From NCBI GenBank assembly GCA_903928015.1, contig CAIYPF010000103.1, positions 76,602 through 140,601 on the forward strand: a stretch of DNA of 64,000 nt, written 5' to 3'. This document shows positions 1 to 64,000 of this stretch, one piece after another. This DNA comes from an uncultured Gammaproteobacteria bacterium (lineage in GTDB: Bacteria; Pseudomonadota; Gammaproteobacteria; Pseudomonadales; UBA5518). A program made the position numbers and the translations under genes. The first letter of the stretch is position 1; each line of letters opens with the position of its first letter. The notes beneath the pieces were generated by a model that was not told the origin of the DNA, did not search any database, and worked only from the letters and a program-made list of their open reading frames with translations.

Positions 1-404
1 GGAGGATAGATCTTCAGCAGCAGCGATTGCGACAGGGGTAGCAGCAGGCCGCCGGCGAGTCCCTGGAACGCTCGGAACAGCAGCAATTGGTCAAAGCTCG
101 TGGCGGCTGCGCAGAGCCATGACGCGATCGTGAAGAGCAATACGGAGGTAACGAAGGTGCGTACTTGGCCGAACTGTCCGGTGATCCAGCCGGAGAGCGG
201 TAGCATCACCGCAAGGCATACGCCGTAGATCGTCATGATCCAGCTCGCCTGCGAAGGTGTGGCGGCCAGATCGCCCGCAACAGTCGGAAGCGCCACGACG
301 ACGATAGTGGTGTCGAGCACGTTCATGAAGCTCGCGGTAGCGATGCCTACCGAGGCTATCAGCAGGGGCAGGCCCGCAAGGCGGGGCGGCGATGCAGTGC
401 TCAC
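1..404 (-). CDS. EmrB-type MFS multidrug efflux transporter (DHA2 family), 3' part outside the window
   Basis: Only about 134 N-terminal residues are present. They cover the first transmembrane helices of a 14-TM DHA2 drug:H+ antiporter. The DHA2 helix-1 motif NVLDTTIVVVALP is visible, followed by SWIMTIYGVCLAVMLPLSGW and the loop GQFGQVR (motif A region). The start is GTG at 404-402, overlapping the TGA of the upstream membrane-fusion gene by 4 bases (GTGA), so the two are translationally coupled. EmrB proteins pair with EmrA-type adaptors and an outer-membrane TolC channel to export hydrophobic compounds; the substrate here cannot be told. The family assignment is firm; the remainder is cut by the window edge. 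Confidence 0.9.
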   Translation of the reverse strand, partial: MSTASPPRLAGLPLLIASVGIATASFMNVLDTTIVVVALPTVAGDLAATPSQASWIMTIYGVCLAVMLPLSGWITGQFGQVRTFVTSVLLFTIASWLCAAATSFDQLLLFRAFQGLAGGLLLPLSQSLLLKIYP

Positions 405-1558
405 CGTGCCGGTCCCGGCCCCATCGCAGCAGAGATGGTTGCTGCGACGAGTTCATCGCCGCCCGCATCGCGGTCATCGTAAGCCGTCGAGGTCCCCAGG
501 GGGCCGGTGCGTGTTGCGCTGGCCGTCCTCGAGGTTCCCCGTTCGTGTGTGTCCACCTCTACATGGAGGCCTGCGCCCAGGGGTAAGGGATGCTGTGGGT
601 CCAGCCCTCCGTCGATCACGATCCGTACGGGGACACGCTGGACGATCTTGATCCAGTTCCCGGTGGCGTTCTGGGCCGGCAAAACGGCAAAAATCGATCC
701 CGTGCCGCTGCCGATGCTCTGCACCTTCCCCCGCATCTCGAGTTCGTCGTCGTAAAGATCGGAACCGATACGCACTGTCTGGCCGGGGCGCATGAAACGC
801 AGCTGGTTTTCCTTGAAATTGGCTTCGATCCACACGGCTCCGGACTCGGCGATGCTGAACAGCGGAGAGCCTGGCGCAACCCTTTGCCCCACTTGCACGC
901 GGCGTTTCGCCACGGTTCCGTCGACAGGCGCCACCACCCGGGCTTTCCTGAGCATTCGCCAGGCCGCTCGCACGCTGGACGCCGCCGCGGTGACCATGGG
1001 GTGAGCCGCAACCTCTCCGGTTCCTGCCCGCACCTGGGCTTCCGCGAGCGCACGCCGGGATGTCTCGAGTTCGCCGTCTGTCTCCTCGGCGCGCGTACGC
1101 GCCGCGTCGAGTTCTTCCTCGGCCAGCATGCGTCGGGCCGCAAGTCGCTTGCGGCGTTCGTATTCTTCAACGGCAAGCCGGTGGGTGATTTCCTTGAGGC
1201 TGAGTTCGGATCGGGCCCGCTCGACCTGGGCGCGCCTGGCGAGCACCTCCTGCACCGCGAGCGCAAGCATTTGCTTGCGCGAGTCGAGGGTGAGCAACAG
1301 GTCCCCTTCTGCAATGAGGGCAAGGGTCTGGCCTGCTGATACGGTTTCGTTGTCCTCTACCGCCACCTGAACCACCGGACCGTCTACCTCGGCCGACACC
1401 GTGATGAGATTGCCCGTGAGGTAGGCGTTGTCGGTGGTTTCACGCCACTGTCCGACGTTCAGGTACCAGTAAGTGCCTCCGGCGGCAACGGTGCCGAGCA
1501 GAAGAACGATGATGAGAATCGTCAGGTGACGACGGCGAGGGCGGACAACGGAGTTCAT
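401..1558 (-). CDS. EmrA/HlyD-type periplasmic adaptor (membrane fusion protein)
   Basis: A protein of 385 residues with a short basic N-terminus, one membrane anchor (about residues 13-32, LTILIIVLLLGTVAAGG) and then a biotinyl-lipoyl-like and coiled-coil hairpin architecture (SAEVDGPVVQVAVEDNETV; long Arg/Glu-rich helices about 85-190; VVAPVDGTVAKRRV returning to the lipoyl domain). This is the adaptor that joins an inner-membrane MFS pump to TolC. I chose ATG at 1558 because GGAGAGG lies just upstream; an upstream in-frame ATG at 1651 would add 31 unlikely residues. The stop overlaps the GTG start of the MFS gene. The last ~45 residues are a polar, low-complexity tail not typical of EmrA. 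Confidence 0.9.
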   Translation of the reverse strand: MNSVVRPRRRHLTILIIVLLLGTVAAGGTYWYLNVGQWRETTDNAYLTGNLITVSAEVDGPVVQVAVEDNETVSAGQTLALIAEGDLLLTLDSRKQMLALAVQEVLARRAQVERARSELSLKEITHRLAVEEYERRKRLAARRMLAEEELDAARTRAEETDGELETSRRALAEAQVRAGTGEVAAHPMVTAAASSVRAAWRMLRKARVVAPVDGTVAKRRVQVGQRVAPGSPLFSIAESGAVWIEANFKENQLRFMRPGQTVRIGSDLYDDELEMRGKVQSIGSGTGSIFAVLPAQNATGNWIKIVQRVPVRIVIDGGLDPQHPLPLGAGLHVEVDTHERGTSRTASATRTGPLGTSTAYDDRDAGGDELVAATISAAMGPGPAR

Positions 1559-1697
1559 GGCCTCTCCTTCGTGGGGCGGCGCATGATAGGTCTGTGTTCG
1601 TTGATGTATCAACGGTGCAATCACGGGAATCAACTCTGCGTGCGGCAGCAAGCCGCGTTAGACTCCTCCCGAACGCGAATTGGCAGGTGGGGTGTTC

Positions 1698-2963
1698 ATG
1701 GACCTGGTTCCCTACGCGGTACCGTTTTTCCTTGTTGCGATCCTCGTCGAGTTCGGCTGGGGACGGTTGCGCGGTACCGATACCTACAGACTCAACGACA
1801 CGATCAACAGCCTCAGTCTCGGGACTCTCAGCACCGCCATCAAATTGCTTGGTCTCAACCTTGCGGGCCCGGTCTTCGCAATCGCCTACGATCGTCTGGC
1901 TCCCGTGCACCTCGACGCCGCGTCGCCCCTGACATGGCTCTTCAGCTTGTTGGTCTACGACTTCTGCTACTACTGGTTTCACAGGATCAGTCACGAGCGC
2001 ACGCTTTTCTGGGCGTCCCACGTGGTTCACCACCAGAGTGAGGAATACAACCTTTCCACCGCGCTCCGGCAAACCGCGACAGGGTTTTTGGTTTCGTGGG
2101 TCTTCTACATTCCATGTTTTCTCCTGGGGGTGCCTCCCGAGGTGTTCGTGACCGTAGGCTCGGCACACCTCATCTACCAGTTCTGGATTCATTCCAGGCA
2201 TATCCCCAAGCTCGGCGTTTTGGAGTGGTTTCTTGTGACCGCCTCCAACCATCGGGTCCATCACGCACGTAATGCGAGCTATGTGGACACCAACTATGGG
2301 GGGCTGCTGATCGTGTGGGACCGGCTGTTTGGAACCTTTGCGGATGAGCGCGACGAGGAACCCTGCGTCTACGGGATAACGACCCCTCTGCGGAGCTGGA
2401 ACCCTCTGTGGGCGAACCTTCATATCTATGCCGGGATGCTGGGTGATATCAGGCGCTCGGGTTCTGCCCGGGCCGCACTTCGTGTTTTGGTGTCTCGGAC
2501 CGGCTGGCATCCCGGCGAAGCGCTCTCCCGCGCTGTCGGCGAGGTCAAGAGCTTCAGCCCTTACGATCCGCCTGCCTCTGCGGTGGTTCGCTATTACGCG
2601 GCAGCGCAGTTCCTGCTGGCGATTGTTTTTTCGCTCGCGCTTGAGCGCGCAGCACCCGATATGCCTGAACCGCTACGGTGGATGTCGTTTGGGTATCTGC
2701 TGACCTGGCTGGTCTCCGTCGGCGTGCTCCTCGAAGGCGGAACCCGGGCGGCTCCGCTCGAGTGGCTCCGCATCGCATCCGCTCCGGTACTCGTCCTTCT
2801 TGGCGCCAACTCATGGCCCGCGCTCTCGGGTGCGGCGGCCTATGCTCTGGTCTCGGGGGTTTTCTTCATCTCTTCTCTCAGAGGCGCTGGGACCAAGGCT
2901 CCGGGCGCGGCCGAGAGTTCAGGTGAAGCAGGGGGGCGGGAAAAAAATCCGGCCACTTCCTGA
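1698..2963 (+). CDS. Sterol desaturase / fatty acid hydroxylase superfamily membrane oxidase
   Basis: An integral membrane di-iron oxygenase-type protein of about 421 residues. The histidine clusters of the family are all visible: HRISHE, HVVHHQSEEYN, HSRHIPKLG and NHRVHHARN, set between hydrophobic helices. The histidine-rich domain occupies the first ~250 residues; the C-terminal ~150 residues form further membrane helices, as in alkylglycerol-monooxygenase-like members. Such enzymes hydroxylate or desaturate lipids; the exact substrate is not predictable. ATG at 1698 has AGGTGGGG upstream and is preferred over an in-frame TTG at 1680. The gene stands alone, pointing away from the emr pair. 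Confidence 0.85.
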   Translation: MDLVPYAVPFFLVAILVEFGWGRLRGTDTYRLNDTINSLSLGTLSTAIKLLGLNLAGPVFAIAYDRLAPVHLDAASPLTWLFSLLVYDFCYYWFHRISHERTLFWASHVVHHQSEEYNLSTALRQTATGFLVSWVFYIPCFLLGVPPEVFVTVGSAHLIYQFWIHSRHIPKLGVLEWFLVTASNHRVHHARNASYVDTNYGGLLIVWDRLFGTFADERDEEPCVYGITTPLRSWNPLWANLHIYAGMLGDIRRSGSARAALRVLVSRTGWHPGEALSRAVGEVKSFSPYDPPASAVVRYYAAAQFLLAIVFSLALERAAPDMPEPLRWMSFGYLLTWLVSVGVLLEGGTRAAPLEWLRIASAPVLVLLGANSWPALSGAAAYALVSGVFFISSLRGAGTKAPGAAESSGEAGGREKNPATS

Positions 2964-2990
2964 CAGGCGTGCTGTCCCATGTTCTACAAT
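2960..2990 (+). promoter_or_regulatory. Candidate sigma70 promoter for the HD-GYP gene
   Basis: CTGACA (2960-2965) and TACAAT (2985-2990) are separated by 19 bases, longer than the ideal 17. The -35 box overlaps the stop codon of the upstream desaturase gene, and the ATG of the HD-GYP gene follows 34 bases after the -10 box. Seen by eye only. Confidence 0.45.
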
Positions 2991-3024
2991 CCCGCAGGCT
3001 GAACAGGCATTCATCAAGGCTTTG

Positions 3025-4284
3025 ATGAGCATTGCAAAGACTACCGTCATCGCGTCCGGCCGGTTCCAGAAGGTAACCGATCGTGTGCGTTTGCCTGTCA
3101 TGGCCGTAAAGATCGGCATGCGGGTGGTCGATCTTGATCGCCCTTGGACCGAAACCCCTTTTCTCTTCCAAGGCTTCGTGATCGAGAGCATCGAGCACAT
3201 CGATGAGCTCGCAAAGTACTGCGCCGAGGTCGTCGTCGAAGTTGACGAAGACCAATGGGTGCCGGCAACGGAGCGCGGTGTTCTCAGTGCCCCCAAGGCG
3301 CGTGCGGCCTACGATTACCACGCGGCAACTCCCCGGGACTACGGCAACGCGCGTGGTGTGGTCGGCGCCAGTCAGGCACTGACGCGGAGCATCTTGGACG
3401 ATGTCCGGCTCGGCAAGGCCATCGACGTGAAGGAAGTGAAAGCAACGGTATCGTCAGCCGTCCGCACCATCATCGATTCCCCCGATGCCATGCAGTGGAT
3501 GCAGAAGGTCCGCGACCGCAGCGAGTACACAGCGGAGCATTGCGTCAACGTGGGCTTGCTGGCGATCACCTTCGGCCGGCATCTCGGTTACAGCGAGGAA
3601 GACCTTAACACCATCGGCGTTGCAGGCATGCTGCACGACGTGGGCAAGGCCCTCACCCCGGTAGATATCCTGCACAAGGATGGCGCGCTGAACGCCGAGG
3701 AATTCCTGGTGATGCGTCAGCACACCACTGACGGGCGCAATATCCTCATGGGTCATCCGGAGGTCTCGCATGGCTCCGTCGATGCGGCCTACGCCCACCA
3801 CGAGAGCCTCGACGGCTCTGGCTACCCGCGCAAGATCAAGGCGAGCGGCATCTCGGACCTCACCCGGATCATCACGATCTGCGATGTCTACGACGCCATA
3901 ACCTCTGACCGCTGCTACCGCAATGGCCAATCTTCTCTGCGGGCCATGGACGTCCTTAATCGTGAGGCGGGGCTCAAGTTCGATACCCGACTCGTTGAGG
4001 AGTTCGTCCGCTGTATCGGCCTCTATCCCACCGGGTCGGTTGTCGAATTGCGCAACGGAGCGCATGGCATCGTGGTCGGCACGAACTACCGGAACCGGCG
4101 TTTGCCGCGCGTGCTGGTGGTGCGCGGAGAAGACCACAAACCCTGTGAGGAGAAAGTGCTCGACCTCCAGCGTGTGTCGGGCATCGAGGGTCAGGAAGGC
4201 TGGCTCGTCCGCACCGTGGTGCCAAACGGTCGTCTCGGCATCCGTGTCGAGGAATACGTCCGCCGCGGCCTCAACATCCAGTGA
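3025..4284 (+). CDS. HD-GYP domain cyclic-di-GMP phosphodiesterase with N-terminal DUF3391
   Basis: A protein of 419 residues. The N-terminus matches DUF3391 (VKIGMRVVDLDRPW, then TPFLFQGF), which commonly precedes HD-GYP domains. The HD-GYP core follows at about residues 165-330 and keeps the metal ligands and signatures: HDVGK at about H204, HHE at 258-260, and DGSGYP at 263-268. Members hydrolyse c-di-GMP to pGpG/GMP and so control the motile/sessile switch. All catalytic motifs are intact, so activity is likely. ATG at 3025 has AAGG upstream; the frame is open farther upstream but that part overlaps the desaturase gene. No receiver domain is present, so the input signal is unknown. Confidence 0.92.
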   Translation: MSIAKTTVIASGRFQKVTDRVRLPVMAVKIGMRVVDLDRPWTETPFLFQGFVIESIEHIDELAKYCAEVVVEVDEDQWVPATERGVLSAPKARAAYDYHAATPRDYGNARGVVGASQALTRSILDDVRLGKAIDVKEVKATVSSAVRTIIDSPDAMQWMQKVRDRSEYTAEHCVNVGLLAITFGRHLGYSEEDLNTIGVAGMLHDVGKALTPVDILHKDGALNAEEFLVMRQHTTDGRNILMGHPEVSHGSVDAAYAHHESLDGSGYPRKIKASGISDLTRIITICDVYDAITSDRCYRNGQSSLRAMDVLNREAGLKFDTRLVEEFVRCIGLYPTGSVVELRNGAHGIVVGTNYRNRRLPRVLVVRGEDHKPCEEKVLDLQRVSGIEGQEGWLVRTVVPNGRLGIRVEEYVRRGLNIQ

Positions 4285-4305
4285 TGTCGCGCGTGTACCG
4301 CTAGC

Positions 4306-4929
4306 GTGAGTCTCTACGAAGACCGGATCCTTCCTTGGCTGATTGATGCGGGCTGTGGCACTGGCCCGATCATGAAGCAGCGCGCCAAAGTCGTCCCGCT
4401 GGCCTCGGGAACGGTTCTCGAAGTCGGCATGGGTCCGGGTCACAACCTCGCGCTTTACGATCCTTCCCGGGTCGAGATGGTCTGGGGTCTGGAACCGGCG
4501 GCAGGGATGCGCAAGCGTGCCGAACGCAATCTCCAGACATCCCCCGTACCGGTCCGCTGGCTCGACCTTCCCGGTGAACGCGTTCCTCTGGATGACGCCA
4601 GCGTCGACACGGTCGTCCTGACCTACACCCTGTGTACCATCGCCGACTGGTCTGCGGCACTGGCGCAGATGCACCGGGTGCTGAAACCCGGTGGAAGGAT
4701 GCTGTTCTGCGAACACGGGCTGGCGCCGGACCCCGGCGTGCAGGCCTGGCAGAACCGCATCAACGCCGGCTGGAGGCGCTTGTGCGGCGGCTGCAATCTC
4801 AACCGCGACATTCCCGCACTGCTGCGTGCAGGGGGCTTCGACCCGCACCGTCTGGAGTCTGACTATCTGCCGGGCACGCCGCGCTTTGCCGGTTTCAATT
4901 ACTGGGGCGAAGCGCTGCGGGTGGAGTGA
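4306..4929 (+). CDS. Class I SAM-dependent methyltransferase
   Basis: A protein of 207 residues with a Rossmann methyltransferase fold. Motif I appears as LEVGMGPGHN, the acidic post-I strand as GLEPAAGM, and motif II/III as VDTVVLTYTLCTI followed by HRVLKPGGRMLFCEHG. This pattern resembles the UbiE/phosphatidylethanolamine methyltransferase-like group (similar to human METTL7-type proteins), but the substrate is not determined. The start is GTG at 4306, 21 bases after the HD-GYP stop, so it may be co-transcribed with it. Confidence 0.85.
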   Translation: MSLYEDRILPWLIDAGCGTGPIMKQRAKVVPLASGTVLEVGMGPGHNLALYDPSRVEMVWGLEPAAGMRKRAERNLQTSPVPVRWLDLPGERVPLDDASVDTVVLTYTLCTIADWSAALAQMHRVLKPGGRMLFCEHGLAPDPGVQAWQNRINAGWRRLCGGCNLNRDIPALLRAGGFDPHRLESDYLPGTPRFAGFNYWGEALRVE

Positions 4930-4932
4930 GAT

Positions 4933-5301
4933 TCAAGTCTCGTCGGGCTTCCGGTATCCCGGAATTGGTCCACGTTCGGGCCGTGGTGCGGGCCTGGCCG
5001 GCAACGTGTCGGATTCCTCTGGGACGTAGTTCCGGGCAGCGCTCGCGCCTTGCGCCATGGCCTGGTCAATCCGGCTCCTCGAGTATCCCTTTGCCTCGCA
5101 GCGCTGCATGCTCTCGGACATCTGTGCCGCGCGCAGCTTGCAGCGCGAGTCCTGACGATCAAACGCCTCGGTGCATTCGGTCCAGCTCCGTGTATCTGCG
5201 GCGAGGGTGCTGAGGCAATTCGGCAGCACTCCCATGGCCTGCGCGCCCGAGGCGAGAAATGCGGTCACGATCGCGAATGCTCCGGCCGGGAATTTCGCCA
5301 T
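4933..5301 (-). CDS. Small secreted protein of unknown function with four cysteines
   Basis: A protein of 122 residues beginning with a cleavable signal peptide (MAKFPAGAFAIVTAFLASGAQA), then a mature part of about 100 residues with four Cys, which could form two disulfides in the periplasm. The C-terminus is Pro/Arg rich and probably disordered. I do not recognise a family. ATG at 5301 is chosen because the signal peptide starts there. The gene converges on the methyltransferase gene, with the stops only 3 bases apart. Confidence 0.6.
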   Translation of the reverse strand: MAKFPAGAFAIVTAFLASGAQAMGVLPNCLSTLAADTRSWTECTEAFDRQDSRCKLRAAQMSESMQRCEAKGYSRSRIDQAMAQGASAARNYVPEESDTLPARPAPRPERGPIPGYRKPDET

Positions 5302-5433
5302 GACGTCAGTACCTTGGGACTGTGTGTCGCCCGAGTATAGGCGAATCGCCGCGCGGCCTCGTCCGGCAGGAGGGTGCGCCGGCCGGGCGCTCCGGTTACT
5401 CTCCGGGATGTTGAGCATTCTGGAGTGATCGCG

Positions 5434-7137
5434 ATGACGACTGGCAGTGCGTGGGCCTACGAGACTGATGTGGTGGTGGTGGGTTCGGGCGCCGGTGCGC
5501 TCACGGCGGCGGTGCGCGCCCGTGATCTGGGCTGCGAGGTTCTGGTCATCGAGAAAACCGATATGTACGGCGGCACATCCGGCATGTCGGGAGGCGTGTT
5601 GTGGCTACCCAACAGCCCCTTGATAGCGGGCTCCGGCGGCTCGGATTCCGCGGATGAGGGCAAGCGTTATCTGCACGAGGTCGTCGATGAACCCGCACTC
5701 TCGGGGCGTATAGACGCCTTCGTCGACAACATCCCGGGCTTCATCGAATACATCCACAGCGCGACGCATCTGCGCTTCGCCGTGCTGCCCCAGTTTCCCG
5801 ACATGTATCCGGACAATCCCGCGGCAAAGATGCACCGCTGCCACGAGGCCTTGCCCTTCCACGGCCGCGTACTGCCCGACGCCGAGCTCCTCGCGCTGCG
5901 TCCGCAGCACCCGCAAACGGCGCTCTTCGGCAAGATCGGCTGGACGCCCAGCGAGTCGCTGGTCCTGCAGGCCCGTGGCCCGGGCTGGAAGAAAGTCGCC
6001 TTCGACATGGTGAGCCGCTACCTGCTGGATCTTCCCTGGCGGCTCCGCTCGCTGCGCGACCGCAGGTTGGTCCTCGGTGGCGCTCTGGTGGGGGCACTGC
6101 GCCGCTCCATGCTGGATCGCAATATGCCGCTCTGGCTCAACACACCCTTCGAGTCATTCATCACGGACGAGTCTGGCGCGGTCACCGGTGTGATCGCGAG
6201 GCGCGACGGTGTCAGCGCACGGATCCGCGCCCGCAAGGGCGTGATTCTGGCCAGTGGTGGTTTCGAGAAAAGCGAGGAGATGCGCAAGCAGTACCTCGAC
6301 CAGCCGACCGATCCGCGCTGGAGTGCGGGTTCGCCCGGGAACACCGGCGAGGTCATCCGCACTGCTGCAGAGCAATTGGGCGCAGGACTCGAATTCATGG
6401 ACGAGGGCTGGTGGGGCCCCACCGTGATGATGCCCGGCGAACCTCAGGCGCGGATGCTGATCATCGAGAAGAATCTTCCGGGCTCGATCATCGTCAACCG
6501 CGCGGGCAAGCGTTTCGTGAACGAGAGCTCCTCCTACACCAAGGTCATCCGCGGCATCTTTGCCGCCAACCGCCCGGGTGAGGAATCGATACCCGCTTAC
6601 ATGATCTTCGACGCCACCTACCGCGGGCGTTTCCCCATCGGCCCCATGCTGCCCAGCAATTTCCAGCCGGATTGGTCGGTATCTGCGTCGGTCAAGGAGG
6701 CCATCCCGAGCGCGCCTGATGTCCGCACGCTTGCCGGCAAACTGGGCGTCGACCCGGAAGGCCTGGCGAAGACAGTCACCGATTTCAACGGCTACGCCCG
6801 CAACGGGAAGGACCCGGATTTCCAGCGCGGCGATGCAAATTACGATCGCTACTACGGTTACCCGCACGATCTGCCGAACCCCTGCCTTGGGCCGCTCGAC
6901 AAGGCACCGTTTTACGGTGTTCGGATCTATCCGGGTGAGCTTGGCACCAAGGGGGGGGTGGCAGTGGATGCGCGCGCACGTGCGCTGCGCGCCGACGGCT
7001 CCGTGATCGAAGGCCTTTTTGCCATCGGCAACTGCAGTTCGCCTGTCACCGGTAGCACCTACCCGGCCTCCGGGTCGACGCTGGCGCCGGCGATGGTCTT
7101 CGGGTATGTCGCTGCAGCCGAGGTGGCTGGTCGCTGA
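5434..7137 (+). CDS. 3-ketosteroid delta1-dehydrogenase-like FAD enzyme (KstD family)
   Basis: A flavoprotein of 567 residues. The N-terminal dinucleotide-binding motif is VVVVGSGAGALTAAV, followed by EKTDMYGGTSGMSGG. The C-terminal FAD-domain motif (ELGTKGG, GLFAIGNCSSPVTGSTYP, then a Pro-Ala rich GYVAAAE end) is typical of 3-oxosteroid 1-dehydrogenases. The middle also fits the family: GKDPDFQRG and NYDRYYG, then PFYGVRIYPG. Known enzymes introduce the C1-C2 double bond in ring A of 3-ketosteroids, an early step of steroid breakdown. Related fumarate-reductase-fold enzymes act on other substrates, so a steroid substrate is probable but not proven. No other classical steroid genes are adjacent. 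Confidence 0.82.
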   Translation: MTTGSAWAYETDVVVVGSGAGALTAAVRARDLGCEVLVIEKTDMYGGTSGMSGGVLWLPNSPLIAGSGGSDSADEGKRYLHEVVDEPALSGRIDAFVDNIPGFIEYIHSATHLRFAVLPQFPDMYPDNPAAKMHRCHEALPFHGRVLPDAELLALRPQHPQTALFGKIGWTPSESLVLQARGPGWKKVAFDMVSRYLLDLPWRLRSLRDRRLVLGGALVGALRRSMLDRNMPLWLNTPFESFITDESGAVTGVIARRDGVSARIRARKGVILASGGFEKSEEMRKQYLDQPTDPRWSAGSPGNTGEVIRTAAEQLGAGLEFMDEGWWGPTVMMPGEPQARMLIIEKNLPGSIIVNRAGKRFVNESSSYTKVIRGIFAANRPGEESIPAYMIFDATYRGRFPIGPMLPSNFQPDWSVSASVKEAIPSAPDVRTLAGKLGVDPEGLAKTVTDFNGYARNGKDPDFQRGDANYDRYYGYPHDLPNPCLGPLDKAPFYGVRIYPGELGTKGGVAVDARARALRADGSVIEGLFAIGNCSSPVTGSTYPASGSTLAPAMVFGYVAAAEVAGR

Positions 7138-7187
7138 GACGCTGCGCCGCGTACCAATCCCTCCAACCTGCGCTGGACACCTGAACC

Positions 7188-10100
7188 GTGGAAGACCGGA
7201 TCGTCATCGAGGGCGCGCGTCAGAACAACCTGCGCAACCTCACCCTGGAACTGCCACTCGGGCAACTTACGGTCATCACCGGTGTGAGTGGCTCGGGTAA
7301 ATCCTCGCTCGCCTTCGATACCGTCTATGCCGAGGGGCAGCGCCGTTACGTCGAGACCTTCTCACCCTACGCGCGCCAGTTTCTGGAGCGGATGGACAAG
7401 CCCCAGGTCGACGCGATACGAGGCATTCCGCCTGCCATTGCCATCGATCAGACCAACCCGGTGCGCACCTCGCGCTCCACGGTCGGGACGATGACGGAGT
7501 TGAACGACTACCTGAAGCTGCTTTTTGCGCGTGCTGCGGTGCTTCACTGCCGCGGATGTGGGCAGCTTGTCCGGCACGACAGCGCTGAGACGGCTTCTCT
7601 GGCTTTGCTCTCGGATCCGGCGCTTGCCGGCGAAGCGGCTGAAGTGTGCTTCCACGTCGACCCACTGCCCGGCATCGACGCCAGCGCGATGGTCGGTATC
7701 CTTTCGGCGCAGGGCTACACCCGCGTGACGCCGGAGGGCGAACGCCTGCTGGTGGTCCAGGACCGCCTGCGGATCACCCCGGAAAACCGCTCGCGTCTGC
7801 AGGAGAGCCTCGAGGCCGCGTTCCGTGTAGGGCGGGGCAGGTTGTGCCTCCGTTTCGGGCGCAGCGAACCCAAGCCGGAGCGGCGGTTCTCTGCAGGTCT
7901 TCATTGCGCGTCCTGTGACATCGCTTATGCGGATGTGACGCCCAACAGTTTCTCCTTCAACTCGCCGGTGGGCGCCTGCGAAACCTGTCGTGGTTTCGGT
8001 CGCACCATCGGGATCGATTACAGCCTCGTGGTTCCCGATCCCAGCCGCACACTGTCGCAGGGCGCCGTGAAGCCATGGCAAACCCAGAGCTTCAACGAGT
8101 GCCAGAAAGAACTTGAGAAGTATGGCCGCAAGCGCGGCGTCCGCCTCGACGTCCCGTGGTCGGCGCTGCGCGAGGACGAGCGTGCCTGGGTGATAGACGG
8201 CGAAGGCGAGATCGACAGCGGCAAGTGGTACGGGGCCCGTCGCTTCTTCGAGTGGCTCGAGAGCAAGAGCTACAAGATGCACCTGCGTGTGCTGCTGTCG
8301 AAGTACCGCAGCTACGACGACTGTCGCGCCTGCAACGGTGCGCGCCTGAAGCCCGATGCCCTGCTGTGGCACCTGCCCGGGGCTCTGCAGTCCCTGAATT
8401 TCCCCGAACTGGTACAGCTTCCCATCCTGCGTGCACGCGAGTTCGTGGCCGGGTTGCGTCTCGGGCAGGCGATGGACGAGGCCACCACCCTTGTTTTGGC
8501 CGACATCCGTTCACGGCTTGGCTATCTCGTCGACGTGGGGCTCGGTTATCTCTCGCTTGACCGTCAGTCGCGCACGCTCTCGGGTGGCGAGGTGCAGCGC
8601 ATCAACCTCACGACGGCGCTGGGCACCTCGCTTGTGAACACGCTCTTCGTGCTCGACGAGCCGAGCATCGGCCTGCATCCGCGTGACGTGGGCCGTGTGA
8701 TCGGCGTTCTGGAGCGCCTGCGCGACGCCGGCAACACACTGCTCGTGGTGGAACACGACCCGCAATTCATGTTCGCCGCCGATCGCCTGCTCGACATGGG
8801 GCCTGGTCCGGGCAAGGCGGGCGGCCGGATTGTGTACGAGGGGGCGCCGGCAGGCGTGCTGGCCGTTGAGAACTCCCTTACGGCGGACTACCTGAGCGGG
8901 CGCAGAGTCGTGCAACGGAGCATGGCGCGCGCTGTACGCCCTGAGGGCCCCTGGCTCGAGATCGACGGCGCGGCCGAACACAACCTGAAGCAAATCGATG
9001 TCCGATTCCCGCTGGGACATCTGGTGTGTGTGACCGGCATCAGCGGTTCCGGAAAATCCACACTGGTTGGAGACGTTTTGTACGGCGCTGTAGCCCAGGC
9101 GCTCGGCAAGACCGGCCTGAGCGTTGGCAAGCACGCAGCCCTGCGAGGGGCCTCCGATCTCACCGACGTTGTCCTCGTTGACCAGGCCCCGATCGGCAAG
9201 AGCGCACGCTCCAATCCCGTCAGCTACGTTGGCGCGTGGGGGCCGATCCGAGAGCTGTTCGCACGCACACCGGTGTCGAAGGAGCGCGGTTACACGGCAG
9301 GCACATTCAGCTTCAATTCGGGGGACGGGCGTTGTCCGGCATGCACAGGCAGCGGCTTCGAGCATGTCGAGATGCAGTTCCTGAGCGATGTCTACCTGCG
9401 CTGCACCGAGTGCGACGGCAAGCGCTTCCGTGCCGAGGTGCTGGAATCCCGGCTCGCGGGCGGCGAGTCCATTGCCGATGTGCTGGCGCTCACCGTAGCC
9501 GAGGCAATCGAGCGCTTCGAGGGCGAATACACCGTGCTGGAGGCGCTGCAGCCGCTGCGTGACGTGGGGCTTGAATACCTCGCCCTCGGTCAGCCGGTGC
9601 CCACCCTGTCCGGCGGCGAAGCGCAGCGGCTGAAGCTCGCCGGGCATCTCGCCGAGGCGGGCTCGCGAAAGTCACGGGGCGCACGCACCCTGTTCGTGTT
9701 TGACGAGCCCACCACCGGCCTGCACTTCGAGGACATCGCACGCCTGCTTGGCGCTTTCGACAAACTGATCGCAGCGGGGCATTCGCTTCTCGTTATCGAG
9801 CACAACCTCGATGTCATCGAGGCCTGCGACTGGTTGGTCGACCTGGGCCCCGAAGGTGGCGAGGCAGGTGGAGAACTGCTGTTCAGCGGCACGCCGCAAG
9901 ACATTCTTGGGTGCGAGGCCAGTCATACGGGTACGGCATTGCGCGAGTACCGCCTGCAGCGCGAGTCCATCGCCGAGGCCCCGCCGCAACTGAGGTCTGC
10001 GCCAGTGCTGCGCGGTCCCCCGCGGATCGAGATACAGCGTGCCCGCGAGCACAACCTGAAAGACATCGACATCAGCATTCCGCGTGATGCTCTGACGGTC

Positions 10101-12629
10101 ATTACCGGAATCAGCGGAAGCGGCAAGAGCACCATCGCCTTCGACATCCTGTTCGCGGAAGGCCAGCGGCGTTACCTCGAGTCGCTGAACGCCTACGCAC
10201 GCCAGTTCGTGCAGCCGGCCGCCCGGCCGGACGTGGACGCGATCCGCGGCATCCCGCCCTCGGTGGCCGTGGAGCAGCGCACCAGCCGGGGCGGGCGCAA
10301 GAGCACGGTTGCGACAGCAACGGAGCTCTACCATTACCTGCGCCTTCTGTTCGTCAAACTCGGCGTGCAGCACTGTCCCGAATGCGCTGTGCCGATAGAG
10401 GCGCAGTCCCCGGAACTGATCCTCTCCCGCATCCAGAGCGATTTCCGTGGCCAGAAGCTGATGCTGCTCGCGCCGCTCGTGGTGGCCCGCAAGGGTTATT
10501 ACACGGATCTGGCGAAATGGGCCGCCAAGCGCGGACACGCCACCTTGCGCGTCGATGGAGAGTTCCTCCCCACCGAGCCGTGGCCGCGACTCGACCGGTT
10601 CAAGGAACACTCGATCGAGCTTCCCGTCGCCGAAATCGAGATCCAGCCCCGCAACCGGGCGCTGTTGGCGGAGGCGCTCGCCGAAGCACTGGAGGCGGGC
10701 AATGGCATGGTGCAGGTTCTCACGCGTGGGCGAGGACGGGCGCGGCTCGTCAGCTTTTCCACTCGCCGTGCGTGCCCCGGTTGCCAGCGCAGCTTTCCCG
10801 AACTCGATCCCCGGCTCTTTTCCTACAACTCCGCGCACGGTTGGTGTGCAGCGTGTTTCGGGACGGGGCTCAACATGCAGGGCTTCGATGCGGAGCAGAC
10901 CGGCGAAGAGCACTTCTGGACCGACTGGTGGCAAGGCGGCGAGCAGTCCTGCGCCGACTGCCATGGCCAGCGCCTCAAGCCCGAGGCACTGGCCGTCAAG
11001 CTCTGGGATCGCGGCATCGCGGAGTACAACGGGATGACAGTCGACGCGGCCTCGGGCCTTGTCGCGGCGCTGCGCCTTTCCGGTCGCGAGCGCGAGATCG
11101 CGCGCGACATCCTTCCGGAGTTGCGAGCGAGGCTCGGTTTCCTGCGCGAAGTGGGGCTGGGCTATCTCACACTCGAGCGCTCTGCTCCGAGCCTGAGCGG
11201 CGGCGAGGCACAGCGCATCCGTCTGGCAGCACAACTCGGCTCCAACCTGCGTGGTGTCCTGTACATCCTCGACGAGCCCACCATAGGTCTGCACCCGCGC
11301 GACAACGACATGCTGCTCGATACGCTCGACAAACTCCGCGCCAAGGGCAACACGGTGGTTGTGGTCGAGCATGACGAGGAGACGATCCGTCGCGCGGACC
11401 ATGTGGTGGATCTGGGCCCGGGAGCGGGGCGCCTGGGTGGCGAGGTGGTGGCTGAAGGCACATTCGACGACATCCTCCGCTCGCCGCGATCGGAGACTGC
11501 GCGCTGCCTGCGCGAGCCTTTGCAGCACCCCACGCGGGGCGAGCGGCGGCCTGTGCCCGTCGAGGCACCGTCCATCGTGGTGCGCCAGGCGCGTCTGCAC
11601 AATTTGTGTGGTGTCGATGTGTCGCTGCCGCTTGGACGTCTGGTCGCGCTTTCGGGTGTGAGCGGCAGCGGCAAGAGCACCCTGATGCGCGAGATTCTCG
11701 AACCCAACTTGCGCGCGGCGCTCGCGGCAAAGCGAAAGACCCGCCTGCAGTGGCAGGGTTGCGATGCGCTCGAGGGCTGGGCGCAGGTCGAGCGTGTGCT
11801 CGAAGTGGACCAGAGCCCCATCGGCAAGACGCCGCGGTCCTGTCCTGCAACCTACGTGGGTGTGTGGGATGCCATCCGCAAGCTGTACGCGAATACTCCC
11901 GAGGCACGGCTGCGCGGTTTTGCCGCAGGACGCTTTTCGTTCAATACGGGCGGCGGACGCTGCGAGGCCTGCGAAGGGCAGGGCGTCCAGAAGGTCGAGA
12001 TGAGTTTCCTTCCGGATGTAAGCGTGTCATGCGAGGAGTGCCGCGGCGCGCGCTTCAACTCGGAAACACTCGAGGTGCGCTACCGCGAGCGGACGATCAG
12101 CGACGTACTCGAGATGAGTGTGTCTGACGCTTCGGTGTTCTTCGAGGCGCATCCCGCGATAGCGCGGGCTCTGAAACTGCTCTGCGAGGTGGGGCTGGGT
12201 TACCTGCGTCTCGGGCAACCGAGCCCCACGCTCTCGGGCGGTGAAGCGCAACGCATCAAACTGGTGACGGAACTTGCGCGTGTAAAAGGCGAGATCCCTG
12301 CGCAAGGAAGCCCGCAACCGCTGTATCTGCTCGACGAGCCCACGGTGGGGCTGCACATGGCGGATGTCGAGAAACTGCTCGAGGTAATGCACCGTCTTGT
12401 CGAGGGCGGCGCCACTGTTCTGGTGATCGAACACAACCTCGATGTGCTTGCCGAGGCCGACTGGCTGATCGACCTCGGCCCCGAGGGAGGTGCCGGAGGC
12501 GGCAGCATCGTCGCCAGCGGCACGCCCGAAGCGGTTGCGGCGGTGAAGGCCTCCCACACCGGTAAGGCCTTGAAGCCTGTGCTCAATCGAAGCCGCCCGA
12601 AACGAAAGCGCGCGGGAGCGCAGGTGTGA
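7188..12629 (+). CDS. Tandem-fused double UvrA-like protein with four ABC ATPase sites
   Basis: A protein of 1813 residues, about twice normal UvrA (about 940). Residues 1-940 and 945-1813 are each a full UvrA-like half. Four Walker A loops are intact (GVSGSGKSS ~32, GISGSGKST ~616, GISGSGKST ~974, GVSGSGKST ~1490), with four LSGGE signatures (VQR or AQR) and four DEP Walker B boxes followed by GLH. CxxC pairs of the zinc modules are kept in both halves. The insertion matching the UvrB-binding domain is canonical in the second half (LLAPLVVARKGYY) and much diverged in the first. UvrA normally works as a dimer that scans DNA for damage; this would be a covalent dimer. The role of such paralogues is unknown. 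Start GTG at 7188. Confidence 0.9.
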   Translation: MEDRIVIEGARQNNLRNLTLELPLGQLTVITGVSGSGKSSLAFDTVYAEGQRRYVETFSPYARQFLERMDKPQVDAIRGIPPAIAIDQTNPVRTSRSTVGTMTELNDYLKLLFARAAVLHCRGCGQLVRHDSAETASLALLSDPALAGEAAEVCFHVDPLPGIDASAMVGILSAQGYTRVTPEGERLLVVQDRLRITPENRSRLQESLEAAFRVGRGRLCLRFGRSEPKPERRFSAGLHCASCDIAYADVTPNSFSFNSPVGACETCRGFGRTIGIDYSLVVPDPSRTLSQGAVKPWQTQSFNECQKELEKYGRKRGVRLDVPWSALREDERAWVIDGEGEIDSGKWYGARRFFEWLESKSYKMHLRVLLSKYRSYDDCRACNGARLKPDALLWHLPGALQSLNFPELVQLPILRAREFVAGLRLGQAMDEATTLVLADIRSRLGYLVDVGLGYLSLDRQSRTLSGGEVQRINLTTALGTSLVNTLFVLDEPSIGLHPRDVGRVIGVLERLRDAGNTLLVVEHDPQFMFAADRLLDMGPGPGKAGGRIVYEGAPAGVLAVENSLTADYLSGRRVVQRSMARAVRPEGPWLEIDGAAEHNLKQIDVRFPLGHLVCVTGISGSGKSTLVGDVLYGAVAQALGKTGLSVGKHAALRGASDLTDVVLVDQAPIGKSARSNPVSYVGAWGPIRELFARTPVSKERGYTAGTFSFNSGDGRCPACTGSGFEHVEMQFLSDVYLRCTECDGKRFRAEVLESRLAGGESIADVLALTVAEAIERFEGEYTVLEALQPLRDVGLEYLALGQPVPTLSGGEAQRLKLAGHLAEAGSRKSRGARTLFVFDEPTTGLHFEDIARLLGAFDKLIAAGHSLLVIEHNLDVIEACDWLVDLGPEGGEAGGELLFSGTPQDILGCEASHTGTALREYRLQRESIAEAPPQLRSAPVLRGPPRIEIQRAREHNLKDIDISIPRDALTVITGISGSGKSTIAFDILFAEGQRRYLESLNAYARQFVQPAARPDVDAIRGIPPSVAVEQRTSRGGRKSTVATATELYHYLRLLFVKLGVQHCPECAVPIEAQSPELILSRIQSDFRGQKLMLLAPLVVARKGYYTDLAKWAAKRGHATLRVDGEFLPTEPWPRLDRFKEHSIELPVAEIEIQPRNRALLAEALAEALEAGNGMVQVLTRGRGRARLVSFSTRRACPGCQRSFPELDPRLFSYNSAHGWCAACFGTGLNMQGFDAEQTGEEHFWTDWWQGGEQSCADCHGQRLKPEALAVKLWDRGIAEYNGMTVDAASGLVAALRLSGREREIARDILPELRARLGFLREVGLGYLTLERSAPSLSGGEAQRIRLAAQLGSNLRGVLYILDEPTIGLHPRDNDMLLDTLDKLRAKGNTVVVVEHDEETIRRADHVVDLGPGAGRLGGEVVAEGTFDDILRSPRSETARCLREPLQHPTRGERRPVPVEAPSIVVRQARLHNLCGVDVSLPLGRLVALSGVSGSGKSTLMREILEPNLRAALAAKRKTRLQWQGCDALEGWAQVERVLEVDQSPIGKTPRSCPATYVGVWDAIRKLYANTPEARLRGFAAGRFSFNTGGGRCEACEGQGVQKVEMSFLPDVSVSCEECRGARFNSETLEVRYRERTISDVLEMSVSDASVFFEAHPAIARALKLLCEVGLGYLRLGQPSPTLSGGEAQRIKLVTELARVKGEIPAQGSPQPLYLLDEPTVGLHMADVEKLLEVMHRLVEGGATVLVIEHNLDVLAEADWLIDLGPEGGAGGGSIVASGTPEAVAAVKASHTGKALKPVLNRSRPKRKRAGAQV

Positions 12630-12940
12630 GCATCATCGACTGGCGCGTCGCGCTGCAAAACGAACTTGCACCCTTGCTCGATTCACTGGCGCGGGGAGAG
12701 GGCGCAACGCCTGCGCTTCGCTATCGCATCGAGGGCTTTGCACGCGCGATTTCCGGGCTTGGGCTTGCGCCGGCAGAGGAGGTCATCGACAGTGTGCGTG
12801 CGTCCTATGCGCAGGCTCTGGGCGATGCCGCTTCGGCGTATGGTGCAAGCGATTTCAGCTCTGGCGAGGCAGGTGCGAAGCTGCCCTGTGTACCCCTACG
12901 GGTCCCACGGGCCCCCGTCGTGTCCGGCCGCTCTTCCTGA
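12626..12940 (+). CDS. Unknown 104-residue protein coupled to the double UvrA
   Basis: The GTG start (12626) overlaps the uvrA-like stop by 4 bases (GTGA), so translation is probably coupled. The first ~75 residues look like a small helical domain (SIIDWRVALQNELAPLLDSLARGEG, then RYRIEGFARAISGLGLAPAEEVIDSVRASY); the last ~30 are Pro/Val/Arg rich and probably flexible. I do not recognise a family. The position suggests a partner of, or co-regulated gene with, the UvrA paralogue. Confidence 0.6.
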   Translation: MSIIDWRVALQNELAPLLDSLARGEGATPALRYRIEGFARAISGLGLAPAEEVIDSVRASYAQALGDAASAYGASDFSSGEAGAKLPCVPLRVPRAPVVSGRSS

Positions 12941-12976
12941 GCGCGGACGTTTTCTTCACAGATCAGGAGTCTCGAG

Positions 12977-13402
12977 ATGCAGCACGTTGAACCCGGTCAG
13001 GAGGCGTTCCGGGCCTTGATGGCGATGGACCCCGCGATGGGGCCGGTCGAGATGATCAACATGCTGCGCTACCGCGAGCATGCCGACTACGGTTCTGGCA
13101 GCGCCCACAGTCCCTGCTCCGGCCGCGAGGCCTACCTGCGGTACGGACTGGCAGTGCAGGCATTTCTTGATCGCGCCGGTGCGAACATCGTCTGGCACGG
13201 TACGCCGCGACTGATGTTCATCGGCCCCCAGGACAAGGCCTGGGATGATGTGCTGATCGTGCGCTACCCGGACCTTCGCGCCTTCACCACCATGATTACC
13301 GATCCGGCCTATCTCGAGATTGCTGTGCATCGCACGGCCGCGCTCGAGGATTCACGGCTGATCGTGACCGGGCCGGCGAAGCCCTCGATCGGTCCGGACT
13401 GA
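12977..13402 (+). CDS. DUF1330-family small protein
   Basis: A protein of 141 residues with the dimeric alpha/beta-barrel ferredoxin-like pattern of DUF1330: MGPVEMINMLRYRE near the start, a central REAYLRYGLAVQ segment, and DDVLIVRYPDLRAFTTMITDPAYLEI near the end. No enzymatic role is established for the family. AGGAG lies 8 bases before the ATG. It follows the uvrA-like pair by 36 bases and may share its transcript. Confidence 0.75.
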   Translation: MQHVEPGQEAFRALMAMDPAMGPVEMINMLRYREHADYGSGSAHSPCSGREAYLRYGLAVQAFLDRAGANIVWHGTPRLMFIGPQDKAWDDVLIVRYPDLRAFTTMITDPAYLEIAVHRTAALEDSRLIVTGPAKPSIGPD

Positions 13403-13411
13403 TACCCCGGC

Positions 13412-13831
13412 TCAGAATTCCGCTTCGGCGTTTCCCTGCGCGCGCAGTGCTGCGCGCAACCGGCTCGCGGCCTCGGCCAGTTCATCCTTGCTTGCGGATC
13501 GTGCCCGACCGAAGGAGAGGTCACCCATGTCGTCTGCGGGGATCAGATGCAGGTGCGTGTGCGGCACCTCGAATCCGGCGACGATCAGGCTGACGCGCAG
13601 CGGATTCCACTCCGCTTTTATGCCGTGAGCAATCTTCCGTGCCACCGACATCAGGTGTCGCGCGATCTCCTCGGGCAGGGCGTCCCAGTGATCTACCTCA
13701 GCCCGCGGCACCACCAGCACGTGGCCATCGCGGATGGGCTGTATTGTGAGGAAGGCGACCGATTGCTCGTCCTTCCAGACGAAATGGCCGGGCAGATCGC
13801 CGTTGATGATGTGTGTGAAGACGCTGGGCAT
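13412..13831 (-). CDS. HIT family (histidine triad) hydrolase
   Basis: A protein of 139 residues with the complete histidine triad HTHLHLIP near residue 92, plus the typical upstream segments FTHIINGDLPGHFVW and FLTIQPIRDGHVLVVPR. HIT proteins hydrolyse nucleotide phosphoramidates or dinucleoside polyphosphates, with the middle His as nucleophile. The exact substrate is unknown. It lies 16 bases downstream of the DUF2235 gene on the same strand and is probably co-transcribed with it. Confidence 0.9.
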   Translation of the reverse strand: MPSVFTHIINGDLPGHFVWKDEQSVAFLTIQPIRDGHVLVVPRAEVDHWDALPEEIARHLMSVARKIAHGIKAEWNPLRVSLIVAGFEVPHTHLHLIPADDMGDLSFGRARSASKDELAEAASRLRAALRAQGNAEAEF

Positions 13832-13847
13832 GGGAACTCCTGTGGGC

Positions 13848-14861
13848 TCAGAGGGGCAGTCGTATCTGATCGTCCCTCGCGAGAAAATCGCGCAGGTTTC
13901 GGGGGCGGTATCCGGGATCGTGAAGGAAGCGCTGCTCGGCGCTCGGGTGCAGTGTTTCGTCGGCGTTGGTAGTGCCTATGGGCCTCCAGAGCGTCCCCAG
14001 CAGGCGCATCGCGAGCGGGATGCGCGTGTGAACGAGCTCCTCGCTGTCGGAGGCCAGCAGAAGATCCAGTGCGTTGCGGTCTACGCCTAATCCGGCGCGT
14101 TCGGCCTGAGCGATCATCCACGCCAGACTGATGTAGGAGAGGCCGGCCTCCCGGGGACCTCCGCCCACGTCACCGTGCCCGCCGCTGAACCAGGCTTGCT
14201 CCGTGCGCGTGCGGTCGGAGCGGGTCTTCCAGAGCGTGGGGACGTAGGCGGCGCGTCGCTCGTCGATGGCAAGCGCGTGGCAGGCGTGGTCGACAATCCG
14301 GCTCACCGTGGTGTCGTGAAAGCTGTGCCGCGTGGCGTCGAAGCCGGGAAAGAGCCCGAGCGGAATGCCGAGCGCCCCCACCGTGTCCCAGGCACCGAGG
14401 AACCGTACACGCACCTCGCGGGAGCGACCTTCGCGGAAGCGCTGGGCGTTATCCGCATCGGGCCCCCAGTGCGTCCGGTAGAGGTGGTATGCGTCCTGGA
14501 TAAGGGGTTCGTGCCTGCGCTCGAGCAGCCAGGCGTTGCGCAGCATCCCGATGCAGGAGCGCACGGTGTAGGCGCCGCGGCTGAAACCGAAGAAAAACAG
14601 TTCATCTCCGGGGCTGTGGTTCAGCACGATGAACCTGTAGAGGGCCTGGATCTCGCGGTCGATCCCGATGCCGAAGGCACCTGCTCCGAGCGCATCGAAA
14701 CCGCCCGCTGAACCCAGCCCCGGGTGATAGAAGGTGATCTGATGGGTACCGTCGGGCGCGCGAGGTGTGATCAGACGCGCCAAGCGCAGCACGTTGGTGG
14801 CGCGCTGTGGGTTGTCGGCATCCTGCCAGGTGCCGTCACAGAGAATGATCAGCCGTTTCAT
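13848..14861 (-). CDS. DUF2235 alpha/beta-hydrolase-like protein
   Basis: A protein of 337 residues starting with the signature MKRLIILCDGTWQ and continuing with the nucleophile elbow GFSRGAY (about residue 93) and WDTVGALG. DUF2235 is the catalytic domain of Tle1-type type VI phospholipase effectors, but stand-alone cytosolic members of this size occur in many bacteria with unknown substrates. There is no signal peptide and no vgrG, PAAR or immunity gene nearby, so an effector role is not supported. The catalytic Ser and following Asp/His region (GGHGDVGGG) are present. Confidence 0.85.
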   Translation of the reverse strand: MKRLIILCDGTWQDADNPQRATNVLRLARLITPRAPDGTHQITFYHPGLGSAGGFDALGAGAFGIGIDREIQALYRFIVLNHSPGDELFFFGFSRGAYTVRSCIGMLRNAWLLERRHEPLIQDAYHLYRTHWGPDADNAQRFREGRSREVRVRFLGAWDTVGALGIPLGLFPGFDATRHSFHDTTVSRIVDHACHALAIDERRAAYVPTLWKTRSDRTRTEQAWFSGGHGDVGGGPREAGLSYISLAWMIAQAERAGLGVDRNALDLLLASDSEELVHTRIPLAMRLLGTLWRPIGTTNADETLHPSAEQRFLHDPGYRPRNLRDFLARDDQIRLPL

Positions 14862-14972
14862 CGTGCCGGGGAGCGAGGGAGTCGGGCGAAGTATAGGGGC
14901 TGCGCAGTGTGGGAGGGCAGGGGCGAGTGCCTGCGGCTAGACTCGCTCCGCACTCATTCCGGAATACAGGCC

Positions 14973-15599
14973 ATGCGGAAACTTCGCAATTTCGTTCTCA
15001 CCGCCATGCTCGGCGGACTCGCGGTCATCCTTCCCCTGTTGCTGTTCGTGGCGCTGGCGCGATGGCTCGCGGGACTCCTTCGTGAGCTCACCCTGCCACT
15101 CGCAGATCTCATAGGGCCGCATATCGCCGGTGGGGGCACGGTTGCCTTCGCGGTGGCCGTCGCCGCGATGCTCGCGGCCTGTTTTCTCACCGGCATCCTG
15201 TTGCGGACGCGTGTAGGCGCCATGGCATGGGAAAGCATCGACGTTCTCCTCGCCCGGCTCACACCCGGCTACGGCACGCTGCGCGATACTGTGGTGCAGC
15301 TTCTGGGCGCGGGCCAGGGCGCGGGCAATTTGCGCGGCGAGGTTGCGCTGGTGCGGCTCTGGGGCCCTGAGTCGGCCGTCGCGCAGATTGCGATCGTCAC
15401 CGCGCGGCATGCCGACGGCAGCTTCACGGTCTACGTGCCAACCGCTCCGTTGCCCACGCAGGGATTTGTGTATCACCTGCGGCCCGAGGTGGTGGAGTTG
15501 CGCCCGGATATCGGTTTCGAATCAGCGATGCGCGTCGTGCTTGCCTGCGGTTCCGGCGCGGCCGAACTTTTCGGTGCTGCTCTGCCGATGCGCTCCTAG
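14973..15599 (+). CDS. DUF502 inner-membrane protein
   Basis: A protein of 208 residues. Two hydrophobic spans sit at the N-terminus (about 5-30, LTAMLGGLAVILPLLLFVALA; and about 50-75, VAFAVAVAAMLAACFLTGILL), followed by a soluble domain with PGYGTLRDTVVQLLG and the DUF502 C-terminal strand pattern FTVYVPTAPLPTQGFVYHL. The function is unknown. ATG at 14973 is the only start that keeps the membrane N-terminus near the beginning. The TAG stop is shared head-on with the sirtuin gene through the palindrome CTAG. Confidence 0.85.
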   Translation: MRKLRNFVLTAMLGGLAVILPLLLFVALARWLAGLLRELTLPLADLIGPHIAGGGTVAFAVAVAAMLAACFLTGILLRTRVGAMAWESIDVLLARLTPGYGTLRDTVVQLLGAGQGAGNLRGEVALVRLWGPESAVAQIAIVTARHADGSFTVYVPTAPLPTQGFVYHLRPEVVELRPDIGFESAMRVVLACGSGAAELFGAALPMRS

Positions 15600-16531
15600 G
15601 CGAAGGGCGCAAGCGGCGCGCCCAGTTCACGTGCAAGCAGTTGCAGGGCGGGCCCGCAGGGAGCGTCCACTTTCAGCGCAAGCATCCCGTCGGCGCGGGT
15701 GCGGCCCAGCCCCAGCGCGACGATCGGAACACCGCTGGCCTCGGCGTGCCGGCAGAAGCGGAATCCCGAATACACCGCGAGCGAGGTACCCACGCACAGC
15801 AGTACTCCCGCACGTTCGACGCTCTGCATGCAGTGCTGCACCACCGCCCGCTCCACGGTGTCGCCAAAGAACACGACGTCGGGCTTCAGGATGCCGCCGC
15901 AGTGTTCGCATTCGGGAACATGGAAGTCTTCGGGAACCCGCTCTTCGGTCATTGCATCGCCGTCCGGTGCGGGTGTCGAGGCTGCTCGTGCCCAGTCAGG
16001 ATTATCGGCCTCGAGTCGTTGCTGGATGTGGTCCCGGTGGAAGCGAGCCTCGCATGCCAGGCAACGAACGGTCCGGAGGGAGCCGTGGAGTTCGGTAACC
16101 GCGCGACTGCCCGCGCGCTGGTGCAATCCATCGACGTTCTGGGTGATCACGCCGCTCAATGCCCCGCCTGTCTCAAGGCCCGCCAGCGCATGGTGCGCCT
16201 GGTTCGGGGCCGCGGCGCTGAAGTAGGGCCAACCCAAAATGCTGCGCGACCAGTAACGGCGTCTTGCGGCGGGATCTGCCGCGAATTCCTGCGCCTGCAC
16301 CGGTGCGCGTCCGCGCCAGTTTCCTTCTGCATCACGGTAGGCAGGTATGCCCGAGTCAGTGCTGCATCCGGCTCCGCTCAACACCACCGCAGGGGCTTTC
16401 CCAAGCAGCAGCGCAACGAGCGGCGCAACAAGGCGCTCGAGTTCGGCGTCCGGGAGGTGTGGCAGGGCGGTGCTCATGGGCCTGATTACCGAATCGGGAA
16501 CGGGGTGGATCTGTTTCGCCGTGTTGCGCAT
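15596..16531 (-). CDS. Sir2-family NAD-dependent protein deacylase, class II (SIRT4-like)
   Basis: A protein of 311 residues from the first ATG; a second ATG at 16477 (MSTALPH) would give 293 and is equally plausible. NAD-binding motifs are GAGCSTDSGIPAYR, TQNVDGLH and, near the end, CVGTSLAV; the catalytic His is in ELHGSL. The zinc ligands are two CxxC pairs (CLAC and CEHC) separated by an unusually long polar insertion of about 45 residues. The RYWSRSILGWPYFS segment resembles class II (SIRT4-type) sirtuins. The enzyme removes acyl groups from lysines using NAD. It is probably monocistronic. Confidence 0.92.
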   Translation of the reverse strand: MRNTAKQIHPVPDSVIRPMSTALPHLPDAELERLVAPLVALLLGKAPAVVLSGAGCSTDSGIPAYRDAEGNWRGRAPVQAQEFAADPAARRRYWSRSILGWPYFSAAAPNQAHHALAGLETGGALSGVITQNVDGLHQRAGSRAVTELHGSLRTVRCLACEARFHRDHIQQRLEADNPDWARAASTPAPDGDAMTEERVPEDFHVPECEHCGGILKPDVVFFGDTVERAVVQHCMQSVERAGVLLCVGTSLAVYSGFRFCRHAEASGVPIVALGLGRTRADGMLALKVDAPCGPALQLLARELGAPLAPFA

Positions 16532-16573
16532 GGTGGGTTAGCATGCCCGCGAACCATTCCAGGAGGCTCCCGC

Positions 16574-17266
16574 ATGACGCGCAAGCTGATGCTCGTTTTT
16601 TCCCTGCTCTTTGCCCACGGCGTGATGGCCGCCGGGGCCAATGGCCTCGACTATAACCTCGTGCGCCTCGATGCCTCTGCCACGGTCGAGGTAAAGAACG
16701 ACCAGATGCGCGTTGACCTGGCGGTCGAGCACAACGCCCGCGATGCCGGCACCTTGCCCGATCTCGTCAACACGGACATGCGCTGGGCGCTCGACGCCGC
16801 AGCCAAGCGGCCTGCGGTCCGCGCCCAGACCGGCGAGTACAGCACGCAGCCCGAATACGCCTCGACCCGTATCGTGGGGTGGCGCGCCGTTCAGGAGTTG
16901 CGCATCGAGGGAGAGGATTTTGCCGCCGTGAGTGCGCTCGTCACGGAGCTCCAGCAGAAGCTGCAGGTTCGGAGCATGAGTTTCGTGCCCACCCGCGCCA
17001 CCCGTCAGAAAGCCGAGGCCGATCTGACCCGCGAGGCCCTCAAGGCCTTTGCGGAACGGGCGAAGCTCATTGCCGAGTCGATGGGAGCCAAGGGCTACGA
17101 GGTCGTGGATGTCAACGTAGGTAGCGCGCCGGAACCCGTTCTTTACCGGACCCGGGGCGTGAATATGATGGCCATGTCTGCCGATGCCGCGCCCGCGCCA
17201 GTGGCTGTTGAGTCGGGAACCGCCTCCATCACCGTGAGCGTGAACGGGCAGATCCAGCTTCGATGA
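16574..17266 (+). CDS. SIMPL-domain (DUF541) periplasmic protein
   Basis: A protein of 230 residues with a signal peptide (MTRKLMLVFSLLFAHGVMAAG) and a SIMPL/DUF541 domain: LDASATVEVKNDQMRVDLAVE, then WRAVQELRIEGEDF, SMSFVPTRATR and EALKAFAERAKLIAESMG. The E. coli relative YggE lowers oxidative stress by an unclear mechanism. A perfect AGGAGG lies 7 bases before the ATG, so expression is probably strong. It points at folD and ends at a hairpin. Confidence 0.88.
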   Translation: MTRKLMLVFSLLFAHGVMAAGANGLDYNLVRLDASATVEVKNDQMRVDLAVEHNARDAGTLPDLVNTDMRWALDAAAKRPAVRAQTGEYSTQPEYASTRIVGWRAVQELRIEGEDFAAVSALVTELQQKLQVRSMSFVPTRATRQKAEADLTREALKAFAERAKLIAESMGAKGYEVVDVNVGSAPEPVLYRTRGVNMMAMSADAAPAPVAVESGTASITVSVNGQIQLR

Positions 17267-17353
17267 GTGTATGTCGGCGGCAGTGACGTCCCGCTGGCAC
17301 AGCCTCAGCTGGCCAAGCCCGCATCAGCGCGCTGCGGTGGCAATAGCAGGTTG

Positions 17354-17386
17354 ATCGGGGCCCCGCCCTCTGCGGTACGCCCCGAT
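17354..17386. terminator. Hairpin between convergent SIMPL and folD genes
   Basis: ATCGGGGC (17354-17361) pairs perfectly with GCCCCGAT (17379-17386), with a GC-rich 17-base loop that can pair further inside. There is no T-tract on either strand. It sits in the 134-base gap between convergent genes and could work in both directions, possibly with Rho. Confidence 0.4.
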
Positions 17387-17400
17387 CCCGTCAGGCCCGA

Positions 17401-18243
17401 TCAGGCCAGTGATTTTTCTGCGGCATCAACCGTCTGGTAGATCAGGGTGTTGATCGTCATCGGGCCCACGCCACCTGGCACCGGGGTGATCGCGGCGACA
17501 CGATCGCCAAGCGGTCCGAGTTCGATATCGCCCACACCACCGGGGTGATAACCCGCATCGACCACAACGGCACCGTCCTTGATCCAGGCGGCGCGGATGA
17601 ATTCGGGCTTGCCCACGGCGCCCACGATGATGTCTGCCTGCCGCACGAAGGATTCCAGATCGCGTGTGCGCGAGTGGCAGATGGTCACGGTGCAGTTGGC
17701 GTTCAGCAGCATCAGCGACATCGGCTTGCCGAGGATCGGGCTGCGGCCCACGACGACAGCGTGCTTGCCTGCGAGCGGAATCTCGTAGGCCTCAAGCAGG
17801 CGCATGATCCCGGCAGGGGTCGCCGAGCCATAGGCGTGCTCGCCCATCGCCATGCGGCCGAAGCCCAGGCAGGTGACGCCGTCCACGTCCTTGCCGAGCG
17901 CGATCGTGTCGAAGCACAGGCGCTCATCGATCTGGGGCGGGGCAGGGTGCTGGAGCAGGATGCCATGGCAGTCGGGATTGGCGTTCAGTTCGCCGATGCG
18001 CGCCAGAAGCTGCTCGGTGGTGGTGCTGGACGGCATCTCGACCGCGATGGATTCCATGCCGATGCGCTTGCAGGCGTTCTGCTTCATGCGCACGTAGGTG
18101 GCGCTGGCCGGATCGTCGCCCACCAGGATGGTGGCCAGGATCGGGGTGCGGCCCGAACGCGCGCGAATGGCAGCAACGCGGCCGGAGAGTTCGGTTTCTG
18201 TTTTTTGGGCAACGGCCTTGCCGTCCAGGATGAGCGCGGACAT
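17401..18243 (-). CDS. folD: Methylenetetrahydrofolate dehydrogenase / cyclohydrolase
   Basis: A protein of 280 residues, normal length for FolD. The first signature covers the catalytic Lys region ([16 protein letters not shown]), and the second is the NADP-site motif [10 protein letters not shown]. The conserved end [14 protein letters not shown] is present. [14 protein letters not shown] varies from the common KDVDGF segment, so this is a divergent FolD subgroup. The enzyme interconverts 5,10-methylene-, methenyl- and 10-formyl-THF in the cytosol and supplies one-carbon units. It is a single gene, transcribed away from the tRNA block. Confidence 0.95.
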
Positions 18244-18347
18244 GGTGGGGAGTTCCTTCCGTGTGTGCAGTGTCGGATCGAAGCGGCGCGTATTCTGTCA
18301 CCGCGCAGTGAGCGGGCCAAGCGGCGCCAAATTCCCTCGTGCTTGCA

Positions 18348-18377
18348 TTGACCGGGTTAACAGGCCGCCAGTACTAT
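18348..18377 (+). promoter_or_regulatory. Sigma70 promoter for the tRNA-Pro/tRNA-His block
   Basis: TTGACC (18348-18353), an 18-base spacer, and TACTAT (18372-18377) lie 36 bases before tRNA-Pro. A GC-rich discriminator (CGCGTCCCCG) follows directly, as in stringently controlled stable-RNA promoters. Confidence 0.65.
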
Positions 18378-18412
18378 CGCGTCCCCGTAAGGGAGGGCGG
18401 AGCTCAGGCTTT

Positions 18413-18489
18413 CGGGGTATAGCGCAGTCTGGTAGCGCGCCTGCTTTGGGAGCAGGATGTCGGGGGTTCGAATCCCTCTACCCCGACCA
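18413..18489 (+). tRNA. tRNA-Pro (UGG)
   Basis: A 77-nt cloverleaf with acceptor stem CGGGGTA paired to TACCCCG, T-loop GGTTCGAATCC, encoded 3' CCA, and anticodon loop TTTGGGA giving anticodon TGG. It is followed 25 bases later by tRNA-His, and both probably come from one transcript. Confidence 0.96.
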
Positions 18490-18514
18490 CTCTTCCGTAT
18501 CCAGAAGTTCAATG

Positions 18515-18590
18515 GTGGCTGTAGCTCAGTTGGTAGAGCACGGGATTGTGATTCCCGGTGTCGCGGGTTCGATCCCCGTCAGTCACCCCA
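18515..18590 (+). tRNA. tRNA-His (GUG)
   Basis: A 76-nt cloverleaf with acceptor GTGGCTG paired to CAGTCAC, anticodon loop TTGTGAT giving GTG, and encoded CCA. The discriminator is C and a G lies just 5' (18514), giving the G-1:C73 pair that histidyl-tRNA synthetase requires. Confidence 0.96.
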
Positions 18591-18651
18591 AATTTCCCCT
18601 CGCACGGTATTCTCGCGGCTCCGGCCCACAAGCGCCCATCCGGAGTCTCCG

Positions 18652-19455
18652 ATGTCCTTCGTCAAGATCGAAACACCTCGTCCCGGCATTGCGCTGGTAA
18701 CCCTCGATCGCCCTGAGCGCATGAACGCCATGGCCTTCGACGTCATGGTTCCTCTGCGCGAAGCACTCGAACAACTCAGCTTCGACAACACCGTGCGCGT
18801 GGTGGTACTGACCGGCGCCGGGGATGGATTCTGCTCGGGCGCTGATCTGGTGGATCCCGGGTACTTGCCGATTTTCGACGGGCTCACGGTGCCGGGCATC
18901 TCGCGTCGCGCGATGAAGGTCCTGGATGACGTGATCCGCTCGCTGCGTGATATGCATCAGCCGGTGATCGCCGCCATCAACGGGCCGGCGATTGGCGGCG
19001 GCTTTTGTCTGGCTATGGCAACGGATATCCGCATCGCCGCCGACGGCGCCTACTTCCGCGCAGCAGGCATAAACAACGGCCTGACTGCTGCGGAGCTGGG
19101 CCTGAGCTTCACGCTCCCCCGCGCCATCGGCAGCACAAGGGCCTTCGAGATCATGCTGAGCGGCCGCGATGTGGACGCGGCAGAGGCCGCCTCGATCGGG
19201 ATCGTGTCGAGGAGCGTTCCGCGCCCTGAACTGCTCGAACATTGCTACACCCTTGCCGAACGCATCATCGGCTACAGCCAACTGGGCGTTGAACTCACCA
19301 AGCAGATGCTGTGGGCGGGGCTTGAGGCCGGCAGCATGCATTCCCACATGAACCACGAGGGCCACGCGCAGCTCTTCGTACGGATGACGACCCGCAATTT
19401 CGAGGAAGCCATCAAGGCGAGGCGTGACAAACGCAAGCCGGAGTTCAAGGATTGA
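18652..19455 (+). CDS. Enoyl-CoA hydratase/isomerase (crotonase) family protein
   Basis: A protein of 267 residues. Crotonase-fold motifs are TLDRPERMNAMAF, VVVLTGAGDGFCSGADL (oxyanion hole) and AAINGPAIGGGFCLAMATDIRIA. The segment GLTAAELGLSFTLPRAIG replaces the usual PE..LG/GGTQRL of housekeeping hydratases, as in several divergent EchA paralogues, so the catalytic glutamates and the exact reaction are uncertain. A role in fatty-acid or steroid side-chain oxidation is possible. GGAG precedes the ATG at 18652. It lies between tRNA genes and may be partly read through from them. Confidence 0.87.
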   Translation: MSFVKIETPRPGIALVTLDRPERMNAMAFDVMVPLREALEQLSFDNTVRVVVLTGAGDGFCSGADLVDPGYLPIFDGLTVPGISRRAMKVLDDVIRSLRDMHQPVIAAINGPAIGGGFCLAMATDIRIAADGAYFRAAGINNGLTAAELGLSFTLPRAIGSTRAFEIMLSGRDVDAAEAASIGIVSRSVPRPELLEHCYTLAERIIGYSQLGVELTKQMLWAGLEAGSMHSHMNHEGHAQLFVRMTTRNFEEAIKARRDKRKPEFKD

Positions 19456-19492
19456 TGCCGCATCGAACTGGCTGCACGCCGTTGGCCACCGC

Positions 19493-19498
19493 TACAAT
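19493..19498 (+). promoter_or_regulatory. Possible -10 box for tRNA-Arg
   Basis: TACAAT lies 9 bases before tRNA-Arg, a spacing that would start transcription next to the tRNA 5' end. I see no good -35 box 16-18 bases upstream, so this is weak. Confidence 0.35.
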
Positions 19499-19507
19499 CC
19501 TCGCCAC

Positions 19508-19584
19508 GCGCCCGTAGCTCAGTTGGATAGAGCACCCGCCTTCTAAGCGGGTGGTCAGAGGTTCGAATCCTCTCGGGCGCGCCA
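19508..19584 (+). tRNA. tRNA-Arg (UCU)
   Basis: A 77-nt cloverleaf with acceptor GCGCCCG paired to CGGGCGC, anticodon loop CTTCTAA giving anticodon TCT (reads AGA), T-arm AGGTTCGAATCCT, and encoded CCA. It is a normal 3'-end tRNA of the type used as integration sites, but no integrase or direct repeat of its 3' end is visible here. Confidence 0.96.
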
Positions 19585-19705
19585 TACCACTGAAGTTTTC
19601 CTATCCGCAGTGTGTCCTGCGTCTCAGACCCACGACTTTTCATGGCTAGCGTACCGCCGACGTAGTAGTGTCGGGTCGAACCCATGACATTGCCCTCGGA
19701 GTCCC

Positions 19706-21013
19706 ATGTCCAGATTGAGCCCCAAGCCCCTCGCTCTTGCCATCGCGCTGGTTGTCGCCCCCGCTATTGCGCCGCTCACGGGCCATGCGCTGCCGTTGGC
19801 GGGGCTCGTCGCCTTCGCCGCGGATCTCGACGATGACAACGACGGCATCGCCGATGCGGCCGACAGGGACGATGACAACGACGGCGTCCTCGATCGCGTG
19901 GACACGGACGACGACAACGACGGCACTCTCGACGCCCGGGACCGCGACGACGACAACGACGGCATCGTGGATCGCCTCGACCGCCAGGACAACGACGGCG
20001 ACAACGACGGCATCACCGACGCGCAAGACGACGATGACGACAATGACGGCAGTCTGGACAGCGTCGACACCGATGACGACAACGACGGCATCGCGGACGA
20101 CCAGGACAGCGACGACAACGATGACGACAACGACGGCATCGCCGACAGCGAGGACAGCGACAGCGACAACGATGGCATTCCCGACGCACAGGACGGGGAT
20201 GACAACGGCAACGACCTCTCTGATGTGAGCGATGCCTCCGACGCGCTGGATGACGACGGCGACGGTATTCGCGACGCACTCGACCGCGACGACGACAACG
20301 ACGGAGTTCCCGACCGCCTCGATCAGGACGACGACAACGACGGAATCCGTGACCGAGCGGACCGCGACGACGACAACGACTCCATTCCCGACGAAAGCGA
20401 TTCCGACGACGACAACGACGGCCTGGGTGACGCCTGCGATACGCCCAAGGCCGACGACGACCAGGACGGCATCCCCGACTGCAGCGATGCAGACGACGAC
20501 GGCGACGGCCTGGACGACGTGGTCGACACGGATGACGACAACGACCAGATTCCGGACATTCGCGACCGCAGCGACTTTGACGACGACCGGGACGGCCGCA
20601 GTGACAGCCTTGATTCGGACGACGACAACGATGGCATCGCCGACAGCGCCGATTCCGACGACGACAACGATGGCATAGACGACAGCATCGACACGGATGA
20701 CGACAACGACGGCATTGTCGACGTGAACGACACCGACGACGACAACGATCAGCTCGGCGATGACTCCGAGGACAACTCCTGCAACGACAAGGACGAAGAC
20801 GGGGTGGACGACTCCGTGGACGCGGACCGGGACAACGACGCGGTGTCGGACAAGGATGACAACGACAGCGACAACGATGGTTCGGATGACGCCGCTGACA
20901 CGGACGATGACAACGACGGCGTTTCGAACGACATCGACACCGACGATGATGACGATGGCACGGATGATTCAGTCGACGATGACAACTCCTGCGGCAGCAG
21001 CGGCCACGGCTGA
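19706..21013 (+). CDS. Secreted, extremely acidic protein of thrombospondin type 3-like calcium-binding repeats
   Basis: A protein of 435 residues. A signal peptide (about residues 1-28) is followed by some 390 residues made almost entirely of ~13-residue Asp-rich repeats of the form DDDNDGIxDxxD. By my count DDDNDG occurs exactly 14 times, with many near copies. This D-x-D-x-D-G pattern is the Ca2+-binding loop of thrombospondin type 3 (TT3/OmpA-linker-like) repeats. Four Cys are spread along the chain (CDTPK..DCSD, SCND, SCGS). There is no OmpA, LPXTG, PEP-CTERM or membrane anchor after the repeats; the chain just ends GSSGHG. I infer a calcium-binding extracellular or periplasmic protein. 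GGAG precedes the ATG. Confidence 0.8.
   Translation: MSRLSPKPLALAIALVVAPAIAPLTGHALPLAGLVAFAADLDDDNDGIADAADRDDDNDGVLDRVDTDDDNDGTLDARDRDDDNDGIVDRLDRQDNDGDNDGITDAQDDDDDNDGSLDSVDTDDDNDGIADDQDSDDNDDDNDGIADSEDSDSDNDGIPDAQDGDDNGNDLSDVSDASDALDDDGDGIRDALDRDDDNDGVPDRLDQDDDNDGIRDRADRDDDNDSIPDESDSDDDNDGLGDACDTPKADDDQDGIPDCSDADDDGDGLDDVVDTDDDNDQIPDIRDRSDFDDDRDGRSDSLDSDDDNDGIADSADSDDDNDGIDDSIDTDDDNDGIVDVNDTDDDNDQLGDDSEDNSCNDKDEDGVDDSVDADRDNDAVSDKDDNDSDNDGSDDAADTDDDNDGVSNDIDTDDDDDGTDDSVDDDNSCGSSGHG
19823..20982 (+). repeat. Tandem coding repeats for DDDNDG units
   Basis: Imperfect repeats of about 39 bases, rich in GACGACGACAACGACGGC-like units, encode the calcium-binding motifs. The codons vary (GAC/GAT), so selection appears to act on the protein; recombination within the array could change its length. 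Confidence 0.75.
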
Positions 21014-21026
21014 GGTCAGGGCGGTG

Positions 21027-21048
21027 GCGGCGCTCTCAGGGGCGCCGC
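21027..21048. terminator. Hairpin between convergent acidic-repeat and VanX-like genes
   Basis: GCGGCGC (21027-21033) pairs perfectly with GCGCCGC (21042-21048) across an 8-base loop. It lies 14 bases after the stop of the repeat protein gene. No T-run follows. Confidence 0.4.
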
Positions 21049-21065
21049 TGCTGCTTCGCCGTGCT

Positions 21066-21770
21066 TCACCGCACCGGCACATCGAAATACCTGTCGGGCC
21101 ACGGCTCGTCGTGCAGGGTGAAATGCCACCATTCCCCTGCGTAATTGCGGAAACCGTGCGCTGCCATCAGTGAGCGCAGCATCAGGCGGTTCCGTCTGGC
21201 CTGATCCGTCAACCCGGGATATTCCGTGGCGGAGCGCGGGTCCATGAAATCCCAGCCCGTGCCCATGTCGAGTTCCGCGCCGGTTGTGTCGACGAGGCCG
21301 AGATCCACCGTGCTTGCGCGCGAATGCCCCGAGCGGCGATCGATATAGCCCTTCTCGAACATCAGCGCCTTGTCCTCGGCCGGGTAGTAGCGTGAGCGCG
21401 TCTTCTGGTCAGACGGGTCCCGGGACCACCGCACGAAGTGGTCCACGGCCCGTTGGGGCCGATAGCAGTCGAACATGATCAGCGAGAGGCCGAAGCTCCT
21501 GAGTTCGGCCTGCACGCCGGCCAATGCGTCTGCTGCGGGCGGGCTCAACAGGCAGCGCGGCGTTTCATAGCCGTCGACCACAGCTCCTACGAAGTTGTCG
21601 GTGCTTGCGTAACGCATGGCAATCCGGGCATCGGACACGTACTCGAGAATATCGACCAGCCCGGGGTCTTGGTGTTCTGTTTCTTCTGATGCACGGGCTT
21701 CACCCGCAAGCGTCAGGGCCAGAACAAGGAGGCTCGTGCAGAGGCGTGCTCGGCGCGCTGTTCGCAGCAT
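21066..21770 (-). CDS. D-alanyl-D-alanine dipeptidase, VanX/DdpX type (peptidase M15D)
   Basis: A protein of 234 residues with a signal peptide (about 1-28), so it is probably periplasmic. The zinc ligands and catalytic residues of VanX are present: SGHSRASTVDLGL (His and Asp) and EWWHF (Glu base and His), with the transition-state Arg in DCYRPQRAV. VanX enzymes cleave D-Ala-D-Ala. With no vanH, vanA or vanRS genes nearby, a role in peptidoglycan turnover is far likelier than glycopeptide resistance. It is transcribed divergently from an LD-carboxypeptidase, which supports cell-wall peptide recycling. Confidence 0.9.
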   Translation of the reverse strand: MLRTARRARLCTSLLVLALTLAGEARASEETEHQDPGLVDILEYVSDARIAMRYASTDNFVGAVVDGYETPRCLLSPPAADALAGVQAELRSFGLSLIMFDCYRPQRAVDHFVRWSRDPSDQKTRSRYYPAEDKALMFEKGYIDRRSGHSRASTVDLGLVDTTGAELDMGTGWDFMDPRSATEYPGLTDQARRNRLMLRSLMAAHGFRNYAGEWWHFTLHDEPWPDRYFDVPVR

Positions 21771-21799
21771 GGTTTCGCTCCGGTGATGCTCCGCTTCAT

Positions 21800-21827
21800 T
21801 TCACCCTTCCGGGCAGCCCTTTACAAT
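21800..21827 (+). promoter_or_regulatory. Candidate promoter of the LD-carboxypeptidase gene
   Basis: TTCACC (21800-21805), a 16-base spacer and TACAAT (21822-21827) lie 25 bases before the ATG, in the 82-base gap between the divergent VanX-like and LD-carboxypeptidase genes. Confidence 0.45.
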
Positions 21828-21852
21828 CGCGCATCACCAACGGGGTTATCAC

Positions 21853-22881
21853 ATGTTGCGACGGGACATTGTTCTGATGGGCGCTGCAGGTCTCGCCATG
21901 GCTGCAGTGCCACCGGCTCGTGCTGCACTCGAGCGTTCTCCGCGCTACCGCCGCCTCCGCAAGGGCGACGTGGTCTGCGTGGTGGCCCCCGCCAGCGTCA
22001 CCTTCGAGAAGATCGAGATCGAGTACGCAGCTGACGTGTTGCGTGCGCTGGGCCTGGAGCCTCGATTCGGCGCGAATGTGTCCACGCGCTTTGGCTATCT
22101 GGCGGGAGAGGACGCAGCCCGTGCCTCGGACATCAACGCGGCCTTCGCTGACCCTTCGGTTGCCGCGGTTTTCGCCCTGCGCGGCGGATGGGGCTCCGGG
22201 CGATTGCTCCCTCTGTTGGACTACAGCGCCATCGCCCGCACGCCGAAGCTCGTGCTGGGCTACAGCGATATCACGGCGCTGCTGCTGGCGCTGAATGCCA
22301 GAGCCGGCCTCGTTGGCGTGCACGGCCCGAACCTGCTGTCGGACTGGAACCCCTTTGTGGTGGAGATCCTTCGCGCGCTTATCTTCGAGGGAAAGCGCAT
22401 CGAGTACCGTCCGCGACGTCCGGAGACAGATTCACTTGCCACGCTTGAGGGCAGGATCCAGACCCTCGTGCCCGGGGTTGCTGAGGGCGAACTGGTCGGC
22501 GGCAACCTCACGGTCTTCAGCTCTCTGGTAGGTACGCCTTATCTGCCCGATATGCGCGGCAAGCTGCTGTTCCTCGAGGACGTGCACGAAGCTGTCTATC
22601 GCACCGACCGCGCGATGACGCAGTTGCGGCTCGCCGGCATCCTCGATCAGGTGAGCGGCGTGGTGTTCGGCGAGTTCAAGGACATTCCGCCTGAGAACGG
22701 CTACGGCGAATTCACGCTGGGCGAGGTGCTGGAGCAGCACTGCCGTGCGGCGGGAAAGCCGGCTTTCCTCGGAGCTGCCTTCGGGCATGTTCCCGAGAAC
22801 AGCGCCATACCCGTGGGCGTGCGGGCGCGGATGGACGCGAGCACGGGTGTTGTCTCGCTGTTGGAGCCGGTGGTGTCTTGA
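21853..22881 (+). CDS. ldcA: Muramoyltetrapeptide LD-carboxypeptidase (peptidase S66)
   Basis: A protein of 342 residues. The Ser-Glu-His triad of family S66 can be placed: Ser in GYSDITALL, Glu in LFLEDVHEAVYRTDR, and His in GHVPENSAIPVG. GGWGSGRLLPLLD matches the conserved N-terminal loop. The N-terminus MLRRDIVLMGAAGLAMAA looks like a twin-arginine (RRDIV) export signal ending near ARA, so this copy may act in the periplasm, unlike cytosolic E. coli LdcA. It removes the terminal D-Ala from tetrapeptides, complementing the adjacent D-Ala-D-Ala dipeptidase. Confidence 0.9.
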   Translation: MLRRDIVLMGAAGLAMAAVPPARAALERSPRYRRLRKGDVVCVVAPASVTFEKIEIEYAADVLRALGLEPRFGANVSTRFGYLAGEDAARASDINAAFADPSVAAVFALRGGWGSGRLLPLLDYSAIARTPKLVLGYSDITALLLALNARAGLVGVHGPNLLSDWNPFVVEILRALIFEGKRIEYRPRRPETDSLATLEGRIQTLVPGVAEGELVGGNLTVFSSLVGTPYLPDMRGKLLFLEDVHEAVYRTDRAMTQLRLAGILDQVSGVVFGEFKDIPPENGYGEFTLGEVLEQHCRAAGKPAFLGAAFGHVPENSAIPVGVRARMDASTGVVSLLEPVVS

Positions 22882-22928
22882 GGCGGCTGGCGCGGTCCTG
22901 CCTGTTGTGTCGCGAGCATGGCCCGCTC

Positions 22929-24212
22929 CTACGTGCGGGATGTGATGCGGCTCAGGAAAAACCGGTCGGCGCGATAGGGCTCGAGCGGGAAGGGTGAGGC
23001 GGAACCCTGTACCAGTGACAGCACCGCCGCGGCTGTGGCAGGGCCCTGGGTCAGCCCAAGATGACCGTGTCCAAAGGCGAAGATAACGCGGCCGTCGGCC
23101 ACGCTGTCGATCACGGGAATGCCATCGGGAAGAGAGGGGCGGAAGCCCAGCCAGCGGCTCTGGATGCGCGTATCGAGGCCGGGCAGAACTGTAGCAGTGA
23201 AGGGCAGAAGTTTTTCGATCCGGCGGTAATCGGGGCTGCGTTCCAGCCCGGCGAATTCCACGCAGGCGGTCACACGCAGGCCTTCTTCCATCGGGCAGAG
23301 CACGAAGCGCCTGCGCGAGAACATGATCGGCCTGCCAACGCTCCTCTCGGGCGTCGGCAGCATCACGTGATAGCCGCGCTCGGTATCGAGGGGCACGCGC
23401 AACCCCACCTGCGCGGCGAGAGTCCGTGACCACGCGCCGGCCGCCAACACCACCTTGCTCGCAAGGACTTCCCCAGACGAGGTCTGAACCACGCAGCCTT
23501 CGGCGCAAGGGCGGATGCTGCGCACCTCGTCGGCAGCGAAGCGCGCGCCGCGGGCAATCGCCGCTTCGGCAATGGCGCGCACCACGCGGCCCGGGTTGTC
23601 GACGAACAGCGAGCCTGGCTGCAGCATGCCGTAGGCGAGTGAGGGGCCCAGTGCAGGCTCGAGTTCGTGCAGCGCGCCAGCGTCGAGCAGTTCGAAGGGA
23701 AAGCCGTTCTCCTGCATCAACCGGCGTTCCGAGCCCGCCGCGAGAAAATCCTGCTCGCGGTCATAGACCTTGAGCCAACCGACCTCCCGCAGATGGCCTG
23801 CAACCCCCGCGGCATCCGCTGCCTTGCGCCACGCGGCGATGGCGGTGTGATTGATTGCTGCGGTGGCCGCAGCCCCGGCAGACATCTGCCTGGCGCTGGA
23901 GTTGAGGAGGAATCGCGCGAACCACGGCAGGCTGCGCGGGAGGTAGCGCCAGTCGAGGAGCAGTGGCCCTTGCGGGTCGGCAAGCATCTTCATGGCCGAC
24001 CACAGGATCCCCGGTGTTGCGAAGGGCTGGATCGCGCCGATGTGTATCCCGCCCGCGTTGCCGAAGGATGTACCTCCGCATAAACCCCGCGGGTCGAGCA
24101 TCAGAACCCTGTGACCCGCACTGGCAAGCGCGAGCGCTGAACTCGCTCCCACAGCGCCTGCACCGATCACGACGATCGGGGCGATGCCATCCTGCGGGTA
24201 GCTGCTGTTCAC
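22929..24212 (-). CDS. D-amino acid dehydrogenase-like FAD oxidoreductase (DadA family)
   Basis: A protein of 427 residues of the DAO fold. The Rossmann motif IVVIGAGAVGASSALALASAG and the GGTSFGNAGGI segment are characteristic of DadA. The C-terminus has WLGFRPSLPDGIPVIDSV and FGHGHLGLTQGPATA, the FAD-binding end of the family. DadA oxidises D-amino acids, chiefly D-Ala, to keto acids and feeds electrons to quinone. The start is GTG at 24212, which overlaps the stop of the antiporter gene (GTGA); the open frame upstream of it lies inside that gene. D-Ala release by the nearby peptidoglycan peptidases would give it substrate. Confidence 0.88.
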   Translation of the reverse strand: MNSSYPQDGIAPIVVIGAGAVGASSALALASAGHRVLMLDPRGLCGGTSFGNAGGIHIGAIQPFATPGILWSAMKMLADPQGPLLLDWRYLPRSLPWFARFLLNSSARQMSAGAAATAAINHTAIAAWRKAADAAGVAGHLREVGWLKVYDREQDFLAAGSERRLMQENGFPFELLDAGALHELEPALGPSLAYGMLQPGSLFVDNPGRVVRAIAEAAIARGARFAADEVRSIRPCAEGCVVQTSSGEVLASKVVLAAGAWSRTLAAQVGLRVPLDTERGYHVMLPTPERSVGRPIMFSRRRFVLCPMEEGLRVTACVEFAGLERSPDYRRIEKLLPFTATVLPGLDTRIQSRWLGFRPSLPDGIPVIDSVADGRVIFAFGHGHLGLTQGPATAAAVLSLVQGSASPFPLEPYRADRFFLSRITSRT

Positions 24213-25573
24213 AGGAGATCCGGAAGAAACACGACGGCGGTTCCGGCCACATAACCCGCCAGGGCGAGGAGGCCGATCCGTCGCATGTACCAGAAGAAGT
24301 TGATGCGCTCCATGCCCATCGCTGCCACGCCAGCGGCCGAGCCGATGATGAGGCAGCTTCCACCCGTGCCGGCCGCGAAGGCCAGATAGGTCCACACCAG
24401 GTCGTCGGTCGGGTGGGTGCCAAGGTCGTACATGCCCATCACCGCGGCGACGAGCGGAACGTTGTCGACAATCGCTGACAGGAGCCCGATCAGAAACACG
24501 ATCACGTGGATCTGGCTGAACACGGCACCCAGCCAGTCTGCGGCAAGGCGCAGCAGGCCGGAGGCCTCGAGTGCGCTCACGGCCATGAGTATCCCGAGGA
24601 AAAACAGGACGCTCGGGGTATCGATGCGGCGCAGAACCTTGAGTACGTGCATGCCGGATTCGATGGCAGCGTCGCGATCGTCGTGGAGGATCTCTGAAAT
24701 GACCCACACGACGCCAAGGCTGAAAAGCATGCCCATGAACGGCGGAAGATGCGTCACCGTCTTGAATACGGGAACGAAGAGAAGGCCAAGCATCCCGGCC
24801 CAGAACATGATGTTCCGATGGCGGGCGCTGGTCTGGAAGGCGCGCGCCTCGCCATCGTCCGGATCGGGTGAGGCAACAATCCGGCCCCGCGTCTGCGCAG
24901 AGAGAATCGCAAGCGGCACCACAATGCAGACAAGGCTGGGCAGGAACATCGAACGGATGATTCCCGATGAACTTATCTGCCCGCCGATCCACAACATCGT
25001 GGTGGTCACGTCGCCGATCGGTGACCAGGCGCCCCCGGCATTCGCCGCGATCACGATGATGCCGGCGATCAGGATCCGGTCGTCGTGTTCACGCACGAGT
25101 TTGCGCGCCAGCGAGATCATCACGATGGTGGTGGTGAGGTTGTCCAGTGCGGCCGACAGAAAGAAGGTCACCATCCCGATGATCCAGAGAAGGCTTGGCA
25201 TTCCACGGGACTTGATGCGGTCCGTGATGATCGAGAAGCCGCCGTAGGTGTCGACCATTTCGACAATGGTCATGGCGCCCAGCAGGAAGAACAGGATGCT
25301 CGCGATCTCGCCGAATCTCTCCAGCAGCTGGTGTTCGCCCACCCAGATGCGCGCGAGCGTTTCGGAGGGTTCGCCCGGGTGTGCGGCGAGGAACTCCGGC
25401 GGCAGCAGATCCGCGTTCAGGAGTTGCGGAGCGCCGAGGGTGTAGATCGTCCAGCACAGCACCCCGGTCAGCAGGGCAGCGGCCACCTTGTCGATGCCGG
25501 TGTTGTGCTCGAGGATGATGAACACGTAGCCCACCACGAAAACCAGTGCGACAAGGCCGAGTGCCAATGGCAT
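24209..25573 (-). CDS. nhaD: NhaD-type sodium:proton antiporter
   Basis: A protein of 454 residues with about 12 hydrophobic segments. NhaD/ArsB-like (IT superfamily) features include ALDNLTTTIVMISLARKL, AANAGGAWSPIGDVTTTMLW, and near the C-terminus SAIVDNVPLVAAVMGMYDL followed by GTGGSCLIIGSAAGVAAMG. NhaD exchanges Na+ or Li+ for H+ and is common in marine and halophilic bacteria. GGAGAG lies before the ATG at 25573. It is the upstream gene of a two-gene operon with the D-amino acid dehydrogenase. Confidence 0.9.
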   Translation of the reverse strand: MPLALGLVALVFVVGYVFIILEHNTGIDKVAAALLTGVLCWTIYTLGAPQLLNADLLPPEFLAAHPGEPSETLARIWVGEHQLLERFGEIASILFFLLGAMTIVEMVDTYGGFSIITDRIKSRGMPSLLWIIGMVTFFLSAALDNLTTTIVMISLARKLVREHDDRILIAGIIVIAANAGGAWSPIGDVTTTMLWIGGQISSSGIIRSMFLPSLVCIVVPLAILSAQTRGRIVASPDPDDGEARAFQTSARHRNIMFWAGMLGLLFVPVFKTVTHLPPFMGMLFSLGVVWVISEILHDDRDAAIESGMHVLKVLRRIDTPSVLFFLGILMAVSALEASGLLRLAADWLGAVFSQIHVIVFLIGLLSAIVDNVPLVAAVMGMYDLGTHPTDDLVWTYLAFAAGTGGSCLIIGSAAGVAAMGMERINFFWYMRRIGLLALAGYVAGTAVVFLPDLL

Positions 25574-25693
25574 GCATGCTCTCCGGGGCGTCTGGGCGAC
25601 AGTGCCTGGCCTGCGTACTGGCGCAGGGAGGCGGGCAGGGCGAATATACGCGAGCCCACTGTTCTTGTGGCCACCCCGTACGGAGCACCCCTC

Positions 25694-26056
25694 ATGGCCG
25701 ATGTCCCCACTGCGCTTCCCGTGATGCCCGGTCTTGCCGGGGTTGAACTCACTCCGGTCGAGGCCTCTCGCCTGATCGAGGGCAATCCACGGCAGGCGGC
25801 CTTCAACCAGTTCAGCAATTCGCGTGGCAACTTCCACTGCGGTGTCTGGGTGTCGGAACCGGGAACCTGGCGGATCAGCTATACCGAGGACGAGCTCTGC
25901 GTCCTGCTGGAGGGCGAGGCGATCCTCACGGATGCTGCCGGCGTGTCGCGACGCTTCGGTTCCGGCGATGCCTTCGTTGTTCCGGCGGGCTTTGTGGGCA
26001 CCTGGCAGAGCATAGGCACAGTCCGCAAGTACTACGCCGTCTACGAAGAGCCCTGA
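25694..26056 (+). CDS. Cupin-domain protein (DUF861 / EutQ-like)
   Basis: A protein of 120 residues. The single cupin barrel shows GVWVSEPGTWRISYTEDELCVLLEGEA and then FGSGDAFVVPAGFVGTWQ, typical of DUF861 proteins. Metal-binding His residues of the first cupin motif are replaced (TEDELC), as in other DUF861 members, so catalysis is doubtful. The function is unknown. It is transcribed divergently from nhaD and precedes the molybdo-hydroxylase operon by 105 bases. Confidence 0.8.
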   Translation: MADVPTALPVMPGLAGVELTPVEASRLIEGNPRQAAFNQFSNSRGNFHCGVWVSEPGTWRISYTEDELCVLLEGEAILTDAAGVSRRFGSGDAFVVPAGFVGTWQSIGTVRKYYAVYEEP

Positions 26057-26161
26057 GCCGCCACGTCGCCCGAACAGATTCGGGCCCCCTCCGGTTTGCC
26101 CCTCCGTAGGGCGGGAGGCTATGCTTCGGCGATTATCCAGTTCTCGAACCGAGGGGCCCAT

Positions 26162-27031
26162 ATGGGTGTCCAGGCATACCGTGCACCGCGCAGCATCCCG
26201 GAGGCCGTGAGCCTCCTCTCGTCCGAGGCCGGCGCCTTTGCGCTCGGTGGCGGCACCGATCTTCTGGTGCAGCAGCGCTCCGGTGCGCGGCAGCCCGGAT
26301 CGTTCATCGACCTGAAGCGTATTCCGGGGATGCTCGGTATCGAGCAGTTGCCTTCACTGTGGCGTATCGGTGCGGCCACGGCCTGCGGCGAGGTCGCATC
26401 CCATCCCGGATTGCGAAGCGAGCTTCCCGGCCTGGTCGAGGCGGCGGGCCTTATCGGCTCCAAGCAGGTACAGGGGCGCGCAAGCCTGGGTGGAAACCTC
26501 TGCAACGCCTCGCCTGCAGCAGATTCTGTTCCCGCGCTCGTTGCGAATCGGGCAGTGCTCGTTGTGGCCGGGCCGGAAGGCGAGCGCAGGATCGCAGCCG
26601 AGTGCCTCACGCTCGGCCCGGGCAGGACGGTGCTGGGGCGCGGAGAATTCGTGTGCGCCATCGAGATCCCGCGTCCCGCAGCACGCCAGTCAGACGCCTA
26701 TCTGCGGTTCATCCCGCGCACGGAAATGGATATTGCGGTGGTGGGTGCGGCCGCGTCCTTGCGCGTCGATGAGGGCGGTCGTTGCATCGCTGCCCGCATT
26801 GCCTTGGGTGCGGTGGCGCCTACTGTGCTCACCTCGCCGGAGGCCGATGCCGCGCTCACAGGGTCGATGCTCGAGCCGGAGGCGATCGCCGCCTGCGTCG
26901 CCATCGCGCAGGCCGCCTGCAGTCCCATCAGCGATCGGCGCGGTACTGCGGAGTTTCGTCGTCACGTTGCCGGGGTGCTCTTGCGCCGCGTGATCCTGGC
27001 TGCCTCGCAACGTTTGGCAAAGGAGGGCTGA
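26162..27031 (+). CDS. Molybdenum hydroxylase, FAD-binding medium subunit (CoxM/CutM type)
   Basis: A protein of 289 residues. FAD contacts of the family are visible: FALGGGTDLLVQ and the second loop GRASLGGNLCNASPAADSVPAL. The C-terminal CO-dehydrogenase-flavoprotein domain follows (PRTEMDIAVVGAAASL, then AARIALGAVAPT). It passes electrons from the 2Fe-2S subunit to the acceptor. It is the first gene of a tight operon (3-base gap to the iron-sulfur gene) encoding a complete heterotrimeric hydroxylase. Confidence 0.92.
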   Translation: MGVQAYRAPRSIPEAVSLLSSEAGAFALGGGTDLLVQQRSGARQPGSFIDLKRIPGMLGIEQLPSLWRIGAATACGEVASHPGLRSELPGLVEAAGLIGSKQVQGRASLGGNLCNASPAADSVPALVANRAVLVVAGPEGERRIAAECLTLGPGRTVLGRGEFVCAIEIPRPAARQSDAYLRFIPRTEMDIAVVGAAASLRVDEGGRCIAARIALGAVAPTVLTSPEADAALTGSMLEPEAIAACVAIAQAACSPISDRRGTAEFRRHVAGVLLRRVILAASQRLAKEG

Positions 27032-27034
27032 AGC

Positions 27035-27523
27035 ATGGCTATTCACGTACAGACGCGGGTCAACGGCCAGGCAACGGAATTCCTCTGCGAAGCGGACGCC
27101 AGTGCTCTTGATGTGTTGCGCGACACGCTCGGACTGACCGGCAGCAAGGAAGGCTGCAACTCGGGCGACTGCGGTGCCTGCTCGGTGCTGCTCGACGGCA
27201 CCCTTGTCTGCGCCTGCCTCGTGCTTGGCGCGGAACTCGAAGGGCGCGAACTGCTCACCATCGAAGGTGTCGCCCCTCCCGGCGGCCTGCATCCGGTGCA
27301 GCAGAAGCTCCTGGAGCACAACGCGATGCAGTGCGGCATCTGCATTCCCGGCATCGTGGTGGCGGCCAAGGCCCTGCTGGACCGCGATCCGGATCCGGAC
27401 GAAACCACCGTCCGCTTTGCGCTCGCCGGCAATCTCTGCCGCTGCACGGGCTACGACAAGATCATCCGCGCCGTCCTCGATGCGGCCGCAGCGATGCGCG
27501 AAGGCGCAGGAGTACGCGCATGA
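27035..27523 (+). CDS. Molybdenum hydroxylase, [2Fe-2S] small subunit (CoxS/CutS type)
   Basis: A protein of 162 residues with two iron-sulfur domains. The plant-ferredoxin-type cluster is bound by GCNSGDCGACSVLLDG plus a later Cys, and the helical domain has CGICIPG and CRCTGYDKI. It relays electrons between molybdopterin and FAD. The stop overlaps the ATG of the large subunit (ATGA). Confidence 0.95.
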   Translation: MAIHVQTRVNGQATEFLCEADASALDVLRDTLGLTGSKEGCNSGDCGACSVLLDGTLVCACLVLGAELEGRELLTIEGVAPPGGLHPVQQKLLEHNAMQCGICIPGIVVAAKALLDRDPDPDETTVRFALAGNLCRCTGYDKIIRAVLDAAAAMREGAGVRA

Positions 27524-29775
27524 CACACGCCCCGCACATTCCGGTCGTAGGGTCCCGTCCGCAGCGTCCCGATGGCGCAGACAAGGTCACCGGGCGAGCA
27601 CGCTATGGCGCAGATCTCTCTCTCCCCGGTATGGTCTGGGGAGCCGTGCTTCGTTCGCCGCACGCGCACGCGCGCATCCTCTCCATCGACACCAGCGCGG
27701 CACTCGCGCTTCCCGGGGTGCTCGCGGTCCTGACCTCAGCCGACATGGCCGCGAACTTCAGTGCCGATGTTGCGGCGGGGGAGTCGCACATCGACCTGCA
27801 GGACATGTCCCGCAACGTGCTTGCACGCGAGAAAGTGCTTTACCACGGGCACGCTGTGGCAGCGGTGGCCGCCACCAGCCAGCGGCTCGCAAAAGAGGCG
27901 CTCAAGGCCATCCAGGTCGAGTACGCGCCCTTGCCTGTGGTTCTGGATCTCGATGCCGCCATGCACCCCGATGCGCCCGTGCTGCACCCGGGCATGTTCA
28001 CGCGCGGCCTGCCCGAGACGCCTTCGGTGGCATCGAATATCGCTTCGCGACTCGTCATGCAGAAGGGCAACGTCGACGAAGGCTTTGCCGAGGCCGAGGT
28101 GGTGATGGAGCGCACCTACACCTGCGCCTCTGCACACCAGGGCTACATCGAGCCGCATGCCTGCCTGGCGTCCGCGGGTGCGGACGGTCAGATCGATCTG
28201 TGGTGCTGCACGCAGGGTCACTTCGCGGTCCGCTCCTACACCGCGGCGCTGCTGGGGCTGGATCCGGCATCGATACGCGTTACCGCCAGCGAGATTGGTG
28301 GTGGTTTCGGCGGCAAGACGACCGTGTACCTGGAGCCGCTCGCCGTGGCGCTCTCGCGCAAATGCGGCCGGCCCGTGAAGATGCAGATGAGCCGCGAGGA
28401 AGTCTTCCGCGCCACCGGGCCGGGTTCCGCAACGCGCATCACGGTGAAGGTGGGTGCACGCCGCGACGGAACGCTGATCGCGATGGACGCACTCATGGAA
28501 TACGAAGCAGGCGCCTTCAAGGGCTCGCCTGCGGGTGCCGGCGCAATGACGATCTTCACGTCCTACTCGGCGCCCCATCAGCGCGCCGTGGCGCTCGACG
28601 TTGTGGTGAACAAACCCAAAGTGGCCGCCTACCGCGCACCGGGTGCGCCGCAGGCCGCTCATGCCACGGAATGTCTGCTGAACGAGCTCGCAGCCGAACT
28701 CGGCATCGATCCGCTCGATCTGCGCTGCCGCAATGCCGTCACGAACGGAACGCCCACCGTGTACGGTGCCACGCTGCGTAACATCGGCTTGCAGGAATGC
28801 CTTGATGCCGCACGCGTGCATCCGCACTGGTCCGCTCCTCTGGGGCCGAACCAGGGCCGCGGGCTCGCGGTCGGCTTCTGGTTCAATCACGGTGCGCAGT
28901 CGAGCGCCAGCGTGCATCTCGTCGAGGGCGGGAAGCTGCTCGTGCAGGAAGGTAATCCCGATATCGGCGGCTCGCGCGCATCCATGGCCTTGATGGCTGC
29001 CGACACGCTGGGCATTCCCTACGCCGACGTCCATCCGGTCGTTGCCGACACCGCCAGCGTCGGGTACAGCGACATGACGGGCGGCAGCCGCGTGACCTAT
29101 GCCACCGGTTATGCGGTGATCGAAGCCTGCCGCGAGCTTGTCGAAAGGCTCAAGAGCAGAGCGGCCACCGTGTGGGGCGTCGAGCCTTCGCAGGTGGAGT
29201 GGCGCGACGGCGTCGCGATTGACGGCCGCGATCCATCGCGCAGCATGAGCATCGCGGAACTCGCTGCTCTCTCGGGTCGTATGGACGGCCCGCTGTCCGG
29301 ACAGGGCTCAGTCAACCTGAAGAGCGCCGCGCCCAGTTTTGCCGTGAACATCGCTGACGTGGAGGTCGATCCCGAAACCGGGGCTTCGCGGGTTCTGCGC
29401 TTCACCGCGATCCAGGACGCCGGCCGAGCGATCCATCCCGACTTCGTCGAGGGCCAGCTCCAGGGCGGCGCCGTTCAGGGCATCGGCTGGGCGCTTAACG
29501 AGGAATACCGCTTCGACGCGAACGGCGTCATGGAGAACCCGGGCTTCCTCGACTATCGAATGCCGGTAGCCTCTGATCTTCCGATGATCGATACGGTGAT
29601 CGTCGAGGTACCCTGGCCCGATCATCCTTTCGGCGTTCGTGGTGTGGGCGAGACCCCGATCTGTGCGCCGATTGCCGCGGTGGCCTCGGCGCTGAACGCC
29701 GCAGCGGGGACCACCATACGCGAAGTACCGCTGTCTCCGCCGCGCGTGCTCGCGGCCATCATGGCCAAGGACTGA
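27520..29775 (+). CDS. Molybdenum hydroxylase, molybdopterin-binding large subunit
   Basis: A protein of 751 residues of the xanthine oxidase family, with the aldehyde-oxidase a/b hammerhead domain first (GADKVTGRARYGADLSLPGMVWGAVLRSPHAHA) and the cofactor domain after it (GGGFGGKT, AYRAPGAPQ). The catalytic Glu lies in GVRGVGETPICAP near the C-terminus. The active-site loop lacks the AYRCSFR of true CO dehydrogenases, so this is a hydroxylase for an organic substrate such as an N-heterocycle, aromatic acyl-CoA or purine. There is no signal peptide, so it is cytoplasmic. ATG at 27520 is coupled to the iron-sulfur subunit. Confidence 0.92.
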   Translation: MTHAPHIPVVGSRPQRPDGADKVTGRARYGADLSLPGMVWGAVLRSPHAHARILSIDTSAALALPGVLAVLTSADMAANFSADVAAGESHIDLQDMSRNVLAREKVLYHGHAVAAVAATSQRLAKEALKAIQVEYAPLPVVLDLDAAMHPDAPVLHPGMFTRGLPETPSVASNIASRLVMQKGNVDEGFAEAEVVMERTYTCASAHQGYIEPHACLASAGADGQIDLWCCTQGHFAVRSYTAALLGLDPASIRVTASEIGGGFGGKTTVYLEPLAVALSRKCGRPVKMQMSREEVFRATGPGSATRITVKVGARRDGTLIAMDALMEYEAGAFKGSPAGAGAMTIFTSYSAPHQRAVALDVVVNKPKVAAYRAPGAPQAAHATECLLNELAAELGIDPLDLRCRNAVTNGTPTVYGATLRNIGLQECLDAARVHPHWSAPLGPNQGRGLAVGFWFNHGAQSSASVHLVEGGKLLVQEGNPDIGGSRASMALMAADTLGIPYADVHPVVADTASVGYSDMTGGSRVTYATGYAVIEACRELVERLKSRAATVWGVEPSQVEWRDGVAIDGRDPSRSMSIAELAALSGRMDGPLSGQGSVNLKSAAPSFAVNIADVEVDPETGASRVLRFTAIQDAGRAIHPDFVEGQLQGGAVQGIGWALNEEYRFDANGVMENPGFLDYRMPVASDLPMIDTVIVEVPWPDHPFGVRGVGETPICAPIAAVASALNAAAGTTIREVPLSPPRVLAAIMAKD

Positions 29776-29777
29776 AC

Positions 29778-30023
29778 GTGGCGCGCCTCGTGCTGCTTCC
29801 TTCCCAGCGCACCCACACGGGCGGCGTCGGGGAGGTTGAGGTCGAGGCGCTTGATGTCCGTTCGGCGATGGCAGAGCTGCTGCGCAGATTCCCCGCGCTT
29901 CCTGCGACCGAGGTCGAGGGCTGCAACGTGGCCATCGACGGCGAACTCGTGATGTCTCCTTTCCTCGAGCCGCTGCGTGCGCAATCGCGCGTGGTGTTCG
30001 TGCAGCGCATTGGCGCGGGATAG
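29778..30023 (+). CDS. MoaD/ThiS-like small beta-grasp protein
   Basis: A protein of 81 residues, starting GTG 2 bases after the hydroxylase large subunit. The pattern VEVEALDVRSAMAELLRRFPAL, then NVAIDGELV, then a final VVFVQRIGAG fits the MoaD/ThiS ubiquitin-like fold. The C-terminus is Ala-Gly, not the Gly-Gly that sulfur carriers need for adenylation and thiocarboxylation, and a true moaD is present at 38398. It could be a dedicated assembly factor for the upstream molybdo-enzyme, or a divergent carrier. The fold assignment is by eye. Confidence 0.65.
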   Translation: MARLVLLPSQRTHTGGVGEVEVEALDVRSAMAELLRRFPALPATEVEGCNVAIDGELVMSPFLEPLRAQSRVVFVQRIGAG

Positions 30024-30028
30024 GCCAC

Positions 30029-31477
30029 ATGGACGAGCAGCACGTCGAACTCTACCAACGCAGCCTCGAGGCCACGCTCGAGGAAATCCTCGCGCTTCTC
30101 GACAAGCAGCAGCTCGAGCGCGACGTGAGCCTTCGCCAGTCTCACGGGCAGGGCGAGTTGGTGGGCGCATTGCTCGCCCGGCAGCACCGCGGGGAACTCG
30201 AGCGCCGTACGGTGCGCATGCACCCGGCCGACATCGCCTTCGTCCTCGAGCGCCTTCCTGATGAGGAAGAACGCGAGGCGCTGTGGGAAGTGATTCCAGC
30301 CACGCGCAGGGGCGGTGTGCTACTGGAACTCGCCGAAGGGGTGCGCGAGTCCCTGGTCGCGGGCATGCCGCAGCAGGACATCGTCGAGGCCGCGACGCAC
30401 CTCGAATCCGACGAGATTGCCTGGCTGGTGCCCAGCCTGCCCAAGGATGCCGTGGCTGCGGTGATGTCGCAGCTCGACCAGCGCGACCGCAGCCAGGTGC
30501 GCGAGGTGCTGTCCTTCCCCGAGGGGACGGTCGGCGCGCTCATGGACTTCGACATGGTCACCGTGCGTGACGATGTCGATGTCGAGGTTGTGCTCCGCTA
30601 CCTGCGCCGCCACAAGGAGCTCCCGGAGCCCTTTGACCAGGTCTTCGTTGTCGATCACGACGCGGTCCTGGTAGGCGTGTTGCGCCTGCGCGATCTGCTC
30701 ACCAACGACCCCGACACGCCGATAAGCGAGATCATGGTGCGAGACGCCCTGGTCTTCAGTACCCACGATCCCGCCGACGAAGCGGTGCGGGCCTTCGAGC
30801 GTTACGACCTCGTGTCTGCGCCGGTGGTGAACCTCCACCGCCGGCTCGCGGGCGTGCTGCACTTCGCCGAGGTGATGGACCTCATCAGCGAGAAAGCCGA
30901 GAACCAGCCCCTCAAGCAGGTCGGTCTGAACGAAGACGAAGACCTCTTCGCGCCCGTGCTCCAAAGCGCCACCCACCGGTGGCCCTGGCTGGGGCTCAAC
31001 CTGCTCACCGCGCTGGTGGCCTCGCGCGTGATCGCCGCCTTCGAGGCGACCATCGAGCAGCAGGTCGCGCTCGCGGCGCTCATGCCGATCGTGGCGAGCA
31101 TCGGGGGCAACACCGGCAACCAGACGGTGGCGCTGATGATCCGCGGCATCGCGCTCGAGCAGATCAGCAGTGCGAGCCTTGGCGTGGTCATCCGCAAGGA
31201 GGTGTCCATCGCGGCCGTCAACGGGCTCATGTGGGGTGCCATCATCGCCCTGGCGTCCCTGTTTTTTTATGGCCAGCCGATGCTCTCCACCGTGATGGGC
31301 GTTGCCGTCGCCGTGAACCTGCTGATCGCGGCGCTGGCGGGGGTGTTCATACCGCTCGCGCTGAATGCGGTCGGCCGCGATCCCGCTCACGGATCCTCGG
31401 TGCTGCTCACCTTCGTGACGGATTCGATGGGCTTTCTCGTCTTCCTGGGGCTCGCGGCGATCTGGATACTCCATTGA
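30029..31477 (+). CDS. mgtE: MgtE-family magnesium transporter
   Basis: A protein of 482 residues with the three-part MgtE plan. The cytosolic N-domain (MHPADIAFVLERLPDEEREALW-like, about 60-165) senses Mg2+, followed by two CBS domains (about 165-295, FVVDHDAVLVGVLRLRDLL and HRRLAGVLHFAEVMDL). The five-helix pore (about 315-482) carries the signature IGGNTGNQTVALMIRG. Transport is into the cell and gated by intracellular Mg2+. It starts 5 bases after the MoaD-like gene, so it shares the transcript, though no functional link is evident. Confidence 0.94.
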   Translation: MDEQHVELYQRSLEATLEEILALLDKQQLERDVSLRQSHGQGELVGALLARQHRGELERRTVRMHPADIAFVLERLPDEEEREALWEVIPATRRGGVLLELAEGVRESLVAGMPQQDIVEAATHLESDEIAWLVPSLPKDAVAAVMSQLDQRDRSQVREVLSFPEGTVGALMDFDMVTVRDDVDVEVVLRYLRRHKELPEPFDQVFVVDHDAVLVGVLRLRDLLTNDPDTPISEIMVRDALVFSTHDPADEAVRAFERYDLVSAPVVNLHRRLAGVLHFAEVMDLISEKAENQPLKQVGLNEDEDLFAPVLQSATHRWPWLGLNLLTALVASRVIAAFEATIEQQVALAALMPIVASIGGNTGNQTVALMIRGIALEQISSASLGVVIRKEVSIAAVNGLMWGAIIALASLFFYGQPMLSTVMGVAVAVNLLIAALAGVFIPLALNAVGRDPAHGSSVLLTFVTDSMGFLVFLGLAAIWILH

Positions 31478-31570
31478 TTCGTAATGCGCGCGGCCGATTG
31501 TTCCGGCTGCCTGCTGTTATGCTTTTGGGCCATCAGGCAGATTCCGCACCCCGTGCTCAAGGAGCCACCC

Positions 31571-32395
31571 GTGCCGCTGTATATGGACGTCCACGAGATA
31601 GAAGGTGTCACGGCTGATGATGTGGCCAGGGCGCACCATGCCGACCTCGGCGTTCAGTCCCGGCACGGCGTGTCCTTCCACCACTACTGGGTGAACGAGG
31701 AAAGCGGAAAAGTCTTTTGTGTCTGTTCCGCTCCCAGCGCAGAGGCCGCCGTACAGGTGCACCGTGAGTCCCACGGATTGGTTCCCGGGAAGGTGATCGA
31801 GATCGATCAGGATGTCCATGACGCCATGATGGGCCGCGTGGGGAAGAACGCTGCCGATGCCGTCGTGTCCGAGAGCGACGGCAAAACCGCTCTCGACAAC
31901 CCTGTGCGCATGGTCATGTTCACCGATATCGTCGACTCCACGACCTTTGCGCAGCAGATGGGCGATGAAGCTGCAATGGACCTCGTCGAGCACCACGACA
32001 TGATCGTGCGTGACGCGCTCAAGGCGCACAGCGGGCGTGAGGTAAAGCACATGGGTGACGGCATCATGGCGAGTTTCTCTTCAGCCGTGCTGGCTGCGCG
32101 GTGTGCCGCGAGGATTCACCGGGACATAACGGTTGAGCGCGCGCATCCGGACTTTCCGTCATTGCGGGTGCGGATAGGCATCGCCGCGGGTGAACCCGTC
32201 ATGAAGCAAAACGACCTCTTCGGTTGCACGGTGCAACTGGCTGCGCGCCTGTGCCAGTTCGCAGCGCCGGGCGAGAGCGCCGTATCCGCAGGTGTTGCTG
32301 ACCTCTGTGGCGGCAAGGGCGTGCAGTTCCAGGATCGTGGCGACCACACGCTCAAGGGCTTTGATCGTCCGCAGCGCGTCTTCACGTTGGCCTGA
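31571..32395 (+). CDS. DUF4242 domain fused to class III adenylate/guanylate cyclase domain
   Basis: A protein of 274 residues. Residues 1-80 match DUF4242 (LYMDVHEIEGVTADDVARAHHADL, then YWVNEESGKVFCVCSAP); such domains are small ferredoxin-like units also found in a nickel-responsive Streptomyces protein. Residues ~110-274 are a class III cyclase catalytic domain: FTDIVDSTTFA with the first metal Asp, VKHMGDGIMASF with the substrate Lys and second Asp, and VQLAARL with the transition-state Arg. The Asn usual in VNLAARL is Gln here. I chose GTG at 31571 (GGAG upstream) so the protein begins at the domain; the frame is open upstream. It may make cAMP in response to a ligand of DUF4242. Confidence 0.8.
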   Translation: MPLYMDVHEIEGVTADDVARAHHADLGVQSRHGVSFHHYWVNEESGKVFCVCSAPSAEAAVQVHRESHGLVPGKVIEIDQDVHDAMMGRVGKNAADAVVSESDGKTALDNPVRMVMFTDIVDSTTFAQQMGDEAAMDLVEHHDMIVRDALKAHSGREVKHMGDGIMASFSSAVLAARCAARIHRDITVERAHPDFPSLRVRIGIAAGEPVMKQNDLFGCTVQLAARLCQFAAPGESAVSAGVADLCGGKGVQFQDRGDHTLKGFDRPQRVFTLA

Positions 32396-32414
32396 TCCAG
32401 CGGAGCCCGCCACG

Positions 32415-32888
32415 ATGCGAAAGACACGCTTTCAGGCCATCGCAGTTGGGCTGTTCCTTTGCGCCGCGCTGCCGGGCTGTACCACTCCTGCGGTAGAGCA
32501 GTCCGCGTCCGCGATGCCCGCTCAACCCCTCACCGAACGCTGCCTGCGCGTCTCCGACATCCAGAACTGGCGCGTGATCGACAACCGTCAGCTGCTGGTG
32601 TTCGGGCGGCGCAAGGAAGACGTCTGGCACCTGAAGTTGTTCGCTACCTGCACCGATCTCGGGGTCTCCGAAACAGTCGCCTTCCGTGCCCGTGGCACCA
32701 ACCTTCTGTGCGGGGATCCCGGTGACGAGATCATCACGCGCAACGGTCGTTGTTCACTCTCGTCGATGCGGCGCGTCGGCCCTGCCGAAGTCGCCGAACT
32801 CACCGACAAGCGCGTGCGCAAAGACATCGGCAAGCTGCCCCCACGCGAGCAGCAGCCCACACAAGACAAGCAACCGGAGAAGCAGTAA
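32415..32888 (+). CDS. Lipoprotein of the DUF6491 type
   Basis: A protein of 157 residues with a lipobox (LCAALPGC at about residues 15-22). The mature part has [21 protein letters not shown] and later [21 protein letters not shown], the pattern of small DUF6491 lipoproteins of gammaproteobacteria, with several conserved Cys. The C-terminus is Gln/Pro/Lys rich. The function is unknown. Its stop overlaps by one base the ATG of the next iron-sulfur gene (TAATG). Confidence 0.75.
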
Positions 32889-33376
32889 TGGCCACGGAAT
32901 TCATGCTGAACGGCAAACCCGCGCGGGCGGATGCCGATGCGCAGACGCCCCTGTTGTGGGTGCTGCGTGAAGACCTGGAACTCACCGGCACCAAGTTCGG
33001 CTGCGGCAAAGGGCTTTGCGGCGCCTGCACCGTGCATCTAGATGGCACCCCGGTGCGTTCCTGTTCGCTTCCGCTGTCGCTCGCGGCCGGGCGCAGCATC
33101 ACCACTATCGAAGGTCTGGCAGTCGACGGGCTGCATCCCTTGCAACGCGCCTGGATCGACGCAAACGCGCCGCAATGCGGCTACTGCCAGTCCGGGCAGA
33201 TCATGTCCGCGGCAGCGCTGCTTGCCACCAATCCGGCACCGACGGATGCCGACATAGACGCAGCCATGTCGGGCAACATCTGCCGCTGTGGCACCTATCC
33301 CCGGATTCGCATCGCCATCAAACGCGCGGCGGAACTGATGAAACCCGCAGCCGTCGCAGCGGAGGTGCAGCCGTGA
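32888..33376 (+). CDS. [2Fe-2S] subunit of an isoquinoline 1-oxidoreductase-type molybdo-hydroxylase (IorA-like)
   Basis: A protein of 162 residues with the two-cluster CoxS fold. [16 protein letters not shown] binds the first cluster and [10 protein letters not shown] with [12 protein letters not shown] binds the second; the CGTYxRI ending is typical of IorA-type subunits. It has no signal peptide, so it is probably co-exported with its Tat-tagged partner. The stop overlaps the GTG of the large subunit (GTGA). Confidence 0.92.
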
Positions 33377-35553
33377 ACAATCTCAGCAGACGCGGTTTTC
33401 TGAAGGTCGCCGGTGTTGCCGGTGGCGGACTGGTGCTCGGATTCGGGCTCTCGGGCTGTGGCGAAAAAGCGCCCTGGCCGAACCTCGAGGCAGGCGTCTT
33501 CCAGCCCAATGCCTTTTTGCAAGTCAGAGCGGATGGCACGGTGGTGCTCACCGTTGCCAAGGCAGAGATGGGGCAGGGCGTGACGACGGGCTTTGCCACA
33601 CTGGTTGCCGAAGAGCTAGGCATGGACCCGCTGGCACTGCAGCTTGCCTTCGCGGAGCCGCATCCGGACTACGGTGATCCCGAGAACCAGATCATGATCA
33701 CCGGCGGCAGCAGTTCATTGAAGGGCGCCTGGACCCCGCTGCGCGAGGCCGCGGCGACGGTGCGAACCATGCTGCTCACGGCTGCCGCCTCCAGCTGGAA
33801 GGTGAGTGCGACGGACTGCGTTGTTGCGGGCGGCAAGATCCGTCTGCGCGACGGCTCGAAGGAGGGCGGTTTCGGCGAGTTTGCCGCTGCTGCTGCGGCA
33901 TTGCCCGTGCCGCAAAGCGTCAGCCTGACGCCTGCGGCGCAATGGACCCTGATCGGCAAGCACGGCGCGCGCGTCGACGCAGCGGCGAAGGTCGATGGCT
34001 CCGCCACCTTCGGTATCGATGTGAAGCTGCCGGGAATGCTGACTGCCGTGCTGCTGCGTTGCCCGCATCAGGGCGGGAGCCTGAAGAGCTTCGATGGCGC
34101 GCGCGCATCGGCGGCGCCTGGCGTGCGCAGCGTGTTTGCCTGCGCTGGCGGCGTGGCCGTGATCGCCGATCGCTATTGGAGTGCGCGCAGCGCGGCTGCT
34201 TTGGTGGATGTCCAATGGGAGAAGGGTCCCCTCGCAGGGCTCGACTCGGCTGCGATCGCACGCGAGCAAACCCGCCACCTCGATGAGGAAAAGGGGAAGG
34301 TCGTGCGTGAGGATGGCAATGCGAGCACCGTGGCGCCTGCCCGTCAGGTCAAGGCCGAGTACAGCGTGCCTTACCTTGCGCACGCCACGATGGAGCCGCT
34401 GAATGCCGTTGCCTCGGTCACCGCCGAGGGCGCGGAGATCTGGACCGGCAACCAGGCACCGGACGTGCTGCAGGGGCTGGTTGCACGGGCGCTGGGGCTT
34501 CCCGGGTCCAAGGTCCGTGTACACACCACACTTCTGGGCGGTGGCTTCGGGCGGCGCTGCATGCTCGACTTCGCGGTCGAGGCGGCGCTGGTCGCGAAGG
34601 CCGCAGGTGCCCCGGTGAAGCTTGTGTGGTCCCGTGAAGACGACATGCAGCACGATTTCTACCGCCCATCGGCGCTTGCGAGGCTGAGCGCTGATATCGC
34701 CGCCGACGGCAGCCTGCAAGGCGTGGAAGGCAGGATCGTTGCGCCCAGCATCTATTCGCTGATGGCCAAGGAAATCGGGCCCTCCATGCTGCCCAACTGG
34801 ATGCCTGCGGGTGTCATGGCGGGAGCGGCGGCGCTGGTCCGCAGCAGCGACAGCACCATCCACGAGGGCATTTCGGCGCTTCCCTACGATCTGCCCTATG
34901 TCCGGATGGAGTCCCTCGAATACGACCCGGGCGTCCGCTCCGGTGTCTGGCGTTCGGTGGGGCATTCCCAGAATGCGTTTTTCGCTGAAGCCTTCGTCGA
35001 CGAAATCGCGCACGCGGTGGGCGAGGATCCTCTCGCGTTCCGTCTGAAGCGGCTGCCGGCCACCTCTCGCCATGCCAAGGCCCTGCAGGCCGTAGCGGAG
35101 GCGGCAGGATGGGGCAAACCATCCGCGGGACGCGTCCAGGGCATCGCGGTGCACGAGTCCTTCGGGACGGTGGTCGCCGAGGTGGTCGAGGTTTCATCGA
35201 ACGCCGGCAAGAGCCGCATCGAGCGCGTCGTGTGCGCGGTGGACTGCGGCACTGTCGTCAATCCCGACGTCGTCCGGATGCAGGTCGAGAGCGCCGTCGT
35301 TTTCGCGCTTTCTGCCGCGCTGCACGGACAGATCACCATCCGCGAGGGCGCAGTCGAGCAATCCAATTTCGACACCTACCCGGTTCTCAGGATGAACGAG
35401 TGCCCGCCGATCGAGGTGGTGTTGATCGCCTCCGACGCAGCCCCCAGCGGTATCGGCGAGCCGCCCACGCCGCCGCTTGCTCCGGCGCTTGCCAATGCGC
35501 TGTTCGCCGCCACCGGGGAGCGTCAGCGTAGCCTGCCGCTCTCGCTCGGCTGA
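33373..35553 (+). CDS. Molybdopterin subunit of an isoquinoline 1-oxidoreductase-type hydroxylase (IorB-like), Tat-exported
   Basis: A protein of 726 residues. A twin-arginine signal ([11 protein letters not shown]) leads into a Gly-rich hydrophobic stretch and ends near LSGCGEK, where a lipobox-like Cys is also possible. The order of domains is the inverted one typical of Ior[25 protein letters not shown] first, [12 protein letters not shown] in the middle, and the catalytic Glu in [14 protein letters not shown] at the end. No FAD subunit is present; IorAB-type enzymes pass electrons to cytochromes or other acceptors in the periplasm. The substrate (aldehyde or N-heterocycle) is unknown. Confidence 0.9.
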
Positions 35554-35595
35554 GTAGGACCGGATGCCGTCCATCCAGCCTGCGGTAGGTGCCTC

Positions 35596-36711
35596 GTGAA
35601 GCCGGTGCTGGACTACCCGTTCGCCGGCATTCCCGGTGCCGGCCAGACCATCGAGATATGTCCGGGCGTGCTGTGGTTGCGGATGAAACTGCCTCTCGCC
35701 CTCGATCACATCAACCTGTACCTGCTTCAGGACGATGAGGGCTGGTGGGTGGTCGATACCGGGATGCGCGGTGAATCCACGCGCAACGACTGGGAGTCGG
35801 TCTTCGCGTCTGCTGCCATGGGTGGCAAGCCGGTAAAGGCCATCGTCTGCACCCACTGCCACCCGGATCACATTGGTCAGGCGGGTTGGCTGAGCGAGCG
35901 CTGGAATGCGCCTCTCTGGATGACCTGGGCTGAGTACTTCATGGGGCGGGTGTTCTGCAGCCCTGTGTCCGAAGGGCCACTGTGGGAAGCGCGCGATTTC
36001 TATGCCAGAGCCGGCGCCTCTCAGGAGTTCCTCGACCGCATGGGCAAGGGAAACAAGGGCTTTTCGGCCATGGCCGAACCCATGCCCCGCTCCTTTCACC
36101 GGCTCTCCCACGGGGATGCGCTCACCATTGGTGGCAACCGCTGGGAAGCCGTGGTCGGCCGCGGTCATTCACCCGAGCACCTGTGCCTGCTCGACCGGGA
36201 GCGCGGATTGCTGCTCTCGGGTGATCAGGTGATACCGATCATCACCTCGAACGTGAGCGTGATGGCGATCGAGCCCGAGGCAAATCCGCTGGCAGACTGG
36301 ATGGACTCGCACCGGCAGTTCCTGCGCGAAGTCCCTGACGATGTGCTCGTGCTTCCCGCGCACAACACGCCATTCCGCGGCCTGCACGCGCGACTGCGCT
36401 ATCTGTTGTCGCACCATGGGGAACATCTGCGCGCGCTCGAGGCCGCGTGCGTGGAGCCTCGTACAGCGGTGGAATTGCTGCCCGTGATCTTCAAGCGCTC
36501 ACTTGGCGTCGAGCAGTTCTCGCTCGCCATGGGCGAGCTTCTGGCGCATCTCCATTACCTGATTGCGGACAAGCGACTGGGGCGCGAGACGGGCGAGGAT
36601 GGCCTGGACCGCTACCTCGCGGTGGATCGGGCCCGCGCCGAGCGCCTTCGCGATGGCGTGCACGACGCTGATGAGGACACCCTCATGGATTTCGAAGCGC
36701 AGGCGGTTTGA
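35596..36711 (+). CDS. MBL-fold metallo-hydrolase
   Basis: A protein of 371 residues with the metallo-beta-lactamase core: THCHPDHIG (HxHxDH zinc site, about residues 91-99), the His in GRGHSPEHLCLLD, the bridging Asp in LLLSGDQVI, and the last His in VLPAHNTPFRG. The C-terminal ~100 helical residues fit the group with a substrate-binding cap seen in SdsA/ROO-independent hydrolases and thioester or lactone hydrolases. The substrate is undetermined. Start GTG at 35596. Its 3' end overlaps the convergent lipoprotein gene by 29 bases. Confidence 0.88.
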   Translation: MKPVLDYPFAGIPGAGQTIEICPGVLWLRMKLPLALDHINLYLLQDDEGWWVVDTGMRGESTRNDWESVFASAAMGGKPVKAIVCTHCHPDHIGQAGWLSERWNAPLWMTWAEYFMGRVFCSPVSEGPLWEARDFYARAGASQEFLDRMGKGNKGFSAMAEPMPRSFHRLSHGDALTIGGNRWEAVVGRGHSPEHLCLLDRERGLLLSGDQVIPIITSNVSVMAIEPEANPLADWMDSHRQFLREVPDDVLVLPAHNTPFRGLHARLRYLLSHHGEHLRALEAACVEPRTAVELLPVIFKRSLGVEQFSLAMGELLAHLHYLIADKRLGRETGEDGLDRYLAVDRARAERLRDGVHDADEDTLMDFEAQAV

Positions 36712-37825
36712 GGCTTTCCGGCTCCAGATCCGCCCGCATGATGCGATCCCCTGCGAAAGACCCTATGTAGAGCGCGTCGCCGACGCGCTGTGCGACCGTC
36801 GCAGCACCCATCGGGGCGCCACGGTGAGACAGCAGCGTGCGCGTCTGCAGGGTGTCTGGGTCGAGTTGCACGATTTCGAAAGCGGCTGCGCAGGCCCCGT
36901 TGCGCACACCGAAGCACGCGTTCATCTCTACCGCGCTTGCCGTCTGGCTTGCCACAAGAAGTTTGCCGTCGCTGGTCCATTGGCTGTTGTCAGGCCCCTT
37001 GATGGCGGCGGTCCCGAGCAATCTGCCGTCTGCGAGCGAGATCTTCCGCACTTCTCCCGCGAGGTAGGCGTCAAGGAACAGCGTATTGCCCGTGGCATCG
37101 ACCTGTATGCCGTTCGGGAAGGGCGCAGCTGAACCGGGCACCGGGCTGCAACTGCCTGCAGGGGTGCAGCGAAGCACCAGTCCCGTGTCGAAGCCGAGCA
37201 TGCCGCGCAACAGATACAGGTTTATGCCACCCACGGTCCATGCGTCCCGCGGGAACATATGCGAGACAAGAAATTCTCCGCCGGGCAGGGCGGCGACATC
37301 GTTCATGTAGGTGCCGGGGGGCGGAAGCGCACAGCCCCGCCACACGATCTGCCAGGTATCGGGGCCGCCCAGCACTTCGAAAAACTCGACGCTCTCGCGC
37401 CCGCCGTGATTCACGACGAAGAGTTCGCGTCGTCCGTCGGGGCGCAGCACGAGGTCTATCCCGTGCGGAGAAAACGCACTGCCGGGTGGTGTCCTGCAGT
37501 CCGTGCCTCCCCAATTCTCTTCAGAGGGCACCGTGAATTGCGGCAAGCGCGTCACGATGCCGCCGGCCGTGTCGAACATCACCAGAGAGCCCGGGATGGC
37601 CCCGTCCATGCTGCCCATCTGGCTGAGCAGCAGCGTGTGACCGTCCGGAAGCAGTTCCATGTCCTCCGGGTTGGAGAATCCGCACACAGGCGTGAGTCCG
37701 GGCGCGGGCACGCAGCCCGTGACCGGAGGTTCTGCGCCGCAGGCCGCAAGCAGGCCAGCGAAGAACAGTGACAAAAGGGGAACTGCGAGGTTGCGCCGTA
37801 TCGAGCGCGAAGGCTTGTCTGGCAT
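36683..37825 (-). CDS. Beta-propeller lipoprotein (SMP-30/NHL-like repeats)
   Basis: A protein of 380 residues with a lipobox (FAGLLAAC, about residues 18-25), so it is membrane anchored outside the cytoplasm. The body shows repeated propeller blades: [19 protein letters not shown], then [43 protein letters not shown] and [18 protein letters not shown]-30/gluconolactonase-like and strictosidine-synthase-like proteins share this pattern; no specific reaction can be inferred. Several Cys pairs suggest disulfides. It overlaps the MBL-fold gene tail-to-tail and diverges from moaC. Confidence 0.75.
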
Positions 37826-37913
37826 GGTCTTGCGTCTCGAAAGGCTGCTCGTCGCTATGGTAGTGTGCGCCTCGCCCGTGCGACAGCCGCGCGGGCCCTT
37901 CCGGAGAGCACCC

Positions 37914-38393
37914 TTGGTTGCACTGACGCACCTCAACGAGGCGGGCGAGGCCCGTATGGTCGATGTCGGCGACAAGCCGGTAACGGCTCGCGAGGCTGTG
38001 GCCGAGGCCTGTGTGCGCATGCACGCTTCCACCCTCGAGCTCATTGTCGAAGGACGACATCACAAGGGTGATGTCTTCGCAGTTGCGCGTATCGCGGGCA
38101 TACAGGCAGCAAAACGTTGCGGAGACCTCATCCCGCTCTGCCACCCCCTCGGACTGGATGCCGTCGAGGTGAGTCTTGTGGCTGTGCCCGAGGAATCGCT
38201 GGTCCGGATCGTCACCCGCTGCCGGGTACAGGGTCGTACCGGTGTCGAGATGGAAGCGCTCACCGCAGCAAGCGTGGCCGCGCTCACCGTCTATGACATG
38301 TGCAAGGCGGTGGATCGCGGCATGGTCATAGAGGGCGTCCGTGTCCTCGAGAAACGGGGTGGCCGTTCCGGCGAATGGACGGCGGGCGGCTGA
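37914..38393 (+). CDS. moaC: Cyclic pyranopterin monophosphate synthase
   Basis: A protein of 159 residues, standard for MoaC. The family start [15 protein letters not shown] and the active-site region [17 protein letters not shown], followed by [26 protein letters not shown] (catalytic Lys and Asp), are all present. MoaC converts the MoaA product to cyclic pyranopterin monophosphate in molybdenum cofactor synthesis. I place the start at TTG 37914, with GGAGAG 7 bases upstream; the frame extends farther but without homology. It heads a moaC-moaD-moaE operon that would serve the two molybdo-hydroxylases upstream. Confidence 0.93.
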
Positions 38394-38397
38394 GTCC

Positions 38398-38652
38398 ATG
38401 CTCAAACTGAGATTTTTCGCTTCCATCCGCGAAAAGCTGGGGCAGGGCTCGCTTGATGTGAGAGCGGCTCCTGACGTTGTCGATGTTGCCTCTCTCGTGC
38501 GCCATCTCGATGCTGGCCCCATGCCGGGATGTGCGGCCACGCTGCTTGCCGACAACTCACTGGTCGCGATCAACCGGCAGCTGGCAAGCCCGTCGACCAG
38601 TGTCGAAGACGGAGACGAGATCGCGTTCTACCCGCCGGTGACCGGAGGATGA
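38398..38652 (+). CDS. moaD: Molybdopterin synthase sulfur carrier subunit
   Basis: A protein of 84 residues ending in the essential Gly-Gly (PPVTGG). LKLRFFASIREKLG and the later VAINRQL and DEIAFYPPV strands are typical of MoaD. The thiocarboxylated C-terminus donates sulfur to form molybdopterin. Its stop overlaps the moaE start (ATGA). Confidence 0.93.
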   Translation: MLKLRFFASIREKLGQGSLDVRAAPDVVDVASLVRHLDAGPMPGCAATLLADNSLVAINRQLASPSTSVEDGDEIAFYPPVTGG

Positions 38653-39140
38653 GCGCTCTGCCCGAGGTAGAGATCCGCATTGGCGGCATTGATGTTGGCG
38701 TTGAGCACGACGCGCTGCTCGCCTCCACGCCCGGCGCCGGAGCCTGTGTACTGTTTACGGGAGCGGTCCGGGGCGAGGGCGGGCTGGGCGCGCTTGAGGC
38801 GCTCGAGCTCGAGCACTACCCGGGCATGGCAGAGGAGAGCATTGCCTCTGTTGTAGCCGAGGCGCGCACGCGTTGGTCGGTCGGTGCAGTCCGGGTGATT
38901 CACCGTGTCGGTCGGCTCCTGCCGGGTGAACTGATCGTGCTCGTGGGCGTTGCCAGCGCTCACCGCGCAGAGGCCTTTGCGGCCGCGGAGTTCGTGATGG
39001 ATTACCTCAAAACCAGGGCGCCCATTTGGAAAAAAGAAATTGGATCCGGCGCCGAGCGCTGGATCGAGTGCCGCGAGCGCGACGCCGATGCGGCGGCCCG
39101 CTGGATCGGCCAACACACACCCACCGGAGAGTCAGCATGA
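38649..39140 (+). CDS. moaE: Molybdopterin synthase catalytic subunit
   Basis: A protein of 163 residues. MoaE motifs are CVLFTGAVRGEG, LELEHYPGMAEE, VIHRVGRLLPGE, VASAHRAEAFAAAEFVMDYLKTRAPIWKKE, with the catalytic Lys residues in the last one. GGAGG precedes the ATG inside moaD. It inserts the dithiolene sulfurs together with MoaD. Its stop overlaps the flavin reductase start by 4 bases. Confidence 0.95.
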   Translation: MSALPEVEIRIGGIDVGVEHDALLASTPGAGACVLFTGAVRGEGGLGALEALELEHYPGMAEESIASVVAEARTRWSVGAVRVIHRVGRLLPGELIVLVGVASAHRAEAFAAAEFVMDYLKTRAPIWKKEIGSGAERWIECRERDADAAARWIGQHTPTGESA

Positions 39141-39613
39141 GTTTCGACAGCCAGCAATTCCGTCGCGCACTTGGCCGTTTTGCCACGGGCGTCTGCGTGA
39201 TTACCGCCAATCCGCTTGGCCACAAGCCCTTCGGTGTGACGGTGAATTCCTTTTCCTCACTGTCGCTCACGCCGCCGTTGGTGCTGTGGAGCCTGCAGAA
39301 GACCTCCGACACCATGGACGCGTTCGCGACCGCCACGAGCTACTGCGCCAACGTGCTTGCCGAAGACCAGCAGGCGTTGTCCGGGCGCTTCGCCAAGAAA
39401 GGCGACCATGCACTCGAGGACGCGGACTACCGCACGGGCGATGCCGGGCTGCCGGTTCTCCACGGCGCGCTTGCTTCTTTCGAGTGCGAGATCGACGCGC
39501 GCCACGATGGCGGTGACCACATCATCCTCGTGGGCAAGGTTGTTGCCATGCACGCGGGCGAGCCGGGCAAGCCGCTGCTGTATTTCGACGGTGGCTACCG
39601 TCAGATAGGCTGA
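39137..39613 (+). CDS. Flavin reductase-like FMN-binding protein
   Basis: A protein of 158 residues of the HpaC/flavin-reductase family: FRRALGRFATGVCVITAN, then GVTVNSFSSLSLTPPLVLWSL, FAKKGDHALED and a YFDGGYRQIG end. These use NAD(P)H to reduce FMN/FAD for two-component monooxygenases. No flavin monooxygenase is adjacent, so the partner is elsewhere. Translation is coupled to moaE. Confidence 0.88.
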   Translation: MSFDSQQFRRALGRFATGVCVITANPLGHKPFGVTVNSFSSLSLTPPLVLWSLQKTSDTMDAFATATSYCANVLAEDQQALSGRFAKKGDHALEDADYRTGDAGLPVLHGALASFECEIDARHDGGDHIILVGKVVAMHAGEPGKPLLYFDGGYRQIG

Positions 39614-39616
39614 GAG

Positions 39617-40171
39617 ATGCGTTTTTGCAGCGCCTGCGGGCGTGAAGTCGAGCGCCGCATTCCTCCCGATGACGATCGGGAGCGTTTCGTCTGCGCGCAC
39701 TGCGACACCGTGCATTACCAGAACCCGAAAATCGTGGTTGGCTGCCTTCCGGTTTGGGAAGACAGGGTGCTTCTCTGCCGGCGCGCCATTGCGCCCCGGG
39801 CAGGGTTCTGGACGCTTCCCGCAGGTTTCATGGAAAACAGCGAGACGACCCTCGATGGAGCCCGCCGTGAGACCTGGGAAGAGGCCCGTGCGCGCACCGA
39901 GGGTGAAGAGCTCTACACGCTCTTTGATCTGCCGCACATAAGTCAGGTCTACATGTTCTACCGGGCGCAGCTGAGCGAGGCCGAGTACGCGGCAGGGCCC
40001 GAAAGCACCGAGGTGGCGCTGTTCCTCGAGCAGGACATCCCCTGGGAAGACCTGGCGTTTCCGGTGGTGAGTGCGACCCTCGAGCACTTCTTCGCCGACC
40101 GGCGCGCAGGCAATTACCCGTTCAGGGCGAGGACGCTGCGGCCCGAAGACTGGGCGAGGTTGCGGCGCTGA
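39617..40171 (+). CDS. Nudix hydrolase with N-terminal zinc ribbon
   Basis: A protein of 184 residues. CSACG and CAHCDTVHYQNPK form a four-Cys zinc ribbon, and the complete Nudix box follows (GFMENSETTLDGARRETWEE). The arrangement resembles NudC-like NADH/ADP-ribose pyrophosphatases but lacks the SQPWPFPxS motif of NudC, so the substrate is open. It is 3 bases downstream of the flavin reductase and completes the moaCDE transcript. Confidence 0.9.
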   Translation: MRFCSACGREVERRIPPDDDRERFVCAHCDTVHYQNPKIVVGCLPVWEDRVLLCRRAIAPRAGFWTLPAGFMENSETTLDGARRETWEEARARTEGEELYTLFDLPHISQVYMFYRAQLSEAEYAAGPESTEVALFLEQDIPWEDLAFPVVSATLEHFFADRRAGNYPFRARTLRPEDWARLRR

Positions 40172-40257
40172 TTGCGCCCTGATCTGCGTTGCAGCGACCG
40201 GCGTAAAGGCCGCGTCCCGAATTCCTTCACCGCAACAACACGCTGGAGAGCCATTCC

Positions 40258-40731
40258 ATGCCACACCCCAAGATCGGCAACCTCGCTCCTGATTTCACAC
40301 TGAACAACCAGGACGGCAAGCCCGTCCGCCTGAAGGATTTCAAGGGCAAGCAGGCTGTCGTGGTGTACTTCTATCCCGCCGCCATGACACCCGGCTGCAC
40401 GGTTCAGGCCTGCGGTCTGCGTGACTCCTCCGCTGAACTTGCCAGGCATGGCGCTGTGGCACTCGGCATCAGCCCCGACAAGGAAGCGAAGCTGCGCAAG
40501 TTCGCCGACCGCGACGCTCTGGATTTCGATCTCCTTTCAGATCCCGATCATGCCGTTGCCGAGGCATGGGGCTGCTGGGGCAAAAAGAAATTCATGGGGC
40601 GTGAAGTGACCGGCATATTGAGGACCACCTTTGTGGTGGGGAAGGACGGCAAGCTGCGCCACATCATGGACAAGGTCGCCACCAAGACCCACCATGCGGA
40701 CGTGCTGGCGGTGCTCGCTGCCCTTGCCTGA
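40258..40731 (+). CDS. bcp: Thiol peroxidase of the Bcp/PrxQ type
   Basis: A protein of 157 residues. The peroxidatic Cys and, five residues later, a resolving Cys lie in TPGCTVQACGLRD, the atypical two-Cys pattern of PrxQ/Bcp. APDFTLNNQDGKPVRLKDFKGK and VVYFYPAAMTPGC are standard. It reduces peroxides with thioredoxin as donor in the cytosol. GGAGAG precedes the ATG. Confidence 0.93.
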   Translation: MPHPKIGNLAPDFTLNNQDGKPVRLKDFKGKQAVVVYFYPAAMTPGCTVQACGLRDSSAELARHGAVALGISPDKEAKLRKFADRDALDFDLLSDPDHAVAEAWGCWGKKKFMGREVTGILRTTFVVGKDGKLRHIMDKVATKTHHADVLAVLAALA

Positions 40732-40747
40732 GGTTACGGTCGCGTAA

Positions 40748-40782
40748 CGGCAGCGCGGTGCGCGTGGTGCGCAGCGCTGCCG
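40748..40782. terminator. Hairpin downstream of bcp
   Basis: CGGCAGCGC (40748-40756) and GCGCTGCCG (40774-40782) form a perfect 9-bp stem with a 17-base loop, 17 bases after the bcp stop. No T-run follows. It may end the moa-bcp transcript before the RND operon. Confidence 0.45.
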
Positions 40783-40838
40783 GACCTTAGAATCCGTTCT
40801 GTGGCCGCGACGCGCACGATTGACCGTATCTGCTGCGC

Positions 40839-41948
40839 ATGGATCCCCCGATGAAGAAACCCTTGATGCTGACCGCCCTGGCCCTCGTGCTGGTCTTCGG
40901 CGGCGTGTTCGGCTTCATCTACGGCAAGAAGGCGCTCATCGCGCGCTACATGGCGAGCTATGAGCCGCCGCCGGTGAGCGTTGTGGTGGAGCCCGTGCGC
41001 GATGACGTCTGGGACCGCAGTATCCCGGCGGTGGGTACCTTGAAGGCCGCGCTGGGTGTTGATGTGGCCACCGAATCCCCCGGCACGGTCTCGCGCATCC
41101 TCTTCAAGGGCGGGGAATCCGTCGCGGCCGGTGCGGAACTCTTCGCGCTCGAAGACAGCGTCGAGGTGGCGACACTGAAGAGCCTGCTGGCGCAGAAGCG
41201 CCTCGCCGAGATCAACTTCCAGCGCGACCAGCGACTGCTGTCCACGCGCGCCATTTCCCGGACGGATTTCGACAAGACCGAGTCGATTTTGAAGGACGTC
41301 AGTGCGCAGGCCGAAAAGACCGAGGCCATCATCGCCCGCAAGCATCTTCGCGCCCCCTTTGCCGGACAGATCGGCATACCTCTTGTCGACGAGGGTATGT
41401 ATGTGACCGAAGGCCAGGCGATGGTCACGCTTCAGGCCCTGCAGTTGCTCGAGGTGGACTTCTCCTTGCCGGAGCAGCAGCTTCCTCTCCTGCATGGGGG
41501 GCAGCGTGTGCGCTGTGCGGTACAGGCTCATCCCGGGCGCCAGTTCGACGGGGAAATCGCCGCTATCGATGCCAAGGTTGACGCGAACACGCGGAACGTC
41601 CTTGTACGCGCCCGCATCCCCAACGCAGGCGCTGCGCTCTTGCCCGGAATGTTCGTGAGCGTGGAGGTGATCGTTGAGGAGCGCGTGGCCGTGCTCACGG
41701 TCCCCGAGACCTCGATCAGCTACAACCTCTACGGCGATGCGGTGTACGTGCTGAAGGCCGCATCGGGCGATGGACCGATGACGGTCGAGCGTCGCTACGT
41801 GAAACTGGGCGCACACCGTAACCAGCGCGTGGCGGTCAGCGAGGGCCTTGCCGCGGGCGAGAAGGTTGTCACTGCGGGCGCCCTGAAGCTCGATAACGGT
41901 GCCAAGGTCGTGCTCGATACGCGCGATCGCAGCGCGCCGGGTGCATGA
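40839..41948 (+). CDS. RND efflux periplasmic adaptor (MexE/AcrA-like, HlyD family)
   Basis: A protein of 369 residues with an N-terminal membrane anchor (about 7-30). Next comes a lipoyl half-motif (ESPGTVSRILFKGGESVAAGAELFAL), a coiled-coil hairpin (about 105-165) and the returning lipoyl segment LRAPFAGQIGIPLVDEGMYV. The beta-barrel end (LPGMFVSVEVIVEERVAVLTVPETSI) is typical. A second ATG at 40851 could be the start. The stop overlaps the pump gene start (ATGA). No outer-membrane factor gene follows, so a TolC-like channel must be encoded elsewhere. Confidence 0.9.
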   Translation: MDPPMKKPLMLTALALVLVFGGVFGFIYGKKALIARYMASYEPPPVSVVVEPVRDDVWDRSIPAVGTLKAALGVDVATESPGTVSRILFKGGESVAAGAELFALEDSVEVATLKSLLAQKRLAEINFQRDQRLLSTRAISRTDFDKTESILKDVSAQAEKTEAIIARKHLRAPFAGQIGIPLVDEGMYVTEGQAMVTLQALQLLEVDFSLPEQQLPLLHGGQRVRCAVQAHPGRQFDGEIAAIDAKVDANTRNVLVRARIPNAGAALLPGMFVSVEVIVEERVAVLTVPETSISYNLYGDAVYVLKAASGDGPMTVERRYVKLGAHRNQRVAVSEGLAAGEKVVTAGALKLDNGAKVVLDTRDRSAPGA

Positions 41949-44900
41949 ACATCACCGACGTCTTCATCCGCAGGCCCGTCCTGGCGACGGTGCTCAGCCT
42001 GTTGCTGGTGCTGCTCGGGATGCGCGCCTTCCAGAATCTGAGCCTCCGGGAGTACCCGGAGGTCACATATCCCGTCATCAACGTGACCACGGTGTACCCC
42101 GGCGCCAACGCCGACCTGGTGCAGGGCTTCATCACGCGTCCTCTGGAGCGTGCTATCGCCAGTGCCGAGGGTCTCGACTTCATCGAGGCCAAGACCGATG
42201 ACGGCGTCTCCCGGATATCCGCGCACCTGCGTGCCGGTTACAGCGTCGATGCCGCCTTCGCCGATGTGAGCGCGAAGGTAGAGCAGGAGCGCAAGAACCT
42301 GCCGCGCGAGACCGAGGACCCGGTTGTCGCAAAAGAGACCGGCATGGGTTCGGACACCCTCCAGTACCTGAGCTTTACCAGCAACCGGCTCTCGCAGCAG
42401 CAGATCACCGACTATCTCGACCGCGTGGTGCAACCCGTGCTCGCCACGGTGGACGGGGTGGGATCGGTCGAGATCTTCGGGCGCCGCGACTACGCGATGC
42501 GCGTCTGGCTCGATCCTGCACGTCTTGCCGCCTTCGGCCTGACACCGGAAGACGTACGTGCGGCGGTCCAGGCCAACAACGTACAGAGCGCCGCGGGCAC
42601 GCTCCGCAGTGATTCGACCCAGTTTTTCGTCAATCCGCGAACCGGGCTCGATGATGTCAAGGGCTTCTCCGGCCTCGTGGTCGCCCGCAATTCCAGTTCG
42701 CTGGTGCGCCTCGGCGACGTGGCCCGCGTCGAACTCGGCGCCGAGAACTACGACACACGTGTGAGCGATGACGGCACCGGTGCGGTATTCATCGGCATCA
42801 AGGCAGCCATCAGCGCGAATCCGCTCGAAGTCGGACAGCGCGTGCGCGATGTCATGCCGCAGCTTCGCTCGCAGTTGCCCGACGGACTGAAAGGCGATGT
42901 GGTGTTCGACGCCACGACCACCATCCGCCATTCGGTAAACGAGGTGGTGAAAACCCTCGTCGAGGCGAGCCTGATCGTCGTGCTCATCATCTTCCTGTTC
43001 CTCGGCTCGCTGCGCTCCGTGATCATCCCCGTGATCACGATTCCGCTGTCACTGATCGGCGTGCTGTCGGTCATGTTGTGGCTGGGTTTCTCGGTAAACC
43101 TGCTCACACTGCTGGCGATGGTGCTTGCGATCGGTCTGGTGGTGGACGACGCGATCGTGGTCGTCGAGAACATCCAGCGTCATATCGAAGAGGGCATGCG
43201 TCCCTTCGAGGCTTCGCTTCTTGGCGCACGCGAGATCGCCTTTCCGGTGGTGGCGATGACGCTGACACTGGCGGCCGTATACGCCCCCATCGGATTTCTC
43301 GGCGGGCTGACCGGCAAATTGTTCATCGAATTCGCGTTCACGCTTGCGGGCGCGGTTGTCGTCTCGGGACTGGTGGCGCTCACGCTCTCGCCCATGATGT
43401 GCGCCCGCATTCTGCGGCACGAGGGCAGCAGCAATCGTCTGGTGGCGCAGATCGATCGCAATTTCGAATTCACCAAGGCGCTGTATCGCCGCATGCTGGG
43501 CGCCACTCTGCGTAACCGTCCGTCCGTGTTGCTCTTCGCGGGGACCGTGCTGGTCAGCATCTTCTTCCTGTTCAGCGCCATTCCGCAGGAACTCGCACCC
43601 CTTGAGGACACGGGTCAGGTGTTCATCGTGGGCGAGGGGCCACAGGACTCGACCATCGAGCACACCTGGCGCTGGGTGGCCGAGACCGAGGAGATCCTGC
43701 GCAAAGTCCCCGAGCGCTGGCGCTACTGGCTGGTAGGCGGCGGCTTCGGGCAAAACAGTTTCTTCGGGATGATCATGCTGAAGCCTTGGGACGAGCGCGA
43801 GCGCAGCGCCCTCGATGTTCAGCAGGACCTGCTGGCGCAGGTGGCGAAAGTTCCGGGCATGCGCGTGAACACCGTGAACTTTCCCTCCATCCCCGGCGCA
43901 TCCGCCGAGCTGCCGCTGCGCTTCATCGTCTCGTCCACCGGCTCCTACGAACTCGTGCACCAGATCGCCGAGGAAATCGAGGCCAAGGCACGGGCGAGTG
44001 GGCTTTTCGTTTACGTCGATTCCGAGTTGCGCTTCGACAAGCCCGAGCTCCAGCTGACGATCGACCGTGACAAGGCTGCCCGGCTCGGGGTCGACATGGC
44101 CCAGATCGGGGCTACGCTGGCCAACTTCCTGGGCGAGATCGAATCGTCCCGGTTCAGTCTGGATGCACGCTCTTACAAGGTGATCCTGCAACTCGAGCGT
44201 CCCTATCGCCTGAGCCCGCAACAGCTCGATACCTATTACCTGCGCACGGTCAGCGGTGACCTCGTGCCGCTCTCGGCGATCGTGAGCCAGGTGCGGCGTA
44301 ACCGGCCCAATTCGCTTACCGAATTCCAGCAACTCAACTCCGCGACCATCGGCGCAATGATGAGCCCCGGAGCGTCGCTGGGGGACGGCATACGCTGGTT
44401 CGACGAGGTTGCCCGCCCGATGCTTCCCGAGGGCTTCTCGGCCGACTATCTGGGGCAATCCCGTCAGTTCATCGCCGAAGGCAACAAGCTGCTCCTCACG
44501 TTCCTGTTCTCGCTGATCGTCATCTACCTGGTGCTCGCAGCGCAGTTCGAGAGCTTCAGCGATCCGCTCACCGTCATGGTGAGCGTGCCGCTTTCGGTGT
44601 GCGGTGCGCTGATACCGCTTGCGCTCGGGCTTGCCACCATGAACATCTACACGCAGATCGGGCTACTCACTCTGATCGGCCTGATCAGCAAGCACGGCAT
44701 TCTCATCGTCGACTTTGCCAATCGGCTGCAGGAACAGCGCGGCCTGAGCGTGCTCGATGCCGTGGTCGAGTCGGCCACGGTCCGTCTGCGGCCCATCCTC
44801 ATGACCACGGCTGCGATGGTGTGCGGAGTCCTGCCCCTTCTGCTCGCCACGGGCGCGGGAGCACAGGCGCGTGTTTCCATCGGCATCGTCATCACCTTCG

Positions 44901-45013
44901 GCATGACCATCGGAACGCTGTTCACGCTCTTCGTGGTTCCGCTGATCTACACGATGGTGGCGCGCCGACATGTTGCCGGGGCTGTCCGTCCCGGGCTTGA
45001 TGCTTCTGCGTGA
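41945..45013 (+). CDS. RND multidrug efflux pump (HAE-1 family)
   Basis: A protein of 1022 residues, standard length, with 12 helices in two repeats and two large periplasmic loops. The first helix region FIRRPVLATVLSLLLVLLG and YPGANADLVQ are typical. The proton-relay pair of Asp is in GLVVDDAIVVVEN in helix 4, and the helix 10-11 region IGLLTLIGLISKHGILIVDFAN is conserved. Sequence features are nearest the MexF/MdtBC side of the family. Drugs, solvents or bile/steroid-like compounds are possible substrates. It is coupled to the adaptor upstream. Confidence 0.94.
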   Translation: MNITDVFIRRPVLATVLSLLLVLLGMRAFQNLSLREYPEVTYPVINVTTVYPGANADLVQGFITRPLERAIASAEGLDFIEAKTDDGVSRISAHLRAGYSVDAAFADVSAKVEQERKNLPRETEDPVVAKETGMGSDTLQYLSFTSNRLSQQQITDYLDRVVQPVLATVDGVGSVEIFGRRDYAMRVWLDPARLAAFGLTPEDVRAAVQANNVQSAAGTLRSDSTQFFVNPRTGLDDVKGFSGLVVARNSSSLVRLGDVARVELGAENYDTRVSDDGTGAVFIGIKAAISANPLEVGQRVRDVMPQLRSQLPDGLKGDVVFDATTTIRHSVNEVVKTLVEASLIVVLIIFLFLGSLRSVIIPVITIPLSLIGVLSVMLWLGFSVNLLTLLAMVLAIGLVVDDAIVVVENIQRHIEEGMRPFEASLLGAREIAFPVVAMTLTLAAVYAPIGFLGGLTGKLFIEFAFTLAGAVVVSGLVALTLSPMMCARILRHEGSSNRLVAQIDRNFEFTKALYRRMLGATLRNRPSVLLFAGTVLVSIFFLFSAIPQELAPLEDTGQVFIVGEGPQDSTIEHTWRWVAETEEILRKVPERWRYWLVGGGFGQNSFFGMIMLKPWDERERSALDVQQDLLAQVAKVPGMRVNTVNFPSIPGASAELPLRFIVSSTGSYELVHQIAEEIEAKARASGLFVYVDSELRFDKPELQLTIDRDKAARLGVDMAQIGATLANFLGEIESSRFSLDARSYKVILQLERPYRLSPQQLDTYYLRTVSGDLVPLSAIVSQVRRNRPNSLTEFQQLNSATIGAMMSPGASLGDGIRWFDEVARPMLPEGFSADYLGQSRQFIAEGNKLLLTFLFSLIVIYLVLAAQFESFSDPLTVMVSVPLSVCGALIPLALGLATMNIYTQIGLLTLIGLISKHGILIVDFANRLQEQRGLSVLDAVVESATVRLRPILMTTAAMVCGVLPLLLATGAGAQARVSIGIVITFGMTIGTLFTLFVVPLIYTMVARRHVAGAVRPGLDASA

Positions 45014-45060
45014 AGCGATAAAGAATGGTCGTATACATCGGCTCCTGAGTCCTTGCCCGC

Positions 45061-46170
45061 ATGCCCTTCGTGATCGGCGACCCGGCACCATTATTTGCGG
45101 CGCCTACTCACACCACGCATCCCTTCCAGTTCGGCGCGGCCGCAGGTCGACTCGTGATTGTGAGCTTCATGGGGCAAGCCCGGCATCCCGATCACTCGTC
45201 CTTGCACACTGAACTTGCGCGTCTGCGCACGGTGTTTGACGACGAGCGTTTCTGTTTCTTCGGCGTCTCGATGGATCCGGCCGATTTCGCGCCGGGGGGG
45301 CTGGTCGAGGACCTGCCGGGGATCCGTTGGTTCAACGACGCCTCGGGCGAGGTGAGCCGGCTGTACGGAGCGCTGCGGGAGACCGACGCACAGGCTTCCG
45401 ACTACCAGCCCTTCAGTTTGTTGCTGGACCAGCGTCTGCGCGTGTTGGCGCAACTCCCGTTGCGTGATGGCGGCCTCGAGAACCACCTGGCCCGGTTGCT
45501 CTCTGCAGGACTTGCCTTGCCTGCCTTCGATGCTGCGGCGCCTGCAGCGCGACAGGCCCCGGCGTTGATGGTGCCTCGCGTATTCGAGCCGGGTTTCTGC
45601 GCGCAACTCGTGCGCTATTACCGCGGCGCAGGGGCGGAGGATTCCGGCTTCATGCGGGACCAGGACGGAAAGACCGTCGGTGTCTACGACTACACCACCA
45701 AGCGCCGCCTCGACTGCGGCATAGACGACGAGGCCTTGCGCAGGCAGTGCATGCTGCGCATCCATCGCAGGCTGGTGCCCGAGATAAAGCGTGCATTCCA
45801 GTTCGATGTGACGCGGATGGAGCGCTATATCGTCGCCTGCTACGAGGGCGAGCACGGCGGACACTTTCGCGCCCACCGTGACAACACGACCAAGGCCACC
45901 GCTCACCGCCGCTTTGCCGTGTCGATCAACCTGAACGAAGACTACGAGGGCGGGGAACTCTGGTTTCCGGAGTACGGGCGACAGCTGTTCAAGCCCGGCG
46001 CGGGTGAGGCAGTCGTTTTCTCATGCTCGATGCTCCACGAGGCCACACCGGTGCGCAGCGGCTCGCGCTTCGTGTTCCTGCCCTTTCTTTACGATGATGC
46101 CGCTGCGGCCCAGAGGCAGCAAACGGAGCAGTTCCTCGGCGGGAACATCAATTCGCCGCCCGGAACCTAG
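45061..46170 (+). CDS. Peroxiredoxin-like domain fused to a 2-oxoglutarate/Fe(II) oxygenase
   Basis: A protein of 369 residues. Residues 1-150 have the AhpC/TSA thioredoxin fold (GDPAPLFAAPTHTTHPFQFG, then FCFFGVSMDP and FSLLLDQRLRVLAQL), but the expected active-site PxxxC stretch reads FMGQARHPDHSS, with no peroxidatic Cys. Residues ~165-369 form a prolyl-4-hydroxylase-like oxygenase with Fe ligands H271, D273 (HFRAHRD) and H326 (SMLHEATPV), and the 2-oxoglutarate Arg at 336. The second domain should be active; the first is probably a binding or scaffolding unit. The stop is shared with the Rieske gene through CTAG. Confidence 0.85.
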   Translation: MPFVIGDPAPLFAAPTHTTHPFQFGAAAGRLVIVSFMGQARHPDHSSLHTELARLRTVFDDERFCFFGVSMDPADFAPGGLVEDLPGIRWFNDASGEVSRLYGALRETDAQASDYQPFSLLLDQRLRVLAQLPLRDGGLENHLARLLSAGLALPAFDAAAPAARQAPALMVPRVFEPGFCAQLVRYYRGAGAEDSGFMRDQDGKTVGVYDYTTKRRLDCGIDDEALRRQCMLRIHRRLVPEIKRAFQFDVTRMERYIVACYEGEHGGHFRAHRDNTTKATAHRRFAVSINLNEDYEGGELWFPEYGRQLFKPGAGEAVVFSCSMLHEATPVRSGSRFVFLPFLYDDAAAAQRQQTEQFLGGNINSPPGT

Positions 46171-47435
46171 TCCGCAGCGGGCAGAGCGCTGCCAGCCAGC
46201 ACGTCCAGATACCACTTGATGAAGCGGATCTCGATGTACTCGAAGTCGGGCTGCAGATGGCCTGGCTCGTAGAAGCGCGAATTAACGCCGGCGCTGTTGC
46301 GGGAAATGATGTATTCGTCTTCGAGGGTGGTGGTGTGCCAGAGCCAGGTCAGGTTATCGAGTGCGTAGTCTCGTCCTTCCACCGCGTCCCCGCGCACAAA
46401 CCAGACTACTTCCATATCGGAGCGTGCGAGCCCGCGGGGCGTGAAGCGGTAAAGCACGCAGTGATCGGGATAGTTCAGCATGAAGGCCAGCGGACCGATC
46501 TGGAAATCGCCGGCGCCGCCGTCGTAGCCGCTGAAGGCTCCCATGAGGGGGGCAACGGGTTTGCCGTCGCGGCTCGCCGTCTGATAGCCGTCGAAAAGCG
46601 CGTAACGGTTGTTCCAGGTGCTGCAGCCGAAGGCAACCTCCTGGTCGTAACAGCCATCGAACGTGGAGGTCACACCCTCGACTCCGGTCATGCGCTGCGC
46701 GCGCTCCCAGAGCGCTGCGCGCAAGGGCGCGATGTTGCTGCTGATGTCCTTGATGGAGTGCGAACGGGCATAACTGCGGTGCGATGTCGCGCAGTGGTAG
46801 CACTCGAGATAGTTCTCCAGGGCCAGTTTCCAGTTCGCGCCGACGGGATACACCTCGCGGTGCGCCACCTTCGCGCTTTCGAGACGATAAGGCGCGAGCG
46901 CGGGCTCTATACGGTCAAGGGCCATGGAAAAGTCTGCCGCATCGGGATCGGCGTTGATGAAGATCAGGCCGTGCCGCGTGACAAGCCTGATGCTGCGCAG
47001 CCCCGAACTGCCGGCGCAGAAGGAAGCTTCGCGCTCCATGTGGCGCGCGCCGCGCAGACTCCCGTCCAGGCCATAGACCCAGCCGTGGTAGGGGCACACG
47101 AAAGTCTTGCGGCTACCTGAGGCCTCTTCACAGACGCGTGCGCCGCGGTGGCGGCAGCTGTTCACCAACGCGTGGATGCTGCCGTCTTCCGCACGGCTGA
47201 TGATGAAGGCGTCTTCGTCGATCTCGTACTGGAAGAAATCCCCGGGCTCGGGGATCTGGCTGACGTGTCCTGCGTACAGCCAGCTGCGGTAGATGATCTG
47301 CGAGAGGTCGGCCTCGTAGGCAACGGCCGAGCGATAGAAGTATCCCGGCAAGGCGTGCGCGGGACGCTGTTGGGCCTCGCGCGCAACGGCGCGCAGGCGC
47401 TCCGGGCCGTCGGTGTCTGTCGCAAGCAGTCTCAT
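46167..47435 (-). CDS. Rieske non-heme iron oxygenase, alpha subunit (GbcA/choline monooxygenase-like group)
   Basis: A protein of 422 residues. The Rieske cluster ligands are C94, H96, C114 and H117 (CRHRGARVC and CPYHGW). The catalytic iron site is ENYLECYHCATSH with H214 and H219, and Glu at the bridging position where many dioxygenases have Asp. That Glu and the overall length fit the group acting on quaternary amines and related small molecules (GbcA, choline monooxygenase, stachydrine demethylase) at least as well as aromatic dioxygenases. No ferredoxin or reductase gene is adjacent. It follows the aldehyde dehydrogenase gene by 22 bases on the same strand. Confidence 0.88.
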   Translation of the reverse strand: MRLLATDTDGPERLRAVAREAQQRPAHALPGYFYRSAVAYEADLSQIIYRSWLYAGHVSQIPEPGDFFQYEIDEDAFIISRAEDGSIHALVNSCRHRGARVCEEASGSRKTFVCPYHGWVYGLDGSLRGARHMEREASFCAGSSGLRSIRLVTRHGLIFINADPDAADFSMALDRIEPALAPYRLESAKVAHREVYPVGANWKLALENYLECYHCATSHRSYARSHSIKDISSNIAPLRAALWERAQRMTGVEGVTSTFDGCYDQEVAFGCSTWNNRYALFDGYQTASRDGKPVAPLMGAFSGYDGGAGDFQIGPLAFMLNYPDHCVLYRFTPRGLARSDMEVVWFVRGDAVEGRDYALDNLTWLWHTTTLEDEYIISRNSAGVNSRFYEPGHLQPDFEYIEIRFIKWYLDVLAGSALPAAD

Positions 47436-47457
47436 GGCGCGTTGCCGATTGCTGTTC

Positions 47458-48975
47458 TCAGAGCCTGATCCACGCCGATTTCTCCTGCATGTACGCGCGG
47501 ACGCTGTCGATGCAGTTGTCCTTGGAGTTGCCCGACTGCTTGAAACCGCCGAAGGGTTGGGTCATGTCGCTCTCGTCGAAGGTGTTCACCCAGACCACGC
47601 CGGCCTGTATGGCGCGCACACAGCGAACTGCGGTGGAGAGATCGCGCGTCCAGACACTCGCGGCAAGCCCGTAGATGGTGTCGTTGGCGATCTCGAGCGC
47701 CTCATCGACGCTGTCGAAGGGAATGAGGCTCGCGACCGGCCCGAAAATCTCCTCTCTCGCGATGCTCATGTCCGGACGCACGCTGGTGAACAGCGTCGGG
47801 TTCACATAGGCGCCGGAGGCAAGGCTTGCGGGTGCATCGCCGCCCATCTCGAGGCAGGCACCTTCGCGCACGCCGGCCTCGACCATGCCGAGCACGCGGC
47901 GCTGGGAGTGGTGGTCGACCAAGGGCCCCATGGAGGTCGCAGGATCGAGGGGGTCGCCCGGCACGAAGGCCTCGGCCGCGCGTGCCTTGAAGCGCGCAAC
48001 GAACTCCTCGTGGATGCTGCGGGCAACCAGCAGGCGCGAACCCGCGTTGCATACCTCGCCCTGGTTGCCGTAGATGCCGCGGAAGGCGGCTTCGACGGCG
48101 CGGTCAAGATCCGGAAGATCGTCCAGGAAGATCTGGGGGGATTTCCCGCCGCACTCCAGCGCGACTTTCTTCATGTTCGACTGGCCCGAATAGACGAGCA
48201 TCAACTTGCCCACCTGCGTGGAGCCGGTAAAGCTCACCTTGTCCACGTCGGTGTGCAGTGCGAGTGCACGACCGGCAATCTCGCCGATCCCGTTCAGTAC
48301 GTTCAGTACGCCCGCCGGGCCACCGGCCTCCACAAAAAGCTGTGCGAGGCGCAGGCAGCTGAGGGGAGCCTGCTCGGCCGGCTTGAGCACCACCGAGTTG
48401 CCCGCCGCGAGCGCGGGGGCGATCTTCCAGGTGGCCATCAGCATCGGGTAGTTCCAGGGCGAGATGGCGCCCACCACGCCGAGCGGCTCACGCAGGATCA
48501 TGTGCAGCGCGGACGGGTCCGTGCTCGTCACCCGCCCGTCAATTTTGTCGATGCATTCGGCGCAGAAGCGGATGAAGCCGGCCACGCTCGGGAGGTCGCC
48601 GGCAACCACATCGCGGATGGGCTTGCCCATGTCCAGCGTCTCGAGGACGCAGAGCTCTGGCGCGTTGGCTTCGATCAGTTCGGCCCAGCGATACATCACG
48701 GCCATGCGATCACGGGGCGCGAGTCCTGCCCAGGCGCCCGCACGGAAGGAGCGGCGCGCGGCCTGCACGGCGCGATCAACGTCGGACGGGGAGGCGGCAG
48801 TGACCTCGGCGATCACCTCACCGGTGGCGGGATTCACCGTCTCGATGCGTCGTCCCTCGGGGCTCGCGCGGAACTCGCCGTCGATGAACAGGCGGGAATC
48901 CAGGCCACGCAGGACCTCCGCGCCTGTGCGTTTCCAGTCCTCGAGGGTGAAGGCTGCGGCGGTGCTAAGGCTCAT
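47458..48975 (-). CDS. Aldehyde dehydrogenase, PuuC-like
   Basis: A protein of 505 residues of the ALDH superfamily. The catalytic Cys is in GNQGEVCNAGSR, the general-base Glu in ALECGGKSPQIF, and the NAD-binding segment is ISPWNYPMLMATWKIAPALAAGNS. The N-terminus (WKRTGAEVLRGLDSRLFIDGEF) and C-terminus (PFGGFKQSGNSKDNCIDSVRAYMQEKSAWI) are closest in pattern to E. coli PuuC, which oxidises gamma-glutamyl-gamma-aminobutyraldehyde in putrescine breakdown. GGAGG lies upstream of the ATG at 48975. It is first in an operon with the Rieske oxygenase and divergent from the BetI-like regulator. Confidence 0.92.
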   Translation of the reverse strand: MSLSTAAAFTLEDWKRTGAEVLRGLDSRLFIDGEFRASPEGRRIETVNPATGEVIAEVTAASPSDVDRAVQAARRSFRAGAWAGLAPRDRMAVMYRWAELIEANAPELCVLETLDMGKPIRDVVAGDLPSVAGFIRFCAECIDKIDGRVTSTDPSALHMILREPLGVVGAISPWNYPMLMATWKIAPALAAGNSVVLKPAEQAPLSCLRLAQLFVEAGGPAGVLNVLNGIGEIAGRALALHTDVDKVSFTGSTQVGKLMLVYSGQSNMKKVALECGGKSPQIFLDDLPDLDRAVEAAFRGIYGNQGEVCNAGSRLLVARSIHEEFVARFKARAAEAFVPGDPLDPATSMGPLVDHHSQRRVLGMVEAGVREGACLEMGGDAPASLASGAYVNPTLFTSVRPDMSIAREEIFGPVASLIPFDSVDEALEIANDTIYGLAASVWTRDLSTAVRCVRAIQAGVVWVNTFDESDMTQPFGGFKQSGNSKDNCIDSVRAYMQEKSAWIRL

Positions 48976-49051
48976 GGGGTGTTTCCTCCGGCGATAAAAA
49001 ACGGACGTGGCGAAGAATACTGTTTGGCGGTGCCGCAAGCTGCGTTAAATT

Positions 49052-49070
49052 GCCGCGATAAGACCGCGGC
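49052..49070. promoter_or_regulatory. Candidate operator between the aldehyde dehydrogenase and the BetI-GNAT gene
   Basis: Inverted repeat GCCGCG (49052-49057), 7-base spacer, CGCGGC (49065-49070) in the 126-base divergent gap. A TetR-family regulator starts 32 bases downstream, so this is a reasonable self-operator site, but short GC palindromes arise by chance in GC-rich DNA. Confidence 0.3.
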
Positions 49071-49101
49071 GGCATGCGCTCCGGCACCCGGAGCACACAG
49101 C

Positions 49102-50214
49102 ATGAATCAGGCAAAGGACGGCGTGAAGTCCCAGCAGGAGCGGCGCCGAATGCTGGTCGAGGCCACCATGACGGCGATCGCCGAGCGGGGTTTCAGCAAC
49201 CTGACTCTCGCGCACATCGCCGGCATCGCCGGGCTGAGTGCCGGCATCGTGAACTTCTATTTCAGTACCAAGGAGGCGCTGCTCCTCGAGACCCTCAAGA
49301 CCGTCGCAGAGGAGTTCGAGCACACGGTAAACGCGGCCGTGGACGCCGTGGGTGCCGATCCTGCAGCACAGCTGCAGGCCATTCTGCTCGCGTCGCTGGA
49401 GCCGACGATTACGGAGCCGCGAAAGGTCGCAGTCTGGTATGCCTTCAGTGCCGAAGCGGGAGCCCGACAGGATTACCAGGAAATCTGCGGGCAGCGAGAC
49501 CAGACCTATTACGCGCGCATCCAGTTGCTGTGTGATGCGATCGTGCGCAAGGCCGTGCCTGGCGTGCGTGTGAGCAGCAGCGCCATCGCCCACGCGGTGT
49601 CAGGGCTGATCGAGGAGTTCTGGCAATCCATCCTGTTCGCGGGCACTGGCTTCGACCGGGTGGCCGCACGCGGTCAGTGCCTCGCGTTCCTCGCCAGCGT
49701 TTTTCCCTGGGCCTACGATTTCCCCGCACATCTGCCTGGCTCCGTATCAGCCGATGGGGCCTCGAGCCACTCGATGCGTGCCGCAGTCGCTGCAGACTTG
49801 CCCCAACTCGCCCGGCTTTTTGATCTGTACCGTCAGTTCTATCGCAATCCGGCCGATGCCTCCGCGGCGCGGGATTTCCTCGCCGAACGGCTGGACTCCG
49901 GAGACTCGGTGATCTTCGTGGCAGAGGACAGCGACGGACGGCTGCTTGGCTTCACGCAGCTCTACCCCGCGATTTGTTCTGTGGCGATGCGCCGTTACTG
50001 GATCCTCTACGACCTGTACGTCGACAGCAGCGCGCGCCGCGCGGGCGTTGGGCGAAGCCTCATGGAACGTGCACGCAGCTTTGCCGTTGAGACCCGCGCC
50101 GCGCGTATCGATCTCGAGACTGCGTCAGACAACCTGCCTGCGCAGCGGCTCTACAAGGATCTGGGCTACGTGCGGGAACAGCACTTCCTGAAGTTTTCGC
50201 TGGACCTGAGCTGA
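49102..50214 (+). CDS. BetI-like TetR regulator fused to a GNAT acetyltransferase
   Basis: A protein of 370 residues. Residues 1-65 are a TetR DNA-binding domain (RRRMLVEATMTAIAERG, then LTLAHIAGIAGLSAGIVNFYFSTKEALL), most like BetI, and residues ~70-200 fit the BetI C-terminal ligand domain (AVWYAFSAEAGARQDYQEIC). Residues ~224-370 are a separate GNAT domain: SMRAAVAADLPQLARLFDLYRQFY, LYDLYVDSSARRAGVGRSLMERA (acetyl-CoA motif A) and ETASDNLPAQRLYKDLGYVRE. The two parts are in one frame with no internal stop. I infer a ligand-controlled repressor of the flanking catabolic genes that may also acetylate the ligand or a protein. The frame is open upstream but antisense to the aldehyde dehydrogenase. 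Confidence 0.85.
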   Translation: MNQAKDGVKSQQERRRMLVEATMTAIAERGFSNLTLAHIAGIAGLSAGIVNFYFSTKEALLLETLKTVAEEFEHTVNAAVDAVGADPAAQLQAILLASLEPTITEPRKVAVWYAFSAEAGARQDYQEICGQRDQTYYARIQLLCDAIVRKAVPGVRVSSSAIAHAVSGLIEEFWQSILFAGTGFDRVAARGQCLAFLASVFPWAYDFPAHLPGSVSADGASSHSMRAAVAADLPQLARLFDLYRQFYRNPADASAARDFLAERLDSGDSVIFVAEDSDGRLLGFTQLYPAICSVAMRRYWILYDLYVDSSARRAGVGRSLMERARSFAVETRAARIDLETASDNLPAQRLYKDLGYVREQHFLKFSLDLS

Positions 50215-50228
50215 CGCGAGGAAGAGCC

Positions 50229-50549
50229 GTGGAAGAGGACTTCACATTCGGACCGGTTGTGCAGGGCGTTTACAGAGCGATGCTCTCCACAGCGGCCATC
50301 GTGCCGTTCATATCCCCCGCTCTGGCGCTGTGGTGGATCGGACTGCTGCTGTTTCTGGGGGTCGGTCTCAAGCCCTTCCTGAAACGCACCGGGCTCCGGA
50401 GGATCTGGCTTTCGGTGATGGCTGATGTCCAGCGCAAACGCAACGCCCCGCATCACGCCGAGGCCTCTCGGCGGGTGGATCGTAGACGCCGCGACGAGAG
50501 GCTGCGCAAAACCCGCTTGCCGAATCCCGAATTGCCGAAGCGCTGGTAG
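50229..50549 (+). CDS. Small predicted membrane protein of unknown function
   Basis: A protein of 106 residues, GTG start with GAGG upstream, 14 bases after the BetI-GNAT gene. One or two hydrophobic segments (about 20-50: TAAIVPFISPALALWWIGLLLFLGVGL, too long for one simple helix and broken by Pro) are followed by a strongly basic, Arg-rich tail. No family recognised. Confidence 0.55.
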   Translation: MEEDFTFGPVVQGVYRAMLSTAAIVPFISPALALWWIGLLLFLGVGLKPFLKRTGLRRIWLSVMADVQRKRNAPHHAEASRRVDRRRRDERLRKTRLPNPELPKRW

Positions 50550-50558
50550 CGGCTCTGT

Positions 50559-51764
50559 TCAGAACCGCGGCGCTGGCGTCTGGCGTCTGCGAGGGGGATC
50601 GAACACAGGCGTTTCCATCACCTTGGCCCTTGCCATCACGCGGGTCCACTTGAGCTCGCGCATGTAATAAATTTCTGCCCAAAGCTCCTCGCCTGGCCGA
50701 CCATACGGCATGTCCAGCGAGGCCATGGCCACGTTGGACTTGGCAGTCGGGCACCACACTGCGGATGTGACGGTTCCAACCACCTTGCGCTGGCCGGCGC
50801 CGAAGATGAACGAGTTGGTCGCGGGTTTGTTGCCCTCGACATCCAGTTTCACGAAACGATAGCGCGAGCCTGACGCACGCTCGGCCAAGAGGGCGCGCCT
50901 CCCGGTGAACTGTCCTTTGTCGAAGTCCACCAGCCAGTCGAGCCCCAACTCGAAGGGAGACCTGCTGCGACCGTGCCGGACACCCTGCTCGGCAGGCACG
51001 AAATCGGCTCCTGCCATGATGAAACCCGCTTCGATCCGCGCGATGTTCAGCGCGGCGGAGCCGATGGGCTTGATCAGGAAGTGCTCGCCGGCCGCGAACA
51101 GCGCGTCCCAGAGGGGCAGGGCGAGCGCGGTGCTGGTCCAGATCTCATAGCCCAGATCGCCGGTGAACCCGGTGCGAGACACCATCAGTTCACCGTCGTG
51201 GAAGGGGAAGCTGCGCAGCTCGAAGGGCTTCAGGGTTTCGATTCCCGAAAGGCCCATCGCCCGCAATGTTGAACAGGACGTCGGGCCCTGCACCGCAAGC
51301 GCTGCGACGGATGCGGTCTCGTCGGTGATGCGCACGTCATAGCCCAGCGCGGACCAGTGCAGCCAGTCGAGGCAACGCTCCTGCGAGCACAGACGCCAGA
51401 GGTCGGGCCCGGTGTGGAAGAGCGTGCCGTCGTCCTGCACCTGCCCCGCGTCGTCACACCACACCCCATAACCGACGCGACCTTCGCGGATTTTGCGAAC
51501 ATCACGGGTGAACAGGCGGTTCAGGAAGGCCTCGGAATCCGGGCCCTCGATGCGGTACTTGGTCATCGGCGAGATGTCGAAGACAGCCGTGGCGTTGCGG
51601 ATGGCGAAGTACTCGAACTCGATCTGGTCGAGTCGCTCCGCCGAGACATAGCCCTTCCAGTTGTACCAGGACTGCAAGCCGTTGGCCGCAGCGATGCGCG
51701 GATGGAAGGGGGTCTCGAGCATCGCCCTCGGATCGTGCGCGGGGCGCGTGGCGAGCGTGTTCAT
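50559..51764 (-). CDS. GcvT-family tetrahydrofolate-dependent aminomethyltransferase / demethylase
   Basis: A protein of 401 residues with the GcvT fold. FAIRNATAVFDISPMTKYRIEGPDSEAFLNRLFTRDV is the family N-domain; the Asp expected at the folate site lies in VQDDGTLF; the motifs TGDLGYEIW and ALNIARIEAGFIMAG follow. It is longer than glycine-cleavage T protein and has no gcvH or gcvP neighbours, so it is a paralogue such as a DMSP-, dimethylglycine- or methoxyarene-type demethylase passing a methyl to THF. It is the last gene of a three-gene operon, coupled to the flavoenzyme upstream (ATGA), which suggests N- or O-demethylation of a compound oxidised by those enzymes. Confidence 0.85.
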   Translation of the reverse strand: MNTLATRPAHDPRAMLETPFHPRIAAANGLQSWYNWKGYVSAERLDQIEFEYFAIRNATAVFDISPMTKYRIEGPDSEAFLNRLFTRDVRKIREGRVGYGVWCDDAGQVQDDGTLFHTGPDLWRLCSQERCLDWLHWSALGYDVRITDETASVAALAVQGPTSCSTLRAMGLSGIETLKPFELRSFPFHDGELMVSRTGFTGDLGYEIWTSTALALPLWDALFAAGEHFLIKPIGSAALNIARIEAGFIMAGADFVPAEQGVRHGRSRSPFELGLDWLVDFDKGQFTGRRALLAERASGSRYRFVKLDVEGNKPATNSFIFGAGQRKVVGTVTSAVWCPTAKSNVAMASLDMPYGRPGEELWAEIYYMRELKWTRVMARAKVMETPVFDPPRRRQTPAPRF

Positions 51765-53329
51765 GCCGATGCCCTCTTGCGAATGATCTCCTGTGCGCAA
51801 TTGCGACCTGCAAGGCCCATAACCCCGCCCCCGGGGTGTGCTCCTGCGCCGCAGAGCCAGAGCCCGTCGATGGGCATGGCGTATTGGGAGAAGAGCACCA
51901 CGGGGCGCATCATCAGCAGCTGGTCGACGGATATCTCTCCGTGATGCCAGTGACCGCCGTGTATCCCGAATTCGGACTGGATGTCGGGCGCGACGCAGAG
52001 TTCACTGCTGCTCACGAGGCTGCCGATGCCCGGCATGACGGTCTCGAGACGCGCCATGATCCGCGCCTCGAACTCCGCCCGTGCAGCGGCCGTCCAGCCA
52101 CCTTCCAGGTCTACCGGCGCGTATTGCACCACGGCCGAGATCACGTGTTTGCCGGGCGGTGCCAGCGAAGGATCGTGGAGGGTGGGGATGCAGAGCTCGA
52201 TCACCGGCTCGGCCGAGAACTGACGGTACTTCGAGGGATTCATTGCCTCATCCAAGCCCTCCAGCGAGGGGCAGAGGACAAGCCTGTCGCCTGCGTTTGC
52301 CGCATCAAGACCCGGTATGGACGGCAAAGCATCAAGCGCGAGGTGCAGCTTCGCAGCCATGCCGCGCATGCGTATGCCTTCGACGCGACGCACAAAGCCC
52401 GCGTCGAGTTCGCGGTAGCCCACAAGGCCCTTCAGCGTCGTGCGGGGATCGGCATTTGATATCACGGTGGAGGCATTCAGCACTTCGCCCGAATCGAGCA
52501 CTACGCCGGTGGCTCGGCCCTCATGGACCACAATGCTCGCAACCCCTGCTTGGAGCCGTATCTCGGCGCCCCGGGCAGTGGCTGCCGCAGCGAGTGCATC
52601 GGCGAAGGCCCCCATGCCGCCCACAGGGATTGAAGGCCCTGCATGCCCGAAAGCATCCGCCGTGCGCCGGTAGAGATAGCTCATGACGGTATTGGGCGCG
52701 CGGGGTCCCATCGATGTGCCAAGAACGGCATCGAAGGCCACCGCGCTGCGCAAACGCGCATCCTCGAAGCGCTCGCTGGCGAGGTCGTGGATGTTCATGA
52801 GGCCGATGCGCAGCACCTCGCGCATACGGTCACGACCCAGAGTGCGTATATCCCAGCCGAGCTTCAGCAGGCCCAGGCGATCGCGCCAGTCGCTGTCGAC
52901 CAGACGGGGAGGGCGCCTGCCGAAGGCACCCGCCAGCACGGCTGCGTAGGAAGCGATTTCGGCGTGGAATTCGGCAAATGCCTGCTGGTCCACTGCGCCA
53001 AGGTCGGTCGCTGCTGCCTTGGCGCCGTCCAGCCGCAGGTGCCGCCCATCGGCCTGCAGGGCAACGGTCGCAAGGCCTTTTGCGGCGAAGCGCAGACCGT
53101 GCTTCGCCAGTTGCAGTTCCTCGATGAGCGAAACGGGGAACTGGTTCAGGAAGTGCGCACCGGAGGAAACGGAATAACCCGGCGCGAACGTCCGGGTGCG
53201 TGCAGCGCCACCCGGACGGTCGGCGCGCTCGAGAACCACTACACGCCTGCCGGCTTTTGCCAGCGTGGCCGCGCACACGAGCCCGTTGTGACCGGCTCCG
53301 ATGATGATGACGTCATGTGTATCAGTCAT
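51761..53329 (-). CDS. CrtI/amine-oxidase-fold FAD oxidoreductase (second of a tandem pair)
   Basis: A protein of 522 residues. The FAD motif DVIIIGAGHNGLVCAATLAKAG with ERADRPGGAARTRTF is at the N-terminus, GGMGAFADALAAAA in the middle, and the family C-terminal loop GLWLCGAGAHPGGGVMGLAGRN at the end. The family includes phytoene desaturases and retinol-saturase-like proteins, but bacterial genomes hold many members unrelated to carotenoids. It overlaps the first flavoenzyme gene by 8 bases and the GcvT gene by 4, so these three are tightly coupled. The start is ATG at 53329, not the in-frame ATG at 53350. Confidence 0.85.
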   Translation of the reverse strand: MTDTHDVIIIGAGHNGLVCAATLAKAGRRVVVLERADRPGGAARTRTFAPGYSVSSGAHFLNQFPVSLIEELQLAKHGLRFAAKGLATVALQADGRHLRLDGAKAAATDLGAVDQQAFAEFHAEIASYAAVLAGAFGRRPPRLVDSDWRDRLGLLKLGWDIRTLGRDRMREVLRIGLMNIHDLASERFEDARLRSAVAFDAVLGTSMGPRAPNTVMSYLYRRTADAFGHAGPSIPVGGMGAFADALAAAATARGAEIRLQAGVASIVVHEGRATGVVLDSGEVLNASTVISNADPRTTLKGLVGYRELDAGFVRRVEGIRMRGMAAKLHLALDALPSIPGLDAANAGDRLVLCPSLEGLDEAMNPSKYRQFSAEPVIELCIPTLHDPSLAPPGKHVISAVVQYAPVDLEGGWTAAARAEFEARIMARLETVMPGIGSLVSSSELCVAPDIQSEFGIHGGHWHHGEISVDQLLMMRPVVLFSQYAMPIDGLWLCGAGAHPGGGVMGLAGRNCAQEIIRKRASA

Positions 53330-54947
53330 CGGAGTAGCTCCCCGGAACAAGCGCCGGTCGGCGAAGATCGCTCAGGATCTCGCGGGCACAGTTGGCGCCT
53401 GGCGCGGCCATCACGCCTCCGCCCGGATGGCTGCCCGATCCGCAGAGGTACATCCCTTTCACCGGCCCACGGTACTGGGCGTAGCCCGGGAAGGGGCGGT
53501 TGAAGAGCAATTGGTCGAAGGTGAGTTCGCCCATGAAGATGTTGCCCTCCGTCAGGCCTACTTCGTTCTCTATCTCGCGGGGCGTGCGGACTTCCATGTG
53601 CAGGATCAGATTCTTGAAGTCCGGACTGTGACGGCTGATCTGGTCGACCACGGTCTTGCCGAAAGCATCCCGGTCCGCGTCGGTCCATTCGCCGGTCGAG
53701 AGTTCGGGAGGGCAGTACTGCACGAAGACCGTCATCATGTGTTTGCCGGGCGGCGCCATGGTGGGATCGACCTGCGTCGGGATCAGCATGTCGATGTACG
53801 GGTCGCGGGACCAGCGCTTTGCTTTCCAGTCGTCGTAGGCCCGCTCCATGCGTTCAAGCGAATCGATGCAATGCATATCTCCCTTCATCAGGGGGCTTCT
53901 CTGGTCGAGGCCCGTGAAGTGCGGAAGCCCGTCGAGCGCGATGTTCAGCTTTCCTGAGGAGCCCCGGATCTTGAAGTTCCTGGCCGCCTGAACGAGCTTC
54001 GGCGGCAGGTCCTCGGCAGCCATGATCTTGGTGAAGGTCCGCCGCGGATCGAGGCTCGACACGACCAGCGGTGCGTGGACTTCGTCGCCGTTCTCGAGCG
54101 CGACACCCTGGGTCTGGCCGTTTTTGACGATGACGCGTGACACTCCCGCGTCCACTCGCACTTCGCCGCCGAAAGAGAACAACGCGCTCTGCAGCGCACC
54201 GGATACCGCGCCCATGCCGCCACGCGCAAAGCCCCAGGCGCCGATCGAGCCGTCGACATCGCCCATGTAGTGGTGCAGGAGCACATAGGCCGTGCCGGGT
54301 GAGTACACCCCGAGCGCGGTACCGATGATGGCCGAGCCCGCCATGTGGGTCTTCAGGACGTCGGTCTCGAAGTACCCGTCGAGGAAGTCGCCGATGCTGG
54401 CAGTCCAGAAGCGCAGAGCATCAGCAAAGCCTTCTTCGCCCAATTCGGCAAAGGCTTTGCCGAAGCGCGCGAGTTCGCGCAATTGGCTCGGATGCAGGGA
54501 GGTCGGGTCGGGCGGGGTGCGCATCAGGAAGGGGCGGATGAGGCGGGTCTGCTTCATCACATCCGTCGAGAAGCGCTCGTAGGCATTTGCGTCGCGCTTG
54601 GAGTGGCGGCACATCTCCCGGTACTGCTGCTCGTGATCGGAGTAGTTGCCGAAGTAATCGCCGTCGCGGGTGAACGTGACTCCGCCTCCATACGGGATGA
54701 CCTGCAATCCATGGCGCGGAAGCTCGAGGTCGCGTGTGATCTCGGGTCGCAGCAGACTGCACACATAAGAGCAGTTGGAGTAGGTCCAACCCGAGTGGAG
54801 TTCGCGTGAGACGGTAGCGCCTCCGATGTAGGGGTTGCGTTCAAGGACAACGGTGCGCAACCCGGACTTCGCCAGATACGCTGCCGTGGTGAGTCCGTTG
54901 TGTCCTGCGCCGATGACGATCGCGTCGTACTGGTTTGTACTGCCCAA
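53322..54947 (-). CDS. CrtI/amine-oxidase-fold FAD oxidoreductase (first of a tandem pair)
   Basis: A protein of 541 residues with AIVIGAGHNGLTTAAYLAKSG and ERNPYIGGATVSRE at the N-terminus, GGMGAVSGALQSAL in the middle and GMYLCGSGSHPGGGVMAAPGANCA at the end. It aligns in layout with the next gene but is clearly diverged, so the two are old paralogues with probably different or heteromeric roles. The start is TTG at 54947 with AGGA upstream; no closer ATG fits the FAD motif. It is divergent from the PotD-type gene, with 167 bases between them that should hold both promoters. Confidence 0.85.
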   Translation of the reverse strand: MGSTNQYDAIVIGAGHNGLTTAAYLAKSGLRTVVLERNPYIGGATVSRELHSGWTYSNCSYVCSLLRPEITRDLELPRHGLQVIPYGGGVTFTRDGDYFGNYSDHEQQYREMCRHSKRDANAYERFSTDVMKQTRLIRPFLMRTPPDPTSLHPSQLRELARFGKAFAELGEEGFADALRFWTASIGDFLDGYFETDVLKTHMAGSAIIGTALGVYSPGTAYVLLHHYMGDVDGSIGAWGFARGGMGAVSGALQSALFSFGGEVRVDAGVSRVIVKNGQTQGVALENGDEVHAPLVVSSLDPRRTFTKIMAAEDLPPKLVQAARNFKIRGSSGKLNIALDGLPHFTGLDQRSPLMKGDMHCIDSLERMERAYDDWKAKRWSRDPYIDMLIPTQVDPTMAPPGKHMMTVFVQYCPPELSTGEWTDADRDAFGKTVVDQISRHSPDFKNLILHMEVRTPREIENEVGLTEGNIFMGELTFDQLLFNRPFPGYAQYRGPVKGMYLCGSGSHPGGGVMAAPGANCAREILSDLRRPALVPGSYSDD

Positions 54948-55114
54948 GCCTGTGTCCTCTGACGCTGGAAGTGGCCCGAATCGAAGCCGGGCGCGATGCT
55001 GCCACGCGGCAAGCGACTGCGTCCATCCCCCAATGCAGTTGCGAGCGTGCTGTGCTACGGTTCCTTCAAAGCGAGCCCCTGACGAGTCATTACATTGCTT
55101 CCAGAGTCCTGCGC

Positions 55115-56236
55115 GTGATCATTCGCAGAGCCATCTTTTTGCGCGGTTTTGCGGCGCTTTTGCTGTTGTGCGTCACACGTCTCGATGCGCGCGCCGACGA
55201 AGCCCCCGTGCTGAACATATACAACTGGGTTGACTACATCGGCGTTGGCACGGTGCGGCGTTTCGAGAAGGAAACGGGCATCAAGGTCAACTACGACATG
55301 TACGACAGCAGCGAACTCGTAGACACCAAGCTCATGGCGGGATCCAGCGGCTACGACGTGGTGTTCCATTCTGCCCAGTACAGTGCGCGCCTCATTCCGG
55401 CGGGCATATTGAAACCCCTCGACAAGCGTCTTCTTCCGAACCTCGCTGATCTGGACCCCGCGATCCTGAAGGTTTTCGAGCACTACGATCCCGGTCTGCG
55501 CTACGGCGTCCCCTACACATGGGGCACCACGGGTTTCACCTACAACGTGCGCAAGATCCGCGAGCGTATGCCCGATGCCCCCCTGGACAGTGCGGGACTC
55601 GTGCTGCGACCTGAGGTGGTGTCGCGCTTCGCGGATTGCGGTGTCACGCTGCTTGATTCGGCCACCGATGTATTGCCGATGGCGCTTGCGTATCTCGGGC
55701 GCAACCCCGATTCCGTGGATGACAGAGACCTGCGCGATGCCGAGGCACTGCTTCTGAAAATCCGCCCCTATGTGCGCTATTTCAGCAGCCAGCGCATGTT
55801 GATAGACCTTCCCTCGGAGGAGGTCTGCATCGCCATGAGCTGGTCGGGGGATTACTCGGTGGCCCGCGCCAGAGCAAAAGACGCAGGTCTGGATGTAGAC
55901 CTCGCCTTCACCATGCCCCGCGAAGGACTGCCCGGCTGGTTCGATGCCGTCTACATACCGTCAGACTCGCCCCACCCCCTTAACGCGCACCGGTTCCTGA
56001 ATTACCTTCTGCGGCCCGATGTGATAGCCGAGGTAAGCAACACCGTGCGTTATGCCAACGCAAGCCGCGTCGCAAAACCCCTCGTTCTGGAGGAACTGCG
56101 CAATGATCCGGCCATTTATCCGGACGCGTCCGTGATGTTGCGGATGAGCACACCGATGGTGCTGGCGCCCAAGACAGAGCGCCTTCGCTCGAGGGCATGG
56201 TCGAGGGTCAAGTACGGCATGGCGAGAGAGGACTGA
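55115..56236 (+). CDS. PotD/PotF-type substrate-binding protein
   Basis: A protein of 373 residues with a signal peptide (about 1-27, ending near DARA) and the polyamine-binding-protein pattern: APVLNIYNWVDYIGVGTVRRFEKETGIKVNYDMYDSSELVDTKLMAGSSGYDVVF, also GVPYTWGTTGFTYN and a WFDAVYIP hinge. The mature start strand and the YDVVFHSAQY segment match PotF. PotD/F proteins bind putrescine, spermidine or related cations; members of this family also bind opines and other amines, so substrate is not fixed. Start GTG at 55115 is chosen for the signal peptide; the frame is open upstream. Confidence 0.9.
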   Translation: MIIRRAIFLRGFAALLLLCVTRLDARADEAPVLNIYNWVDYIGVGTVRRFEKETGIKVNYDMYDSSELVDTKLMAGSSGYDVVFHSAQYSARLIPAGILKPLDKRLLPNLADLDPAILKVFEHYDPGLRYGVPYTWGTTGFTYNVRKIRERMPDAPLDSAGLVLRPEVVSRFADCGVTLLDSATDVLPMALAYLGRNPDSVDDRDLRDAEALLLKIRPYVRYFSSQRMLIDLPSEEVCIAMSWSGDYSVARARAKDAGLDVDLAFTMPREGLPGWFDAVYIPSDSPHPLNAHRFLNYLLRPDVIAEVSNTVRYANASRVAKPLVLEELRNDPAIYPDASVMLRMSTPMVLAPKTERLRSRAWSRVKYGMARED

Positions 56237-56239
56237 TCG

Positions 56240-57343
56240 ATGCCAAGCGGCGTTCCCGTTATCCGGACTGAAGGACTCTGCAAATCATTCGCCGGCCAGC
56301 CCGCGGTGAACGGTGTGTCCTTCGGCGTCGAAGCCGCGGAAGTCTTCGTGATACTCGGGGGCTCCGGCTGCGGCAAAACCACGCTTCTCAGGATGCTGGC
56401 CGGTTTCGAGACGCCTGATGCCGGCGCGATCTATCTCGACGGGGTGGACATCACGCACATGCCGCCCTACGAGCGACCGGTGAACATGATGTTCCAGTCC
56501 TACGCCTTGTTTCCGCACATGAGCGTTGCGGACAACGTGGCGTACGGGCTTCGCAAGGAAGGTGTTCCGCGTGCCGAGTTGCGGGCACGCATCAAGGAGA
56601 TGCTCGAACTGGTGCAACTCTCCGGCTTCGATGCTCGCAAACCCGATCAGCTCTCCGGTGGCCAGCGCCAGAGGGTGGCGCTCGCGCGTGCGCTGGTCAA
56701 ACGTCCGCGCGTCCTCCTGCTCGATGAACCGCTTGCGGCGCTCGACAAGAAGCTCCGGGAGCAGACGCAGTTCGAACTGATGAACCTCCAGGACCGGCTC
56801 GGCACCAGCTTCGTGGTGGTCACCCACGATCAGGAAGAGGCCATGACGCTGGCCTCACGCATTGCCGTCATGGACAAGGGACGCTTCCTGCAGGTTGCGT
56901 CGCCACAGGAAATCTACGAGTACCCGTGCAGCCGCTTCGTGGCCGAGTTCGTTGGCACTGCCAATATCTTCGGCGGCCATGTGTCGGGTGTATCCGATCA
57001 GGTGGTGTCTCTCACGGCGGATTCGATCGCCTCGCCGCTGCTCGGCGCGCTTCACAGCGGCGTTGCGGCAGGGGATCAGGCCTGGCTCGCGGTGCGTCCG
57101 GAAAAAATCCAGTTGGGCAAGGAAGCGCCGGAGGCGCAAGCAGGGCGCTGCGTGCTTACAGGGGTAGTCCAGGATCTTGCCTATTACGGTGGGCGCTCGG
57201 TGTACCGGGTTCGGCTGGATGGTGGCCATACCGTGCTCGTAAGCGCCCAGAACCGCCTTCGCTCCCCGACCCGCAAGCTCGAATGGGATGAGTCCGTGTA
57301 CCTGTTTTGGGAGGCGCAGGCGGGAGTCGTGCTCACCCAATGA
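56240..57343 (+). CDS. PotA/PotG-type ABC transporter ATPase
   Basis: A protein of 367 residues. Walker A is GGSGCGKTT, the Q-loop is in NMMFQSYALFPHM, the signature is LSGGQRQRVALARAL, Walker B is RVLLLDEPLAALD and the switch His is in VVTHDQEEAM. The C-terminal ~130 residues are a TOBE regulatory domain (WLAVRPEKIQLG, then VVQDLAYYGGRSVYRV). It powers import through the two permeases downstream. It starts 3 bases after the binding-protein gene and its stop overlaps the first permease (ATGA). Confidence 0.95.
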   Translation: MPSGVPVIRTEGLCKSFAGQPAVNGVSFGVEAAEVFVILGGSGCGKTTLLRMLAGFETPDAGAIYLDGVDITHMPPYERPVNMMFQSYALFPHMSVADNVAYGLRKEGVPRAELRARIKEMLELVQLSGFDARKPDQLSGGQRQRVALARALVKRPRVLLLDEPLAALDKKLREQTQFELMNLQDRLGTSFVVVTHDQEEAMTLASRIAVMDKGRFLQVASPQEIYEYPCSRFVAEFVGTANIFGGHVSGVSDQVVSLTADSIASPLLGALHSGVAAGDQAWLAVRPEKIQLGKEAPEAQAGRCVLTGVVQDLAYYGGRSVYRVRLDGGHTVLVSAQNRLRSPTRKLEWDESVYLFWEAQAGVVLTQ

Positions 57344-58230
57344 ACAGCCTGCGCCGTTCAGCTGCCTTGGCCGGTTTCCGGCTTGTCATCGCGGGAATTC
57401 CGATTCTCTGGTTGGGTCTTTTTTTTCTCGCGCCCTTCCTGCTGGTGTTCCGGACCAGCTTCGCCGATCCCGTCATCGCCCAGCCGCCATTCACTCCGCT
57501 CTTCGATGCGGCGGGTGGCATTCACGCCACCCTCGACAATTACACGCTGCTGCTGAACGACTCGCTATTCCTGTCGAGCTATCTGGGCTCGGTGCGGATC
57601 GCCGCGATATCGACCTTGCTGTGCCTCATCGCCGGATATCCGATGGCTTACGCCATCGCGCGCAGCCCACAGCCCTGGCGCACCTTGCTGCTGCTCCTGG
57701 TGATACTGCCTTTCTGGTCTTCGTTTCTGCTCCGGATCTACGCGTGGATGGGACTGCTCGGCACGCATGGCGTGATCAATTCGCTGCTGCTTGATCTCGG
57801 GCTCATCCAGCGGCCGCTCGCCCTGATGTACAACGACGCCGCGGTCTATCTGGGCATCGTGTACACGTACCTGCCGTTCATGGTGCTCCCTTTGTATGCA
57901 GTCCTCGAGAAGCACGAGATCGCGCTGCGCGAGGCTGCGCTGGATCTGGGGGCGCGGCCGCTGCGCGTTTTCACCGACATCACGTTGCCGTTGTCGATGC
58001 CGGGCGTTGTTGCCGGCTCGATGCTCGTGTTCATCCCCGCCATCGGCGAGTTCGTGATCCCCGCGTTGCTCGGCGGGCTCGATACCCGGATGATCGGTCG
58101 CGCCTTGTTCGACGAGTTCTTCATCAACCGCGATTGGCCGCTGGCCGCAGCTGTGGCAACGGTGCTCCTGCTGGTGATTGTCCTGCCGCTCATGGTGTTC
58201 CAGCGCGGGCAGGCGAGGGCGCATCCGTGA
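57340..58230 (+). CDS. PotB/PotH-type ABC transporter permease
   Basis: A protein of 296 residues with six predicted helices. The EAA loop that docks the ATPase is EIALREAALDLGARPLRVFTDITLPLSMPG. ILPFWSSFLLRIYAWMGLLG is characteristic of PotB/PotH. It forms the inner-membrane channel with the next gene, whose GTG start overlaps this stop by 4 bases. Confidence 0.94.
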   Translation: MNSLRRSAALAGFRLVIAGIPILWLGLFFLAPFLLVFRTSFADPVIAQPPFTPLFDAAGGIHATLDNYTLLLNDSLFLSSYLGSVRIAAISTLLCLIAGYPMAYAIARSPQPWRTLLLLLVILPFWSSFLLRIYAWMGLLGTHGVINSLLLDLGLIQRPLALMYNDAAVYLGIVYTYLPFMVLPLYAVLEKHEIALREAALDLGARPLRVFTDITLPLSMPGVVAGSMLVFIPAIGEFVIPALLGGLDTRMIGRALFDEFFINRDWPLAAAVATVLLLVIVLPLMVFQRGQARAHP

Positions 58231-59045
58231 AGGGCCGCTCGCTCGCCATCTACAGCTGGCTTGCCTTCGGGTATGCGTTTTTCTATGTGCCGATCGTTCT
58301 GCTGGTCGTCAACTCCTTCAACGCCTCGCGCATCGGTTCGCACTGGGGCGGGTTTTCGTTGCACTGGTATCAGCAATTGCTCGACGACCCGCAAATCCTT
58401 GCCGCAGCCTGGCTCAGCCTGCGGGTAGCTTTCATCAGTGCGTGTGGCGCCACGCTCATTGGTGGTTGCGCGGGGCTTGCCCTTGGGCGATTCGGCGTCT
58501 TCCGGGGCCGCATGGCGTTGACTGGCATGGTCGCAGCACCCCTCGTGATGCCGGAGATCATCACCGGGCTGTCGCTCCTTTTGCTGTTCGTGGCGCTCAA
58601 GTCGCTCACCGGCTGGCCCGAGTCCCGTGGCTTCACCACCATCACCATCGCCCACATCACCTTCTGCATGTCGTATGTGGCCGTGGTTGTGCAGGCCCGT
58701 GTCGCAACGCTGGACTTTTCACTGGAGGAGGCCGCCATGGATCTGGGCGGGAGGCCATTCCGGGTATTACTGGACATCACGCTGCCGGGCATTGCGCCGG
58801 CACTGCTCTCGGGATGGTTGTTGTCCTTCACGCTCTCGCTGGACGATCTGGTGATCTCGAGTTTCGTGAGCGGACCGGGTGCGAACACGCTGCCAATGCT
58901 GATCTTCTCGAAAGTGAAGCTGGGCGTCACTCCCGACATAAACGCTCTCGCCTCGATCATCATCGCCGTGGTGACGGCGGGGGTGGTTATCGCAGGCGTC
59001 TTGATGCTGAGGGCAGAGCGGAAACGGGTGGCCCAGAGGCCGTGA
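58227..59045 (+). CDS. PotC/PotI-type ABC transporter permease
   Basis: A protein of 272 residues with six helices. The EAA loop is LEEAAMDLGGRPFRVLLDITLPGIAPALLSG, followed by FTLSLDDLVISSFVSGPGANTLPMLIFS, which is typical of PotC/PotI. The start is GTG at 58227, coupled to the first permease. It completes a four-gene importer operon of the putrescine/spermidine type. Confidence 0.94.
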   Translation: MKGRSLAIYSWLAFGYAFFYVPIVLLVVNSFNASRIGSHWGGFSLHWYQQLLDDPQILAAAWLSLRVAFISACGATLIGGCAGLALGRFGVFRGRMALTGMVAAPLVMPEIITGLSLLLLFVALKSLTGWPESRGFTTITIAHITFCMSYVAVVVQARVATLDFSLEEAAMDLGGRPFRVLLDITLPGIAPALLSGWLLSFTLSLDDLVISSFVSGPGANTLPMLIFSKVKLGVTPDINALASIIIAVVTAGVVIAGVLMLRAERKRVAQRP

Positions 59046-59109
59046 TCGGAGGCGAGTTGGCATCGATCTTGATTAGGCGCATGGCCGACCACTTTGCGAA
59101 GACAGAAAA

Positions 59110-59346
59110 ATGACACCCGGACTCCTGGAACCCCTGCGCCACGCGATCCTCTGCGCACAGCAGTTTCCCGATCCTGCGCTTCACCGTCTTGCCGTTCGTC
59201 GCTTTCTCCGTGCCAATCGCCGTCTTCGCCGGGAGCCCCTCGGCACCCGCGTACGGCTCGAAGAAGATCTCTACCGGATGCTCCCCAGTGACTGGCCCTT
59301 GTGGGTGGAAACCTGCAGGCCCGTCAGGACGGAGCGCGCACACTGA
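59110..59346 (+). CDS. Possible small gene of unknown function
   Basis: An open frame for 78 residues, rich in Arg and Leu (LHRLAVRRFLRANRRLRREPLG). The ribosome site is poor. Its 3' end overlaps the convergent enoyl-reductase-like gene by 23 bases. It occupies the otherwise empty ~280 bases after the importer operon. No family recognised; it could be spurious. Confidence 0.3.
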   Translation: MTPGLLEPLRHAILCAQQFPDPALHRLAVRRFLRANRRLRREPLGTRVRLEEDLYRMLPSDWPLWVETCRPVRTERAH

Positions 59347-60565
59347 AGCGGAGCCCGGCCCGCGCCTCCAACCTGGGCAGCAGCTGCGCGCCCATGCAGG
59401 AGGAGGGTGTCCAACTGCCGCCCGGGGCAGGGACGTTGTCCTGCGCAAGACAGAGAGCGCACTCCGCGATCATCCTTGACGTGGACGCATAGCCCGGATC
59501 GAGCGAGGCCGAGACGTTGGCGATCAGGGCTGCGGAGCCCGGAGTCTTCCCTGAGGCGATGAAGTCGACCGAATAGCTCCCGCGCTCGCGGGCGGCGCGA
59601 TCCGGCCCTTCGCCCGGTGCGGGCAGGAGTCTCGTCAACAGAGCGCGCGTTGGCCCGAAGCTGGCCGCAGCCATGAACGCGCCCAGCCCCGCTGTCACCA
59701 TCCAGGCACGCAGCCGTCCGCCCAGTCCTTTGCCCGTCGCCATCGACTCCTCGTAGCGGAAGTCACGCCCCCACGGAAAACCCATCAACGCATTGCTGCG
59801 GCGCAGCACCTTGGTGTTGATGGTGGCCATGACGAAGGGGGCGGTCCAGAGTCCCAGTGCAGGCTCGAACCCGAGTCCAAGCGCTGCCCGATCACGCGAT
59901 GCGCCGAGCTCGGGGGGCAGCAATGCGTTGGCGTTCGACCCGATGCGGCGGACTGCCGGATCCACGGTCGCCTCTTCCACGGCGTTCATCAGGCTGGCAT
60001 AGGTGCCCCCGCTCATGGCGCCGCGCATGCGCCTCACCACACCCCGTACTTCAGTCGCAACCGGGTTGCCGCGCTCGGCCAGCGCCTGTTGCAGATACCA
60101 GACGCCCATGTCGAAGGGGACCGAGTCAAAGCCGCAGCAATGAACGATCCGCGCTCCGCTGCGCTTGGCGGTGGCATCGAAGGCCGCCACCATGCGGTGG
60201 ATCCACTGAACCTCACCGGTGAGGTCGCAGTAGTCGGTGCCCGACTCGGCGCAGGCGCGCAGCAGTTCCGTTCCGTAGAGCGCATAGGGACCGACGGTGC
60301 TCAGCACGACGCGCGCGGACTGCGCGAGCCTGGAGAGGGACTCGGGGTTATCGATACTGGCCTCGATGACGGGCAGTGCTGTCGGATCAAAGCCGGGGAC
60401 CAGGGCCTCGAGTCCGCGCGCAACTCCCGCGAGCTTGGCCGGATTACGACCGGCGATGGCCCAGCGCAGGCCGGGGACCGTAGCGAGATATTCCGCCACA
60501 AGGGAACCCGTGAAGCCGCTGGCTCCCCACAGGACGATATCGAAATCACGCGGTTGTGCAGGCAT
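59324..60565 (-). CDS. Saccharopine dehydrogenase-family / trans-acting enoyl reductase-like protein
   Basis: A protein of 413 residues. The N-terminal Rossmann motif is FDIVLWGASGFTGSLVAEYLA with AIAGRNPAKLAGV, then VLSTVGPYALYGTELLRACAESGTDYCDLTGEVQWI, and HCCGFDSVPFDMGVW. This is the pattern of Mycobacterium trans-acting enoyl reductases (Rv2953 type) and saccharopine-dehydrogenase-like oxidoreductases, which differ from true lysine-biosynthesis enzymes. It may act on a lipid or polyketide intermediate. It is transcribed alone, with 100 bases separating it from the divergent anion transporter. Confidence 0.87.
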   Translation of the reverse strand: MPAQPRDFDIVLWGASGFTGSLVAEYLATVPGLRWAIAGRNPAKLAGVARGLEALVPGFDPTALPVIEASIDNPESLSRLAQSARVVLSTVGPYALYGTELLRACAESGTDYCDLTGEVQWIHRMVAAFDATAKRSGARIVHCCGFDSVPFDMGVWYLQQALAERGNPVATEVRGVVRRMRGAMSGGTYASLMNAVEEATVDPAVRRIGSNANALLPPELGASRDRAALGLGFEPALGLWTAPFVMATINTKVLRRSNALMGFPWGRDFRYEESMATGKGLGGRLRAWMVTAGLGAFMAAASFGPTRALLTRLLPAPGEGPDRAARERGSYSVDFIASGKTPGSAALIANVSASLDPGYASTSRMIAECALCLAQDNVPAPGGSWTPSSCMGAQLLPRLEARAGLRFSVRAPS

Positions 60566-60665
60566 TGCGAAGGTCCTCGGGTGGGGGCGCGATCATTTCA
60601 TTCGCGCGGCTGAAAGGGCAAGGCGGAGGGATATACTGGCCCGATACCGGGCAGGGACCCTTCGC

Positions 60666-62099
60666 GTGGCAGCGGCAGAAACATCACAGCAGATCGTGCA
60701 GCGTATCGGGTTGATCGGAGGGCCGGTGGCGGCGCTTGCGTTCGCCTTCTTCGGAGGATCGGGCCTCGAGCCTGATGCGCGTGCAGTGCTTGCAGTGGCC
60801 ATCCTCATGGCCTTCTGGTGGGTTTCAGAGGCGGTGCCGGTGGGGGCAAGTTCCCTCCTGCCCCTGGTGCTCTTGCCGGTCTTCACGTCCCTTCCGTTCG
60901 CAACCGTCTCTGCGCCCTACGCCAGCAATATCATCTACCTATTCATGGGGGGAATGATGCTTGGCCTTGCGCTCGAGCGCTCCGGCCTGCATCGGCGCAT
61001 TGCGCTGCACATGCTCGTGATGGTGGGCGCGAGCCCGAGGCGTCTGGTGGGGGCTTTCATGGCGGTCACGGCGCTTTTCTCGATGTGGCTGTCCAACTCG
61101 GCCACCACGATGATGCTGGCTCCCATCGGACTTAGCGTCGTTCAGGGCATGCGCGACGAGGGGCGGGAAGACCGCGATTTCGGGGCGGCGCTGATGTTGG
61201 GCATCGCTTACTCGGCATCGATCGGCGGCATGGGAACGCCGGTGGGCACTCCCACCAATCTCGTCATGACCGGCTTTGTCAAAACACAATACGGATTGGA
61301 TGTGGGCATGCTGGAGTGGATGCGTATGGCCCTGCCCGTGCTCGTGATCCTGCTGCCACTTGCCTGGGCGTGGCTGTGTTTCGGTGCCATGCGCGTCACC
61401 GCGACCGAGCTTCCTGGCGGGCGCCAGTTGCTGCGGGAGCGTTTGCTGGCGCTGGGGCCTACGCGCGCAGCTGAATGGCGGGCTGGATTGGTGTTTGCCG
61501 CAGTTGCGGTGTGCTGGATCAGCCGCCCGGTGCTTTCGCGGGCGCTCGGCCTCCCGGGACTCGATGACGGCGTGATCGCTCTGGCCGGAGCTGTCTTGCT
61601 GTTCGTGCTCCCGAACGGGGCAGGGCGGGGCGGCAGGCTGATGGACTGGGAGAGCGCCAAAGCCTTGCCATGGGACATCCTGCTGCTCCTCGGCGCAGGC
61701 CTGAGTCTGGCTGCATCGATCAGCGCCAGCCACGCGGACGCGCCCATCTCGGAATGGCTTGCCGGGGATGCAATTCCCGCGGGCTTGGTGCTGATGTTCG
61801 CTCTCTCGGCGCTCATCGTTTTCTCGGGCGAACTGACCAGCAATGTCGCTGCCGCCGCGGCGATCATGCCGGTGCTCGCGGCGCTTTGCAGTGCGCGGGA
61901 GCTGGAGCCGCTCACGGTCTTCATGATCGCGATCCTGTCGGCGAGTTGCGGCTTCATGCTCCCGGTGGCAACACCGCCCAATGCCATCGCCTATTCGAGC
62001 GGGCTCGTGCGGATGCCCCAGATGCTGCGTGCCGGACTCGGGCTGAACATCATCGGCATCACCGTAATCGTGTCCTGGATCTGGTGGGGCGTCGCATGA
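60666..62099 (+). CDS. DASS (SLC13) family anion:sodium symporter
   Basis: A protein of about 477 residues with some 11-12 hydrophobic segments. Both halves carry DASS signatures: SMWLSNSATTMMLAPIGLSVV and GGMGTPVGTPTNLVMTGF in the first, and FSGELTSNVAAAAAIMPVLAAL with MLPVATPPNAIAYSSGLVRM in the second. Members import dicarboxylates, citrate or sulfate with Na+. The GTG start at 60666 is my best guess; the ribosome site is weak and the frame is open upstream. Its stop overlaps the mtnA start by 4 bases, an unusual pairing. Confidence 0.88.
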   Translation: MAAAETSQQIVQRIGLIGGPVAALAFAFFGGSGLEPDARAVLAVAILMAFWWVSEAVPVGASSLLPLVLLPVFTSLPFATVSAPYASNIIYLFMGGMMLGLALERSGLHRRIALHMLVMVGASPRRLVGAFMAVTALFSMWLSNSATTMMLAPIGLSVVQGMRDEGREDRDFGAALMLGIAYSASIGGMGTPVGTPTNLVMTGFVKTQYGLDVGMLEWMRMALPVLVILLPLAWAWLCFGAMRVTATELPGGRQLLRERLLALGPTRAAEWRAGLVFAAVAVCWISRPVLSRALGLPGLDDGVIALAGAVLLFVLPNGAGRGGRLMDWESAKALPWDILLLLGAGLSLAASISASHADAPISEWLAGDAIPAGLVLMFALSALIVFSGELTSNVAAAAAIMPVLAALCSARELEPLTVFMIAILSASCGFMLPVATPPNAIAYSSGLVRMPQMLRAGLGLNIIGITVIVSWIWWGVA

Positions 62100-63214
62100 C
62101 CGAGGCGTGGGATCGTTCGCCCCCCCTGCGGCTGTTGCCGGCGCAGGCCCGCATCGAGGTGCTTGACCAGACGCGCCTGCCCATCGATCACGTCCATGTG
62201 AGTTTGGACACGCTTTCGGACTGCGCGCTGGCGATCAGTTCAATGCTGGTCCGTGGGGCGCCCCTGATAGGGCTGACGGGCGCAGGCGGACTGGCAGTTG
62301 CCGTATCGAGTGATCCCGGCGACGCAGCGCTGACACGCGCTGTCGAATTGCTCGCCGGAACCCGGCCCACAGCGGTGAACCTGCGTTGGGCATTGGAGCG
62401 CATGCGAGACCGGCTTCTTGTGGCCCCTGTGCCGGAGCGGCGAGCACTGGCCTGGCAACTCGCGGGGGCGCTGCAAACAGCGGAGCACGCGTGCTGCGAG
62501 GCCATCGGTGTGCACGGTGCCGGTCTCATCCGCGATGCCTGGCGTAACGAGCGCGTTGCGGCGCGCGGATGCGTGAACATCCTCACACACTGCAACGCGG
62601 GATGGCTTGCAACCGGTGCCTGGGGCACGGCGCTCGCGCCCGTGTACCGGGCATGGCGGGACGGGATTCCGGTGCACGTCTGGGTAGACGAGACACGCCC
62701 GCGCAACCAGGGCGCCAGGCTCACCGCGTGGGAACTGCGCGAGGCGGGTATTCCCCATACGCTGGTGGTGGATAACGCAGCAGGTCATCTGATGCAGCAC
62801 GGCGAAGTCGACATCTGTTTTGTCGGCAGCGACCGCACAACCGCAAGCGGCGATGTCTGCAACAAGATCGGCACCTACCAGAAAGCCCTGGCGGCGGCTG
62901 ACAACCGTATCCCGTTCCATGTCGCGCTCCCGGTGTCCACCATCGACTGGAGCATCGATGACGGCATCGACGGCATTCCCATCGAGAGCCGGAGCGAAGA
63001 CGAGATCCTGCTTCAGGAGGGGATGTCCGACTGCGGTACCGTGCACCTGATCCGGCAGTCTCCGCCCGGAACCCGTGCAGCCAATCCCGCCTTCGACGTG
63101 ACGCCCGCACGCCTGGTGAGCAGCCTTGTCTGCGAACACGGTGTGTTCCCGGCTAGCAGGGATGCTCTCGCGCCGCTGCGCGCGATGGCCGTTCACGGCC
63201 GCGCGGCGCTATAG
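62096..63214 (+). CDS. mtnA: S-methyl-5-thioribose-1-phosphate isomerase
   Basis: A protein of 372 residues. The substrate-binding RGAPLIGLTGAGGLAVA, catalytic Cys region THCNAGWLATGAWGTALAP, and catalytic Asp region FVGSDRTTASGDVCNKIGTY are all conserved. It isomerises methylthioribose-1-phosphate to methylthioribulose-1-phosphate in methionine salvage. No mtnP or mtnK is next to it. It is translationally coupled to a DASS anion transporter and followed 27 bases later by a cysteine synthase gene, giving a sulfur-metabolism flavour. Confidence 0.93.
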   Translation: MTEAWDRSPPLRLLPAQARIEVLDQTRLPIDHVHVSLDTLSDCALAISSMLVRGAPLIGLTGAGGLAVAVSSDPGDAALTRAVELLAGTRPTAVNLRWALERMRDRLLVAPVPERRALAWQLAGALQTAEHACCEAIGVHGAGLIRDAWRNERVAARGCVNILTHCNAGWLATGAWGTALAPVYRAWRDGIPVHVWVDETRPRNQGARLTAWELREAGIPHTLVVDNAAGHLMQHGEVDICFVGSDRTTASGDVCNKIGTYQKALAAADNRIPFHVALPVSTIDWSIDDGIDGIPIESRSEDEILLQEGMSDCGTVHLIRQSPPGTRAANPAFDVTPARLVSSLVCEHGVFPASRDALAPLRAMAVHGRAAL

Positions 63215-63241
63215 TTCGGGCGCGTCAAGCCGGAGCATCCC

Positions 63242-64000
63242 ATGGACATCAAGAAAGGTCTCGTCGACCTCGTGGGCAACACGCCGTTGCTACGGCTCGC
63301 AGCGGCGTCGGAGCAGACCGGCTGCGAGATTCTCGGCAAGGCGGAGTTCCTGAACCCCGGTGGATCGGTCAAGGACCGGACCGCTCTCGGCATCATCCGG
63401 GACGCCGAACGCAGCGGGCTGTTGCGTCCCGGTGGACGCATCGTCGAGGGCACGGCGGGCAACACGGGCATCGGGCTCTGCCTGCTGGGCAATACGCTCG
63501 GTTATCGCACCACTATCGTGATTCCCGAAACGCAGAGTCCCGAGAAAATCCAGATGCTGGAACTCTGTGGTGCGGAGTTGCATCTCGTGCCTGCAGTGCC
63601 GGTCAGCGATCCGAACCACTACGTGGCTGTTTCAGGGAGGCTTGCAGCCGAGTGCGCGGCGCGTGAGACCAACGGTGCGATCTGGGCAAACCAGTTCGAC
63701 AATCCCGCCAACCGCGCTATCCACCGCGATACCACGGGCGCCGAGATCTGGCGCCAGACCGAGGGGAAAATCGATGGATTCATCTGCGCTGTCGGAACGG
63801 GAGGCACACTCGCGGGCGTCTCTGACTATCTCAAGGCACGCAAGCCCGACGTGCGTATCGGCCTCGCCGATCCGATGGGTGCCGCCTTGTACAGCTATTA
63901 CACGCAAGGTGAGCTGAAGTCCGAAGGCGATTCGATCACCGAGGGCATCGGCCAGACGCGGATTACCGGAAATCTGAGCGGGCTGGAGGTCGATTACGCC
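63242..64000 (+). CDS. Cysteine synthase (CysK/CysM family), 3' end outside the window
   Basis: The first 253 residues are present and the frame is open to the edge. The PLP Lys is in NPGGSVKDRTA, the substrate loop in EGTAGNTGIGL, and the phosphate-binding loop in AVGTGGTLAGV. The protein makes cysteine from O-acetylserine or O-phosphoserine plus sulfide. GLVDLVGNTPLLRL is a standard start, with GGAG 8 bases before the ATG. NQFDNPANRAIHRDTTGAEIW matches the CysK side, though some members of this subgroup are cystathionine beta-synthase-like. Confidence 0.92.
   Translation, partial: MDIKKGLVDLVGNTPLLRLAAASEQTGCEILGKAEFLNPGGSVKDRTALGIIRDAERSGLLRPGGRIVEGTAGNTGIGLCLLGNTLGYRTTIVIPETQSPEKIQMLELCGAELHLVPAVPVSDPNHYVAVSGRLAAECAARETNGAIWANQFDNPANRAIHRDTTGAEIWRQTEGKIDGFICAVGTGGTLAGVSDYLKARKPDVRIGLADPMGAALYSYYTQGELKSEGDSITEGIGQTRITGNLSGLEVDYA

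Follow-up and report, generated by a model that had tools for sequence, protein, structure and literature searches.

A conserved fusion of a BetI-related TetR regulator to a Dpa-like GNAT domain, found beside amine genes and within a recurrent clade of TetR-enzyme fusions

Does the long reading frame at 49102-50214 (+) of the window, by which we mean the whole 64,000-nucleotide stretch of DNA analyzed here, encode a single protein that joins a gene regulator to an enzyme, and if so, what might the enzyme do for the regulator? Translation of the frame gave 370 amino acids with no internal stops, and Pfam recognized three domains in the protein, all exceeding their gathering scores. The first is a TetR_N helix-turn-helix DNA-binding domain (PF00440; residues 18-63, 49153-49290, +; 37.9 bits against a cut-off of 24, E 1.5e-9), and the second is a TetR_C_6 domain, the BetI-type ligand and dimerization domain (PF13977; residues 87-201, 49360-49704, +; 41.3 bits against 27, Pfam 2e-10). 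The third, Acetyltransf_1 (residues 237-356, E 1e-16), lies in a GNAT domain that spans residues 222-370 (49765-50211, +) and is of the Dpa/PA4026 type by Pfam, sequence and fold matches. These results bear out the earlier note on this DNA, which had read the frame as a TetR/BetI regulator joined to a complete GNAT acetyltransferase. An AlphaFold2 model of the full protein, made as a monomer from a 62-row alignment, had a mean pLDDT of 93.4; its confidence was lowest in the inter-domain linker (about residues 206-222, 49717-49767, +), where residues 211-220 averaged 57.

Genome searches recovered the in-frame fusion in seven genomes from three families of one order, counting the window's own genome (labeled G000), and the neighboring genes of the island around it are kept in several families. 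The earlier note had considered that a frameshift or an internal start might split the two halves. No frameshift was seen, the halves being joined in frame in G001 (90% identity), G004 (72%), G005 (71%), G129 and G102 (both about 51%) and G240 (about 50%). The codon for residue 225 of the window fusion, at the start of the GNAT domain, is indeed an ATG. In G001 it is TTG, and other relatives lack a start codon at this position; internal initiation of a separate GNAT protein is thus not conserved. Purifying selection acts on both halves in close genome pairs, with dN/dS values of 0.05-0.09 (TetR half) and 0.04-0.08 (GNAT half); for the more distant pair, G000/G004, the values are 0.11 and 0.22, respectively, with synonymous sites close to saturated. 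We therefore rejected a frameshift artefact or internal start, given the seven in-frame fusions, the unconserved start codon and the low dN/dS, and we rejected a pseudogene because dN/dS is well below 1 in both halves. In a search of plasmids, 24 records matched one half only and none spanned 80% of the query.

The regulator half matched TetR structures with Z scores of about 20, including the choline-bound TetR crystal structure 4kwa (Z 20.0), a likeness at the level of the fold only. The label "BetI-like" given earlier stands as a statement of relatedness, carried by the TetR_C_6 domain, and fails as one of identity: both BetI equivalog models scored below their cut-offs (TIGR03384, 96.5 against 201.3 bits; NF001978, 90.9 against 118), and BetI proper was rejected on these scores. 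Judged by its sequence, the TetR half is a relative of BetI and not BetI itself. Within the TetR_C_6 domain, the fusions all share W112, F115, E118, Y125 and W174. BetI, a choline-responsive TetR repressor, belongs to the same TetR_C_6 subfamily; betI often adjoins an aldehyde dehydrogenase gene, and the fusion gene also lies beside one. Unlike BetI, the fusion carries a C-terminal enzyme and has other neighbors.

The GNAT half has as its best solved relatives by sequence PA4026 of Pseudomonas aeruginosa, a probable acetyltransferase (2eui, 1e-27), and Dpa (8a9o, 7e-26), the 1,3-diaminopropane acetyltransferase of Acinetobacter baumannii (8a9n, 8a9o), whose active-site residues are listed in PMC10267138. 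In the fold comparison the modeled half matched Dpa 8a9n with a Z score of 23.8 (1.3 Å over 149 residues, 38% identity), with Foldseek in agreement; PA4026 came second (Z 22.0), and yeast HPA2 was also among the fold matches. Both Dpa and PA4026 are free-standing proteins, the latter deposited without an assigned function, whereas the window version is fused to a TetR regulator. A beta-strand-swapped dimer is a further hallmark of the Dpa type. When Dpa numbering was offset by 7 on the sequence alignment, all ten listed residues carried the right letter, and nine of the ten were identical in the fusion: Y21 (Y243 in the fusion), Y25 (Y247), Y65 (Y288), V71 (V294), D81 (D304), R90 (R313), E116 (E339), F139 (F362) and the catalytic Y128 (Y351, 50152-50154, +). 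The sole change replaces D80, one of an acidic pair, with Y303. Across the seven main fusions Y243, Y247, Y288, D304 and the catalytic Y351 are invariant; the three more distant members show conservative substitutions at V294, R313 and F362. The GNAT acetyl-CoA motif R/Q-x-x-G-x-G/A, the loss of which would have spoken against an enzyme, is intact; its pyrophosphate-loop residues RRAGVG (R312 to G317, 50035-50052, +) align across the fusions. Because the Dpa-type residues are kept in the main fusions, the window GNAT is expected from its sequence to act on a short diamine or polyamine. Free-standing Dpa-like GNATs are common in the order, and two paralogous fusions, G001:C425 and G004:C40, have lost most of the Dpa pocket residues. 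The window's genome also has a second TetR-GNAT paralogue (L062 8420-9457, G000:C145) whose GNAT half is apparently frameshifted, the matches breaking off at query residue 264 and 271, possibly through sequencing error or real decay.

The genes around the fusion hint at the kind of compound that may be involved. Divergent from it lie genes for an aldehyde dehydrogenase (47458-48975, -), whose best NCBIfam scores, PuuC/BADH, are under the cut-offs, and, further on, for a GbcA-like Rieske oxygenase (46167-47435, -; score under the cut-off). On the other side are genes for a GcvT-like aminomethyltransferase resembling the C-terminal part of TMAO demethylase (50559-51764, -) and two FAD oxidoreductases, one CrtO/phytoene-desaturase-like (51761-53329, -) and one assigned to the flavin amine oxidase superfamily through a relative in G937 (53322-54947, -). 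They are followed by a PotF-type transporter operon, with a PotF-like polyamine-binding protein (55106-56236, +) and, assigned by position and by eye, a PotA-like ATPase (56240-57343, +) and PotH-like (57340-58230, +) and PotI-like (58227-59045, +) permeases. In G001, G004 and G005 the fused regulator has kept the island next to it, and other families have a modified version. The genes that accompany relatives include, in G102 and G129, those for agmatinase, PurU and S-(hydroxymethyl)glutathione dehydrogenase; in G240, those for PurU, a class-III aminotransferase, and PotFAHI together with agmatinase; and in G013, G362, G937 and G961, one for a gamma-glutamylputrescine synthetase-like (PuuA-like) synthetase, below the cut-off. 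The common theme is likely to be that a polyamine-like or N-methylated amine is taken up and oxidized. A literature search for the pathway through its gene names found nothing usable, and the island appears to be a conserved and undescribed amine-catabolic island for which the Dpa-like specificity offers a lead to the substrate. Between the flavoenzyme and PotF, G004 has two genes that the window lacks at this place (53322-55106): one for a class-III aminotransferase and one for a second BetI-like TetR, which is unfused.

The divergent promoter region between the fusion and aldehyde dehydrogenase genes (48976-49101) is the candidate operator region. A block in it, AAGAATACTGTTTG at 49013-49026, is conserved in four genomes, exactly in three and with one mismatch in G005. 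The window contains it a single time. With up to 3 mismatches allowed, one match is the mean expected by chance, a count that leaves the exact match and its conservation in orthologues unexplained; judging from the sequence, the block could be an operator or a promoter. An inverted-repeat scan of the promoter region for a palindromic operator gave short repeats only, none common to the orthologues. ATTCAA/TTGAA-rich stretches reminiscent of a BetI-type operator precede the TetR-Rieske genes (see below) in L066, L097 and L098 and do not precede the window gene.

A profile of the TetR half was run on genomes of the order, class and phylum, covering part of the roughly 1,930 genomes drawn when earlier searches are included. 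It revealed regulators that carry a full Rieske oxygenase where the window fusion has a GNAT domain, an addition to what the earlier note had observed. Full-length TetR-Rieske fusions were found in G362, G937, G455 (by Pfam), G961 (a second genome of the genus of G937) and G1105 (from another class), mostly in the same kind of amine island. Alignment of three of them (G362, G937 and G455) showed that the two histidines that bind iron, and the Rieske cluster ligands C-x-H and C-x2-H, have been preserved. G506 and G1149 have only a short Rieske remnant (profile match in G506, E 1.6e-4), and the regulator of G013 (L065 6788-7954, G013:C7) ends in a domain of about 190 amino acids without a Pfam match, which aligns weakly with the Rieske profile (E 0.12), has a faint, non-significant CPxH stretch and is modeled with pLDDT under 50.

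In a tree of 45 TetR domains, 16 regulators with C-terminal additions grouped together with support of 100/98 and with no unfused member, although rarer unfused members may be missed because the sample was gathered with fused queries. The group consists of nine GNAT fusions, four with an intact Rieske oxygenase (G362, G937, G961 and G455), two with a Rieske remnant and that of G013. A Fisher test of the fused state against clade membership ignores shared ancestry and is descriptive only. The window protein is a real, conserved regulator-enzyme fusion within a recurrent TetR-enzyme clade. The position of the GNAT branch (support 80/71), inside the set of Rieske branches, suggests that the Rieske fusion came first and was later replaced by GNAT. 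The TetR-Rieske fusion of G1105 fell outside, among the 28 other regulators. The tree thereby suggests a second origin, which stays unproven because an AU test did not reject a single clade of all 17 fused proteins (p 0.146). MarR-type transcription-factor/GNAT fusions also place a DNA-binding regulator and a GNAT on one chain, the regulator there being of the MarR and not the TetR family. A full-text literature search, judged by title and abstract, found no paper on TetR-GNAT or TetR-Rieske fusions.

Two further kinds of extended regulator were noticed in these searches. The very divergent TetR G240:C23 (L063 8510-9598) has a 150-amino-acid C-terminal extension without a Pfam GNAT match and aligns weakly with the TetR-GNAT query (29% over 7-340); this paralogue was excluded from the 45-domain tree for its long branch. 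BetI-like TetRs from one genus of another class (L070, L111, L112 and L113) share a conserved extension of about 120 amino acids that resembles an extra helix-turn-helix (HTH_3, weak, E 0.01).

How could such a protein work? Sequence and model together show the anatomy of the fusion and an intact Dpa-type active site, and on this basis we tentatively favor an amine-responsive repressor and enzyme in one chain, which would control its own signal by acetylating a diamine or polyamine from the pathway it serves. The BetI-type TetR half would bind the divergent promoter at 48976-49101 until a cationic amine of the island's pathway enters its ligand pocket, whereupon it would release the promoter, and the aldehyde dehydrogenase-Rieske genes and the fusion gene itself would be switched on. 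The Dpa-like GNAT would draw on the same pool and, with acetyl-CoA, acetylate a short diamine or polyamine. This acetylation might lower or convert the signal that the fusion protein reads, giving a threshold or self-resetting switch. The earlier proposal of small-amine acetylation is thereby narrowed to a Dpa-like reaction, with a conserved diamine pocket, in an amine island; that the reaction inactivates an inducer is what we infer. The presence of island genes beside fused regulators in several families counts for this reading, and the Rieske and GcvT-like genes, which indicate N-methylated amines no less than polyamines, count against it. So do the lack of a clear operator palindrome recurring in the promoter, the paralogues with lost pocket residues and the Rieske remnants. 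A broader version, which we regard as possible and hold with more reserve, is that this clade of BetI-type repressors made a pathway enzyme a standard part, a Rieske oxygenase first and then a diamine acetyltransferase, sometimes decayed, so that the inducer is consumed or converted and a threshold and a reset are built in. If the halves are coupled, the protein would represent a natural and compact form of amine sensor that limits itself, and would allow the recruitment of an enzyme domain into a repressor to be tested; the clade as a whole may consist of gene switches that act chemically on the compounds to which they respond.

Alternatively, an ordinary amine repressor and an ordinary polyamine acetyltransferase may have been fused simply as partners of the same regulon, without signal coupling. 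The flexible, low-confidence linker between well-folded domains, the abundance of stand-alone Dpa-like GNATs in the order and the fact that all neighbors are amine genes are what one would expect from such a fusion. Repressors, however, are usually of low abundance, a poor level for a metabolic enzyme, and all 16 of the 16 clade members bear an extra domain of whatever kind, which suggests more than convenience. We consider this explanation somewhat unlikely.

The C-terminal domain could also be mainly a second sensor that alters DNA binding, with turnover secondary; its input would be acetyl-CoA or an amine for GNAT, and the substrate or redox state for Rieske. Since the paralogues with eroded GNAT pockets persist as fusions and G506 and G1149 retain Rieske remnants only, catalysis is not required in every member for the C-terminal part to persist, and retention without the full catalytic residues makes sensing a serious rival, alongside the simple joining of two functions. 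Pure sensing, on the other hand, need not require the catalytic residues that the window protein shares with its six close relatives, nor the cluster and iron ligands that are kept in the Rieske fusions, and as the main role it appears unlikely. The occurrence of Rieske and GNAT versions on related regulators, with both intact and decayed sites, allows catalysis and ligand binding to be compared.

That protein is what the GNAT half acetylates, perhaps at lysines in its own DNA-binding domain or in pathway enzymes, is very improbable. The GNAT superfamily does include protein acetyltransferases, and HPA2 of yeast appeared among the fold matches, but a diamine acetyltransferase is nearest to it in sequence, in fold and in pocket residues, and the earlier idea of protein modification found no support. 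There is next to no probability that an artefact of assembly or annotation, arising from a sequencing error or internal start, made two genes look like one. The ATG at residue 225 in the window's genome is outweighed by the in-frame fusion common to seven genomes from three families, the lack of conservation of that start and purifying selection on both halves.

Two other frames of the window caught the eye. The one at 7188-12629 (+) encodes 1813 amino acids that look by eye like two UvrA-like ATPases in tandem, and the other, at 19706-21013 (+), encodes 435 amino acids of Asp/Asn/Gly-rich DDDNDG repeats that by eye resemble calcium-binding thrombospondin type 3 repeats.
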